Source: Mya arenaria
Lineage: Eukaryota > Mollusca > Bivalvia > Myida > Myidae
DNA: 64,000 nucleotides
Direction: 5' to 3'
Assembly: GCF_026914265.1 (NCBI RefSeq)
Contig: NC_069126.1
Coordinates: forward strand, 32,809,346-32,873,345
Shown: piece by piece, positions 1 through 64,000 of the stretch
Layout: each line of letters starts with the position of its first letter
Position numbering within the stretch: the stretch's first letter is position 1
Notes under the pieces: model-generated
Told to the model about the DNA's origin: nothing
Databases searched by the model: none
Seen by the model: only the letters and a program-made list of their open reading frames with translations
Translations under genes and position numbers: made by a program

Positions 1-595
1 CCAAATAAGTGTCTGAAATTCCTCATTTCACAAAGACAAAAAGTAATACTTTATGAACAAAGAAAAAAACAAAAAAACTTTTAATTTATATTCCTCTGCC
101 TTCATATTTGTAAACAACATGATTTCTGGTCAATTGGCGTTATGTGCGAATGGAGGGTCTTTCCGTAGGACGAGCAGCCTCATTCTGGGATTGACCTTTA
201 CTAAAAGAAACTATGGAAAAACCAAACCAACTTTGAGACTAGTTTATTTCTTAATTGGTTGAGGCAATTGACCGAAAATAACTGGAATTTTTGTGTCACT
301 TGTCTTACAGCTAGTTTTTTGTAAAATTACGGGGACTTTTTATAGTGACAGCCGACATGTCCCTAAATGATTTATAACACGTGTTTAGAGTATTGCCGTC
401 ACATTCACACCTCTGGCATTATGGGCCAATCGTTGTAAAAACAAGACAAACGAATCTTAAACACAATAACATAGTTATAGGCAAAATATTTATTATTATA
501 TTTATTCAACAACAAAACTTCGAATATTCGAATACTGATTTGACATTGGAATACCAAACGTTTGATCGAATATTCGAATATTCGTTTGCATCCCT
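1..595. other. AT-rich stretch, no gene recognised
   Basis: No coding exon is recognised. Around 528-585 there are repeated TTCGAATATTCG palindromes, typical of decayed inverted-repeat elements, but no boundaries can be set. The upstream exons of the nuclear-receptor gene, including the DNA-binding domain, must lie outside the window to the left. Confidence 0.5.
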
Positions 596-1651
596 AATAC
601 ACATGTATAACAAATGTAATAAATTTTGAGTGATAAACCTTTAACTACTTACTAAAAATAAAATAATGCATAAATGGAAAGTATTAATTACTGATATCTA
701 GATTTTAACTGTGTATTTAATAGCTAAAAATGCAGAAATATTAAATGACTGGTGGGTCCTAAAAGATTTACAGTGATCAACGATCATCTCATAAAGTAGA
801 AATACCGTGTTTTCTGCACCCTTCTTTCAAATTAAACATGGTATCCCTCATAAGAACTATTGTTTCTGATATATTCATTTTTTTCAGCAAATTTAACAAT
901 TGTTTTAATTGTAGTACATCTTTTTTATGCCCCCACAAAGTGGCGGCATATAGGGTTGCCCTTGTCCGTACGTACCTCTGTCTGTCTGTACGTACGTACG
1001 TCCCGAAGATTGTTTCCGATCTAATTCTTGAAAACCGTTTGTCCAATCCTCACCAAACTTTAAACACATGTTTGTGACCATAATATCTTGATCAAGTTCG
1101 ATAGTCATGGAAATCGCTTTAGTCATTTAGGAGTTACGGCCCTTTTTTGCCAAAAATACTTCAAAAATATATGTTTCCAATCTAATTCTTGAAAAGTATG
1201 TGTCCAATCCTCACCAAACTTTACATACATGATTGTGACCATAATATCTTGATCAAGTTCGATAGCCATGGAAATCGCTTTTGTCATTTAGGAGTTACGG
1301 CCCTTTATTTGCAAAAAAAGACTTGAAAAATACGTCCCGAAGATTGTTTCCGATCTAATTCTTGAAAACTGTTTGTCCAATCCTCACCAAACTTTTAACA
1401 CATGTTTGTGACCATAATACCTTGATCAAGTTCGATAGCCATGGAAATCGCTTTAATCATTTAGGAGTTAGGGCCCTTCATTTCCCAACAATACTTAAAA
1501 AATATCTTATCCGATCTAATTTTTGAAAAGGATTTGCCCTTGTGCAGATTATCCTGAATAATCATTATGGCTTATTTTCTGTGACAAAAACTCGAAGTGG
1601 GGGCATCCGTGTCCTATGGACACATTTCTAGTTGTGAGTAAGAGTGCATCT
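596..1651 (+). mobile_element. TTAA-MITE family 1, copy 1 (split by a nested element)
   Basis: A left-truncated copy of a ~365-bp non-autonomous element. It aligns by eye with copies at 30515, 36103, 50740 and 62456; the shared core runs from 'gataaacctttaac' to 'aagagtgcatct' followed by TTAA (1652-1655). The copy is interrupted at 928-1634 by another repeat, so its last ~17 bases (1635-1651) are separated from the body. The 5' terminal inverted repeat is not recognisable here. Confidence 0.75.
928..1634. mobile_element. 707-bp repeat element with internal ~160-bp units
   Basis: The element starts with TGCCCCCAC (928-936). Its mirror GTGGGGGCA (1597-1605) lies near the right end and is followed by 'tccgtgtcctatggacaca'. 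The interior is built of three to four diverged ~160-200-bp tandem units, each containing 'tccaatcctcaccaaact', 'ttgatcaagttcgatag' and 'ggagttacggccctt'. No coding capacity is seen. It lies inside a MITE copy, so it inserted later. The superfamily is unknown; a non-autonomous DNA element is the likeliest guess. Confidence 0.7.
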
Positions 1652-1687
1652 TTAAACTTTCATGATACATTCTTGCGTGTTTGTCAG

Positions 1688-4600
1688 AGTCAAACAAGGG
1701 GAAGGAGATCTCTGTTCAGGAGTTGATGGAGTATGGTTACATGGAGCTCAAGTACATCATAGAGTGGGCCAAGAAAGTGCCAGGTAAATACATATACTAC
1801 CACCGCTGACCGAACAGTTTATGAAATTATATAGGAAAGTGTAAAACGATCTTGTGATATAGTGTACCAGAACTTTTGTTTACTGACATTTTATTCCATT
1901 CTTTTTAGTGGATTATTGAGAAAAAGACACCAGTTGATTATATCTTAATAATAGCATGGTTTGAAAAAGTGAGTTTAACAAAATGTAATTTCACTGTTTC
2001 ATTGAAAGAAGGAACGTAATGGCTCACAGTGCTGGGAAGAAATATCAATGACATCATTTCCGGTATGATATCATCTGGACGATTTTATCAAAAAAAAATT
2101 TAGAAATAATTTGCAAAAAAGAAAAAAATGTTGTTTTAAGTGTAATATCACAAGATAATTCACCTCATGAAAACCGATAGTAAATAGGTTGCCCACCATG
2201 TACAATCGGTGAATATTTTGTCATTTGACAAATAATTATCCTGTATAACTTTTCAGATTTCCGCCTTTTTGGTATGGACGACCAGATGGCCCTCCTCAAA
2301 TCTGCGTTCATGGAGCTCAGCGTGTTTAGAATGTCGTACAGGTACAGCTTTGCAATTATTTAATAAACTTGGGGGGTTTTCTTGTTTGAAGTGGCTATTC
2401 CATTTAAATATACAACCCCCGGGGGGAAGGCTCTTTTAAAATATGCCACCCCCCTACAGAAGCAAATTTATCCTTTCAGGGTCCAAATAAGGAAAAAAAT
2501 GACACCCACCGATATACTATTTAAATAATTGCCTTCCCCCGGTGTGTTATATGTTTTACTGGAATAGCCCATAAGTTTTGTGTAACAAGTACATAATAGA
2601 AGTAAACCCAGTATAAAATTAGAAATGACTGCTTTAGTCAGTACCGTAAATGACTGGGTATAAGACGATAGGGGGTATTAGACGCAGGGAAAAAAATATT
2701 AATAAATTATTAATTAAATTAATTAAAACACCATTTTATACATGCACTGAACTGAATAAACACATTCTATCGGCTTCAGATCAAAGAGTCACACTGTGTG
2801 ACGTCACATAACTTACAGTTATACCCACGAGGATCTCGTGGAGAGCATGGACATTGCTATGCAGGATTAATGTATAACTGTACGATTATTGCTTCATAGA
2901 GTCTATAAGTGTGGTACAAGTTTGAAAGCTTATTGGCAGATCGTTTTACAAACATGCCATGTGGATGTTTTCTTAATCCCGTGATTGGCCTTGTTGTTTG
3001 TTTAATCCTCAAATTAATATATCACACTTCCTTTTCAACAGGCAATAAATCGTTTAGGATGGGTAGTAACTAATTAAATTGTCACAGTGGTGTATAAGGT
3101 TAGGTAATCTAGCCAGGCATTGTAAAGATAAAAATCAATAATCTTCGTCTGTGAAACTTGGTAACTATGAAAGTTATGATTGATGTCCTTTGGGTGTCCG
3201 AAAATTAGGTACGCAAAATAAATTATTTTGGGAAATAATTATGGGTGTCCAAATATTTAGAGTGTCCGAACTCTTAGGTGAATTACGGTAACTTTAATCG
3301 AAAACTATTTTTGTTGAAATTATAAACGTCTTACGATATACGTTATCCCGATCTTCAACTGCCGTTTTAACCCGTATATACTCGATCAATATGACGCGAG
3401 TAACATCCCTTTCTACATAAATCTAAACAAACTCTCGGCTTGAAATTGACCTCAGAAAAAAAGTTCAAAAAATTGTTACTGGGTATTATACGCAGGCATT
3501 TTTTTGCATCAAAATCTGAGGGAAAAAAGTGCGTCTAATACCCAGTCATTTACGGTAATAAAGTCTTTTCAAAATGACACTCCCATCGCCCGAGATGTGT
3601 AAAATCAGGCTACGGTCTGTTAACATTCTCAGACTGAATTTAAGATAAGTAATAACACAGTGTAACACAGCATTTTTCACCAATTACACATTATTTTTTT
3701 GAAAATTGACAACTATTTCATGTTCATTTTTTTAAGTTATAAAAAAGCTGGATGTTGAATGCTACATATAGTTGTTCTTTTTATTCTGATCGTATTTAAG
3801 CTGACAAAAATAATGTTGAAAGCATTGAACGGACTTATCACCACATTTGATCTATGTGTTATTATTATAAATGTAGGATTTATGTAGACTATTTATTATT
3901 ATTTGATTCTGAAATTGTTAAAAAAAATATGTGCTTTTGTATTTTTTCAGGCCTATGAATTTTCTTATTCCATTTATTATACCAAAGTCCCGTATGACCT
4001 ATGCTTCAAATATCGTTTCTGCCACACCATTATTTAAATTCAGTCCTGTTCGATTTATGGATCACATTAATGTTAGGAAATGTGACATAAGAAAGTAAGA
4101 AACATATGCAAATAAATGTAAACTTTGTAAGCTACATTGTAATCCTTCACAAGTCCCTGATGGAGACATTGTTGTGGAGTGAAGATGTTTCCTAATACAA
4201 GCTCTCCTTCCATACTTTTAATCAATGTTGAGACTGAGTCCATGTTAATCACAGCAAAACGAAATGGGAATATCTTGTCGTACACCTCATATACACTACT
4301 TTAATATTAAAGACTAATAGGGTTACAAAATAAACTAAAATTAATACATTTCCATGTCAGTTCCATGTGTTGCACAGGTCACCTCTGACAGTAAGCAATG
4401 TTATATTATTTCAGATCACTCCCATACGTAGACTCCCTGTTTTTTGCTGAGGGTGTTATCCTCCACCGTTCGCTGTGCGAGACAATGGGCTGGGGTCAGG
4501 AGTTGGTTCAGGCAACACTGGAATTCTCATGCAGGCTTCGACAGCTGAACTGTGATAAGGTGGAGTTTGCCATGATGAGCGCCATCGTCCTCACCTATCC

Positions 4601-5301
4601 TGGTATGTTCTATGTCTTTGTCTGTATTTTCTGTGACCATGTCTGTGTTGTTAAATAAAGAGGAGGAAGAATGTTACAACTCAGAATTTCTTATTTGATA
4701 GGTGCATGAAATACTGTAATTAGTCCATCTATAAATTATACAGTAAAGTTACGTTTTATTAGGCACACCTCAAATGATAAGGAATGTTAAGTTCATTGAC
4801 TTGATGTACAGAGCAGTGACTTCTATCACCGTACTCTCTACAAAAGTGGTTATCTGTACATATAGTCACCTTAGTGCAAGAACTCAATAACTGCTTCTAT
4901 TTCTTTATGCAGCTAATGAGTTATTGCGCTTAATTGACAATATACATAAACGTAAAATATTATCATAAGCATGAACCAAAATATTCTGTAATATTGTGCC
5001 CTCAGTTTGATGAAGGGTACTTATACGGGTTATACATACAGATCAAGTTTGATGCTTGTTTTCAGATGCCATTGGCCTAGTGGATAAAATGAAGGTGACA
5101 AAGATACAGACAAAATTCCTGGACGTTCTCCGCCGGTACGTCACTGTCCAGTACCCAACTGACAGGGGCCGGTTTGGAAAGCTCCTGCTGCGGCTCCCGA
5201 CACTGCGAACGCTGAGCGCCAAGGCTGCTGAACGCTTTCTATCGCTTACCCTGGATGGGGTGCTGCCCATTAATGAACTTGTGCAGGAAATGATGTGCTA
5301 A
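1688..5301 (+). CDS. Nuclear receptor ligand-binding domain, NR3 (ER/ERR)-like; last four coding exons
   Basis: Exons 1688-1783, 2257-2341, 4415-4602 and 5066-5301 (stop TAA) have AG/GT boundaries and join in frame; the gene is partial, with the 5' exons and DNA-binding domain outside the window. The product is a ligand-regulated nuclear transcription factor. Visible LBD landmarks: helix 3 with IIEWAKKVPDF; the signature region DDQMALLKSAFMEL; helix 5 ending YRSLPY; helices 10/11 with GKLLLRLPTLR; and an AF-2 helix 12 ELVQEMM ending four codons from helix-typical positions, then Cys-stop. The helix-3 Glu (in MELKYII) and helix-5 Arg (in SYRS) align with ERalpha E353 and R394. RSLPY and the G-K-L-L-L-x-L-P-x-L-R block resemble ERR most, but divergence is large; HNF4/RXR-like identity is the main alternative. 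The first intron falls where ERalpha has its exon 4/5 junction. Confidence 0.85.
2392..2571. mobile_element. 180-bp MITE in nuclear-receptor intron
   Basis: The terminal inverted repeats are about 40 bp. The left begins TGGCTATTCCATTTAAATA and the right ends ACTGGAATAGCCCA, each followed inward by a C/G-rich block (ccccgggggg / ccccc-gg). There is no coding capacity. The 'ggctattccag' terminus is a common MITE end in aquatic animals (from memory). It sits in the intron 2342-4414. Confidence 0.75.
2642..3557. mobile_element. 916-bp non-autonomous TIR element in nuclear-receptor intron
   Basis: Left end TACCGTAAATGACTGGGTAT (2642) and right end ATACCCAGTCATTTACGGTA (3538-3557) are perfect inverted repeats; the similarity continues inward with 'agacgca'. 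If the outer TA is the target duplication, this is a Tc1/mariner-type insertion. The interior is AT-rich with a short repeated 'gtgtccgaa' motif (about 3195-3275). No transposase ORF is present. Confidence 0.8.
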
Positions 5302-6172
5302 ACTGGCTAGGTTTTATCTAAAGGAAGGGTGTTATACCCTGCCTTTTTTGTGTGCATCTTTCTGCCCTAATTTTGGAAACCAGCATGTGTTCCTTTCTGC
5401 CTTCATAGAAATGAATGTTCAAGATAATGAAATAGTTCTTTTGTTTAAAATGAAGTAAATAATATTATTATAAATACTTACACACTTAACATATTTTGCA
5501 ATTTGCATAAGGTTCAAGTTCTTTACAGCCCGATATATATTAAACCCTTTTTATACTGTCCCTCTTCTGCAGCATCCTATCCTTTTTAAAACCTGGATGA
5601 AACCCTATGTTTAGGTAGCTACAAGATATGATCATATTCCTTGGAAGATACTGATGACGATGTGCTTAATTCTGTAGCTTACAATTGTATTCATCATGTT
5701 TTTAGAACGTGTTAATTTAGGAAGGCTATAACAATGAAAAAAGATATACCGATATCATCTTAACATGTGTGAATTGAAGTACTGATAACAGTGAAACTTA
5801 TGTTTCAAACATTTGTGAAATAGAAGAAGTCTTCTTAACTGTGTGTGCATTACAACTATGTTGTTAATGATAAATCATGTGGTTATTATATGACTATTTC
5901 ATCTTTATTGTGTTGCTTGTAATATCTTATAGTTTATCTCGTTGTTATAAGTGACCATCTTATCATGTGTTTTGAATGGTTAGAATTCTTATTTTGTTTC
6001 TGCTTAGTGATCATTATGTTTGAAACATTGGGAGTGACCCTTAAAACATTGGGAATGTCTAGGGTCACATCATAGAAGTCAACCTCGTCATTGATGTAAA
6101 TTTAACTCTGTTTTATGTTAAACATAATTCAAAAACTGGCTGATATTTTTGCATGTTAATAAAGACAATAAA
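5302..6172 (+). other. Probable 3' UTR and intergenic sequence
   Basis: AT-rich sequence follows the receptor stop codon. No other exon is seen. The first plain AATAAA on this strand is at 6158-6163, next to the minisatellite; earlier variants such as AATATT are not diagnostic, so the transcript end is uncertain. Confidence 0.4.
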
Positions 6173-6702
6173 ATGCCAACAGGGACAATACAATATGGCA
6201 TGCCATCAGAGGCAATACAATATGGCATGCCACCAGTGACAATACAATATGGCATGCCAACAGGGACAATACAATATGGCATGCCACCAGTGAAAAAACA
6301 ATATGGCATGCCAACAGAGACAATACAATATGGCATGCCAACAGAGACAATACAATATGGCATGCCAACAGAGACAATACAATATGGCATGCCAACAGGG
6401 ACAATACAATATGGCATGCCAACAGGGACAATACAATATGGCATGCCAACAGAGACAATACAATATGGTATGCTATCAGAAACAATGAACTATGACATGC
6501 CGACATGGACAAAACAATATGTCATGCTTTCAGAAACAATACAATATGGCATGCAATCAGAAACAATACATTATAGCATACTAATGTGGACAATACAATA
6601 TGGCATGCTATCAGAAACAATACATTATGGCATGCCAACAGGGACAATACAATATGGCATGCCAACAGGGACAATACAATATGACATGCCAACGGACAAT
6701 AC
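6173..6702 (+). repeat. 27-bp minisatellite, about 20 copies
   Basis: The tandem unit is 27 bp, with core ATGCCAACAGGGACAATACA followed by ATATGGC. Copies are nearly identical in the middle (6240-6470) and more diverged to the right. Because 27 is a multiple of three and the unit has no stop, it leaves long open frames on both strands; the + frame would read MPTGTIQYG repeated. I do not call this a gene: there is no flanking exon evidence. Confidence 0.9.
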
Positions 6703-7227
6703 GTGTATGTTAAGGCAGTGCTTTTACTTGAGTGCCCTTATTGTGTCACCTGAAGCATGGGGTATACCTACCGTAATGGCTTTTTACGCCCTTTGGATAG
6801 AAATGTGTTCCCATCAATAACTTATGAAGGAATTGTTGCAGAGTCTTAAGCTTTGTTTTATTTATTGATTATGATCAGTAGATTGCCCCTATTCATTTCA
6901 ACTTTTTAAGGTTAAGAGGTCAAAGGTCAAGGTGGTAAATTAAGACTGACAACCATTGGCATTCAGTACCATTCAAATTGTAGGCAATGCTTTGTCTAGG
7001 ATGGATGAATAGCATTTTCTTAAAACAACCTAAATATTACATGAGAAAAAAAATATATATTATAATTATATTATTGTTTTTTTTTTTAATTCAAATAAGC
7101 TTTCGGTGATTTTTCATAAAGTATTGAATTATTTGCTTATATAACAATGCTGTTTGTAGTTTATTGATTATATTTACTTTATCATCTTTGTTTTCATGGT
7201 TTACATTGGTTTACATTGAATTTCAGC
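6703..7227. other. AT-rich, nothing recognised
   Basis: No gene or repeat boundary is recognised. Long A/T runs occur at 7050-7090. Confidence 0.5.
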
Positions 7228-7229
7228 TA

Positions 7230-7957
7230 CAGTCGAAACTCGATTGCTCTATATTTTTAGGGACCGGCCAAAATACTTCGAGCCTCGAGAATATCGAGCC
7301 AAGCGGGATCGCTTACAGAATGTTTTGTTTTTTTGATTTGTTACAAAAAGTCTTTTTTACCTCGTTTGTTATTAGCTACGCTATCTCCACAAGAGAAGAG
7401 TATTTATTGGATATACTTACACATCGTACAGTTCGTAACATGACTTATTCGATACTTAGAAAATATTATTTGATTTTTTTATTTATTATAAAAATACATT
7501 AATTTTATGCGAAAACAACAAACAAGAATTTTAAACAGTGAGTAACACAAACATAGCTTATAAGTTTTATCAAAATGCATTGAAATTTATACATGAATAA
7601 CAATTAGTGACAGAACTAAAAGGGATGGCATGTTTATTAAAAAATTACAATAAAATCAAGCGATTTTTTTCGATTAGCGCCTTGTGCTAAGTGAAGCCAA
7701 GCAAACATATCAAGGTGTAAGATTCTTACTTGATCCCGCGAAAATGACATTGACCCAAGCAAACAAAACAAAGTGTGAAATTCTTACTTGGGACCGCGAA
7801 AATGACATCGAGCGTGGAGAAATATCAACCCTTAAGATATCGAACCATCTGATCGAATTTTATATGAACACAGAGTAAAAAAAATCGGTCCTTCTAATCT
7901 ATTTCGAGCCAACGAGGATATTGAGCCATGAGATATCGAGCCAATGAGTTTCAACTG
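7230..7957. mobile_element. 728-bp non-autonomous pogo/Tigger-like element
   Basis: Left end CAGTCGAAACTCGATTGCTC and right end GAGCCAATGAGTTTCAACTG form imperfect TIRs, with TA on both sides (7228-7229 and 7958-7959). 'CAGT-AAACTC--TGGCTCGA' type ends are characteristic of pogo/Tigger elements. The inside holds more GAGCC/TCGAG sub-repeats and a ~75-bp tandem duplication around 7690-7815. No intact transposase is seen. Confidence 0.8.
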
Positions 7958-9398
7958 TATTTCTAATGGTGAGATGTTTTTACAATGTTACAGGTAAAAC
8001 ATTTCATCAGTAAATTGACATGATTTCATTGTTTCAAACAGTGAAAATATCAATTTGGTAACTTTTCCTGTTTTGAAATATTGGCAGCTTTACTGGTCAT
8101 CCATACAGAACGTTACTTATATTGGCATACAATTTTGGAAATTATTCTCAAAATTTACTATCAACTGTTTTCATAATCTCCTTTAAGGCATTTAATACAA
8201 ATCAAAATTTGTTTAAGATTGCAATTTATATTGCCTCGTAAATAGCAAAGTTAATACTTAACTTGTGGCAACAGAACTCGTGAAAGTACTGTAAAGCTCT
8301 GGATGAAGTTATTTGGGATCCTGCCAGGTAAAAAACATTATCCTCTTTGTTTTTAAATTCTCGAAGTACTACAACATACATTTAAACAATGCTCTGTTTT
8401 ATCATGAATTATTAAATTGTTGTATCATATATAAAAAACTATTTTTCTGTATGAAATGTTCATGAAAAGCACTAAAACTTGATATTAAGACATTGAGAAT
8501 TTGATTTTGTGTCTGCCAGATTATTGTGCTCATTGAAGATTATGTATTGTTATCTTGTAAATATATTCCCATCATGGTATCAATTTTGTGGATTGAAGTA
8601 TCCGTAATTACTTTTTCCACTTTGTAGGCCACCTACATTGTATATCCATACCTGTACAAATATACAGCTGCCCTCAAGTTCCTTTTTCATTGAAGCTTTG
8701 CTAAAATTCCTAAAATATGTAAAAATTCATAATCAATCAAAAATGAACAAACAAGCTTTGTTGACCTTGAGTGCAAAGTAGGCAAATCATGTCTGATTTT
8801 ATTTTAAATAAAAAAAACAGATATACACACAACTCGACATATAATGTTATTATATACATATTTTTCTTCATTTATTTTACATTTAGTAATCAGGAATCAA
8901 TTCCCTTGCAAATGACTCAAAGATTTTATGGGGTTACCATTTATCAATATTTCACATTACAGCCAATGAAGTGCTCATACAAAAAGCTTATTTAAACATG
9001 GGATAGCTTATAGATTGGAATAAGTTGCAGTGGTGCATCTGTATGCTATGTTTACCTTTTATTTTTTTGCAGGAACAAATATTGAAGTCTGCAATAAAAT
9101 ACATTGTTTAAATATATGATTTAAAAAAGGTAACCCACAAAACTGTTTCGAAAACGACTTTAAAAAAGGTTTATTAAATGACTTTGATATGAATATTTCA
9201 TAAATTACTTTGTTTGTTATTATGTCTGGTCATAAGTCTTGTTAAAGAAATATTTTAAAAAAGTGTTGTCTTAATTCATTCTTATTTGACTTTTTCGGAG
9301 AAAAAAGTCGAGGTAATGTCAAATCCTTGATTTCGTTGCCTGTGTGAGGTAAATACTTTACCATAACTGCATAAAGCATCATGAAACTTGTACATGAA
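7958..9398. other. AT-rich intergenic, nothing recognised
   Basis: No exon, structural RNA or repeat with clear ends could be recognised on either strand. Confidence 0.5.
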
Positions 9399-9460
9399 AC
9401 ACGATATGATACGATAAGATATCTTTATTGCATAAAACATTATACAATGTTCATTGCATG
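9399..9460 (-). mobile_element. 3' tail of a retroposon (LINE/SINE type)
   Basis: Read on the minus strand this gives 'gaacattgtataatgtttt', 'gcaataaa', then a short ATCGT-type microsatellite tail. The same tail occurs on the plus strand at 36488-36536. An AATAAA followed by a short tandem tail is typical of non-LTR retroposon 3' ends. The body upstream on the minus strand (towards 10 kb) has no recognisable reverse transcriptase. Confidence 0.55.
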
Positions 9461-11401
9461 TAAACAAATGAATCAATGAATGGAGAAAAAGAACACAAAC
9501 GCATAATTTCTGGAGCTATTGGCTGAAATGTTTTAACATCATATTATAGTTAGTAGGCGTGTGTTAGTTTATGTATCAAAGAATATGCAAAAAAACACAT
9601 CAAAACACGTGTACAAATAACAAAAAACAAATGTATGGCAAGGTGAAAAAGCTTTCATATTTGTTGAGGTATGACCTGATCTCAAGGACATTGAGTATAC
9701 TTAAGACATCAAAGGATACTGAGTTATTGTTGCCAACAAAAATGCTGTTTGTAATTATTTTACCAGTTCGTTGAATAGAAACCAAATTAACAACATTGAC
9801 ATTTCTTAAGTTTTTCTTCTGCATAATAAATATTATAAACGTATAATAGCCTTGCTACATATAACTGCAAATGGTACAACAGCTTAACAAACAAAATAAA
9901 AAGGAGTGGCAAAATATGGCCGTGAAAACGAACGGACTCCATGATAGGTCATAGTGACACACGGCTGGAAGTCCGAGTGGAAAAGAACCATGCAAGCCGA
10001 GATAGGCTAGGCTGAGCCGTTGTATTAAATGTATATTCAAAGTGTACTCTATTAGTACTATCGTGTCCTGTGATATGCCCGTGCTGGAATAGACTGTTTG
10101 GCAAAATGCGACAACCCAGCAACTACGGTCTACGTGCAAATGCTCCTTCCCAAAAGCAACTGCAAAACCCGCAATCTCCTAGCAACGCAACGCAACAATG
10201 CAACCCACAATTGCCAACAGCAAATGCAACATCCGCAATATATCTCCGCAATCCATGGCAACGCAATGCAACGCAACCACCGGGACGCCAAGTACTAGGA
10301 CGTTCCCGGCCTTGAGCAACAGACATGCAACAGACTCTTTAAGAACTTGTTATTCCAGCAACGGGATAATAAACGTTATTAATATCTATATTCATCCTAA
10401 TTAATTGATTTTAGTTAAAATTCCCAATTTCACATGTATAGCCCTTTTGTTGATTCCCATACCGAGTGATAACTAGCACCGAGGTGCTCTCCAAGGTAAA
10501 AGGTCTCAACAAGCCCAAATACATCTAAATCATAAATAATATATGTATGCATTTTTAAATTGGAATGGATGACAGCCTAGCCAGCTCTCGGCTTGCGAAC
10601 TTTTTCCCGCCTTCACGACCGACTAAGTATTCTAAAAACAAAAAGATGTAGAACCTTTGAAAGCGGCACTCGTATACCTCAAACTTCTATAAATACTACC
10701 TCAAATGCAAGCTACCGGTAACCAAATTACGCTGTTAACCATGCATTTAAGCAACATAGCAGCTATTTAAACAAAAATAATAAATAAATAATATTTTCAA
10801 ACAGAAAGCAGTTTCCGATGTCCATGGTTCCATATTTAGACATTCTTAAATCACAAACAAAATATAGGCACATTTACAACATGTGAAGAAAGTACATAAT
10901 GTCCACAAGTCTGGTCCAGACCAATGTATCTATAACCAAAGTCATTTCCACTAAAGTTGGGATTGACACTCTGTCATGGCCTCTCTACGGCAACAGTCAA
11001 AGTATTCCATACTAAACTCCCATCCGCACAAGTTTCCAGTTATGATAAATCACCATGACTACAATATAGTAATTCAGTCTGAGGATGCGAAACAATATGG
11101 TCACAAGCAATGTTCATATAGCGGTTGCACGTTAAGAAGCGACTTATATTCCTGGCACTCTTTAATATGGCACTCTAGACAGATTCAGATGGCGATTTGT
11201 GATCCGTTGCTCCCCGACTGTTTTAGGGTATCCTCTGTCAAAACTAACGCCCCCTGGAGAGACATCAATCCGCCATACCGTGCATGTGGACCAGACTCGA
11301 ACCACGGCTGCGATACATACTGTAACATACAAAATACGAAAGCAGCAACACATGAAAGTACATTTCTAAGCGGCAAAATTTAAACTTAATTTCTTTAAAA
11401 C
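9461..11401. other. No gene recognised; CAAC-rich stretch
   Basis: Around 10100-10320 the sequence becomes richer in G+C and in irregular GCAAC/CAACGC motifs, giving open frames on both strands without a recognisable product. On the minus strand near 11290-11310, 'ggttcgagtctgg' resembles a tRNA B box, but no A box is found. Confidence 0.45.
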
Positions 11402-12989
11402 TTATATACTACTCAAAATTTGATAAGGATCACTTGATTAGTTATTTGTAAAAACTTAACCAAATAAGAATGCTTATTTAATTTCAAGGATTAGTTTTAT
11501 CCCTTCGTAGGCCTCTAGAATGTCCAATGATTTTGATTGTAATGCTACGAGCGCGTGCACGGGCGGCACGGAAAACTGCATACCCACGAAAATAAGGAGT
11601 TTTGGCATACATGTAACAACATAAACATGTGGTCATTTCTTGTTTTTCGCTTCGTGTATTCGATTTTTACACGGACCATCTACCACAGTGTGTTCAAAAT
11701 GCCAAACAGAAGACGTTTAACTCCTGATGAAATGCATGTTGGCATTGGAATGCTGGAGGCAGGGTTGTCTCAGAGGACTGTGGCAGAACACCTGAATGTG
11801 TCACAAAGTGTAGTTTGCAGGATGTGGAATCGTTATCAAACGAATGGAAATGCTCAACATCGACATAGTGGTGGTCGTGCAAAGGCTACATCTGACGTTC
11901 AGGATCGTTACATTGCGGTTTTAACCAGACGTAACCGCTTTCGTAACGCCACTTCGTTACGTAATGACTTCCAGAACGCCAAAAACGTAAGGGTTTCAAT
12001 GCAAACCATCAGAAATCGTTTGCATAGTGCTGGCTTGATGGCACGACGACCGACAATTCGCATTCCATTGACCCGATACCACATCCAGGAGCGTTTGGAC
12101 TGGGCACGTCAACACGTTGGATGGACGTTAAACGAATGGACCACAGTGCTTTTTACAGACGAGTCAAAGTTTTGTATTGACTTTACAGATCGACGTTCCA
12201 GAGTGTGGAGGGGACGTAATGAACGTTTTGCTTCAGTTTGTGTCGCCGAACATGATCGTTATGGCAAGGGCTCAGTCATAGTATGGGCCGGAACCGGCAT
12301 GCACGGGAAAACAGTCTTACACGTAATTGAAAACGGTACGTTGACGGCTGTTCGTTATTGTAACGTGATCCTGGACTTTTATGTTCGACCGTATGCAGGT
12401 GCAATCCGTCCTGATTTCATTCTCATGGTTGATAATGCGCGCCCACAAAGAGCAAACAGCACAAACCAATTTTGAAAATGCTACCATCGAGAGAATGGAC
12501 TGGCCAGCTCGTTCCCTCGACATGAACCCGATCGAGCATGCCTGGGATATGCTTCAGAAAGCTGTTTCTGCTCGTCCGGTCCAGCCAACAACGGTTCCTC
12601 AGCTCAGAACAACACTTCAGGAGGAATGGGCCAGACTCCCTCAGCAACAGCTCCGGAGGCTTATCAGCAACATGCGGAGGCGATGTCCAGCTGTTATTGA
12701 CGCTCGTGGACATCACACAAGCTACTAACATTGGTTTAAGAAAAGTTCAGATATTCTGTTGACTTTCCAACTTTGTTGACAACCTGATATACGCCTGCTT
12801 TTGACCCCTATCATGTTTAGGAGTCCGTTACGCTTGAACGGAATTGGTTTGGTACTGATATTTTATGACATTTGAAATCTGAAACAATGTCATTTGATAA
12901 CATTTAGTGTTGATATATCGTTTTCTTGAAATACGTATGTACTTTATATTAAAAAACATGATCCGTATCAAATTTTGAGTAGCATATAA
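11402..12989 (+). mobile_element. Tc1-like DNA transposon, nearly full length
   Basis: Terminal inverted repeats: left 11402-11433 and right about 12957-12989, sharing CTACTCAAAATTTGATA-GGATCA. The length (~1.59 kb) and a single transposase reading region in one orientation fit Tc1. TA dinucleotides lie at both edges, so the exact target duplication is ambiguous by a few bases. Confidence 0.9.
11699..12728 (+). pseudogene. Tc1 transposase (DD34E type), one frameshift
   Basis: A cut-and-paste transposase acting on the TIRs of its own element. I start at the ATG of MPNRRRLTPDEM (11699) rather than the upstream ATG at 11555, because family homology begins there. It has a first helix-turn-helix (LSQRTVAEHLNVSQSVVCRM), a second HTH with the GGRAK linker, then the DDE domain: D154 in LFTDESKF, D245 in LMVDNARPQ, and E in DMNPIEHAW about 34 residues further on. 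The reading frame breaks near 12474, between the second D and the E: the first part ends at TGA about 12473, and the rest continues in another frame to TAA at 12728. Apart from this, no damage is apparent, so the copy is probably young but non-autonomous. Confidence 0.92.
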
Positions 12990-14192
12990 CAGGTAAATCT
13001 AAACAAAAGGTAAAGGAGGAAAACAATCTATGACTGGGTGGGCTGGGCGGTTTTTTTTAATTTCGGTCCTCTCCGCACGAGAATTCGCTAGCAAAGAAAG
13101 ATTCCCGGTTCATAAACCGGTTTAATTTAATTCAAAAATGCACTTTAAACTAGTGTCAAATATCGAGAACCAGTCCGCATTGATTTGATCGATAGAGGCC
13201 GAGAGTGTTCCGATTGCTTAAGCAACGGGACAACAGACCTTAAATTCAATCTCGCGAAAATAATAAAATTTATTTTTAAGCGAAATAAATTAACATATTA
13301 TTGAGTCATTGGTATTTCAGTTAACTAATGCATAATGAGCTTGTCATAGTTTTGAAAAACTGGACCAATGTCACTAAGATAAAACACATGATAAAACACA
13401 ATCATTCTACCACTATATGTGCGCTATAGACTACAACCTACTTTTTCAGCAAATAAAATAACTCATCAGCTTGTGAAGCTAAACCATTACGAATGTCAAC
13501 ATTCAAGCTCCCCTTCTCAGAAACAATGTGTGTAAGCATTGGAATTGTGCTTTACGGTTACCTGTCTATCAATTTTCTGCCATTTCTAAACACATTGACT
13601 TAGTCTTATTGTATTGTACATTATTTTGTTAACATACTTCAACTCAAGATATTAAGAGGTTTTTTATTAATAAAACTCTGTTTCTTGTATACATGTGCAT
13701 ATGATTTTTTGGTGGTTTTGTTCAAAATTAACATTAAAGAAATCAAATGAACCCACACCATAACAACAAAAGAGAAAAATGGTAGCAACCGCTGGTTTGT
13801 AATTTCAAATACACAATAATCAATTGTCAAACTTTTCAATCAAAAAGACCATTATCAAACGTTTCATATACTGCAGTCAAGTGGAGCATTGCTGACATTG
13901 CTGAATATTTTTTAAGATCAAAATCACTAAACTAAAAAAAATCCTATATGAAGGAATGAAATAAATATTGTTTAAAAGGCTAGACTGTTCTTTAATATTC
14001 AAACAGCACATGCTCGACACATGAAATACGACGGCAAATAGAAATATTGGCTACAGAAAAATGAAATATAATTTTCCAGAAGTAAAGGTAGGTAACTGCG
14101 TGATATTTCTTTGATGATTTGCTGCTATTTGACCATATCTTGTTAGCAATTTGCGATTTTTACGAAACGTTTTTCTCATTGCCGGAAGCAGT
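12990..14192. other. Intergenic region upstream of UFC1
   Basis: No gene is recognised. A promoter for UFC1 should lie at the right end, but no TATA box or other decisive motif is seen. Confidence 0.45.
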
Positions 14193-17100
14193 ATGGTGGA
14201 CGAAGCAACTAAAAAAAGTTTGGCTCAGATTCCTTTGCTTAAAACAAAGGCAGGACCTAGAGATGGGGAACTTTGGGTTGGAAGACTAAAGGAGGAATAT
14301 CAGTCCTTAATAAAAGTATGTTTTATGTTGGAAAATGTTGTTGGCATCAATTAAAAACTACACACATATGTTGCCGGCAATCAAAACGCCACGTCAAAAC
14401 AAAGTGATTTCATTACAAAATGCTGACGAAATGAACGATTTAAGAGTAACGAAGTTGTGTTTCAAGTATAAGGGGAATTTTAAGAATGTTGCCATATCCA
14501 TTTTGTTGATGGAAGTGTATTGAAGTTGCACATCTTCTGATACTATAAAAAAAATTATACTGTTCCAGTGTTTTTTTTTCCACTTTAAACTTACTAATTG
14601 AAGGGAATGATGGCTGGGCCCTTTAATAAGGGAAAAATTGCGTCGTTTTGGTAAAAAGGGGAATAACACTAGCATCTTTCATATAATGTTCAACTTGTTT
14701 TCAAACCTTTTTAAACAGACTTATGGTTATATTCATGAATGGCACTTTAAAATATTGGGATCAAGACAAATCGGCCCCTTACCAAATCGGCCTACTACCA
14801 AATCGGCCCCTAAGACGTTTCGTCCCTGCCATTTCGTCCCCTTAATTAAAATGACTCGAGACGTTTCGGCCCCTTAGTGATTTTCAACAGAGACATTTCG
14901 GCCCCTTTATTTTATTTTATTTTTTATCTTGAGTATAAAGTAAAACATTGTAGGTCTTCTTATAAATGTAAATGAGATCTGTAAATAAGTTGTAAATAAC
15001 ATATTTAAATTTACAAATAGACAAATATGCATGAAAAACAATGATATGACTGATTTAAAAAATACCCTGATTTTTAATATAAAATGTTAGAAAATCTGAG
15101 AAATTTTATTTGTTTTAACTGTTAATTATTAATTGATCATTAAAGACTTCAAAGAAAAATTGTTGTTGAACCATGCGTTCTTTGCAAGGCAAACTGTGGG
15201 TGTGAAAAAGACATTCAAAAACGTGTGAATGAATAATTGTCTTTAATTTGTTAATGTTATTTACAGTTGATTGGTATTATTCTGTAAGTGTGAGAATTAG
15301 CGGTTGGGAAAGTCGGAACAATCCTTGTAGACGTATTTATAAGCTTGTAAACACAAAGTGTCACAATACCAACGCCTGATACCTCTGTGGAATGACAATT
15401 CGCCATAAGACCGTCTGTCTAAAAACACCTTTTAAGCCAGTATGGTTTTGCATACGTATTCAATATAAGATTAATAATAGTTTTTTTCATCCTTACCTGA
15501 TTTGAATATAAATTACTGAATTTCATAAAATGTATAACTTTCTTTCCATGTGTTTGTTTTTTATTATTAAATTGTAGTTAATAAGAAGATGTACTGTATA
15601 ATAGTTCTTATAAAATATCTGTTCTCTTCTGTTCATAAATCATTATCCATCAATATCCATCTTAAAAGGCATCTGGTGTTTGGTCAAGACTGATGTTAGA
15701 CAATGGACATGTCATTATACATATTATTAGCAACATAGTTGTGTATAATATTTAAAGATTATTTAAAAAAAAATTTTTTAAACATTTCTTCTTCAACTCT
15801 ATTTCGTTTTATAAAATTATCTCGTGAAAAAATCTTTACATGTTTTCAAGTGTACAGATATTTTCTTTAAATCTATTTCTATCTATACCTTTGTATGCAT
15901 GTATACAGTATAGCTTTGTCTATTAAAATAAAAAAAAATGAAATTACATGTTTTTTTCTTATATTTAGAAATAAAAAAATAAAATAAAAATAAGGGCCGA
16001 AACGTCTCGGTAATCAGGGGCCGAAACGTCTACGTGATGGGGACGATTTGGTAAGGGGCCGAAAAGGTAACCGTTTGAACTAGGGGCCGATTTGGTAAGG
16101 GGCCGATTTGTCTGGTAGCCAAAATATTTACTTTTTCATGTGGCGAATTGGGAGGAAATTCGGTCCTACAAAGGGCCCCAAAAATAACTTTTCTGAGAGT
16201 CATGAACATTATTTAGAGACAATTGGTTTGAAAATAAATTAAGTTATGAGCTTTACAAGAGCACCATCGTCAGTATGAGGGCCTTAACATGTCAACCTTT
16301 AACCTTTAACGTGTGTAACACAATGACCCTCACTAATATTAATTCATCTCTGTTTAGGTCATCATTCCTATCTTTAGCTTCTAAGTGGTCAAAATGCCAT
16401 AGCGTTTATTTCATTGGAGCTTCATTACCGTTACCGGCAGGTGTCGATTAGATATTCTGAGAATAGATGGAACAGTCAATCGGTTTAGCATATGCTAAGA
16501 ATGGCCTTAAGACTTGAATAATAATTATCAAAGGACCTGCCTTTTGCTAACCTCGAATAATAATTATCAAAGGACCTGCCGTTTGCTAAACACATACTTT
16601 ACTTGGTACCAGATCAATCGGCTACGGCTATGGTCAACCGCTGATGGCTATTTTAAGTACTGTCCAGAAATTAGTTTAATTACCTTGTTTACTAAAATCC
16701 TATTAAAGGGGGTTTGGTCTAGCTAAATTTTTCATCACTGAAACTATTGATTGACAAGCTCCTTTTTGTGGTGATAGCCAGTAAAACACTTTGATTAAAA
16801 AATATTGTCACATGATGTGAAATGTATCACATGATATCGTTAAACTATTAAGGGGTAGTTAGGAAACAGTTCTGAATGGTCAACTGCAATTCGGGTCAAT
16901 TGGGAAGTATAAAACACTTATCCGGGGGAAAAAGGAAGATAGTATAGAGTCTGAGTCTGTCTCTGGTTAGGAGTGTGGGTTATATTCTGCAAAGTAGTTA
17001 AAATCTGAGAGAATGTAATTGGGTTTAAATCTTCAGGTATATGGACCGAGTTTAGGCAGTCTGCAAAAGCAGTGAAAAAATAATATATGCAAAAAAATGG

Positions 17101-19034
17101 GCTGTTTTCTTCTTTTTCAGTATGTACAGAATAACAAAGATTCAGACAATGATTGGTTTCGCTTGGAGTCAAATAAAGAGGGGACCCGTTGGTTCGGAAA
17201 GTGCTGGTATTTCCACAACCTGCTGAAGTATGAGTTTGATGTTGAATTTGATGTAAGTGTGTTTTAAATCGAAGTTTGGATTTGACCATTTAAAATGAAA
17301 TGAAGAATTCATTTTTATGATCGCATGGCATAACCTATTTATAAAAAAAATTGTTCCTACTGTGAACCATGATATAAATACATCTCTCAATGTTTTCCCT
17401 TACAATAGTCACAGGACTACGGACTACTAAATTAGACAAATTAATACATTGATTTTCTTATATGTTTAATTCAATGTTTTTATTGCAAGATATATCACTT
17501 GCCATTTCTTCAAGTTGCTCAGGGAAAGTAATTCCCCGAAATAAGTTTTACTTGCCACAGACATTGGCAAGCATGATATGTTGCAGACTGATACTAATTA
17601 ATATTATAAAATATACATAAACTTTAAACTTTTGCAGATTCCTGTCACCTACCCAACAACAGCGCCAGAAATAGCTTTACCAGAATTAGACGGGAAAACT
17701 GCAAAAATGTATCGGTAAGAGTAATTTTGTGTATTTTGTAGAGGTTATGCACCAGTCAATTGTAACACCCTCCCCCCCCCCAGGTCCGGGGGTATAACAG
17801 GGATAGACGGGGAAATGGGCCGTGTTTTTACCTTCCAGGTGGCCCCGCAGTGCGGGGTGAAGGCGTTGGTTTTGTGTTCGTGCCAAAAATAGCGGGCAAT
17901 CTGCCCTCTCTAGGAACACTGGGGTGCGGGGGCATTTGGCGGGGATTTTACCAGCAATTCATCCCCGCAGGGTAGGGACTGGCTTGGCTGGACCGAAAGT
18001 CCCCGCTATTCCCCAGACGTTGGGGGGCCGTGGTTACAATTGACTGGTGCATTAATACATGTTACTCTTATGGAATTTAATTAATAGTTGATATTAGCCA
18101 TTGAAAATGTATTCATTATAAGGTCATCAGGAAGAGTTGTGTCAAGTATGCCATATCTTTGAGAATTTTATCAGTCTTAATATGTGAACTTGGAACTACA
18201 TGCTGGATATACTGTTCAGACACTAGGGTAATTTCACTTCAAGCCTTGGCCCGTACAATATCATCATAACAAACTCTTTGAGTCTTTAATATGCCAGAAA
18301 ATGCACATTGAAGAATTTGAAAAACTCCAGAGGAGAACAGGTCTTCATATTTACACCCCTGATTCAATGCTCTTGAAGTATTTTTCTCAAGTATGTCAAA
18401 CTTGTTAATGTATCATTATTTTATGGTGCTCAGGTATTGAATTATCCCATGTAATTTTGAACTTCTGCTGTTTTCCAGGGGAGGAAAGATCTGCCTGACG
18501 GACCACTTTAAGCCTCTTTGGGCAAGAAATGTTCCCAAGTTTGGAATTGCCCATGCTATGTCTCTTGGGGTAAATGTTTGTGTTACAAAAATATAGACTT
18601 TTTAGTCAGAGGTCTACCATGTTGTAACAGTTACCTAGTGATCTAAAAAATAATAAATTAACAGGCAAATTCTGGTGATATCTTATTTAAACTGACGCAG
18701 TCTGATTTACTCTGCACTATACATTGATAGCAAATAACATTGGACAAAACTGAAGTTCAATTGATTTATCCTTTGATTAAGCTAAATTTATTATAATTAG
18801 ATTCAGGAAGTATCTATATATATCACTGGTTGAAATAAGCACTACATTCACTGATAATTGTACTATTTGCACTATTGTAAAAATTTAAACTCATTCAATA
18901 AAAAGTAAAATTAGATTAATATCATTATTTAATTTATTTATTTTCAGCTTGGGCCATGGTTGGCTGTAGAAATTCCAGATCTTGTTGATAAAGGAATCAT
19001 CACCCACAAGGCAAAAGAGGAAGCAGCAGCATGA
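14193..19034 (+). CDS. UFC1: Ubiquitin-fold modifier-conjugating enzyme 1 (UFC1), five exons
   Basis: UFC1 is the E2 enzyme of ufmylation: it takes UFM1 from UBA5 and passes it, with UFL1, to targets such as the ribosomal protein at the ER. Exons: 14193-14315, 17121-17252, 17638-17714, 18479-18569 and 18948-19034 (TGA), all with AG/GT junctions, giving 169 aa against about 167 in human. The N-terminus [18 protein letters not shown], the block [56 protein letters not shown] and the active site [21 protein letters not shown] are near identical to animal UFC1. The catalytic Cys is residue 116, as in human. The C-terminus is KEEAAA. Intron 1 (2.8 kb) and intron 3 carry transposon insertions; the coding sequence looks intact. 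Confidence 0.98.
14764..16113. mobile_element. 1350-bp element with motif-array inverted ends (UFC1 intron 1)
   Basis: Both ends start AGACAAATCGGCCCCTTACC (left from 14764, right as reverse complement ending at 16113). Each end is a ~125-145-bp array of two short motifs, AAATCGGCCCCTTA and ACGTTTCGGCCCCTTA, in inverted orientation at the two ends. The ~1.1 kb between is AT-rich and non-coding. It is probably a non-autonomous DNA element of foldback-like structure; the superfamily is unknown. Confidence 0.75.
16517..16591 (+). repeat. Two-copy direct repeat
   Basis: 'aataataattatcaaagg' followed by 'acctgcc-tttgctaa' occurs twice about 40 bp apart in UFC1 intron 1. Confidence 0.7.
17748..18051. 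mobile_element. 304-bp GC-rich MITE in UFC1 intron 3
   Basis: Terminal inverted repeats TGCACCAGTCAATTGTAAC (left) and GTTACAATTGACTGGTGCA (right) are perfect. The interior is C/G-rich ('ggtccgggggtataacaggg', 'ggctggaccgaaagtcccc'), contrasting with the AT-rich host. A decayed relative lies at 29541-29640. No coding capacity. Confidence 0.85.
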
Positions 19035-20877
19035 TGATAGTGCCCCTAGAACTGTGATTTTCAAATGTTATAGATGCATCAGATGTTGTATTCTATCAAA
19101 TAGCCTTTTTGGCAGATCAGATTTGGTGCAATCAACCAAGAAATATATAAAGTGTTCGTTCTATGTGTACTGAACAACGAATTAGGTCTGCATTAGCCAT
19201 GTGCAATCCAGTGCCTATTTAATTGTTTAGTAGACAAACAATGAATACATACTTTCTTAGTGTTAACGCAAATGTCTCTATTTTAGCCTTTATACATGAG
19301 CACACTTCCATAAAACATACTTAAATAAACTAATTAGTGACTAAATGGAAATTAAGGCATCGCTTTTGTCAGGAGCATCCAGAATTATTAAATCAGCATC
19401 AAACGGAGATCCCATGATTGGTAAGAAGGTTTATGCAAACACTTCAGTGCATTCAGCTCTGAGATTGTTGATGATACTGTTCAGCTTACTAAACATTCAG
19501 ATAATAATTAGTTAAAATTGACATATAACTATGTCCAGATAAATCTTTTAGATCATCTCTTACTTCTTGTTAAATTAAAAAAAAATATATGTTGATTTGT
19601 ATCTCTACAGATAGTTGTACCATGTTCGGTTAAGTGTTCAGAAGTGATTTTTAAATCATGTCTGTAATATCATCGTGAAAAAATATTTTTAAGAAGTTGT
19701 TTTGTCTACTGGATTAGCTTAAAACCTCTTTGACTGATTTTATATGTTTATTTAATTTGAACTAATCTATTTCTGTTACTTTTCTGAAAAAATAAACAAA
19801 CCAAATGGTGAAGGATGTTTCTTAACACTCTGTCATGAATCATCTATTATTTGAACAACATCTGAATATGGAGAAAAATAATATAATTGACTTGAACAAG
19901 ATGAAAGAGGTAATGATTTGAAAATATGTCCTCCATTAGTGAGAAGAAAATGCAAGAAGAGTCAGCTGAAATAATTTTGACTGTTCACAGGAATTTGTCT
20001 GTCCGTCTGTTTGTCCATTAATTTGTCCATTAATCCTATAACATTGTTAATGTTCATGGGCTTTTAATTAATATTCACAAAATTGTGGAACATGATTAGG
20101 TAAGTCACACATAGAAGTTTTGATCTCGGCACAAAGGCAATAGGGGTTTCAAAGCATTGAACCTATAAAAAAAGATTTTAATTAAACTTGACATAGTTTT
20201 ATGGCACTATTTCAATATAGGGTCAAAGACAATTAAATAGGGATATTATTAGAATAATAGAAACAACTTGGTTACAACTCGAGGGATTTTATTATTAACG
20301 TTATTTATATGGTACTAAAGCAAGGCCAAGTAAGGTTAAGGCTCAAAGCAACAACTTTTAATCTGAGACATGGCTTGGCAGCTATGAATAGGTTTTAATC
20401 AAACTTCAATGTATTGTTTAGTAGAGCTCTATTGAATGAGGTGTCGTCAGTTCAAATGTCATGGTTACACTTAAAAGTTTATGCAACATTATATGCATTA
20501 ACTAGCAATGTTTGCTATCCCAACATTGATCAATTATGATATACGCACGGATATGATATCTATCTGACTAAACACGATTCGGGATATTTGTCACGGGTTT
20601 GTGACAGTTCTACCCATGACTTTTCTCATTGTCCGTGCCAGCTATTATTGGCTTGATGTTATGGATACAAACACATGACAAACCATTTCAGCTTTGGAAA
20701 GTGTGACCTATCAATTGAACTTTAATACATACACACGGAAGCAACTCAGACAGCCATTTGATCTGCATATGCCAATTTAAAGTACACGGTTCATGTCAAT
20801 GTTTCTTGAGTTTAACAAGAGAAGACATTTAGCATTTCACATTTTTTCACAATTTAATTACTAGATATACAGTTGAT
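19035..20877 (+). other. UFC1 3' region and intergenic sequence
   Basis: Probable UFC1 3' UTR at the start; AATAAA-like signals occur in 'cttaaataaactaatt' near 19320 and again near 19790. Around 19990-20200, 'tgtctgtccgtctgtttg' and surrounding text look like a decayed dispersed repeat. No gene is recognised. Confidence 0.4.
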
Positions 20878-20883
20878 TTTATT
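20878..20883 (-). promoter_or_regulatory. Candidate polyadenylation signal, locus A
   Basis: TTTATT on the plus strand is AATAAA on the minus strand, about 165 bases after the stop codon of the alpha terminal exon of locus A. Confidence 0.4.
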
Positions 20884-21047
20884 TTCTTAGATTAATGATG
20901 ATATCAAATAATGCGTCGAATACTTTTTGTTCTTTATATATTCTAAAAACTAGAAAAAAACAGATACTACATCAAAAAATGTAAAAGCAATCGGAATACA
21001 AATGTAAGTCTTTCATGCGTCGAGGATACTCCTTGCTAAACTACACT

Positions 21048-21808
21048 CTACAATTTTGCACTGAACTGGAGTGATTTGTACTGGAAGCGGACAACCACCG
21101 AAACTTTCTCATTTTTTGTGAACACAAAATGAAGCACGAACGGGTTTTCTTGATCTTGCCAAGTGAGTATTTCGAAAACATCGCTGACAACGCCTTCCCC
21201 TAAATACTTAATTTCAAACACATCCATCGGGTATTTTCCGATGTTTTCTGAGAAACCAGAGTAATGTCCCTTTAACGCAGCTTCCGTTCCTGCGTCTGTG
21301 CACCATTTGATGTAAATAGAGTTGTTAACGTGACCATTGAAATCAATGTCACTAAACGCTGCTTGAATTTCAAACTTGTAAGCGTCTAATGGAATGCTTG
21401 GTCTGGCAAGTCTTGGAGATGGGGGGCCAAAATGTTGGTTTTCTTTAAGTTTATTGAACCAATCAGGGAACGTTGCCGGTCTTCTCGTCTTAAAATCGAC
21501 GTAAACAAATGTAAGTAAAGCTTTTGCAAGAAAATCCCCAGTTTCGTGCTCCCTTACAATTATTTCAAAACTGAATGCTGATGTTCCGGCATAGAACACC
21601 TTCAGATGAGCATGCATAAGGTAGTTGGTACCCCAATGGGTTTGAGCTTTCAATTTGTTGCCCTTGTCTGACAAATGATACGATGTTTCCGCGTTGAAAA
21701 TAGAATGACCGACGTCCTTAAGCCTGTTGTAGTGGCAAAATCCATTCGGTAGAACAACATATCGTATTGACTCAAACAGTTTTGCCAATGACCAGAGATT
21801 CATCTTGC
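21048..21808 (-). CDS. Locus A alpha terminal exon: acyl-ACP-thioesterase-like double hotdog
   Basis: A single large exon with acceptor 'cgtttcag' before 21808; its phase fits the first exon at 23728-23872, giving a 301-aa product ending FSAKL. With exon 1 it contains two hotdog folds, like plant FatA/FatB enzymes that hydrolyse acyl-ACP to free fatty acid. The first hotdog holds FYAGTSAFSFEI and FVYVDFKTRRPATFPDW; the second holds SDIDFNGHVNNSIYIKW. D204, N206, H208 and E253 (in KYLGEG) match the Asp-Asn-His-Glu catalytic set known from FatB. No signal peptide is evident, so a cytosolic site is likely. No alternative first exon is seen in the 314 bp after the beta stop, so it is probably an alternative terminal exon of locus A. 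Substrate is unknown; acyl-CoA is possible. Confidence 0.8.
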
Positions 21809-21981
21809 CTGAAACGACATAAAAATGATTTTCATTTGGTATTGAGCGGGATTTACACGTTATTAAAAGGACCTTTGAAGGATAGTTCGTAGCGGATGAA
21901 TCTAGTCAGTGGCAAATCCGTAAGCACTATTTGTTTATACATGTACATTAAGCCCATTGGTGTCACGAAATGGTTTTCTAC

Positions 21982-22010
21982 GACCACCACCACACCACAC
22001 CACACCACAA
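21982..22010. repeat. CCACA/CCA microsatellite
   Basis: Short 'ccaccaccacaccacaccac' tract between the two terminal exons of locus A. Confidence 0.7.
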
Positions 22011-22122
22011 TTCTGTAAAAAAAAATGAATACGTGACTCCTCATGTCGTTCAAATATATGTGTTACAAATGTATCACAGTTTCTTTTCTTTCCTCGTGGA
22101 AACATCTAATTCTAGTACTTAA

Positions 22123-23872
22123 TTATAACTTTGAAACCAAATGTGGTGAAACAGCAATTGGTGGTATGTCATGAAAATCTATGCGCATCGTAAAGATGAC
22201 TTTTGCGTTCACTTGTATTGCACAAATGAGTTTCCGACTATCCAGGTCATCCTCCCAAACATTGACCACTGCGATGTCATTGGCCAACGCCTCACCAATG
22301 TAATGGGTATCCATTGTTTTAATACAATATCGTTCTATGTGTTTGTTGTAATTTTTCAAGTTGCCAGCTAGAGCCGCTGCTGACCAAGCATCGGAACACC
22401 ATCTCAAGTATGTCGCCTGGTTAATATGGAAGTTTGAATCGCAGTCGCTCTGTAGAGTTTTGACCTTGTACTTGAAGGCTGTTGTTGGGATTACCAAAGG
22501 GTCAGACTTCTGAAGTTTCTTTGGGTTAGCTACTAACTTCAAATGATCTTCTATTCCCTTTGACACCCATTCAGGGATAGGAATCGGCTTCCTAGTTTTC
22601 CTGCTTACATGAACGGATTTTGAGACCAATTTCACTAACAACCTTTCAGTTACGTAATCTCGCCATTCAATGGCTGAAGTGAATGACGTCCTGCCAACAT
22701 CGGAGATATAGAACGAGAATCGCATTGGCATGTCCATGCCGAACGATTTCTCATAAGAAAAATTGGAATGGTACTGCTGTGTCACCTCAAATGAATGGGT
22801 TGCGAGAAATATTGTTGATTCCCTGGAGAATAGCATTGGTCCTATAAAATTACGCAGACACAAAGCCCGCACGGATTCCAGTATTTTTGCAAAATTCCAC
22901 AATCCTATTTTACCTGTGAGAGTAAAAATTTAGCGTAATAGTATATGTTATTCGTGTATTGGTCAATAAAGTGTCTGGGCTGGTATTCATAAAACATGTT
23001 AAGGCTATTCATAACGTAAGGCCAGTTCTTAAGTGAAGTTTCTCACTGATTATATCATAAAATAACTTATTATTATAATTATGAAATACTTTATTTTCAT
23101 TGATTTTTTGATAATGTCAATTTATATATTAAAACACTAATACTTTTGTTAAGACATTATGGAAGCTGGTTCGGCCCTGTACGTTCTATGTCCATGTGAT
23201 TTTTTTTCTGGGATGAGGAATCACATGACTTAAAGGGGTACTCACATTGGTCACCACTATTCACAACCAAGTTAGTGACGTTAATTTCTAAAAAACTTTT
23301 GTTGACAGAAAGGATCTGAAAACCTATAAAAGACTATGCTATTTTCTGCTTTTTTGCTTGTACTTTAATCATGCAATCCTTGGTCAAAACTAACGGAATT
23401 TTGGAGAACGATGCAACGCTGAAAATTTGGGCAAGGATTGCATCATTAAATACAAACAAATCTAAAATATTTCATACGTATAGAAGCAAAAAATAGCATA
23501 GTCTTTAATAGGCTAGTAAGTATTTTCATATATTTTCTTTCAATTTTTTTCTATAGAAATTATCGTCACTTACATTTTTTGTTTACATCGGATGTGACCC
23601 TGTGGAGACCCAGGTGAGTCATATATAATTATACAGGGTTAATATCGGTGATATAACTTTACTTGTACATAACATGTTATATTTGCGAGAATAAATACTG
23701 TTTTAAAACAAATAACCGAATACGTACCTCCAATCTTCTGGTCAAAGTCTGTATACGTTAAACCCGGAAGCAGTAGCTCTGCAGCAAAACCATCGTCGCT
23801 GATGCGGTACTTAATGAGTCTACCAGGTTGTATGGTCCGTAGGTCGGGTAGGCCGGAGAATTTGGAGTCCAT
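22123..23872 (-). CDS. Locus A beta form: acyl-ACP-thioesterase-like protein, two exons
   Basis: Exon 1 (23728-23872) encodes 48 residues starting MDSKFSGLPDLRTIQPG and ends in phase 1 at donor GTACGT. Exon 2 (22123-22913, acceptor 'tctcacag') completes a 311-aa protein ending HLVSKL. Exon 1 runs into KIGG-K-IGLWNFAKILESV, so the first hotdog crosses the junction and exon 1 is needed for the fold. The first hotdog has VGRTSFTSAIEW and TRKPIPIPEW; the second has SDCDSNFHINQATYLRW. D207, N209, H211 and E256 (HYIGEA) match the FatB-type catalytic residues, although the usual NGHVNN is changed to NFHINQ. Likely an acyl thioester hydrolase; substrate unknown. The alpha terminal exon follows 314 bp downstream and can use the same exon 1. 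Confidence 0.82.
22914..23727 (-). other. Intron of thioesterase locus A
   Basis: AT-rich intron between exon 1 and the beta terminal exon. No further exon copy is recognised. Confidence 0.6.
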
Positions 23873-24062
23873 CTTTAGTCACTTGTAAGGTCTCAATGCT
23901 GAAATAAAACATATTAAATGTAGAAATGGATGTGAGAAAGCGCATGTGTTTTGTGAAGAGACTTACTATACAAACTGAACATTATGGATATGCTATAATA
24001 TTTAAACAAAGCACAGAGACTTGAATGTATGATGCAGACCCTAACAGCTGTCCCTGACTTAC

Positions 24063-24109
24063 TTTAAATAGTTGCCTGTGGCCTCAGATGGTTAAAATCA
24101 GTCTTGATC
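24063..24109 (-). other. Possible 47-nt non-coding 5' UTR exon of locus A
   Basis: On the minus strand a good acceptor (cattttcag) and donor (GTAAGTCAG) bracket 47 bases. Downstream, another acceptor (tttatttcag, 23900-23909) lies shortly before the ATG at 23872, as expected if a 5' UTR intron is removed. This is sequence-based inference only. Confidence 0.35.
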
Positions 24110-25363
24110 CTGAAAATGAAAAAAAAACAACATATTCTATGGCTGCTTATCACGTCATGGGACACAATACAACTATTACTCATGATTTTTCGACGATTTT
24201 TCAACATTCTATAAAATCGAACAAAATCCAATATATAATTGACAATTGTAAATAAAAAACACCTTATATTTGTCATAAATCTATACAAAAATGACAAAGT
24301 AACTGTTATCTTACCGCGACTAACTTACCTTTAATATAAACCATACATATATATACTAACTACAAACACGAATAGCAGTAATCACAACACCTACCTTTAC
24401 GTGGATCTAAATGTGTGTAATATTTAACTCAAACATCCATTTCAAACCGCAGGTCAAAATGTAGTACGCACACGGTCACTATAGAGTTTATAATGAAGAA
24501 CGATCTAAATTTAATCTTTGAGTGTACAATCCATGACAATACTAGGAGAACTAAATTGAACCCAATGTTTAATAAATACAGAGTAACGCGAAATAAATAA
24601 AATGGCTATAATTATGATCAAGTATAAGACCAATAATTTGGTCTGAAATATTACATTATTTCAGCAGTAAATTACGTTCGTCCGGATACAGTTTCTAAAC
24701 GTACCACATAAATAGTTTAAACTACTCACTTCATTCACTTTATACCACGCGGCGGACGATTAATGACGGATATTATAACCTGATTTAAGTAAAAGACACA
24801 TGAGTTGGCACTCGATTCTCACAATGGACAGCGACATACTGACATATCTACTGGGATTATTCAATGGATATATTGATACACAGCTTTGCGTATTAACTTC
24901 TTTTTTTCTAAAGTTTTAGTATACTATTATTAGTATGAAATAGAAAAGTAGTTCGTTCATATGTATGTTATTGTAACGATACAACAATGTCAAATGCATC
25001 TACGTATTTGTATTTGGCTGGTATTAGCGTACTCTGCACAACAATAGATAATGAAATGGTAAGGGCAGGTAACCCAGGCAAGTATTTGTATCAGTAAAAC
25101 TACTATTACGCCAGAAGCAATCAGATGTTGCTAAACGAGTTCTCAGTATAGAACTCGGCGTTTAAATATTTTACGGAAAATGCATAATGAAATACACTAG
25201 GGCTCGCAATCGACAAATAATATATGTTATAATGATTAGTTGGTCCCATATTGTAGGATGGTCAAATATGTAGCATACGTAAGTATTTGCCACTTTACAT
25301 CCCGTAGCATTTCCTTATAACCCTAGCGTTCAATATTCCAAAAAGCATATACTAGTTAGATCC
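24110..25363. other. Upstream of locus A; no gene recognised
   Basis: AT-rich. It should hold the locus A promoter, but no core element can be pointed to. Confidence 0.4.
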
Positions 25364-26927
25364 TCACATGAACAATCTCATGCATGAGTCGGGATATTCA
25401 GTGGACTTCTGACTGCCAGTAACCTTGGTGAGATATATCTTCGTGACGAATCGTTCGTCTTTTAGCATTGCCATTATGTCTTCAATAAATCCCACTATTT
25501 CTGTATCCAAGTCCATGACGGAATTCAACTGCTTATACCCGACACTAAAATATTTCTTTCTTTCTCTTTTACGTACAAGGTACACTGGGGAGTTGGACTC
25601 CAACTTTTCTTTTCCGGCCTTTTTCTATGATGACCCTAATCTGCAACAAATTTTGCACATCTTTCTCAATGCCAACCTTCTTGGCATATGTCATGGTATA
25701 TTGATTAATCTTACTGGTTCTATGGCAATGAGCTCTATAATTCAGCATATAGTCCTTTAGTCCTATAATGTTGATTATTCTCTAGGTTCGCACTGGCTGG
25801 TACTTTCGATCGTATGGTTTAAAACTATTTCAACAAGTCTCCTTCTTGTTGTTTTTTCTACTCTTTTGTACAACCTGTAAGGCTTTATGTATAATAACAA
25901 GTACTTATCTCCCCCGTCCTTTGACTCGTTAAAGCTTTTCATCATTGACTCGTTAAAGCTTTTCATCATCCTCTGCGCACTTTTATTCAACTACAATGAC
26001 TGATACAATTCAGCTTAATCCTGTCTCATATTTCGTCTGTAGATTGATATAATACAACACATTGTTGTTTCTCCGATCTTCACTTCTCCATCCGTCGGCA
26101 CCACTGAAACTGCCAATGACTTTGTTGTTGTGTTCTTCCTTGTCTGTTGTAATGGTGTTTCTTTCTTCCAATCTGTTGTGGAGGTTAATAACGTATTTGT
26201 ACATAGTTCATACGTACAATGTATGCATCGCCCTCTTACTGTCTGTAAAGATATTCTGATGGTGAGAAGCATGTGCTTGCTTGTGTGACATCACGCAGTT
26301 TACGGTACACAAACGACATTGCGGACAAATATGTCTGTCACAGTAATTTGGCTTATCCTGGCATATTTTTAGCAAGCCTTGCAGTACGCCATTCATCTGC
26401 TCGCAAAACCCATTGCACTTAACTTCGTATGGTCAGGGGCATTATTGAAACCGTTTGAATTTTATGCCAGCATACTTGAGAGCCGTGGAAATGTGAAGGT
26501 CTTGGTTTCTCTAAATGTTATTTGAGGTGAAAGCGGGACAGGTATCCCCTGCCATTGTTTGTGTTTGAAGAACACAATTATGAACCGTGTTCAAGCATTC
26601 TAAACGCCAATCCAAATTTAACGAATAAAACGTTGTTTGTGTATATAACTCATTAGTGTTTAGTTTTAAGTCCCCAGTAGGAGATATAAGCACATGGCTT
26701 ATATGAGGAACCAAAACTGATTTATACACCCGAGCGTATTTGCGCATGCCTAGGTACGCCCCTGATAGTGTCGTGAATATCTGCCACACAGATACTAGCC
26801 AAAAGACTTCACGATGGAGGTAAATCGGATCCCCATGACGCTCAAAACTATGGATTCTGTCAACCAATGATTCGGCAACTGGTCCCGTCTCTATGCGGAG
26901 CAATGCAACGGGGTCTGGATATTTCAT
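25364..26927 (-). mobile_element. Fossil LTR-retrotransposon-like fragments (Ty3/Gypsy type)
   Basis: Two protein-like patches are visible on the minus strand: a reverse-transcriptase-like patch at about 25364-25800 and an integrase-core-like patch at about 26511-26927. The element is old, heavily broken with many interruptions, and no LTRs are recognised. The integrase-like patch lies upstream of the RT-like patch, which is not the usual Ty3/Gypsy order; rearrangement or two different elements would explain it. Confidence 0.5.
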
Positions 26928-28418
26928 TGTATATTGGACAACAGTATCTGTTCATTAGGAAGATTTCAGCGAGATAAAAACGTATTTGTTATTGTCATTT
27001 TTGTGAAAGACGATGCCTATGGTTATTATTCCCTTGCAGTTTTTGACGCGGTTGAGATGCTACCTTCGTCAGGCTAAAATATTCTGCTCCTGCAGACGCG
27101 TCATTTTGTCTAATGACGTTTGCATTAAAGTGCCTGCTGTATAGAACAGGTCTTTACTCAACATTCTATATACCCCAGGACTGACAGACTCTTATATGGT
27201 TAATCTATTTTGGACATATATATTTACAAACAAGTAATGGCCTAATATCAACATATTCGCAGTCAGTTTAACGAAAATAAATGATATTGTTGACATGTAG
27301 TCATCTTTACACTACTTTTCAGTAATGTTTCCAAATCGCTATGTGCAGCTTGCTGACAATTCGGCTTTTATGGAAACCAAATCACGTGCAACTATATAAT
27401 AAACGATTAGTTGGTGTGCCTTCAAAATGGTTACAGTGTTTAAACGGTCAAGGTTTGCAACAAGTCTTACTTTGATGCAATAAGCGGCATAATAAGTTAT
27501 AGTTTCATCGTATAGGATGATTTAGATGTAACAGAGGGTTATAAAATTAAATAAATATATATATTGTTCATGTCCACACAACTAATGTACCCACTTTGTT
27601 TGAATTCCATCAACCTACAGTCGTATCACTCCGCCATCTATCGGCTATTTTAGTACGCTCGGAATCTGGTCGGTACGTTACGGGTTTTACTCGGAACTGT
27701 AAACTACCTTTTTGGGACGGGTAATCCTTAGTTTTATTACTTATTTTAAGAAGTCTTCTTGCAGTTCTAACTTTCGGTGTGACACTCTTCTTAACATATC
27801 ATAGCTTAGTTTGTATTACCAAAGTTTTTGCAGTGAATGTACAGGTCAACGATAACTGGAGTTTTGACAACCTCAGGACTATCTTTTGGGCATGATGGGC
27901 ACATTTCATTATCAGCTTTGTTTCTGACCATTTTACAACTTTGACGGGTATATATTTATATATATATATTAGTTCATTTTACAGCGCTCTTTGTGGTACT
28001 GCAATAAATACTATTTCACTATATAGTCGTTTTGCTCGTTTAGTGTTATACTTAACGCCCCTACTGGCCCGCTCCTCTTTATGAAATCGGCTGCAAAACC
28101 TTTAAGTATGGAACATCATGCACCTGGGCATTTCATAGTTTATGGAAATAATATCTTTAACATGGAACAATGCATATCCCCCTCTTCAGGTCACGTGAGA
28201 CTTGTCAACCATACCCTGCAGTAAATTCAGTACTTTGATTATCAGTAAAATATGTTCACTGTCTCCATCAATCGGAACCCCTCCGGCGGCCAGTATAAAA
28301 CAGAATCTCGAAGTTTAACGGAGATGGCCGAGTTATTACGATTGCCTCTCCATATGTTCGCTTCACTTTATCATTGAAATGTTTTAACAGTGTTAAGTAA
28401 TGCTTATTTTTAATGCCT
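26928..28418. other. No gene recognised; possible further fossil material
   Basis: Short minus-strand open stretches occur without recognisable domains. An AT dinucleotide tract lies near 27952-27970. Confidence 0.4.
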
Positions 28419-30379
28419 AAGGCCACAACAAATTGATCATTTGTTCTTCGGATTTGCCGCAACTAATATTCGAAAAACGAAAAAAAAAGAATTTTTTTGC
28501 GCCCGCACATACTTTTTGGCCGCGCATATTATTTTTTTGTTTACTTCTGAATTTCCTCTACTTCCTGAAGTTCTTTAAATAAAATTTAAACCTGCAACGT
28601 CGACTTCGCCTTTTTTTGAAAGTATTTCTATGCTTTACATTCTTTGCGAGCAAAATTTCATCGTGTCAGGACAAAATCAGGTCCGGGTAACCGCAAAACA
28701 GCCGATATTTGTTGACAGTCTTTTTTGTCGGGAATGTTTTGCAGGACGCACCGTTGTTATTCATTTCCGGTATTATTCAGGTAACCTTCAGTTATCGTAA
28801 TGTAAAATACACGCTTTAAATGAAAATCAGTGTCATAGTCAATGGATTATAGTCTTCAGTAAACAACAACAGTTTCACAGCGCCGAAGGCAATAATTATT
28901 TATGTGTGTTTTAGTAATTCATTGTTTTGTACTCAAAATTTAGTGTTAAATAATAACTAAATCGGATTTTAAAATAACACAGTTAAACAAAAACAACTAT
29001 GAAACTAACAAATGCCTAGCTACACCTAGCTGCTCAGGCAAGCCATAATGCAACTTTATGTTGTAAGGTTAAAACAATTCTGTCGAGTGTCAAATATTGA
29101 GCAACACAGTTTAAAAAGCTAAACTCCAAGTAATTTATTTTTAACTATCAAATATCAGAGAACTTTCACATCTCAGTTACAATAATCAAGTTTTAAATTG
29201 AAAAACCTATATGAAAAATGTGAGTGGCCCACAGGGAAACCACGCACTACCTTAACAGAGTCCAAGAATGTAAAAATGGTGAAGGTACCGTCAGAGGACA
29301 GATAACTTACTGAAACTAGTTCAGTCGGTCTTTAAGTAGAAAGAAAAACCAATCCAAGTATGGTTTATAAAATGTGAATATTAATACAAGTAGCACAGTT
29401 TAATTTGGTTAAAAAATCAACCAAAAGACAAAGCTAAACAACTTTATAAAAAGCTCATTCTAAAATGCATTTCTCAGTTTTCATATACTCATAATTGTTA
29501 TAAACAGATAAAAATAGTAGGACTTGTAAATGTGTTAAAATATCCCCCTCCCCCCATCCAGGGTCCGGGGATATACCAGGGTTAGCCGGGTGAATGTGGT
29601 GGATTTACCCGGGGTTGGCTGGACTGAAAGTTCAGTAAAGTGGCCTGTGATTAAAGTGGCCTGTTTCTTACGGGCATTAAAGCTATGGAGGCCGTCATGA
29701 TATTTTTTTTCAAGACACGGACCTTAAACCGCAGGTTCATGGCAAAGGCGAGGTCTTGAAAGGAAAACGTCTTTATTCCACCACCTGCTCTTATATAATG
29801 ACCGGTGCAACATTTGCAGATTTGTTTGGTGCTGCTTGAAGTTTGAAGTTGCAATGTCAAAGTCACTACAATTTTATCATGTGCTTTAAGAGGTTCAAAT
29901 TTAGACCTGACCCAATATTTCGAAATGCTCAAATGTTGAATTACTCTGGCAAGTCTAAAATGTTTTTTGTGATAGTAAGTTACGGAATGAATACAAAAGT
30001 TTTGGTCTTCGAATAACTGCACGTTAACTATGAGGAATGTTGTCTTTACAATATATCCACGTTTAAATTGAACTTAATAGTTAAGCACTGGATCTTATTG
30101 CCATTTGTTAAATATTGAGATAGATTATCATGTGATACAATCAAAACCTTTTCATTCATAACTGAGAACCTATGTTTGCAATTAAAAAGCATTTCTTGAT
30201 TGTATGATAAATTTGGTAAGAAATAAAAAAAATAAAAAAAATTTTTTTTCGCTTTGCGCTCGCCTCTGAAATGCCTTAAATAATTTTTAAAAAAAAAGTA
30301 GTTTCTTTTTTCGCTCGCTCGCTCCCACTTTTTTTTGGCAAAATCCGTAGAACAAATGATCAATTTGTTGTGTGGCCTA
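28419..30379. repeat. Inverted pair of a dispersed repeat end
   Basis: 'ggccacaacaaattgatcat' plus 'ttgttct-cggatt' at 28419-28458 recurs inverted at 30337-30379, followed inward on both sides by A-rich sequence and CGC-rich words (gcgcccgc on the left, cgctcgctcgctc on the right). It is either a ~1.96-kb TIR element or two separate copies facing each other. The space between has no recognised gene; it includes the decayed MITE at 29541-29640. Confidence 0.55.
29541..29640. mobile_element. Decayed relative of the GC-rich MITE
   Basis: It shares 'ggtccgggg-atata-cagggt' and 'ggctggac-gaaagt' with the element at 17748-18051, in the same orientation, but is shortened and lacks recognisable TIRs. 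Confidence 0.6.
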
Positions 30380-30514
30380 ATGAATGTGTATACTTTTTCG
30401 ACAACGTTCATCTTCTTCACAGTAAGTTATAATATTGATTTTTGTAGAAATGCTTTTATACAGATTTCTGCCTGCCGTTCACGAAAACTGTGTGCAAAAC
30501 TAATTAACATTTAA

Positions 30515-30868
30515 GTGACACTCACTACAAACACAAGTGTATTTAAACATTAATTGTGACTTATAAACCTTTAACTTCTTACTAAATAATGCATTTATGG
30601 AAATTATTAATTACTGATAAGAATATAGTAACCGTGTATTTAATGACAGAAAGCGCAAAAAGTATAAAATAATTAATTGGTGAATGCTTAAAGATTTACT
30701 GTAGTCTACTATAGTCTTATAAGGTGGAAATACTGTGTTTTCTGCTCATTTCTTTCAAATCAAACTCGGTATCCTTCATAAGAACCATTATTTTCGACAT
30801 TTGTTCATCCCTTTAGGAAAATCAAAACAATATTATTTATTGTGGTAAATCTTATTTGGGAGTAATCT
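30515..30868 (+). mobile_element. TTAA-MITE family 1, copy 2
   Basis: Flanked by TTAA at 30511-30514 and 30869-30872. The left end GTGACACTC matches copy 3; the right end is shortened ('gagtaatct'). The body aligns over ~350 bp with the other copies. Confidence 0.8.
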
Positions 30869-31334
30869 TTAAAATACAACAAAAAGACAAATGATTGTAT
30901 TGAAAACCTAAGCCTACAGTTTAACGCAGTTAAATAATATTTTGATACCCCCCCCTCCCCCGCCGCCCCCAGCGCAACGCCCCCACCCCACCCGATGAGA
31001 TGAAAACACATTCGTTTCCTTTTGTTTTTATTCGCATGTAACATAAGGGTAAATGTCGCTTACATTCTAAAAAATAATTCAGCACGTGATTAGTTTAAAC
31101 AGCGCAAATACTGTCTAATAAATATAAGCGAAAGAAAAATCAATTATTTCCCGTCAGCTAACCCAGTGCAGTAAGAAACGTAAAACTTAAACATATTTTT
31201 TATTAATTTTGAAATGTACATAAGCAGTTTCTCAATACAGTAAAATTTGATATAAACAATATAATATGTACTTTACAATACATGTCAGTTGGTAGATTTA
31301 TAAATATACGAACAGTCACATTTACAACAATCAA
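30869..31334. other. Downstream of thioesterase locus B, C-rich tract
   Basis: A C-rich stretch at 30950-30990 ('cccccccctcccccgccgcc') lies in otherwise AT-rich sequence. No alpha-type terminal exon is found here, unlike loci A and C. Confidence 0.5.
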
Positions 31335-32279
31335 TTACAGCATTGACTCTAAATGGGGAGACACATCAACTGGAAGAGAATCATACATATCCACGTGCAT
31401 AAAAAATACTACTTTTTCACATACTAGAACAGCAAACATAAGCTGTTTCCCGCTCTTCCCACCTTCCCAAACGTTGACGGTGACAATATTGTTAGCATGG
31501 GCTTCTCCCAAATAATGCACCACTATGTCTTTCATTTGGTATCGTTCTATGTGTTTGGTGTAATTTTTGAAGTGTCCTCTAATAGCGCCCAAAGAAGCTG
31601 CATCTGAGCACCATGACACATAACTGGCTTGATTTATATGGTCGTTGGAATCACATTCGCTGTGTAGAGCTTTCAACGTGTGTTTGAATGCATTGTCTGG
31701 TATAACAACCGGGTCAGGTTTTTCAAGGACTGTGTTATCCTTGATACACTGCCGATGCTCGTTTAATCCGTGCATATCTGGAATAGGTTTCGGTTTCCTT
31801 GTTGTTTTATTAACGAGGACAGCTTTTGTCGATGATTTAACAATCAATTCTCCAGTTTTGTTGTCTATCCACTCGTGTGTTACAGTATAAGAAGTGTTTC
31901 CTATGTGGGAAACGTAATAATAGAAGCGAAGCGGAGTAGCTACACCACAGCAGGCTTCGTACAGAAACCGCTTTTGGTAGAAAAGAGGTTTGAATTCTAT
32001 TCTGCGCGTCGCTACGAAAAGAGTCGTATCCTTTGTGATGTATGTTGGAGCGAAAAAGTTACCAATGACGACAGAACCCACGCATTCTAATAGCTTTGCT
32101 AGACACCACAATGAAAGTTTTCCTAAAATATAAAAGACAATTACATCAAGTGTTATTATTCATCAGCGTCATTATGCAAATTGTGTGCAGTAACGTATAT
32201 TAACAAAGAAGCAAATATGGTGTGTATTATTGCTAAAACAAATTTACAACATGGTCGAGTAATATTGTGACAAAATTTC

Positions 32280-32315
<36 letters not shown>

Positions 32316-32599
32316 ATGCTTTTTCTGGTCACATACTTTTTTGAAAAAATCAGCTCACTAGTAATATTAAACGCTGACATCTAAATAAAATGTTTTCCTA
32401 TTTTTGCAAAGTTATTGTGAAAGAATATCATTGAAAATTAAGCAATACACGAACCACCTATTTTCTTGTCAAAGTCTGTATACGAGAACCCCGGAAGTAA
32501 CACTTCTGCAGCAAACCGGTCAACGCTAACACGATACTTAATGAGTCTACCTGGCTGAATACTTCCTATGTCTGGGTAACCAGAGAACTTTGTATCCAT
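31335..32599 (-). CDS. Locus B beta form: acyl-ACP-thioesterase-like protein, two exons
   Basis: Exon 1 (32455-32599) starts MDTKFSGYPDIGSIQPGR and encodes 48 residues plus one base. Exon 2 (31335-32122, acceptor 'atattttag') gives a 310-aa protein ending HLESML. Hotdog 1 includes IGNTSYTVTHEW and TRKPKPIPD; hotdog 2 includes SECDSNDHINQASYVSW. D206, N208, H210 and E255 (HYLGEA) match the catalytic set of plant FatB. The donor after exon 1 reads GTTCGT, weaker than GTACGT/GTACGC in the sister loci; an upstream GTGGTT would also keep phase and drop one Gly. Only the beta-type terminal exon is present. Probably a thioester hydrolase; substrate unknown. Confidence 0.8.
32283..32312. repeat. (AG)15 microsatellite
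   Basis: Perfect dinucleotide run inside the intron of locus B. Confidence 0.95.
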
Positions 32600-33067
32600 T
32601 GTTTTAAGTGTCTTTCTGTTTCCGCAGTCAGTTGACTTCTTTACACTTCATGCACATGTACGTAGTTGGTTAACCTCCGAAAGTATGTCAGTACTTTGGT
32701 ATTCAATTTTAAACTTGTATCAACTCAGTATAAATATCCACCAGATATCAAATAGTTATGACCCATGATGGACATATTCAAAGACACGAGTTAAAATGTT
32801 AACGAGTCTAGTTCACATTCTCGTACGATCTTATCCAAAGATAAACATAGTTCACATTCTAGGACAATCTGATCCAAAGATAAACACTTGTATGCGGTAA
32901 GTCCATTTACATGTTTAAGTTAAAGGCTAGTAGTTCAACTTATATGGTCACTATTTCATTTATTTGTTATTGATATTACGACGGTGCCCAGCTAGGACCT
33001 CCGGTGAGCAGAGACAAAAACGAGATTTCAGGCCTGGAGCATGCTCATTAAAGTCATACTAAATCAG
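32600..33067. other. Upstream of locus B, nothing recognised
   Basis: Probably contains the locus B 5' UTR and promoter. A two-copy word 'agttcacattct' occurs near 32810 and 32850. No exon is recognised. Confidence 0.4.
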
Positions 33068-33272
33068 TTCAACTAGCAAAAATTATATTTTACACACACT
33101 TCAACATGTATATCATCAATATAATACATTGCCTTAAACATAAAATAAGATTTGACATTCTTCACTTGTTTCATATTACAGTATAGGGTACTTTTGAATT
33201 TTGTCAAATCTCATTTTATGTTGATGATATACATGTTCAAATGTGTGTAAAATATTATTGTGGCTAGTTGAA
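33068..33272. repeat. 205-bp foldback (large imperfect hairpin)
   Basis: The left arm 'ttcaactagc', 'attttacacacac', 'acatgtatatcatca' and 'agatttgac' is repeated as the reverse complement in the right arm. The arms are ~80 bp with a short centre; the left arm has ~16 extra bases. No coding capacity; a foldback/MITE-like element is likely. Confidence 0.75.
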
Positions 33273-33639
33273 ATGATTTATTATGACTTTTATGAGCCTT
33301 TGTCATCAAGCCATTAAAGGTACAAAGCCACTTTCTTAGACGAATATACGGGTTATGCAAATACCCTAAGGAAAGGTAATTATCCCAAACAACCTTTGCA
33401 AACTCGTATCTTAAAGTAAGCTGGAACATGGTATCTACACTAGCAACAATTTCTACTTAATACACATGAACGGGGCATTGGAAGGTTAGGAGCATTGAAT
33501 ATAATCGTGGCTTTGCTCCACCCAAATACCCCAAATGAATTCCAAATCATGCGCAAAATCTATAGTCTGTCATACGACTTCACAAATACAGAAAGCTGGA
33601 GTGTGACAGTGATCGATTGAGCGCAATTAACGCGGAACT

Positions 33640-33849
33640 GCTCAGGTAGCTCAGTGGCAGGGCGTACGCCTCGGAGCGGAAGGTCGTGGGTCGCAAACCC
33701 TGGTCACGTCAAACCGATATACGTCAAAATATGGTACCTGTATATCCATTGCCTATCGCTCGGCATCTAAGCGTAATACTGGGAAAAGGGTGTACTCGGT
33801 ACTGGTTCAACCCATGAAAGTTGTATCACGACGATAAAGAACAAAGAAT
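33640..33849 (+). mobile_element. tRNA-derived SINE-like element
   Basis: The 5' part resembles a tRNA, with an A box (TAGCTCAGTGG, 33646-33656) and a B-box-like GGGTCGCAAACCC (33688-33700) 32 bases later. About 140 bases of unrelated body follow, ending 'gacgataaagaacaaagaa'. As a tRNA gene it would not fold well and continues past the acceptor end, so a Pol III-driven SINE is the better call. LINE partner unknown. Confidence 0.65.
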
Positions 33850-36102
33850 TCTCTTCACAAATAGCTAGGGTTTCGCATCCGGATCTCATGTTAATATCAG
33901 GATTTGACTGGAAATTACAGTCATTTCTATCTCATGTCACTTATGGCATTTATACACCATTAAAGTTGTGATGGCGTCACGGCGGTGTCAAGCCATAATG
34001 AAGGCAAGAGGCGAGGGGAGAACTGGATATTATCAAATAATTAAACGCAGACTTCTAAGGGGCGGGCTAATACACCCACAAAGAATACATACATGTACAG
34101 TTTGCATTCGTTTCTTGTGACTTATTGTCCGACATGGCTTTTGGGACAATACAAACTGACTGTCTCTTCGTTTCAAAAAGGCATTATGGTCGTGCTTTTA
34201 TTGGCTTATTGATGATTACGCTTTGAAATGTTTATATGCAAACAGAAGTATATTCGCTACATTATCGGTATATTCCGAGTTAGTCCTGTGGACATAAACG
34301 GTGATTGGAAATCCATAACATACAATGTTTTACAGATCCGCGTAGCTCAGTGGTTGTATGCATAATAAAAAAGGATGCAAATCCGAATCCGGCAAAGATC
34401 ATTTTTTGTTACGCTATTTTTTTAACGATATAAAACCATATTGTTTTCTTATATAATATCCATGCGTGATTAAATTGATTTAGACAAAGGTGAAAAAAGC
34501 CATTTCATTTTTGAATTTTAATAGGCTTTGACACTTGGATGTTTCCAAAAAAATCACCATTCATGGACTTGACTGAGAGGAAAACTAAACATGGATATCA
34601 GTAGTGGTTTATGGTTTATAGATTTTGTCTACCTAATAGTATTTGCTTTAATGAAAAATCGGCAATTACTAAATATTTGATTTAAGCAAAACGGTAATAC
34701 GTTTAATAGGCTAATATAGTGCAATTAGTGTTTACCAACACAACAGAGGGATTTATTTGAAGAGATATGTCAATTACCACTACTTCTTGTTGCTTTATGA
34801 ACATTAACAACCTGTTTTACATACATTATGTATCTGCCTAATTATTTAGTGCACACTATTTCAATACTTAAAATATGCTACCCTTCTGTTTATTAAACAT
34901 CAATTTTGATCATGTTCCGGTTATACGTTAGTGCTTTTAAGTGTTTTTGGCATTTAATTACAACTGCTTTTATTTAGTATCATCACGCCTTAAAAGGGCT
35001 GGTTTGAAATGATATAGCCTTATGATTTATTAACTTTTCTAATTCATGTTACAAGTCTATGACAAAAATCACTAACCTGCATTAATTGTTATAATAACGC
35101 CTTCAAATGGCCCAAAATACCACTGAAATATCATATAAGAGCGCTGAAAGCGTTGAAAGACTGTAGGCGCGACAAGCATTTAAGCGAATCTAAAAAAAAT
35201 TGAGTGGACCCAAACTGTAACCGATAAGTATTTATGCAAAAAGCTGCAGAAACAAGCTCAGTAGCAAAACGTTTAAACATAAACCCGGTTCAGTGGCACT
35301 GGGCAATAAATATTTTTATTTTATTTTAAATTAAAGTTTTAACTCAGATGAAGAATACTTGGTGTGTTAAACATATGTTAACGAGAGTATAATTCAGAAA
35401 GTTTTTATATTAATGATAGGCAAATTCATACGGATAGTGACCAAGGTTGTTTAGTATTTTGTTCCAGTTATTGAAGCAAAACTATATTATCCTAGTATGA
35501 ATCCAATTAGTCTCCTCAGAGCGCTAGACTTTGTCCTTTACCTCGTATATCCTAGTAATAACACTATAACAAATGGCTCATTATACTAAAATAATGTATT
35601 TATCTCTTGCCTTATGAACTATAGCTTTCTTAGTACCATAATAAGAAACATATACTAGACCGGTTTTTAAGAACAATGTTAAATTTAACAACGTTGAGGA
35701 GTTCAAACGGCTTATAATTGTCAATCCTGAAAAAAATAGCCCGGAGTCTGTTTAAAGGATTCATGCCCAAAGCATGACAAAGAGGCTGAGTCCTCTTTTT
35801 TGAAATTGTTTCCAAAGTCATTCATATTCGTTTCAAGGTACTTCACACTGTGTTTGTTGCAAATGTCCGAGCAAAAACCTTTCTTTACAGCTGGACAATA
35901 TTCTGAAGTTCTCTATTATGACAAGTCTGGATATTAAGACCTCTGAACGCTGTCAACGGCATCATTATTAGCTTTAAAAGGTGAAACATCAATGATGTCT
36001 CACAAGTTTAAATAAAACAAGCACATAATCATACTATGAAATAAAATCTCTCAAAGTTTGTTAGACGTATAACAGATTACTAGTGTATCGATGAAACTTT
36101 AA
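33850..36102. other. AT-rich intergenic; one weak tRNA-like patch
   Basis: At 34335-34402 'cgtagctcagtggttg' resembles a tRNA A-box region and 'aaatccgaatcc' a poor B box: probably a decayed SINE head. Nothing else is recognised. Confidence 0.45.
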
Positions 36103-36680
36103 AGTGACACTCTTATTCAAAATCAATACATAAACATGTATAACCAACATCAATTTTGACTGATAAACCTTTAACCACTTACTAATTGTGTTGTGTTTAT
36201 GAAAAATATTAATTACCGATAACAAAATAGTAACCGTGTATTTTATAGCAGAAAGCGCAAACTATTAAATGGTTGGTGAATGCTAAAAGATTTACTATGA
36301 TTAACTAGTCTCATAATGTAGAAATATCGTGTTTGCTGTTATTTAATGTAATTATACTAACAAATTTAGCTATACTTCTATATCTTATAATGACACCCGA
36401 ACAACTATAGGATGTTATTCATGTTAAATTGCTCCAGAACATTGTATTTCTGTACTTTTTCCATTCATTGTATTGTATGTTATATGCTATGAACATTGTA
36501 TAATGTTTTACGCAATAAACTTATCGTATCGTATCGAGTTTAATGCTGTTGTTGTTTTTTTTCAAATTGAACTCGGTATCTGTAATAACAACCCTTGTTT
36601 TCGACATTTATTCATCCTTTTTGGAATTTAGAACAATATTTTAATTGTGGTAAATCTTATTTGGGAATAAGAGTGCATTT
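36103..36680 (+). mobile_element. TTAA-MITE family 1, copy 3, with a retroposon inserted
   Basis: TTAA flanks lie at 36099-36102 and 36681-36684. The left TIR AGTGACACTCTTATTC pairs with the right end GAATAAGAGTGCAT. The ~365-bp body is split by an insertion at about 36341-36536. Confidence 0.85.
36341..36536 (+). mobile_element. Truncated retroposon 3' end inside a MITE
   Basis: It ends 'gaacattgtataatgtttta', 'cgcaataaac', then a TATCG tandem tail; the same 3' end is at 9399-9460 on the other strand. 'tgctgtt' occurs on both sides (36334-36340 and 36544-36550) and may be the target duplication. 5' truncation is inferred because no ORF is present. Confidence 0.65.
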
Positions 36681-36684
36681 TTAA

Positions 36685-37018
36685 TGGTAGGAAATATTTG
36701 AAAGTTAACAATAATGACGTTAACAGAGTTGTTAACTTTAACAAAGTTCTGAACAATTGTCGAGTATTGGACAAGTTTTTGCGACATTTACTAACGTTTA
36801 GTGTCATTACAACACCCACAATCATAAAAGGAAACAGTTTAATATGCCACCAGAGCTTTATTTGACAACTGAGTATATCAAACAAAACATAATGATAGGA
36901 CCAGACCATAGGATTCCAGTATCATACGACAATAACAATAACACATCATTTTAGTTCACCTTCAAGTTTTGAAAACACCCGTAAGTTTTGACAGAACAGA
37001 ACACAACAGAACACAACC
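36685..37018. other. Downstream of locus C
   Basis: AT-rich; a short AGAACA/CACAAC repeat lies at 36993-37016. No gene is seen. Confidence 0.5.
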
Positions 37019-37785
37019 TTACAATTTAACTTTTGGTTGATATTCCAAAGATAAAAAGATAAATTTTGCAACTACTGCTACTTTGCTTTCTTTTGAAATT
37101 ACAAAATGCAACACAAGATGATTGTCCTTGTCTTGCCAGGTGCTGATCACGACAGGTTCATTGGCCAACACCTCTCCAACGTATTTCAATTCAAAAGTAT
37201 TCATAGGGTATGTTCCTATGTTTCCCTTGAATCCAGAGTAGTGACCCTTCAGGGCCGCCTCCGTTCCAGCATCCGTGCACCATTTCACATACACAGACTG
37301 GTTAACATGCCCGTTGTGATCTATGTCACTAAACGCAGACTGCAGGTCAAACTTGAATGCTTCATGTGGAATATCTGGCGTAACCAGTCTCTCGGAAGGC
37401 TTTGTAAGTTCTTGCCCTTCTTTGAGCTGATTGTACCAGTCAGGAAACGGGCATGGCTTCCGTGTTTTGAAATCAACGTACACAAATGACATCTCCGCTT
37501 TGACAAGAGTCTCGCCACTCCTATAGTCGCTAAGCAGGATGTTAAAGCTGAATGCTGAGGTACCGGCATAAAATATTTTAAGATTGGCCAGAAAAGGGGT
37601 GTGCAATCCCCAGTAAGAGTGTGATGTAACCTCATTGCCTTTATCGGTGACTTTGTACAACGCACTGGCCATAAACATGGAATGCCCATCGTCCTTTAAC
37701 CTGGGAAAATGACCAAACCCTTTAGGAAGAACCGTAAACCTTATTGCTTCAAAAACTTTCGCCAATGACCAGAGATTTAGCTTTC
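37019..37785 (-). CDS. Locus C alpha terminal exon: acyl-ACP-thioesterase-like double hotdog
   Basis: A large terminal exon with acceptor 'aatattgcag' before 37785 in the phase needed for exon 1 at 39063-39207, giving 303 aa ending QPKVKL. It is clearly the counterpart of the locus A alpha exon: KLNLWSLAKVFEAIRF, FYAGTSAFSFNI, FVYVDFKTRKPCPFPDW, and SDIDHNGHVNQSVYVKW in the second hotdog. D204, N206, H208 and E253 (KYVGEV) match FatB-type catalytic residues and have the same numbering as in locus A alpha. Only 147 bp separate the acceptor from the beta stop codon, leaving no room for a promoter and first exon, so use of exon 1 at 39.2 kb by alternative splicing is the simplest reading. A frame open upstream of the acceptor is intron, not coding. 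Confidence 0.8.
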
Positions 37786-37932
37786 CTGCAATATTCAAAG
37801 GAAAGTGAATGGTAATTTTATCACAACAATAAAAACAATTGCAAATATGGTGTAGATTAATTAAACTCCGCAATCGCTAGAGTGAAAAGCGCTGTATCTC
37901 TGGTCTAGGCAAAACGTTTGAATAAAGGGAAA

Positions 37933-39207
37933 TCACAATCTTGCTTCAAGTGCGGGCGGAACAGCAACTGGTTCGTCGCTGAGAAAAGTCATTTGCATTT
38001 CAAAAACGGAACGTCCATTAACTCGAACAACTAGATCAAGCCCATATTTTCTTTCACTAGTCTCCCACACAAACACCTCGATTATATCGTTCACATTTGC
38101 CTCGCCAATGTACTGCATTTTCATCTCTTTTACAAGATATCTTTCGATGTGCTTTGTAAATGACTTAAAATATCCCTGCTTTGCACCATTAGCGGCCGCG
38201 TCCGAGCACCATATAAAGTAACTGGCTTGGTTTACATGGAGGTTCATGTCACAATCACTGTGCAGTGCTTTGGTTTTGAAACAAAACGCTTCATGTCCAA
38301 CTGACAATGGTTGACTCTTTTCAAGTTTTCGAGCTGGTAATAGCCTCAAGTGTTGCTTAAGACCATTGAAAAATAGCTCTGGTATTGGAACAGGTTTTCT
38401 GGTAGATTTGTTCACGTAAACCACTTTACAGATATTTCGCACAAGTAGTTGGTTTGTCTGATGGTCTAGCCAATCAACTATTATGGAATAAGAACTCTTT
38501 CCAACCTCGGACACATATGCAGCAAATTTAAAGCGTCTTTTTATGCCGAAGCTTTTGTTAAAGCGATACATCTCCCCATGGAAATCAGGCTGAAACTCGT
38601 AGACTTGACTCACCACAAACAAGGCTCTGTTTTGTTTGCGAACCATACTGGGGTAGTGGACAAAACCATGTTTGAATCCCTGCCATCGAACGGACTCTAT
38701 CAATTTCGAGATAGACCAGAGATACAGCCTGCCTGTTTAAAGTCATAAGAAATTACAGGAAAACATCTAAAGCTGGCGAATATCGTTCTTAGATGTAAAA
38801 CAAGTTCTTAATAACACAACACCTTTAGATTTCAATATAAGCCTGTAATTTCGAATCAAAAAGATTTTAAAAAAATACAAACACGACTAATGATATGTTG
38901 AATCGATGGAAGAATTCGTTAAACAGACTAGTCAAGTTGTCCATATTTACAGTTATCTGCAACTAAATATAAACAACACTAATTTTGAAATTTTGAATCG
39001 ATGAAAGAATTCGTTTAACAAACTAGTAAAGTCGTTTTTACAGTTTAATTTAATTAGCGTACCTCCGATTTTCTGGTCAAAGTCTGTGTATGTGAAACCC
39101 GGCAGCAGCACTTCAGCAGCGAAGCCATCATCGCTCACCCGATACTTTATGAGTCTTTCTGGCTGGATACTCTCTAGGTCCGGCTGGTCCGAGAATTTCG
39201 TGTCCAT
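37933..39207 (-). CDS. Locus C beta form: acyl-ACP-thioesterase-like protein, two exons
   Basis: Exon 1 (39063-39207) begins MDTKFSDQPDLESIQPER and ends at donor GTACGC. An upstream in-frame ATG exists, but sister loci start at MD-KFS. Exon 2 (37933-38732, acceptor 'tttaaacag') gives 314 aa ending PPALEARL. Hotdog 1: VGKSSYSIIVDW and TRKPVPIPEL; hotdog 2: SDCDMNLHVNQASYFIW. D210, N212, H214 and E259 (QYIGEA) match the plant acyl-ACP thioesterase catalytic set. Upstream of the ATG an acceptor 'tttttttccag' (about 39274) suggests a spliced 5' UTR. Predicted soluble acyl thioester hydrolase; substrate not deducible. Confidence 0.82.
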
Positions 39208-42200
39208 TGCCAAGACCAGACAATGTAATGCAAAAACAGTCAAAGTGTACGCGCCCTTGTCTTGTCGTCATCAGTTCTGGAAAAAAAAGAACATAATAAA
39301 CATTAAAAAACTGTATCAATTGTACTGGTATTAAAAATGCACAATAAAGGAATTGTGAGGACCAATAGCGTCTTTTATCTATACAACATATTGCGACTGC
39401 AGTAGAATACTTATGTAAGTTAACATTAGGTTTCCGAATAAAGTCATACTGAGGATTTTGTTTATGTATTAAACTCTATAAAATAAATTTTATTATATTG
39501 TAATGAAATATAATGATGTTTGAAATCAAACTTCACAGCAATTTCTGCTCACTTTCATACGCCTCTTAGATTATAAAAGTATTGGAAATTAAGTGATGTA
39601 AGAAAAAAGGTAGATACTGGTAAAATGGAAAGTTGCAATCTGCTTCAACAAAGTAAAAATATTTTTTGTCATTATGTATGATCTATGTTTTCTTAAGTTT
39701 TGAAGATAATTTCTGATTAATATTGATTGTGACCACGCTACTGTTAATTCAAGCGATAGTTAGGCCGCGCATAGACCGAACCCGTTAAAAATGTTATTCA
39801 GCACCGTATTGTTTGCAAACCCTAAGTTGAAAAGGGGCCATCACTCCATCAAAAATAAATGCATTGTAACCAAAGTCGAACTTGACCCACATTGTAAACG
39901 TGTGTACCAAACTACGTTAACCCTTTCATGATTCATCCACTGAGGGTTATCTCAAAATTACTTTGGACGAACAAGATGACTGCAGAAATCCACTCTTTTT
40001 GGGTGAAAATTTAGATAGCAGAATAGGCGCAGAGTACCCGCATAATACCACAGCTTACTAATGTGATTTTTTCGTTTTATAGGCCTGAAACTCGTTACAG
40101 ATTTTAATTATTCTCGTATATTGTCTGAACAAGACTTTATTTGGGTTTTTCAACACAAACTTCAGATATTTTGCATTAATTCATATTAAATAATAATACC
40201 TTTTAGAATGAAGCATTCGTGATAATGTTCTAATAATGCTCTGCTTTTAAACAAAAGTTCTGAGCCAGTCCACATTGTAAATTGTGGTATGCAGGTTATA
40301 CTTCAATGAAAACGTGTTCCAAACAAATTGTTCCCGCTCTAATACATTGCGCTTGTAAAGAGGGTCATGGAGATGGTTGAGAAGCCAGGCTTTTGGGGAC
40401 AGCAAATATGTCTTATTTGGGAATTTTGTCTTGAAATTGTGAAAAAATAGAGATATTTGGCATCGAGTATGGGTCAGACATTCTGACCCGTTAGATGGGC
40501 AGAACAAGAATGTCTTGTCCTGTGAACTGATCTGTGAGATACAAGTTAGATTTATCACTATTCTCAATACAAACCACGTCACTGATAAAAAACAGGGTCA
40601 CACTCTTAATTCTTATTCATCGAGTTTGGGAAGCTTTAAAGAATTGTTCCGATTTTCGAATGACTTCATAAATTATTATTGGAGAAGAGTTTTTTTGGTT
40701 GCGATGCTTTGTAAAGCGGGGAACAAAATGATGAGTTCATAGGAGACAGCATTGGCATCATTTTTAAAAGTCTTACACCATTTGGACATTTGGCTTGGGA
40801 AAAATGAGTTTTCCATTTTATAGTTTAAAGTTGAGATGATTTGGATGTGTGCGAGTATCGATGAGATGTATTTTGTTCAGATTTTTTTTCTGTCTATGCA
40901 ACGACAATGACTATTTCTTAGGGAATATCATAAAAGAAAATATTAATAAGCTTATGTTAATGTACGGTTACAATGATAATAAAGAAGCATCAAAATGAAT
41001 AAAAATAAATTTAACTTTATATCATTTAAAGAAAAAGATGCTTTAAAATAGTGTTTTCATTTTAAAACCCATAGTTTCCATGTTGATGTGTAGAAAATAC
41101 ATCGAAAGCGTAATTAAATCAACCTAGTAAGATGATTCTGTAATATGGCCCCTCGACATGTAAATATCGATACTGTATAAATGGATACATGGAAACATAC
41201 ATTTTAGTAGGTCCCTTTGTTAAACGAATATAATAATCATTCATAACATAACTAAACCATATGTACTGTATACAAAAGAAACGTGGATCAATCTTAAATC
41301 CGACCGTTTTGTTGAGTGCACTTTCTTCGTACATATAATATGCTGGTGGTACTGCACATTGCAATTTGCACAGTAATGAGCTGCCAGTACACAGAGTCAG
41401 TATTCAGTAGTTCATGCATTGACTGCGGGTAGCAGTAAAGGTATAATACAGTGCGATGAGAATTAATTTATTACCTTGATTGGCACAGAGTTGAACATTG
41501 TTAATTTAATTATAATGGCATGCTTACCCTCCGCCTTCTTCTTGACATATTATGGTTCAAAATCTAGATCGACCCTGGTAAATTACCCGCAAGAAAAAGT
41601 AGTTGAATGTGAAAAGGTCAAGTAGCATACAATTAGTCAACGCTGAGACATTGTTACTTACCTAACAGTAGATTGATAAGTGCCACCATACAAAACAAGT
41701 GACAATAGGTACTGAAATATCATATCGCTAAATATTGTAAAGCATCTTTAATTTTAAATATTTTTTTTGGATTTTAAAGGGACGCGTTCATGTTTTTGGA
41801 CCAAAAATTAGTTTTCCCGGTACTGATGATGGCATCTGATGCACTAATTCCATCATTATTTGACTCTAAGGTATCGAAACTGCAGCTAAAATATAATCAA
41901 AGTTTAAACAAATAATTTTGTTTTTAGTTGGGTGTGAACCCACTCCGGAATAGTCAAGAAAAATAGAAAAAACGGCCCCTTAACCGGCCTAATACAAAAG
42001 AGTTAAATATGCTGAAGGGTTCCAGCTGTCAGTTTCTAATTTTAATACACCTAAAGATTTGCCACACTTTATTTTGTAATAAAAATACAATTTACAAACC
42101 ATGAGCGAGTCCCTTTTACCTCAATGCACCTTGAATAATTTAAATGTGATAAAAAACAGAGAAAGAGAGAAGAAAAATATTTTTAAAAAGAAGTTAATAG

Positions 42201-42266
42201 TTATTAACACTATTTTAGAAAAGAACACCTAACTTTTACAATTATTATTTGATAATAACCATTTAC
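39208..42266. other. Intergenic, no gene recognised
   Basis: AT-rich. A minus-strand open stretch at 40247-40582 has protein-like composition near its end (LEREQFVWNTFSLKY) but no family I can name. A stretch near 41778-41990 starting 'aagggacgcgttcatg' reads like a dispersed repeat without visible ends. Confidence 0.4.
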
Positions 42267-42338
42267 TAGTTAGTCAATATTATCATGTATAATAGAATAT
42301 TAAATTCTAAAATATAAACTAAGAAAAACTGTTCGTGT
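42267..42338 (+). repeat. 72-bp direct repeat, copy 1
   Basis: Pairs with 44016-44087; two mismatches seen by eye in 72 bases. Contains 'atgtataatagaatatta' and 'aagaaaaactgttcgtgt'. Confidence 0.85.
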
Positions 42339-42971
42339 TTGTTGTTGTTTTTCTTTTTTAATTTTTTAAGTAACAAGGTCGCCCTAGCATGGCGGCGACT
42401 GTCAAATATGGCCATATGTCTTGAGCATGACATTTCGTTTCTACTCCAAATCTCTCAGGACTACACCCATTGAAACCCAAATATTATCACCAAATAATGA
42501 AGCTTTGACCACATTTTCTCCCACAGGAGTAGATCCAATAATTTAACCATCCTAGAAATTCTTATCTTGCCAACGGGCGAATATAAAATGCCCGTATCGA
42601 ACTCCTTTTTAATGGTCAGCACATTGTTATTACCTCCGTTGTTGAAGACTGTCGTCTGTAGCGTCATGGAAATCTTGTCGTGTGGCAATATTTAGAACGC
42701 TAATTAAGTATTTCTCGCCTCAAATGTCACCATAAAACAGTTTCCACACACCTTTCAAGAAATAATGGTTCATTCTCCTCAGAACTTTTTAAAGACCGAT
42801 TTGACTAGTAACATAATCTGAATCATTGCGCGCATATCCATGACAACCACAAATATCCATACGGATTTATTTTCACTACGCACAATAGAGTTGCCATAAA
42901 ATATACATTTTTTCATAATTTTGTTTAACTAAGGTGGGGAAAAAGCATCTTCCATAGCAACTCGTTTAAGA

Positions 42972-43065
42972 TAGGTTTACCCCAATCCTCGTGCAGGGTG
43001 TCTTGCGGAAACTCGGTAAACCTCGTTTCCGCAAAACACCCTACGCTCGGGTCGGGATTAACCTA
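42972..43065. repeat. 94-bp imperfect hairpin
   Basis: Left arm 'gcagggtgtcttgcggaaac' and right arm 'gtttccgcaaaacaccctac' face each other across ~10 bases; the pairing extends outward to 'taggttta' / 'attaaccta'. Foldback repeat, no coding role seen. Confidence 0.75.
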
Positions 43066-44015
43066 CCTTACACTCTCGGTCATGGAAGATACTTATAATC
43101 TACTCATTAAGGCATACAGAACGGATAAAGGAAACGTTATCAAAGCCATGATACCAGGACAAGGGCTAGAGCCTTGCAATTATAGTGTCTTCAATGTATT
43201 TCCTACTCCCATCAACGATATTGACGAAAATTGGTGTACTTACTCGTATTCCAATCCATTCGCTTTCAGAATCCATGCTCGACCCGCACATGATAAAGAA
43301 AAAGGTCAAATAACAACGTCCAGAAGCGTATACCGGGATGTGGACACATTTAACAAATCCACCCAGAGTTAAAATAGCTAATATCGTTTATCTTGGCCAT
43401 AATGGAACAAAGGCGTTATTTGTAGTTATACACTCTTATATAAGTGTGCCTATATGATAGCATACGCCGCATTCAACGTTAATATATGTTTGATGTTACT
43501 GAGATGTAATTAATGCACTCCATATGTGACTCGCGGATATCTCCACATGGTTTCTCCGGCTTAATGTGTAAACTCTATTTATCTTTTTTTCAGTAGGCTA
43601 CCTAAACAAGCGTTATGATATTTTGGGTGTTGAAATTAAACACACGAATTGAATACTGCAAGTGCAAGCAACATTTGGGTGATGAAATCAAGTATTGTTA
43701 ATGGAAAATACCGCTTACGACCGTAAAATAAGGTGAACAAAAACAAACAATGTGTCATTTCTTTGCAAAAAGTGGGACATGTTAAGAAACGTAACGATTT
43801 TCGAAAGACCGCCTACATTTCATTCTGCTGCAAAATCAGCGAATACTAATAGCAAATATAACCTGTTCACTTTCACCCATTGACATCTACATTACAGTTA
43901 AATTGCCATTAAGATAAGTCTGCAATGCGTATACAAAATACAACAAGGGAACACACGTTACATATATGAGAACTTTTTTAAAGTATGATTTATGCTTTGA
44001 TTGTTCAAAAGAGCA

Positions 44016-44087
44016 TAATTAGTCAATATAATCATGTATAATAGAATATTAAATTCTAAAATATAAACTAAGAAAAACTGTTCGTGT
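44016..44087 (+). repeat. 72-bp direct repeat, copy 2
   Basis: Near-identical to 42267-42338 and in the same orientation, 1749 bp away. Confidence 0.85.
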
Positions 44088-45400
44088 AATAATTAACAAC
44101 AGATGCTTATGGCGGTCTGATTATTTTATTTCAAAGTTCTTGTAAGTAATTAGTGTCACTTATACCGGGTTTGTCTCGAAAAGGTTTGCGATACGGTCTT
44201 AATTAAAGAGAAACTGACATTACTCCATAAACATACATTCAACAAACAACACTCATTAGTGTATATATCTATATATATCATGTGTACTGAATACCAGTCT
44301 TGTTATTTATTTTCTTGTCATACGATATCATTAAAATCAAACACTTCTGTACTTTTCAAATTAATTTAAAATTATGCCTCTATAATTATAAGATTTTTTA
44401 TAAATTCCCTTTTTATGGAGTGCTATAATGAAAGACAGGGTCCAGCTTTTGGTAATTGCCCAGACATAAACATATGATTAAAATATAAGGTAACAAATCA
44501 TGACATCCATATAATTTCCCGGTTGTAGCTCTCCCGCTAAAACTTTATTTTACATTAAATCTTTAAGTGCCTTTATTATTTCATATGCTTTAATTTTGAA
44601 ATTCAATGTTTTGTTTTCTATGCTTTCAACATCTTTGTTAGAGTTGCTGAAAATAGGTTCATCATTAACTGTTACAGTCTCATGTCTCAAGCTGAAATAT
44701 ATATTTTTTTAAATGGTGTAGCCATTCCTCATCACTAATATTTTGATCAGGCATTTATCTTCATGAATAGCTGCTCCTTCTAACACCTTAGCAAATGTTC
44801 CTTTCAAATATAAATGCAAAAATGAGCGTCGAGGAAACGTTCATCTAGTGCATATATCTAAACACTTCCTTTGAATTATTAGATGAATGCCTGCGATATT
44901 ATGTAAAACGTGACAGTATGGAAAATGTAAAGTTATTTATTAATAAGACTTGTCTAGGTCGGATTCCATAACGGTTTTGTTCAGCTTGTCGAAAGAGATA
45001 TTTCCTAGTAAACGTGCAAAAAACGTACACACTGTCTGCAAACGGACAAATTGAAGCAGAGTATAGCACGGCGGCACTAATACTGAAAGGAAAACAACTC
45101 TTTTTTATTCAATTCTATATTAATGCTTTCTCAGAAAATCAACGTCATTGTGGATTACATAACGTTCTTAGCGAAACAAACGAAACATTTAAACTAGAAC
45201 TGATTATAGATATAAAACTAAATGTACTAAACTGATAAACTGTGTGTAGTAGTGCCCTTATTATATTTTTAAACATACATTTCTCGAAAGTAATGCTTAG
45301 AATAAAGTTAAGAAACTATAAACAGAAACGATCTTTATTTAGGCCGTATTGATAGATAAATTGTTAGAAAAATCAACAGTATACGGTTGCCTTAACATGA

Positions 45401-45485
45401 TACCAAATAAATTTGCACGTGTCAATCATAATGATATGCGATATGTTGGTAACCATAGCAACTGATTGATACAAAGAGTTTTTTT
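45401..45485 (+). repeat. Dispersed ~90-bp repeat, copy 1
   Basis: Aligns with 51140-51228: shared 'ataccaa', 'tgatatgcgatat' (variant), 'ttggtaaccata-caac' and 'atacaaagagt'. The nature of the unit is unknown. Confidence 0.6.
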
Positions 45486-45534
45486 CATATGGCCAAATTA
45501 TACTCTAACTAAAGATTTGACAAGGTTTTAGTGT

Positions 45535-46130
45535 TCAAGGTCACCTCGACCGTGACCTTTGACCAACTTGCCTCATAAAGGATCATCTGCAGCACGTGAC
45601 CAGCCTTCTTACCAAGTTTGAAGACAGAAGGCCGACGTATGCTCTATGCTCAAAAAAGCTTTTGTATTCAAGGTCACCTAATAAGTAATCTGCTGGTCGT
45701 GATCAATCACCCTACCAGGTGTGTGAGCTGTAGGGCAAAGTTTTGTTAAACTATCAATCGGAAAGGCATTTTATGTTTAGGTTTACTGCCACTATGACAC
45801 TTGATCTGCAAGCAACAGGGGTCAACTGATGGCCATGAACAACCTCCCTACTCTAGCAATCGGACAATATTTCTGCGGTCATCGAGAACGTGACATTTGA
45901 TATTCTGATATAAAATCATTTGTCTTTTCTTGATCATGACCAACCATCCTTCCACATTTGAGCACCACAAGCCCAACATTTACCGACATGTACGAACCAT
46001 CATGCCCACACTCATTCTTTGATGTGGGCATGCAAAAGGCTAATAACCAGCCCCTGGGGATTAACAAACTTACATTTGTGCAAGATACAAAGCGATGAAG
46101 GCTGTTTCCAATAATTGTGCTTGTGGTGTA
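45535..46130. repeat. Decayed GGTCA-rich tandem repeat
   Basis: Repeated phrases such as 'aaggtcacct', 'tgacctttgacc', 'gatcatctgcag' and 'catgaccaacc' recur at roughly 100-150-bp intervals with strong divergence. It is a repeat type I associate with mollusc intergenic DNA; no gene. Confidence 0.5.
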
Positions 46131-46407
46131 ACAACTTAAATGTTTCTGATTATTTTTTTTCATTTTCATTTTCCTACTCGAAAGGACAAAACTAACAAGA
46201 ACATGCCGCTTTTAGAGCATTAAAAGTTTTTTTGAGAATAAACGACATGTGTGCAATTTGATCAGATTACTAGACACATCTCTTAAAAAGCAAAAGCTAA
46301 AAATAGGGAAGTGTGTATTTGAATATATTTTCATTTGATACTATTTTATTTCATAGAACTATTGAAGATATAAAAATAAGCACATACATATATATACAGA
46401 AAGTGAT

Positions 46408-49285
46408 TGTACGGTATTCACTGCTATGTACCAACTGTACAGTATGTACTGTAATATACATACTGTACGGTATTCACTGCAATGTACATATTGTACGGTA
46501 TTCACTGTAATGTACATACTGTACGGTATTCACTGCAATGTACATACTGTACGGTATTCACTGTAATGTACATACTGTACGGTATTCACTGTAATGTACA
46601 TTCTGTACGGTATTCACTGTAATGTACATACTGTACGGTATACACTGCAATGTACATACTGTACGGTATTCACTGCAATGTACATACTGTACGGTATTCA
46701 CTGTAATGTAAATACTGTACGGTATTCACTGTAATTTACATACTGTACGGTATTCACTGCAATGTACATACTGTACGGTATTCACTGCAATGTACATACT
46801 GTACGGTATTCACTGCAATGTACATACTGTACGGTATTCACTGCAATGTACATACTGTACGGTATATACTGTAATGTACATTCTGTACGGTATTCACTGC
46901 AATGTACATACTGTACGGTATTCACTGCAATGTACATACTGTACGGTATTCACTGTAATATACATACTGTACGGTATTCACTGCAATGTACATACTGTAC
47001 GGTATTCACTGCAATGTACATACTGTACGGTATTCACTGCAATGTACATACTGTACGGTATTCACTGTAATGTACATACTGTACGGTATTCACTGCAATG
47101 TACATACTGTACGGTATTCACTGTAATGTACATACTGTACGGTATTCACTGTAATATACATACTGGGTATTCACTGCAATGTATATACTGTACGGTATTC
47201 ACTGCAATGTACATTCTGTACGGTATTCACTGCAATGTACATACTGTACGGTTTTCACTGCAATGTACAAACTGTACGGTATTCACTGCAATATACATAC
47301 TGTACGGTATTCACTGTAATATACATACTGGGTATTCACTGCAATGTACATACTGTACGGTATTCACTGCAATGTACATACTGTACGGTATTCACTGCAA
47401 TATCAAAACTGTACGGTATTCACTGTAATATACATACTGTACGGTATTCACTGCAATGTACATACTGTACGGTATTCACTACAATGTACACACTGTACGG
47501 TATTCACTGCAATGTACATACTGTACGGTATTCACTGTAATATACATACTGTACGGTATTCACTGCAATGTACATACTGTACGGTATTCACTGCAATGTA
47601 CATACTTTACGGTATATACTGTAATGTACATTCTGTACGGTATTCACTGCAATGTACATACTGTACGGTATTCACTGCAATGTACATACTGTACGGTATT
47701 CACTGCAATGTACATACTGTACGGTATTCACTGCAATGTACATACTGTACGGTATTCACTGCAATGTACATACTGTACGGTATTCACTGCAATGTACATA
47801 CTGTACGGTATTCACTGTAATGTACATACTGTACGGTATTCACTGCAATGTACATACTGTACGGTATTCACTGTAATGTACATACTGTACGGTATTCACT
47901 GTAATATACATACTGGGTATTCACTGCAATGTATATACTGTACGGTATTCACTGCAATGTACATTCTGTACGGTTTTCACTGCAATGTACATACTGTACG
48001 GTATTCACTGCAATGTACATACTGTACGGTATTCACTCCAATGTACGTACTGTACGGTATTCACTGCAATGTACATACTGTACGGTATTCACTGCAATGT
48101 ACATACTGTACGGTTTTCACTGCAATGTACATACTGTACGGTATTCACTGCAATATACATACTGTACGGTATTCACTGTAATATACATACTGGGTATTCA
48201 CTGCAATGTACATACTGTACGGTATTCACTGCAATGTACATACTGTACGGTATTCACTGCAATATCAAAACTGTACGGTATTCACTGTAATAAACATACT
48301 GTACGGTATTCACTGCAATGTACATACTGTACGGTATTCACTACAATGTACACACTGTACGGTATTCACTGCAATGTACATACTGTACGGTATTCACTGT
48401 AATATACATACTGTACGGTATTCACTGCAATGTACATACTGTACGGTATTCACTGCAATGTACATACTGTACGGTATTCACTGCAATGTACATACTGTAC
48501 GGTATTCACTGCAATGTTCATACTGTACGGTATTCACTGCAATGTACATACTGTACGGTATTCACTGCAATGTATATACTGTATGGTATTCACTGCAATG
48601 TACATACTGTACGGTATTCACTGCAATGTACATACTGTACGGTATTCACTGCAATGTACATACTGTACTGTATCCACTGCAATGTACATACTGTACGGTA
48701 TTCACTGCAATGTACATTCTGTACGGTATTCACTGTATTGACTGTAATATACATACTGGGTATTCACTGCAATGTACATACTGTACGGTATTCACTGCAA
48801 TGTACATATCGTACGGTATTCACTGTAATGTACATATCGTACGGTATTCACTGTAATATAGATACTGTACGCTATTCACTGTAATATACATACTGTACGG
48901 TACTCACTGTAATGTACATATCGTACGGTATTCACTGTAATGTACATACTGTACGGTACTCACTGTAATGTACATACTGTACGGTATTCACTGTAATATA
49001 CATACTGTACGGTATTCACTGCAATGTACATACTGTACGGTATTCACTGCAATGTTCATACTGTACGGTATTCACTGTAATGTACATACTGTACGGTATT
49101 CACTGTAATGTACATAGCGTACGGTATTTACTGTAATATACATACTGTACGGTATTCACTGTAATATACATACGGTACGGTATTCACTGTAATATACATA
49201 TTCTACGAAATTCAATGTAATATACCTACTGCACGGTATTCACTGTATTTATACATGTATGGTATTCAGTGTTATGTATGTTGTT
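46408..49285 (+). repeat. 28-bp satellite array, about 100 copies
   Basis: The monomer contains TGTACGGTATTCACTG followed by CAATGTACATAC; CA/TA variants at one position dominate. Some units are shortened to a 'tactgggtattcactg' form (47165, 47329, 47914, 48191, 48756). The monomer has no stop in any plus-strand frame, so frames up to 241 codons stay open; these are artefacts of the repeat. The array decays at its right end (49130-49285). Confidence 0.95.
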
Positions 49286-50735
49286 TACGATTTTTATCGT
49301 AACTATATACATACTTTACAGTACTCTAAGATGCCCTAGAATAAGGAAGATGCAATAATGACAGGAAAAACGAAAAGGATAGTACGTGACTAATTATATC
49401 ATTCTTTTCTTTAACATGATTTACACAACAGATGGGAATAAAACGATACAAAATAATTGGAATCTGAATATGCATTCTTTGTAAGCACTAAACGTAAACA
49501 AAAGACACCACTAACTAGTAGTCCCAATTATTTTTCTGAATAATTGAATAATAAGACTCATGAGACTGTAGAAGGTAACAGTCAGACGAAGGGAAGAAGA
49601 CTCCACGGAATGTTTTACTGATGATGGAGCAAGATTTAGCCCTAATTCCAATAAAATATTTGTATATTTTTATAGGACACTGCACAGTGCAAATGTGGCA
49701 GTCAACGACCTGAACAGGTTGTTTCTAAAAAGGCAAGATTTATGAAATTTGCACGTCTTTACCTACCATTCAACATGTCTTCTTTTATACACGTTTAGGG
49801 ATGTGGAAAATCTTAATGGCTTTTAGTGAAAATAAGAGTTTAGCACAATTATGCTTAATAAACATGTACATTCAAATGCAGTTCTATGTGCTCAAAGATC
49901 AGGATTAGATTTAGGGGCTAAAAAGGTTTTAAACACCCAATTAATAATGTTTTGTGGCTTAGTTGTGATTGCTTATACCTTGAAAAATATGCGCATATTT
50001 GTAGGATCGAAGTGATAGGTTGTTTTTATTCGGAAACATATCACCAAAAAATCAAAAGGCATTGTTGATAGTCTTGGCCATTTTGAGCAAAAACCAATAT
50101 TCATATTGTCAAAAGTTTTTTTTCGATAAAATGCAAAATTTCACCAACACTCTGATAATATATTGTTTCATAAAAGTTGCTCAACGCCGTAACACACTAA
50201 CCATACAGCAAAGGCACATGCAGAACTACATGAAAAATGATATTTTCAAAAACACTCTTTTGCCCTCCCGACGCACGTTCATTTCAATTAAAGATTATTT
50301 ACAAGGTTATCAAGTTTCTTAATGCTCAAACCTGTCAATTATTTTATACTTTTTATGTGCTGTACGACTTTCCTGTCCATTTATTGCCCATTAAACTCTC
50401 AGACTGGTATACTTTTCGAAAATGTCTTATTTATTTATAAATAGTATATCAGCTTAATATTTTATATTTATAAACACATTCAGTTCGTGTTGCTAATTGA
50501 GTATTTTTTTTTCAACTGAAATGGAAAAAAATCCTTTGAAAAGATTATTGTAAACATAAGAGGTACAACTCTTTAGTTCAAAGTTTATGAGACAATATAT
50601 CCATCTGTTGCGGAGGGGCGTCGGTGATAGAATATAAACAGAATATGATCGTTATCCAGGCCGCAATGAATGGAATAAAAGCAATTAACATTGCGTCGGT
50701 CTGATATTGTCTGACGTTAGACGCAAATAGAACAG
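49286..50735. other. AT-rich intergenic, nothing recognised
   Basis: No gene supported. A plus-strand 100-codon frame at 50020-50322 has no recognisable domain and AT-driven composition. Confidence 0.45.
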
Positions 50736-50739
50736 TTAA

Positions 50740-51105
50740 AGATGCACTTTTATTCCCAGATAAGATTTACACAATTCATAATATTGGATAATATACAAAA
50801 AGGATGAATTAATGTCGAAAACAATGGTTCTTATGAATGATACCGAGTTAATTTTGAAAGGAATCAGCATGAAAGACGGTATTTCTACCTTATGAGACTT
50901 TAGATGTTCACAGTAAATCTTTTAACATTCACCAATCCTTTAATATTTTATTACATTTATTCCATTAAATACATGGTTACAATCTTGTTCTCAGTAATTA
51001 TTTTTTTCCATAAATGCATTATTTAGTAAGTAGTTGAAGGTTTATCTGTCAAAATTGATGTTTGTTAAACCTGTGTATATATTGATTTTGAATCAAAGTG
51101 TCGCT
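50740..51105 (-). mobile_element. TTAA-MITE family 1, copy 4 (best preserved)
   Basis: TTAA at 50736-50739 and 51106-51109. Ends AGATGCACTTTTATTC and GAATCAAAGTGTCGCT are imperfect inverted repeats. 366 bp, no insertion. Confidence 0.9.
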
Positions 51106-51139
51106 TTAACAGTTGATCAATTCATTTCCTTTACATGGA

Positions 51140-51228
51140 TACCAACATAGAATGCATGTGTGAATCATTATGATACGATATATTTTGGTAACCATATCAA
51201 CGAATTTATACAAAGAGTATTTCGTTTA
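51140..51228 (+). repeat. Dispersed ~90-bp repeat, copy 2
   Basis: Homologous to 45401-45485; starts about 35 bp after the end of MITE copy 4. Confidence 0.6.
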
Positions 51229-53483
51229 TTTCCGTCTGATAATGTACATAGAAATATAAAAGTCATTCACAGATTAACACATGAGTTAGAGGAGAATAAC
51301 ATAAAACCCTCAAAACAGTACCACTGTTTCGATATAACACTTAAATGAAGTATACTACTTTAGCGTTACAAAATGCATTAGACGAAACTGGGATAAGATG
51401 CTTAAGATACATATGCGACGCAATTTACGAGAACAAGGTTCTATGGTTACGAACAGTCTCAAGTTTGAGTCTAGTCTCAGACTAGGAAATGTTTTAGTAA
51501 ATCACAAAGAATCAATTCCATCCGTTTTACTAAAAATAAATATAACAAATTGTGCATTTACAACAGTAAGAAAATTCAGGGAATTTCATCGTCAATATCT
51601 GTACTAAAAACAACAAAAACAAGTCCAGTTGTCGAAAGTTTAAACATACACACAAAATGGCACAAGGTCAAAGACAATGCAACTGAACAGAAAAAACAAA
51701 CATTCACTAACCAGACGCACGGAACAAAAACACACTCCTAAAACAACACACTTAATATTTCATTATATATCAACTAGGGGTATTTATCAAGGATTATTAT
51801 TTACTGCCTTGAAACGGTCAGTAAACTGTAAATTAACTGGGCAATAACCAATCCGTAAAAGAGAAACTGCTGTTTCCAATACATTTCGCGCATCTTCCTT
51901 TCAAAATGTGACCAATATTTCACTTCCGAATTCAACTCCTGGCAGTTGCGAATGTTAACCACATCAAATGAAATTATACGGAATGAGAAAAACATCAACA
52001 ATTCATATACTTACAACCACTGATTTTGCTGAATACAGTTCATTAGATTTCGATTTCCGACACCAAACTTTCACTTCGGATATTCCCGGCCATACCGAAA
52101 GACTGGGGGTTTCCCGCAGTCTAAAAGAACGACAAGAATAATAATTTCGAGACTCAGTGACGAAAGATGCAAAGGCTTTAGACCAGTCCATAGGGCGTAA
52201 TGAAATAACATTTGCACAAAACGAAGGGTGGTGAATGTTGTTAATAAAAGTGGATGGGGTATACCAACAACTAAAACGTTTCTAAATTTTATTTTCCGCT
52301 GGTACAATCTTTCCAAGAATTAAACCTACGAGTATATCCTTTGCATTATGTTTTTGTTTGTTAAAGGAATGAGCATTTTGACGAAGGAACGTTTTATAAG
52401 ATATTTGTGAACATTTTGATGATATTCAAACGTAGCAATCTTTCTACAATATGAATATGTTTTAGCGCCAAAATGATCCAGACTAATTAAATAAACTAAA
52501 CATCCACTAATTAAAGGATGTTATGTTTCCTTGCTGATATCATCTTGACTCAGAAAGATTTCTTTGAAATAAATACCTAAAATAAATAAACGTGCCTTAA
52601 GAGCCGATATCGGCCTCTCTCAGACACCCTTTAAATATTGTATCACGATAATTCTTGATATGTATAGATTGTATTTGCAAAGTTTCAAATTTTGATTAAT
52701 ACAAATCTTTAAATGGCGTATTGTTGAATAACGCGCGGGTTTATTTTCGTGTACACACTGCAACCCGTACATAATGAAACACGAGACTTAAACGAACCAA
52801 ACCCAGTAATAACAAACATGATTCCCAGACCTATGAGACCTCTGTTTGCTAAATTTGTGTACCATGTATAAAAAAATAACGTCCATATTACAAAACGTAG
52901 ATAAAAGACGGAACTTTTGGTATCAACTCATTATTATAACAAAATAATATATATTTTTTATTTTAAGTACCTCCCTTTTTAACTCCATGAGTTTTTTTTT
53001 TACAACAACTTAACATTTCCGCTTTCCACAGTTTTCAAACAAACAAAAAACTCCTGACGATCTTTGGCAATCTCAGAAAAATGCAACAGTATCTTAATAA
53101 AAGATGAAAATTTGGCGTGAACGCTGAATTATTATTCTAATTTAGAATTCATTTTCTTTATACTTAACACACACCCCAAAAAAGATCGGTGAAAACAGTT
53201 TCCCTCGTAAAAGACTTAGATGATTCATTGGGCTCATATGTTTAGCACAAAACGTAACAATAAATTGGATTTAATAACCTGAAACCGGCTGTGATCTACG
53301 GATATTTGTGAATGACAATAACGATAGGAAAGGACCAAATATTGTAACAACAAAACTCCGCATATCGTTTTCCAATAACATATACAACGCACAGTTCCTA
53401 TATAAATGACAAGGACGGGTCGCTGCTTCTCCAGTAAGGGATTTTGACGGTGCGAGAATTAATTAACCTTACATAATTTAATT
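51229..53483. other. Intergenic region upstream of the GPCR
   Basis: AT-rich, no exon recognised. The GPCR promoter should lie at the right end; no decisive core motif seen. Confidence 0.45.
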
Positions 53484-54776
53484 ATGAACACAACATCGAA
53501 GTTCAACTTCAATGATACATATTTTGATAAACTGCCAGTATCAATTGCGGCCTTAATGAGGGTGAATAGCATTGTAATAGTATTGATAAATTCAATGGTT
53601 TTTGTATGCCTGATTTTCAAAAGGAATAGTGTTCCAAACGTGTACTGGATGCAACTTATGTGCCTCAGTCTTAATGACGTTATTGCAGGTTTGTCAAGTT
53701 TCATCGTGTCTCTCCTGGATTTGGACATCTTCACGAAAAGTTTAGTATTATGTTGTGGAACTATAGCATTTTTCCTATCTTCACAAGCGTCGACGCTCTA
53801 TGGAATCCTTACCATTGGGGTTGTACGGATTCTAATTCTTAGGAAAGCAAGATACAAAGGCTTACAGCGGAAATGGAAACTGCATCACATTTTAATTTTC
53901 TGTCTGGTTACATTGAGTTTTAGTTTTCTAATGTGTCTACTACCTTTTCTGATTTGGGTTAGACGTGACAACCGGTATATCCAGCATGGATGTGCAATGG
54001 AAACATTATTTGGTGGTAGTTTAGCTCTTGCCTCGAAGTCATTGGTTGCGACGTTTTTTGTTCCATTGATGACCACCAACATCTTGTATTGTATTGTACT
54101 TGCCTTGTTAATGAATGTTCGGAACAAGGTCATTCCGCGGAAACGTGATATGGACACGGCCAACCAACATTGTGGCACAATTGGTCTTCATCAAAACACT
54201 AGACAAGCAGATACACGGTCAATTAAAGAGTACAAAAACAATATAAAGAATAACTCAAATAATGGAATGCTGTCTCGACCTGAGCTTCGAGAATATTCAA
54301 GGGAGATGCACGACCAACCTTACCATATTGAGAGTAGCCTAGATGAGCAGTGTCCCAGTAACGATTTAGGTGCTGCGACCACTCGCATTGATCAAAACAA
54401 TCAGGGAGCATTAGTTGATGATACCGACAAAAGAAACATTTATGTAGCATCCACTTCTCAACTGACAGGACCTGAGGGAAACACCGTACTCAATAGCACA
54501 CAATTTAGCACGCCCGTAAAAGTAAGGAAGGCATACACGCTGCTCGGTTTTATCATTTTATTTCTTAATCTATTTTCCTGGCCGGCAGTTATTATACTCA
54601 TGATGGAAGGTACTTCGGACTCTTGGACCTTAACACGGGCGTCCAAGTTTCCTATATTTACAACTATCTCCTGTAACAGTTTGGTGAACCCCATTCTGTA
54701 TGCCATACAAGTCGCCGAATTTCGCCGTGCTCTGAAATCGCTTTTTGTTGATTGCGCCAGATGCGTTGAAAGATGA
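53484..54776 (+). CDS. Rhodopsin-like (class A) orphan GPCR, single exon, 430 aa
   Basis: A plasma-membrane seven-helix receptor. N-glycosylation sequons NTT (N2) and NDT (N10) lie in the short N-terminus. TM1 ~21-45 with N36; TM2 ~55-78 with the sodium-site Asp D65 (SLNDVIAGL); TM3 ~87-118; TM4 ~134-159; TM5 ~181-210 with P194; TM6 ~349-374; TM7 ~388-410 with a canonical NPILY (402-406) and an amphipathic helix 8 (EFRRALKSLF). Cys90 or Cys91 can pair with Cys170 in loop 2. Odd points: the DRY motif is replaced by VVR (113-115), TM6 has FSWP instead of CWxP, and intracellular loop 3 is long (~211-348), polar and Asn-rich. No introns and no recognisable ligand signature; likely a lineage-expanded orphan (amine- or peptide-type cannot be separated by eye). 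Confidence 0.9.
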   Translation: MNTTSKFNFNDTYFDKLPVSIAALMRVNSIVIVLINSMVFVCLIFKRNSVPNVYWMQLMCLSLNDVIAGLSSFIVSLLDLDIFTKSLVLCCGTIAFFLSSQASTLYGILTIGVVRILILRKARYKGLQRKWKLHHILIFCLVTLSFSFLMCLLPFLIWVRRDNRYIQHGCAMETLFGGSLALASKSLVATFFVPLMTTNILYCIVLALLMNVRNKVIPRKRDMDTANQHCGTIGLHQNTRQADTRSIKEYKNNIKNNSNNGMLSRPELREYSREMHDQPYHIESSLDEQCPSNDLGAATTRIDQNNQGALVDDTDKRNIYVASTSQLTGPEGNTVLNSTQFSTPVKVRKAYTLLGFIILFLNLFSWPAVIILMMEGTSDSWTLTRASKFPIFTTISCNSLVNPILYAIQVAEFRRALKSLFVDCARCVER

Positions 54777-54922
54777 GTATTAAAGACAAAAATTTTCATC
54801 TGAGAGACCTAACAAATAACAGATGCACTTGTAATTGAGCTCAAAGGTCCATAATTGTATATAAATCAGTGTTGTCTTTCTGTTCTATTATACCTCACGG
54901 CTTCAGGTTTCTATTTTATTAA

Positions 54923-55277
54923 AGCTGCACTCTCACAGATTTACCGTTTTTAAAACTTTTTTATTTTTTGTCTTGGAAACAGTAATTTTTTGCGTACATA
55001 TCTGCAAACCAATGATAAAAGATTGCTGAAAAAAGATCAGATCGCAGATTTGCATATTTACGTTCGAAAAGTAATGTTTAATGGCTTAAACCGTTAATAA
55101 CGGTTTAAGAAAATTGCATTACACATTAGTTTTTGAACTGCAATATAAAAATCTGCGATTTTTTTTTGTCAACACTCTTGTATCACTTGTTTCCACGGAT
55201 TTTTGCAAAAAAATGGCTCGTTCCAAGACAAAAAAGAAAAAAAGTTGTCAAAACGTTCAAACTGTGAGAGTGCAGCT
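54923..55277. mobile_element. TTAA-flanked MITE, family 2 (355 bp)
   Basis: TTAA at 54919-54922 and 55278-55281. Perfect TIRs AGCTGCACTCTCACAG and CTGTGAGAGTGCAGCT. The inside is itself partly palindromic (ccgttaataacgg near the centre; 'tttttgtcttgg' mirrored by 'ccaagacaaaaa'). TTAA targets suggest a piggyBac-type mobilising enzyme. It lies ~145 bp after the GPCR stop codon. Confidence 0.9.
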
Positions 55278-55281
55278 TTAA

Positions 55282-56232
55282 TAGTCTCAGCGGGCGACAA
55301 TTTGAACTGCCTCCCCCGAACTGTCTCATCTCCAGCTGACGTCATTAACAGACCGATATAGATGCAGTTTGATGCTACTGTTTGAGTAATCTAGAACCTT
55401 TAACAGTAAGCACGATTTTTATATACAATTCAATTGAATTCATTACACAGCTCCAAATTTGCAAACTTGATTCAAAGCTTCCTGTTCACTTGATTGAACG
55501 TTGCTATAACGCATCATTTAATCAAGTAACTGTAATTTGCAAATATAAATGGCCCGAGTTAGAATTAATGATATTACTAAGTTAGATTTTCGTTAGGAAA
55601 TTAAGAATTGGTCAAGTGTTGGTCGTTGTTTTACGTATCAATCCAAGTTGATTGCCGCTGTTTCTACTGGCCATTCTGTATTGACACCGGCCAGAAAACT
55701 GCGGCTCATATGCGGTCATTGATTGGCCAATTTCCTGGAAATTGCTGGAATATGGCATTTTACTTTAGGGTTCATTAAGTCAAGCCGCATTTTTCTTTAC
55801 TCTGGCTGATTTGTTAAGCATTGAAATCTTTGTTTGTTAAATGAAATAAAAAAAAAACACCTTAAATGCTGTTGCCATTTTATTTACTAATAAATTCGGA
55901 CATTTAGGAATTTATTTTGAAACAGAATATAAAATATATATGTAAGTAATTGTTTTGAGAAAGTTACGATTTTTTATAATGACGTACACCTGTCGTTTTC
56001 ATGTGTTTGAAATATTATACAAGAATAGCATTTCCGTGTGGATTTTTTTTAAACGTTGTAAAGAAGTTGTGATTTCATTTCACCAAATAAAAATCATACA
56101 ATGTTCTATCCGAATCTTTTCTGCAAACTGATGACGCTCCCTAACAGCTGTTATGTAACGGTATTACAGACACCTGTCATAGTGCGTAGAACCACACTGC
56201 TAACAGAACAATTAATACTATTGGTATCATTT
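55282..56232. other. Intergenic, nothing recognised
   Basis: AT-rich. A small inverted word pair 'ctggcca' / 'tggccag' occurs near 55667-55750, without further structure. Confidence 0.45.
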
Positions 56233-57794
56233 TGGGGGAACGGACACCGGATATAGCTCAAAAAGTGATAAGTAAACAGACAATTATGCAGTTGTTTTTC
56301 TTTACCAGAGGTAAGATCTTGCTGTGTTAACGCATATCTACCGTATCCACAAATGAAGCAAGTGTTTGAACTAATAGCTGAATGCTAAATTTGGCCTATG
56401 GTATACTTTAAAGTGCTTATGATTTAGCAGACCTCGAAAAACGAAGGATTTCACAAGCATTATCTCAACTATTTTTATTGTAAGAAATGGCAATGTAACT
56501 TTTAAACTGTTAAAGATATGCCTTTAGAAATGGTCACAGTACTGTACTGAGGATAGCCGTATTATGTACTGGGGATAGTTTCAAAGTTGAGAAATGTGTC
56601 CTGGTGATAACGTATGAAATGGGACAAAAATTGATAGTAAGACTGTTAATATACAATATACATGTATGTCTATTTCGAACTTTCAAATAATCTGCAAAAA
56701 GTGAGAGTACAATTTGATAAGAAATTATTGAGCAAACTTTAGTTAACAATGAGTTTGATCCATGCTCTCCTAATTGAACGTATATATGCAAGCTGCTTAA
56801 ATATCAGGGTTGGTCACAATACATACTTTCTCACTGAAGAGAACGAGTAGAGACCATTATTCCGTTCTAAGTAATAGCAACATCGACCCAAGCTTTGAAA
56901 AAAGCTTCACGTGTTCCAAATTTGATCACAATATCTCATTCCCTACTGATGACTTTCTGGGTGCAAAAACGCACCGACTTGATTTACAAAGCAATACTAT
57001 ATATATATGAATAGCAAACACCACATAAATTCTACGGCCGTATGTTTTGTGTTCCTCAATAAATCAGATTACCGGCGTATTTCAAATATTTAGATACTTG
57101 CGACTCGAACGTTGGTGCTTGTGAAAAACACATCATGGTTAACTAACCTGTATGAATGAAACAGTTTTAAGTGCATACAGATACAAAAAAACACAACATG
57201 TTTTTTGCTCTCATCCCTCGATATGGACAACATCAAAAAATTTCCATCGAACTCGCGTATAGGTAAATGGCCGTAATCATTACCACAGTCTCGTTATTCT
57301 AAATACATCGGCCTCATACTAGCTCATACTATCCTCAGTCCACTTAATAGCTATCCCCTGTGCAGTTATATATTTGCTTCATCTATCCCCAGTACACCGC
57401 CAGGGCAACAAAAGGTATGAATATCTCCGTAACAACAAAAAATATCGTATTGATATCTTACACATTACTAGATAATGTAATTTCAATGAAATCGCTCGAT
57501 TCAAGTTTTATTCTTATTTTCAATTTGTTGATTTATGTTTGAAATCGTACCACATAAATAAACATTTGTGAGCGATCATGCAACTTTCGGCGAGAACTGG
57601 GCTATTATACAAAAGAGGAGATATATTTTCATCATAGTCGTATATTGCAAAGTATCAAGTTATTCAAAACTCTTCGATTTTGATAAACATATCACCATTA
57701 AACACAAAAAAATGATAGAAAACTTTCCATGTGTCAAAATCAAATGCTTATCGATTTATAACTTTTTGAGCTATATCCGGTGTCCGTTCCCCCA
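56233..57794. mobile_element. 1562-bp element with ~34-bp TIRs
   Basis: Left end TGGGGGAACGGACACCGGAT (56233) is matched by the right end ATCCGGTGTCCGTTCCCCCA (57794); the match continues inward through 'atagctcaaaaagt'. Internal copies of 'gtactggggatag' (56566) and its reverse complement (57382-57396) give a second, inner inverted pair. No intact transposase is recognised. Target duplication unclear. Confidence 0.7.
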
Positions 57795-60700
57795 CAGTGG
57801 GTATGCAGTTACGTACTCTAGCTAAAGGCAGTTTTTCACACCTTCACAAATTGAGAACCGCATTGGCAGTGAACAATGTGCCATTTTGTTTATTATATAT
57901 CCGGGCTTTGTGAGATATGTCCCTTAGAAATTAAAAAGTAAACACACCATATTCTTTCATTTATTTTTCAATTAAACCATGTTTAAATAATCATTTTTCG
58001 TTTTTATTTATTTATATGTGTTGACTCGCGTGAATATACTGTCGTCAGTAGATACCAAAAATGTCACAACGCTAATACTAAAGACCGGACGCAGGCATTT
58101 TTTATTAATTTAAATTATGTGGAATAAAACTGCGTCTTATACACGGTATAATATGTACAAAAACGTATGTCGAAAAAATTCGGTCAGTCTTTGAAAGTGT
58201 TAACCAGAACTACCAAGCTCGTTGCGTTAAAGAGCACAAACGTCGGACCGAAGTAAAATGGATTGGACTGATATTCTGGAACGGCTGTACCATAATGATC
58301 TTGGAAGACAGAAAACAGACAATCAACACATGTTTTTGCTAAATGTTCACGATGTATGTTTATTTTGGCTTACCATTTTTAATGAAATTAAAAATGTAAG
58401 CATAACTAACAGAATTGTTAAAAGTATAAAGAAAATAAATTGCAATAAATTAATAACAATTAAAACAAAAAGGACGACGGCAGCGTCGACAGTGACAATG
58501 ACGGCAACGATTATGACGGTATTGACGATTTTGATTTATTATAATTACAACGAAACAACGATCATGTTTATGGTGATGCAAATAACGATGTTTTCGAAAA
58601 TCCTCAAAAAAAACGTTAATTTTCACGACCCCAAACTTGTCAAACGAAATATTCCGAAAATCGTCCGAATTTGTAGTAGTCACGACTTCAACATATCTCT
58701 TCCAAAATACGTCGAAACAAAGCTGCTGTACGGATTACAAACTTAAAAGACCCCTTATGTGTTTCATTTCAATCTATTTTCTTCATTAAACCTAGACATA
58801 TTTTTGAAAGCAGAAATACACCCTTGATTATCAGTTACTGTAGGTTATTGTTAATTTGGAGGTTTACTTAGTTGTGTATGTTAAGTATGGGGTTTCCACA
58901 AAGCAGAGGATATTATATCGAGAGAGTACAACATAAATTCTTACAACAAATTATATCTTAATACATATATACACTTACACACACACATATTCATATAAAA
59001 TAGAGTTAAATTTTAAACGTTAGCCTTAACTAAATGAAATTGATTACAAAACAATATTAACAATGTTGTGACGACGTTCGAATCCTTTAGAAATCAATTT
59101 GAACAAATTGAGTTGAATGGACAAGTTCGTATCTTGCATATAAGTTCAATGAATTTCATCATGCTAGGCCTAACAAACTATTTTCGTTTGAAATTTGTTC
59201 TACGTAAATTATCAAATACATTTATCACCAATATCACCACTAGTACATATGGTACAATATCGTTGATTATGAGCAATTATTGTTGCCATAACGCCCAGTT
59301 TAAATATGTAACTGGTGAGACGAAACTCTCAATTAAGTTAAAGGAATTCGACACTTTGAAGCAAATTTATCGAGATACTCAGAGCGTTCGAAATATATTT
59401 TAAAGAGTTGGTAAGTACACAAAACGCGGCTGTTACTATTCGAGTTGTACCAAAGTTGTTTAAACTGATCAATTAATTCGTTCTTGAAAAACTGTATAGA
59501 AATTGTTCATATCGACACAGCCAGGATTAATCCAAACATTTGAAAACACCTGAGTCTAGGAATATTTTACAATATTAGCCCAATTTCGCATTCATTTCGT
59601 AGAGTCTGCTACAAGACCATGATACATTATGCTGACTATAATATTATCGTTATTGACTGTTTTACACCAACTTTTTATAATTCTTGTATACATTGTTATA
59701 TACAGTGGGTATCTACCAAGTTCGCCATATATTGAAAGTGTCGATGTTGACTGTTTTACGTGTAATAATAACATGTTTATATTTTTCCAATCGGTTTAAT
59801 TAATAAATACATTGGTTATGCATATTGTTTATATATATATAAGTGAGGCAATGATATTTCTATTCGAAAAGTGTCAACCCTAAATAGCCCTGAGTCAATA
59901 AACAAATACATAGGAAATTGACCCCTACTGTGACACCATTGAAATTAACAGAAGATGCACAGCAGGGTATTATCATGCCAAACATTCCGTAAACTTGGCC
60001 TTTAAGCCTATGGAACATTCATAGAAGTCCGAAAATGTGTTATAGTTTTTTGAACGTGTTTTTATCTTGAAATACATATCACATATGATTTTAAGTTTTG
60101 CCACGTACACCTAGATTATATAATTTCAACCATAGATCATTTCTATTATATATATACTGTCAAATGCCTTCTTATAATTTATACATGCAAAGGCTATGCG
60201 CTTATTTCCATTCAAAAAATTACTTATGGAACCATCAATACAAAAATAGCGTCTACATAACCGCCTTTGCCATTTGGCACTGTCTAGGTTTATGGTGGAA
60301 GCATCCTGGTATCAAAACAAACGTTTTGATGAAACTGATGCACATTTCTGACTGAGTCTGTCGCCACTTTAAAGGCACACAGGTGCACAGTGATATTCCT
60401 AAATGAGATATCTTATAACAGGCATACTATTATATGACTTGTATATCATTGGCATTAAAGAATATACCAGCGACAGTCCTGACAGTTATGGGAACACATT
60501 GTAGTTCTCACTTTCACAGTTTCACAAAGGGTCTAGACAACAGATGATACAATTGCAAGAAAGAAAGGATCAAACATTTCACAAAATTGATATCGCTGTG
60601 TATAACGCATTGAATCTTACTTATTGCCGTATCACATCACTGACGACACATGTATACTTCACAGTTTTTTTCGTATTTTTCCATTCGAAATTCACTTGGA

Positions 60701-60853
60701 TTGTCTACAACGTATAAATACCATAAATTTATAAAATTTATAGGTTCTGTACTAATCACGTGACTTTCACATGCTAAATATATACACTATCAACTGAGTA
60801 ACTGTAAAGAGCTAAAGGCAGCTGAGAACGACAAAATATGTTTTTTATCATGT
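57795..60853. other. Intergenic; a solo transposon end; no gene
   Basis: At 58085-58152 'ggacgcaggcatttttta', 'ctgcgtcttatacacggta' resemble the right end of the 2642-3557 element. Open frames at 58258-58746 and 59068-59403 are built on AT-rich or ACG/GAC-rich low-complexity sequence and show no domain. Confidence 0.45.
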
Positions 60854-61053
60854 AAAGGGATGTAGTATCGGCCTCATACTAGCTCATATTGATAAAGGGA
60901 TGTAGTATCGGCCTCATACTAGCTCATATTGATAAAGGGATGTAGTATCGGCCTCATACTAGCTCATATTGATAAAGGGATGTAGTATCGGCCTCATACT
61001 AGCTCATATTGATAAAGGGATGTAGTATCGGCCTCATACTAGCTCATATTGAT
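60854..61053 (+). repeat. 40-bp minisatellite, five identical copies
   Basis: Units begin at 40-base steps, with TGTAGTATCG starting at 60861, 60901, 60941, 60981 and 61021, followed by 'gcctcatactagctcatatt' and 'gataaaggga'. I see no mismatch among the repeats. Confidence 0.95.
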
Positions 61054-61218
61054 AATTCAATGCTTGTTTGGAGCAAATAATGTATTTGCCGATTTTGAAT
61101 GTCTAGTCTCTGGGAATAAGGAACATGATTAAAAATTATTTCTAGATGAATAAATAATATAACTTATTTTCGAATGCAACACAAATTGATTTATCTCATT
61201 AATTAAATTGTATTTGTA
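61054..61218. other. AT-rich spacer
   Basis: Nothing recognised between the two minisatellites. Confidence 0.5.
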
Positions 61219-61745
61219 TGACTATTTCCAACGAATAAACCACAGCTACAGCAAGAGACGAACATTAACCAGACTATTTCCATCGAATAAACAAGAGCTA
61301 CAGAAAGAGACGAACATTAATCAGACTATTTCCAGCGAATAAACTAGCATTACAGCAAAGGACGGACTTCAATCCGACTATTTTCAGCAAATAAACCAGA
61401 GTTACGGCAAAGGACGATATTCATATGACTATTTCCAACATATAAACCAGAGTTACAAGCAAGGAACGATACTCATATGACTATTTTCAACGAATAAACC
61501 TGAGGTACAGCAAAGTACGATATTTAATCGACTATTTCCAAATTACAACAAGGGACGGTATTCATTCGACTATTTCCGAATTACAGCAAGCGAAAAAAAC
61601 AAACTATGTATGAGCTAGGGACGATATCAATTCGATTATATCCAAAGAATATACCAGAGTTATAGCAAGGGACGATATTCATTCGACTAGTTCCAAGTAC
61701 ATCAAGGGACGACATTCATTTGACTATTTTCAAAGAATAAAAGCA
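61219..61745 (+). repeat. Diverged ~55-60-bp minisatellite, about 9-10 units
   Basis: Each unit has 'gactatttccaacgaataaa', 'cagagttacagcaagg' and 'gacgatattcatt' variants. Units differ from each other much more than those of the neighbouring 40-bp repeat, so this array is older. Confidence 0.85.
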
Positions 61746-62455
61746 GAGTTACCATTCTTCGCCGCCACAACGTTAGAGATAGACGGTGTATTTTATCAAT
61801 ATTCGCCGTGACACAATCTTAGAGATATAAGTTGATATTTTTTGGTAATGTACAAGAAAAAAACCCGGAGATCATGACCGAATAGATGTGTACCTGTATA
61901 TTAAGTACCATGATATTTCTTAAAGTTTTAGTTCCCGATTATCAAGAACACTCATTTTTAATATACATGCAGTATACAACAGTGTGATGTTATTACATAA
62001 ATAAGGTAGCAATAACAACGTGACGTCGTATTTTACACTTCCCTATTCTGCCCAATGCTAATACCTCTGCTCACTCCAATGGATGTTACTCCTGCAAACA
62101 TTTATACTTACTGCCGAAAATGGTACCAAAATAATCATGAATAAATTATCTATCAGCTGTAGTACGGATTTTATCTAATTATATGAAACAAAATAAAACG
62201 AGCAAAGTTTCACAAGCATTTTTTGTAATATGTCGTTTTTCTGTCAGTCTTGGGACGTTTTGACTGACATTTTTACTTCCGATTTCGGATATTTGAAGAA
62301 TTGTTTTGATTGTCAATGACTTTACAAGGATACATTGACGTCTCCTGCATCAGTGAGTATAACTTTTATGAACTATTATGTAGTTTTTTCTGCTTTTATT
62401 TTGACAAAAACTAAAACAGGGGATAAAACATGCTGATTTACAGGTCCAAATCGAA
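61746..62455. other. Intergenic, nothing recognised
   Basis: No exon or repeat boundary recognised. Confidence 0.45.
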
Positions 62456-62815
62456 AGATGCACTCTTACTCCCACATAAGATTTACCACAATTAAAACTA
62501 TTGTTTTATTATTCCAAAAAGCATGAATAAATGTCAAAAACAATGGTTCTAATGAAGGATACCTATTTTTACTAAAGGAAATGTGAATAAGTATTTCTAC
62601 CATTTGAGATCAAAGTAAATCACAGTAAATCTTTAAGCATTCACCAATCATTTAATATTTTTGCGTTTTCAGCTATTAAATACACAGTTACAATCTTGTT
62701 ATCAGTACTAAATATTTTCCATAAATGAAATATTAAGTAAGTAGTTAAAGGGTTAACAGTCAAAGTATATGTTTGTTATACATGTGTATGCATTGATATT
62801 GAATAACTGTGTATT
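62456..62815 (-). mobile_element. TTAA-MITE family 1, copy 5
   Basis: The AGATGCACTCTTACTC end is on the left; the right end ('gaataactgtgtatt') is decayed and followed by TTAA (62816-62819). The left TTAA is not preserved. The body aligns with copies 2-4. Confidence 0.8.
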
Positions 62816-62822
62816 TTAAACA

Positions 62823-62836
62823 GTTGCCATGGTAAC
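62823..62836. promoter_or_regulatory. RFX X-box-like palindrome
   Basis: GTTGCCATGGTAAC fits the RFX X-box consensus on both half-sites. No gene is seen beside it, so function is uncertain. Confidence 0.35.
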
Positions 62837-64000
62837 TAGAGTCTAGTTTTCTTAGGAAACTGTAATTGTTGTCTAAAAACCTTAGTATTTTCAATGTGAT
62901 ACTTTTTAAGCATGTCCGCTTCAGTCAATGAAATATTTCTGTTATTTTTTATTCATTTAGTCATTCTTTTGTATACAATTATATTTATAATTATTTAACC
63001 TTGAAAATTGCTGAAAATCTCATATTTATATTCAAATATTCAGAATAGCTAGATGGGTTTAACTTCACCTTTTTACAATTGTCAGGCAAATCAATGCAAG
63101 ATATACATAATTCTCCTTTTTAACAAAAAGCGATGTTTCTTAGCATTTTTTGTATTTTTATTGAATGGTTACCATGGCAACTAATTTTTTGTTTGCCTTT
63201 AATCTTCCTGTTTATAATACTATTAATTGTAAAAATGCAACAGGCAAGCAGTGAATGGAAGAATATAAATGTTCTTTGACTTTTACTTGCTAGCTCATTC
63301 TTCAAAATATACGGCATTTTTAAAATTTCTTAAAAATAGACGGTTGTTTCATTTTTTTTAACGTGAAATAAATTGCTTAAAACATTGTTTAAGCTCTGAT
63401 ATTTAGGAATGTGTATTAAATTTATAGAAAATAAACAAAATGTGTTGTTTTACATTATTTATTCCATTTAAATTCGGAAGTTTTGAATTTGACTTATTTT
63501 GACAGAAAAATTGATAAAAATGCAAAATTAAAAGGGCCATAATTCTGTCAAAAATTGATGGATTTAAAAACAAAAATGTGCATATTTGAGTTTGTAATGA
63601 CGTAACCTTTAAAATGATATATCATATTACTATACCGCATGAAATTATCTTTTTACGTTGTTATTGCTAAATAAGGGTTATTTTTGTAAAAAACACTGAA
63701 ATTGCACTTTGAACATATACGTGTATTGTCGGAACGTGAATATAGGTAAATGTAACTATGGCAGCCTTACTATTAGAAAAAAAGGCTCATAAAAATAGGC
63801 AGATATATTTGGATAGTGACCGAGGTTCTTGGTGAGATGTTTTAAAATTTTATATGAATAAAAATGGAGGTTACAACGTTGTAAACATTGTTAACGGCTT
63901 TCATTGTTAAATTAAAATGAAAATAGTTTATGATGTGCACATATGTTTGCATAAAACACAAACAGCTAAAACAGCTGTCTCAAGCCTTGTTAGTAATACC
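62837..64000. other. AT-rich right edge, no gene recognised
   Basis: Other than the X-box-like site, nothing is recognised. A gene beginning beyond 64 kb cannot be excluded. Confidence 0.4.
63168..63181. promoter_or_regulatory. RFX X-box-like palindrome
   Basis: GTTACCATGGCAAC fits the same consensus, 345 bp from the previous one and close to its reverse complement. Confidence 0.35.

Follow-up and report, generated by a model that had tools for sequence, protein, structure and literature searches.

Two loci in a 64-kb stretch of DNA, here referred to as the window, raise the question of how one short coding exon is used when two enzyme-sized terminal exons follow it. Between 21 and 39 kb, the minus strand of the window carries three tandem thioesterase-like loci, which lie in the order C-B-A in the direction of transcription. 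The surroundings are animal-like, with a GC content of 28 to 40% in 2-kb steps, and the same window contains an open reading frame (ORF) for a rhodopsin-type receptor and another for a Tc-type transposase.

Anatomy of the three loci

In locus A, a single coding exon 1 of 145 nt, i.e., 48 codons and one base (positions 23728 to 23872, on the minus strand like all exons described here), is followed by a proximal beta terminal exon (22123 to 22913) and, after a gap of 314 nt between the beta stop and the alpha acceptor (21809 to 22122), by a distal alpha terminal exon (21048 to 21808). Locus C has the same layout, with a single 145-nt exon 1 at 39063 to 39207, the beta exon at 37933 to 38732, a gap of 147 nt (37786 to 37932), and the alpha exon at 37019 to 37785. 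In both loci, exon 1 stops one base into a Gly codon (GGA G, followed by gtacg in the intron), and every acceptor, i.e., beta at 22913 and 38732 and alpha at 21808 and 37785 in A and C, respectively, is preceded by AG and enters in phase 1. Locus B consists of a 145-nt exon 1 (32455 to 32599), whose donor is weak and which is possibly 3 nt shorter, and of a beta terminal exon (31335 to 32122), which together encode 310 residues; no alpha exon was found in this locus. Each of the five terminal exons has its own stop, and the joined frames are intact over 301 to 314 residues, with the sole stop at the end (311 residues for A beta, 301 for A alpha, 314 for C beta, and 303 for C alpha). This anatomy, the common phase, and the intact frames can be regarded as established. 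They bear out the first-pass annotation of A and C, which had given the coordinates, the 145-nt exon 1, the phase, the separate stops, and the gaps of 314 and 147 nt.

We consider it quite probable that A and C each constitute one gene, in which exon 1 is cis-spliced to either the beta or the alpha exon, whichever 3′ end the messages use. The donor of exon 1 would be joined to the near acceptor, yielding the beta product, or, with beta skipped, to the far acceptor, yielding the alpha product. The two products would be mutually exclusive, as either terminal exon ends in a stop. In support of this reading, the same anatomy and phase are found in two loci whose silent sites are near or fully at saturation.

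Start exons and selection on the alpha exons

Alternatively, A and C could each hold two separate genes, with exon 1 used by beta alone and alpha attached to an unrelated or further-upstream first exon or, in locus A, begun at an internal start. The enzyme size of the terminal exons and their separate stops would suit such an arrangement. However, when exon 1 of A and of C served as tblastn queries against the 64 kb (E ≤ 1), three relatives were recovered, one per locus; the extra matches were two short ones on the plus strand, of 20 and 16 residues (E values of 0.51 and 0.70). The power of this search was gauged by placing diverged copies of exon 1 in the gap of locus A with the true exons masked, in 40 trials per level of divergence. 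From 70 down to 40% identity, in steps of 10 percentage points, all 40 copies were recovered, and at 30% identity recovery was 38 of 40. Because exon 1 is 75 to 81% identical between the loci, far above this detection limit, an alpha-specific relative should be visible. The absence of a second first exon, as claimed in the first pass, thus holds for exons of the exon-1 type, which is what the test with spiked copies addresses, as opposed to unrelated start exons.

Between exon 1 and alpha, 37 pairs of an ATG and a phase-1 donor occur in each locus and could in principle provide an unrelated start; among the best eight of the 37 in each locus, most lie inside the beta exon and none is exon-1-like by eye. 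In the alpha exon of A, an in-frame ATG at codon 2 would allow an internal start, but it has no counterpart in C alpha, where the first 35 codons and also the preceding open stretch are free of ATG. Moreover, alpha has the phase and the Gly junction of beta. With this evidence on both sides, separate genes appear improbable.

Selection was assessed as pN/pS from Nei-Gojobori counts. Between the loci, the terminal exons have pS values of 0.79 to 0.84, near or at saturation, while exon 1 has pS values of 0.70 to 0.77 and a pN/pS of 0.13 to 0.15 (0.14 to 0.15 for A against C and B). The alpha exons of A and C are 58% identical in amino acids over 252 codons, with a pN/pS of 0.33 (95% interval, 0.26 to 0.40), and the three locus pairs of beta exons gave 0.41 to 0.49, so that alpha is the better conserved of the two types of terminal exon. 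Since this identity and this pN/pS persist despite near-saturated silent sites, alpha is, as judged from codon counts, under purifying selection, which we regard as established. A further possibility is that alpha (or beta) is a disused relic exon, which would accord with the lack of alpha in locus B. Five open frames, pN/pS values of 0.33 to 0.49 at near-saturated silent sites, and predicted catalytic positions that are invariant in all five products all speak against such a relic, and in view of the selection data it appears the least likely of the alternatives.

Alpha could also be transcribed independently and joined to exon 1 by trans-splicing, as in Drosophila mod(mdg4), and three tandem exon-1 donors would indeed be at hand. 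Nevertheless, only 1.3 to 1.9 kb separate alpha from its own upstream exon 1 on the same strand, cis splicing is enough to join the two, and no observation demands another mechanism, which makes trans-splicing very improbable. The terminal-exon swap proposed in the first pass is the reading best supported by the DNA, in view of the one exon 1, the selection on alpha, the lack of an ATG in the first 35 codons of C alpha, and models (partly of low confidence) in which both types of terminal exon lack strand 1 of hotdog 1, but the message may begin with an exon upstream of exon 1. Because an acceptor-like site lies just upstream of this first coding exon in both A and C, a noncoding exon may precede it in the mRNA. 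The possible spliced 5′ leader would comprise 26 nt in A (23873 to 23898), where the acceptor-like site is middling and the candidate weak, and 69 nt in C (39208 to 39276), where the site is top scoring and an upstream ATG is present at 39271.

When the five terminal exons were placed in a tree, the two alphas grouped together (bootstrap of 100), and the beta exons of A and B split off as a pair (bootstrap of 90). Alpha and beta are 26 to 32% identical. For a tree whose root is not fixed, this topology would fit a duplication into alpha and beta that predates the loci, with alpha lost from, or never copied into, locus B. Plus-strand comparison of A and C outside the exons (introns, gaps, and flanks; E ≤ 1) yielded only matches of 10 to 15 nt with E values of 0.08 or worse and hence no conserved noncoding element between the two loci; a single 13-nt match linked the intron of B and the gap of C (E value of 0.008, plus strand). 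The 3′ flanks of B and C are 84% identical over 109 nt, a likeness that belongs to a dispersed repeat of approximately 345 bp found at five places in the window and so gives no sign of a recent duplication. A search against Rfam returned no matches at gathering thresholds in positions 20000 to 40500.

Acceptor choice and the 3′ ends of the messages

Splice sites were scored with an approximate matrix. Among the AG dinucleotides considered, the two acceptors of C ranked first and second of 79, those of A ranked first and third of 103, and that of B ranked first of 20. The donors scored 5.5 in A, 4.6 in C, and −1.7 in B (0.6 if exon 1 of B ends 3 bases earlier). The beta and alpha acceptors score alike, and nothing seen in them explains why alpha would be picked over the nearer beta. 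A fusion of beta to alpha was rejected: a donor-like site occurs after 22296 in A beta, in the beta frame, and after 38614 in C beta, in another frame. The two sites do not correspond in position, and each, on inspection by eye, is missing from the other locus.

All three loci carry an AATAAA after their last stop, 165 nt past the alpha stop in A (20878 to 20883), 131 nt past the beta stop in B (31199 to 31204), and 157 nt past the alpha stop in C (36857 to 36862). Neither AATAAA nor ATTAAA is present in the beta-to-alpha gaps of A (314 nt) and C (147 nt). By chance, an AATAAA was found within 170 nt of 1,088 of 5,000 random places, and both hexamers were absent from 2,328 of 5,000 random 314-nt stretches and from 3,471 of 5,000 random 147-nt stretches. 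The hexamer AATAAA also occurs at unlikely sites, namely, in the intron of A (23095) and in the beta exon of B (31811). As hexamer-free gaps are common by chance, these signals give a weak hint of one 3′ end after alpha that would be common to both messages.

The beta messages may instead be cleaved within the gap by use of the variant hexamers found there, TATAAA at 21939 in A and GATAAA at 37822 in C, in which case early cleavage would be the switch. This scheme, in which each alternative last exon has its own 3′ end, is a variant of the reading that we prefer, with identical products and a different switch. Where one of several homologous terminal exons is chosen, PMC3228551 describes multiple poly(A) sites as the usual accompaniment and differential inclusion as an occasional one, which speaks for separate 3′ ends. 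The lack of AATAAA and ATTAAA in the gaps, set against the AATAAA past the last stop in three of three loci, speaks weakly against them, and we deem separate 3′ ends rather unlikely.

Returning to one gene per locus with exon 1 cis-spliced to beta or alpha, the switch may be a choice of acceptor with one 3′ end rather than a choice of poly(A) site between terminal exons. On balance, a single poly(A) site past alpha would serve both messages, and in the beta message the alpha exon would then form part of the 3′-untranslated sequence. In its full form, this proposal holds that the choice of acceptor alone sets which of two long-diverged enzymes, 26 to 32% identical, sits on a nearly frozen 49-residue start and that the complete alpha coding exon lies within the 3′-untranslated region (UTR) of the beta message, an arrangement kept in two loci while their silent sites reached saturation. 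We put it forward tentatively, at somewhat less than even chances.

Fold, enzyme family, and comparison with known systems

The Pfam family 4HBT_2 matched all five terminal exons above its cutoff of 25.5 bits, with scores of 36.6 to 47.4 bits (37.2 for A beta, 43 for A alpha, 47.4 for C beta, and 44.9 for C alpha; the query for B included nine extra residues translated from its intron). By these profile matches, the terminal exons belong to the hotdog thioesterase superfamily, and this fold class can be taken as established. Placement within the superfamily was less uniform. The family Acyl-ACP_TE_C (cutoff of 21 bits) was matched above the cutoff by four of the five, by B barely (21.2 bits), and A beta scored 18.7 bits. 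None of the five terminal exons reached the 23.7 bits of the N-terminal family Acyl-ACP_TE, for which the maximum was 16.2 bits and A beta had no listed match; when the joined products were used, four of five matched it at an E value of ≤1 (best, 0.011). All five also matched TIGR00051, the NCBIfam family of YbgC/FadM acyl-coenzyme A (acyl-CoA) thioesterases, at an E value of ≤1 (best, 1.9 × 10−5), but membership in it was rejected, as the cutoff was not reached (24.4 against 68.7 bits for the one member shown). A profile of the joined products found acyl-acyl carrier protein (ACP) thioesterases in the PDB, with a best E value of 4 × 10−9, while a single product gave weak matches, some of them to unrelated proteins.

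AlphaFold2 models of the terminal exons alone, for A alpha and C beta, consist of a helix and four strands, a linker, and then a strand, a helix, and four strands. The A alpha model has a pLDDT of 63.4 (the other four models, 33 to 39), with residues 150 to 191 below 50, and the C beta model has one of 68.5 (range of the five models, 40 to 68.5), with the first 31 residues below 50. At this moderate to low confidence, hotdog 2 is complete and hotdog 1 lacks strand 1 in both the alpha and the beta model. We infer that exon 1 would supply this first strand. The first-pass statement that hotdog 1 spans the exon junction would agree with the missing strand, in models that are partly of low confidence. 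Exon 1 would encode residues 1 to 48 plus the first base of the Gly49 codon, and with them the presumed first strand of hotdog 1; either terminal exon would encode what remains of hotdog 1, the linker, and the entire hotdog 2 with the predicted catalytic positions. No sequence likeness between hotdog 1 and hotdog 2 was seen by hhalign.

Foldseek searches with the alpha and beta models ranked FatB/FatA and bacterial acyl-ACP thioesterases first. Residues D204, N206, H208, and E253 of the A alpha product are invariant in all five joined products, and we take this pattern (D-x-N-x-H with a downstream E) to be the catalytic positions of Umbellularia FatB. The five products thus have in common with FatA/FatB both the tandem hotdog fold and the D/N/H/E positions, whose catalytic role is predicted here; they differ from FatA/FatB in that identity is 13 to 19% in the structural alignments listed and in that Acyl-ACP_TE scores stay below the cutoff. 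Pattern searches for relatives gave 34 matches in viral contigs, none of which was confirmed as a relative, and 386 in prokaryote genomes, one of which was confirmed as a weak bacterial relative (28% identity over residues 139 to 221). If the junctions are real, these loci would encode a small animal family of FatA/FatB-like, presumably active thioesterases in which splicing determines the product, and the shared part of one protein domain would have to fit two diverged partners. Annotations of these thioesterases would then likely be wrong, with alpha dropped or the locus split, since conventional gene models assign a single terminal exon to each start.

Known homologous terminal exons swap much shorter ends, whereas approximately 250 to 265 of 301 to 314 residues would be exchanged here. 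PMC3228551 names human capping protein beta, in which homologous 3′-terminal exons are tied to multiple poly(A) sites, and Drosophila myosin heavy chain, in which terminal exons are differentially included; the alternative exons encode the stop in these cases, as they do here. Strict mutually exclusive exons, according to the same source, form a cluster with additional exons on either side; in A and C, both alternatives end in stops. The exchange of homologous exons is portrayed in PMC4465641 as ancient and as over-represented at the protein level in human data.

A common set of 5′ exons with alternative 3′ exons is also found in Drosophila lola and mod(mdg4), as in A and C. These two genes encode regulatory proteins whose BTB domain is separable. 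In mod(mdg4), the parts are joined by trans-splicing, while in A and C the shared piece lies within one hotdog domain.

The closest parallel is GSTD1 of Anopheles gambiae, in which a common 5′ coding exon of approximately 45 to 50 codons is reportedly joined to different 3′ exons, each encoding the rest of the glutathione S-transferase (GST). This gene, aggst1alpha, is listed in PMC2588609, which cites Ranson and coworkers (1998), as one gene with four alternatively spliced enzyme variants. The A and C loci likewise show one shared first coding exon, of which no second copy was found, and two homologous, same-phase terminal exons with their own stops, the features that define the GSTD1 type. 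They differ from GSTD1 in the enzyme family and in comprising two tandem loci with two terminal exons each. Such an arrangement in thioesterase genes was not reported among the literature matches listed; an "acyl-acp thioesterase" appears among the contigs of a giant-clam paper, with no tie to loci A, B, or C. Collectively, the arrangement of A and C, in thioesterase genes for which the matches listed held no such report, resembles a known kind, that of a single GSTD1-like gene whose common 5′ exon begins several spliced enzyme variants.

Putative splice signals at loci B and C

In locus B, one of the tandem thioesterase-like genes on the minus strand, the splice donor at 32455-32460, belonging to the 145-nt coding exon 1, is poor compared with those of loci A and C, and this holds for either of two phase-compatible positions lying 3 bases apart. 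The alpha terminal exon was also not found in this locus. Upstream of locus B lies an inverted repeat (33043-33297) with arms of 82 nt that are 89% complementary.

At locus C, a high-scoring acceptor-like site is located 69 nt upstream of the start codon and would define a possible spliced 5' leader (39208-39276), inside which an upstream ATG is present at 39271.

Repeated sequences

In the window, a dispersed repeat of approximately 345 bp occupies five sites distributed over both strands (619-926, 30522-30865, 36146-36670, 50750-51085, and 62466-62796), at one of which it is split into two pieces. The copies are 74 to 84% alike, and the repeat is found downstream of loci B and C. A minisatellite at 46408-49245 consists of about 102 copies of a 28-bp unit, through which several reading frames remain open.

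Other open reading frames

The ORF at 11543-12475 encodes a Tc3-type transposase helix-turn-helix domain; judged by eye, it seems to continue, in a different frame, in the overlapping ORF at 12369-12728. A rhodopsin-type receptor of 437 residues is encoded in a single frame at 53463-54776.
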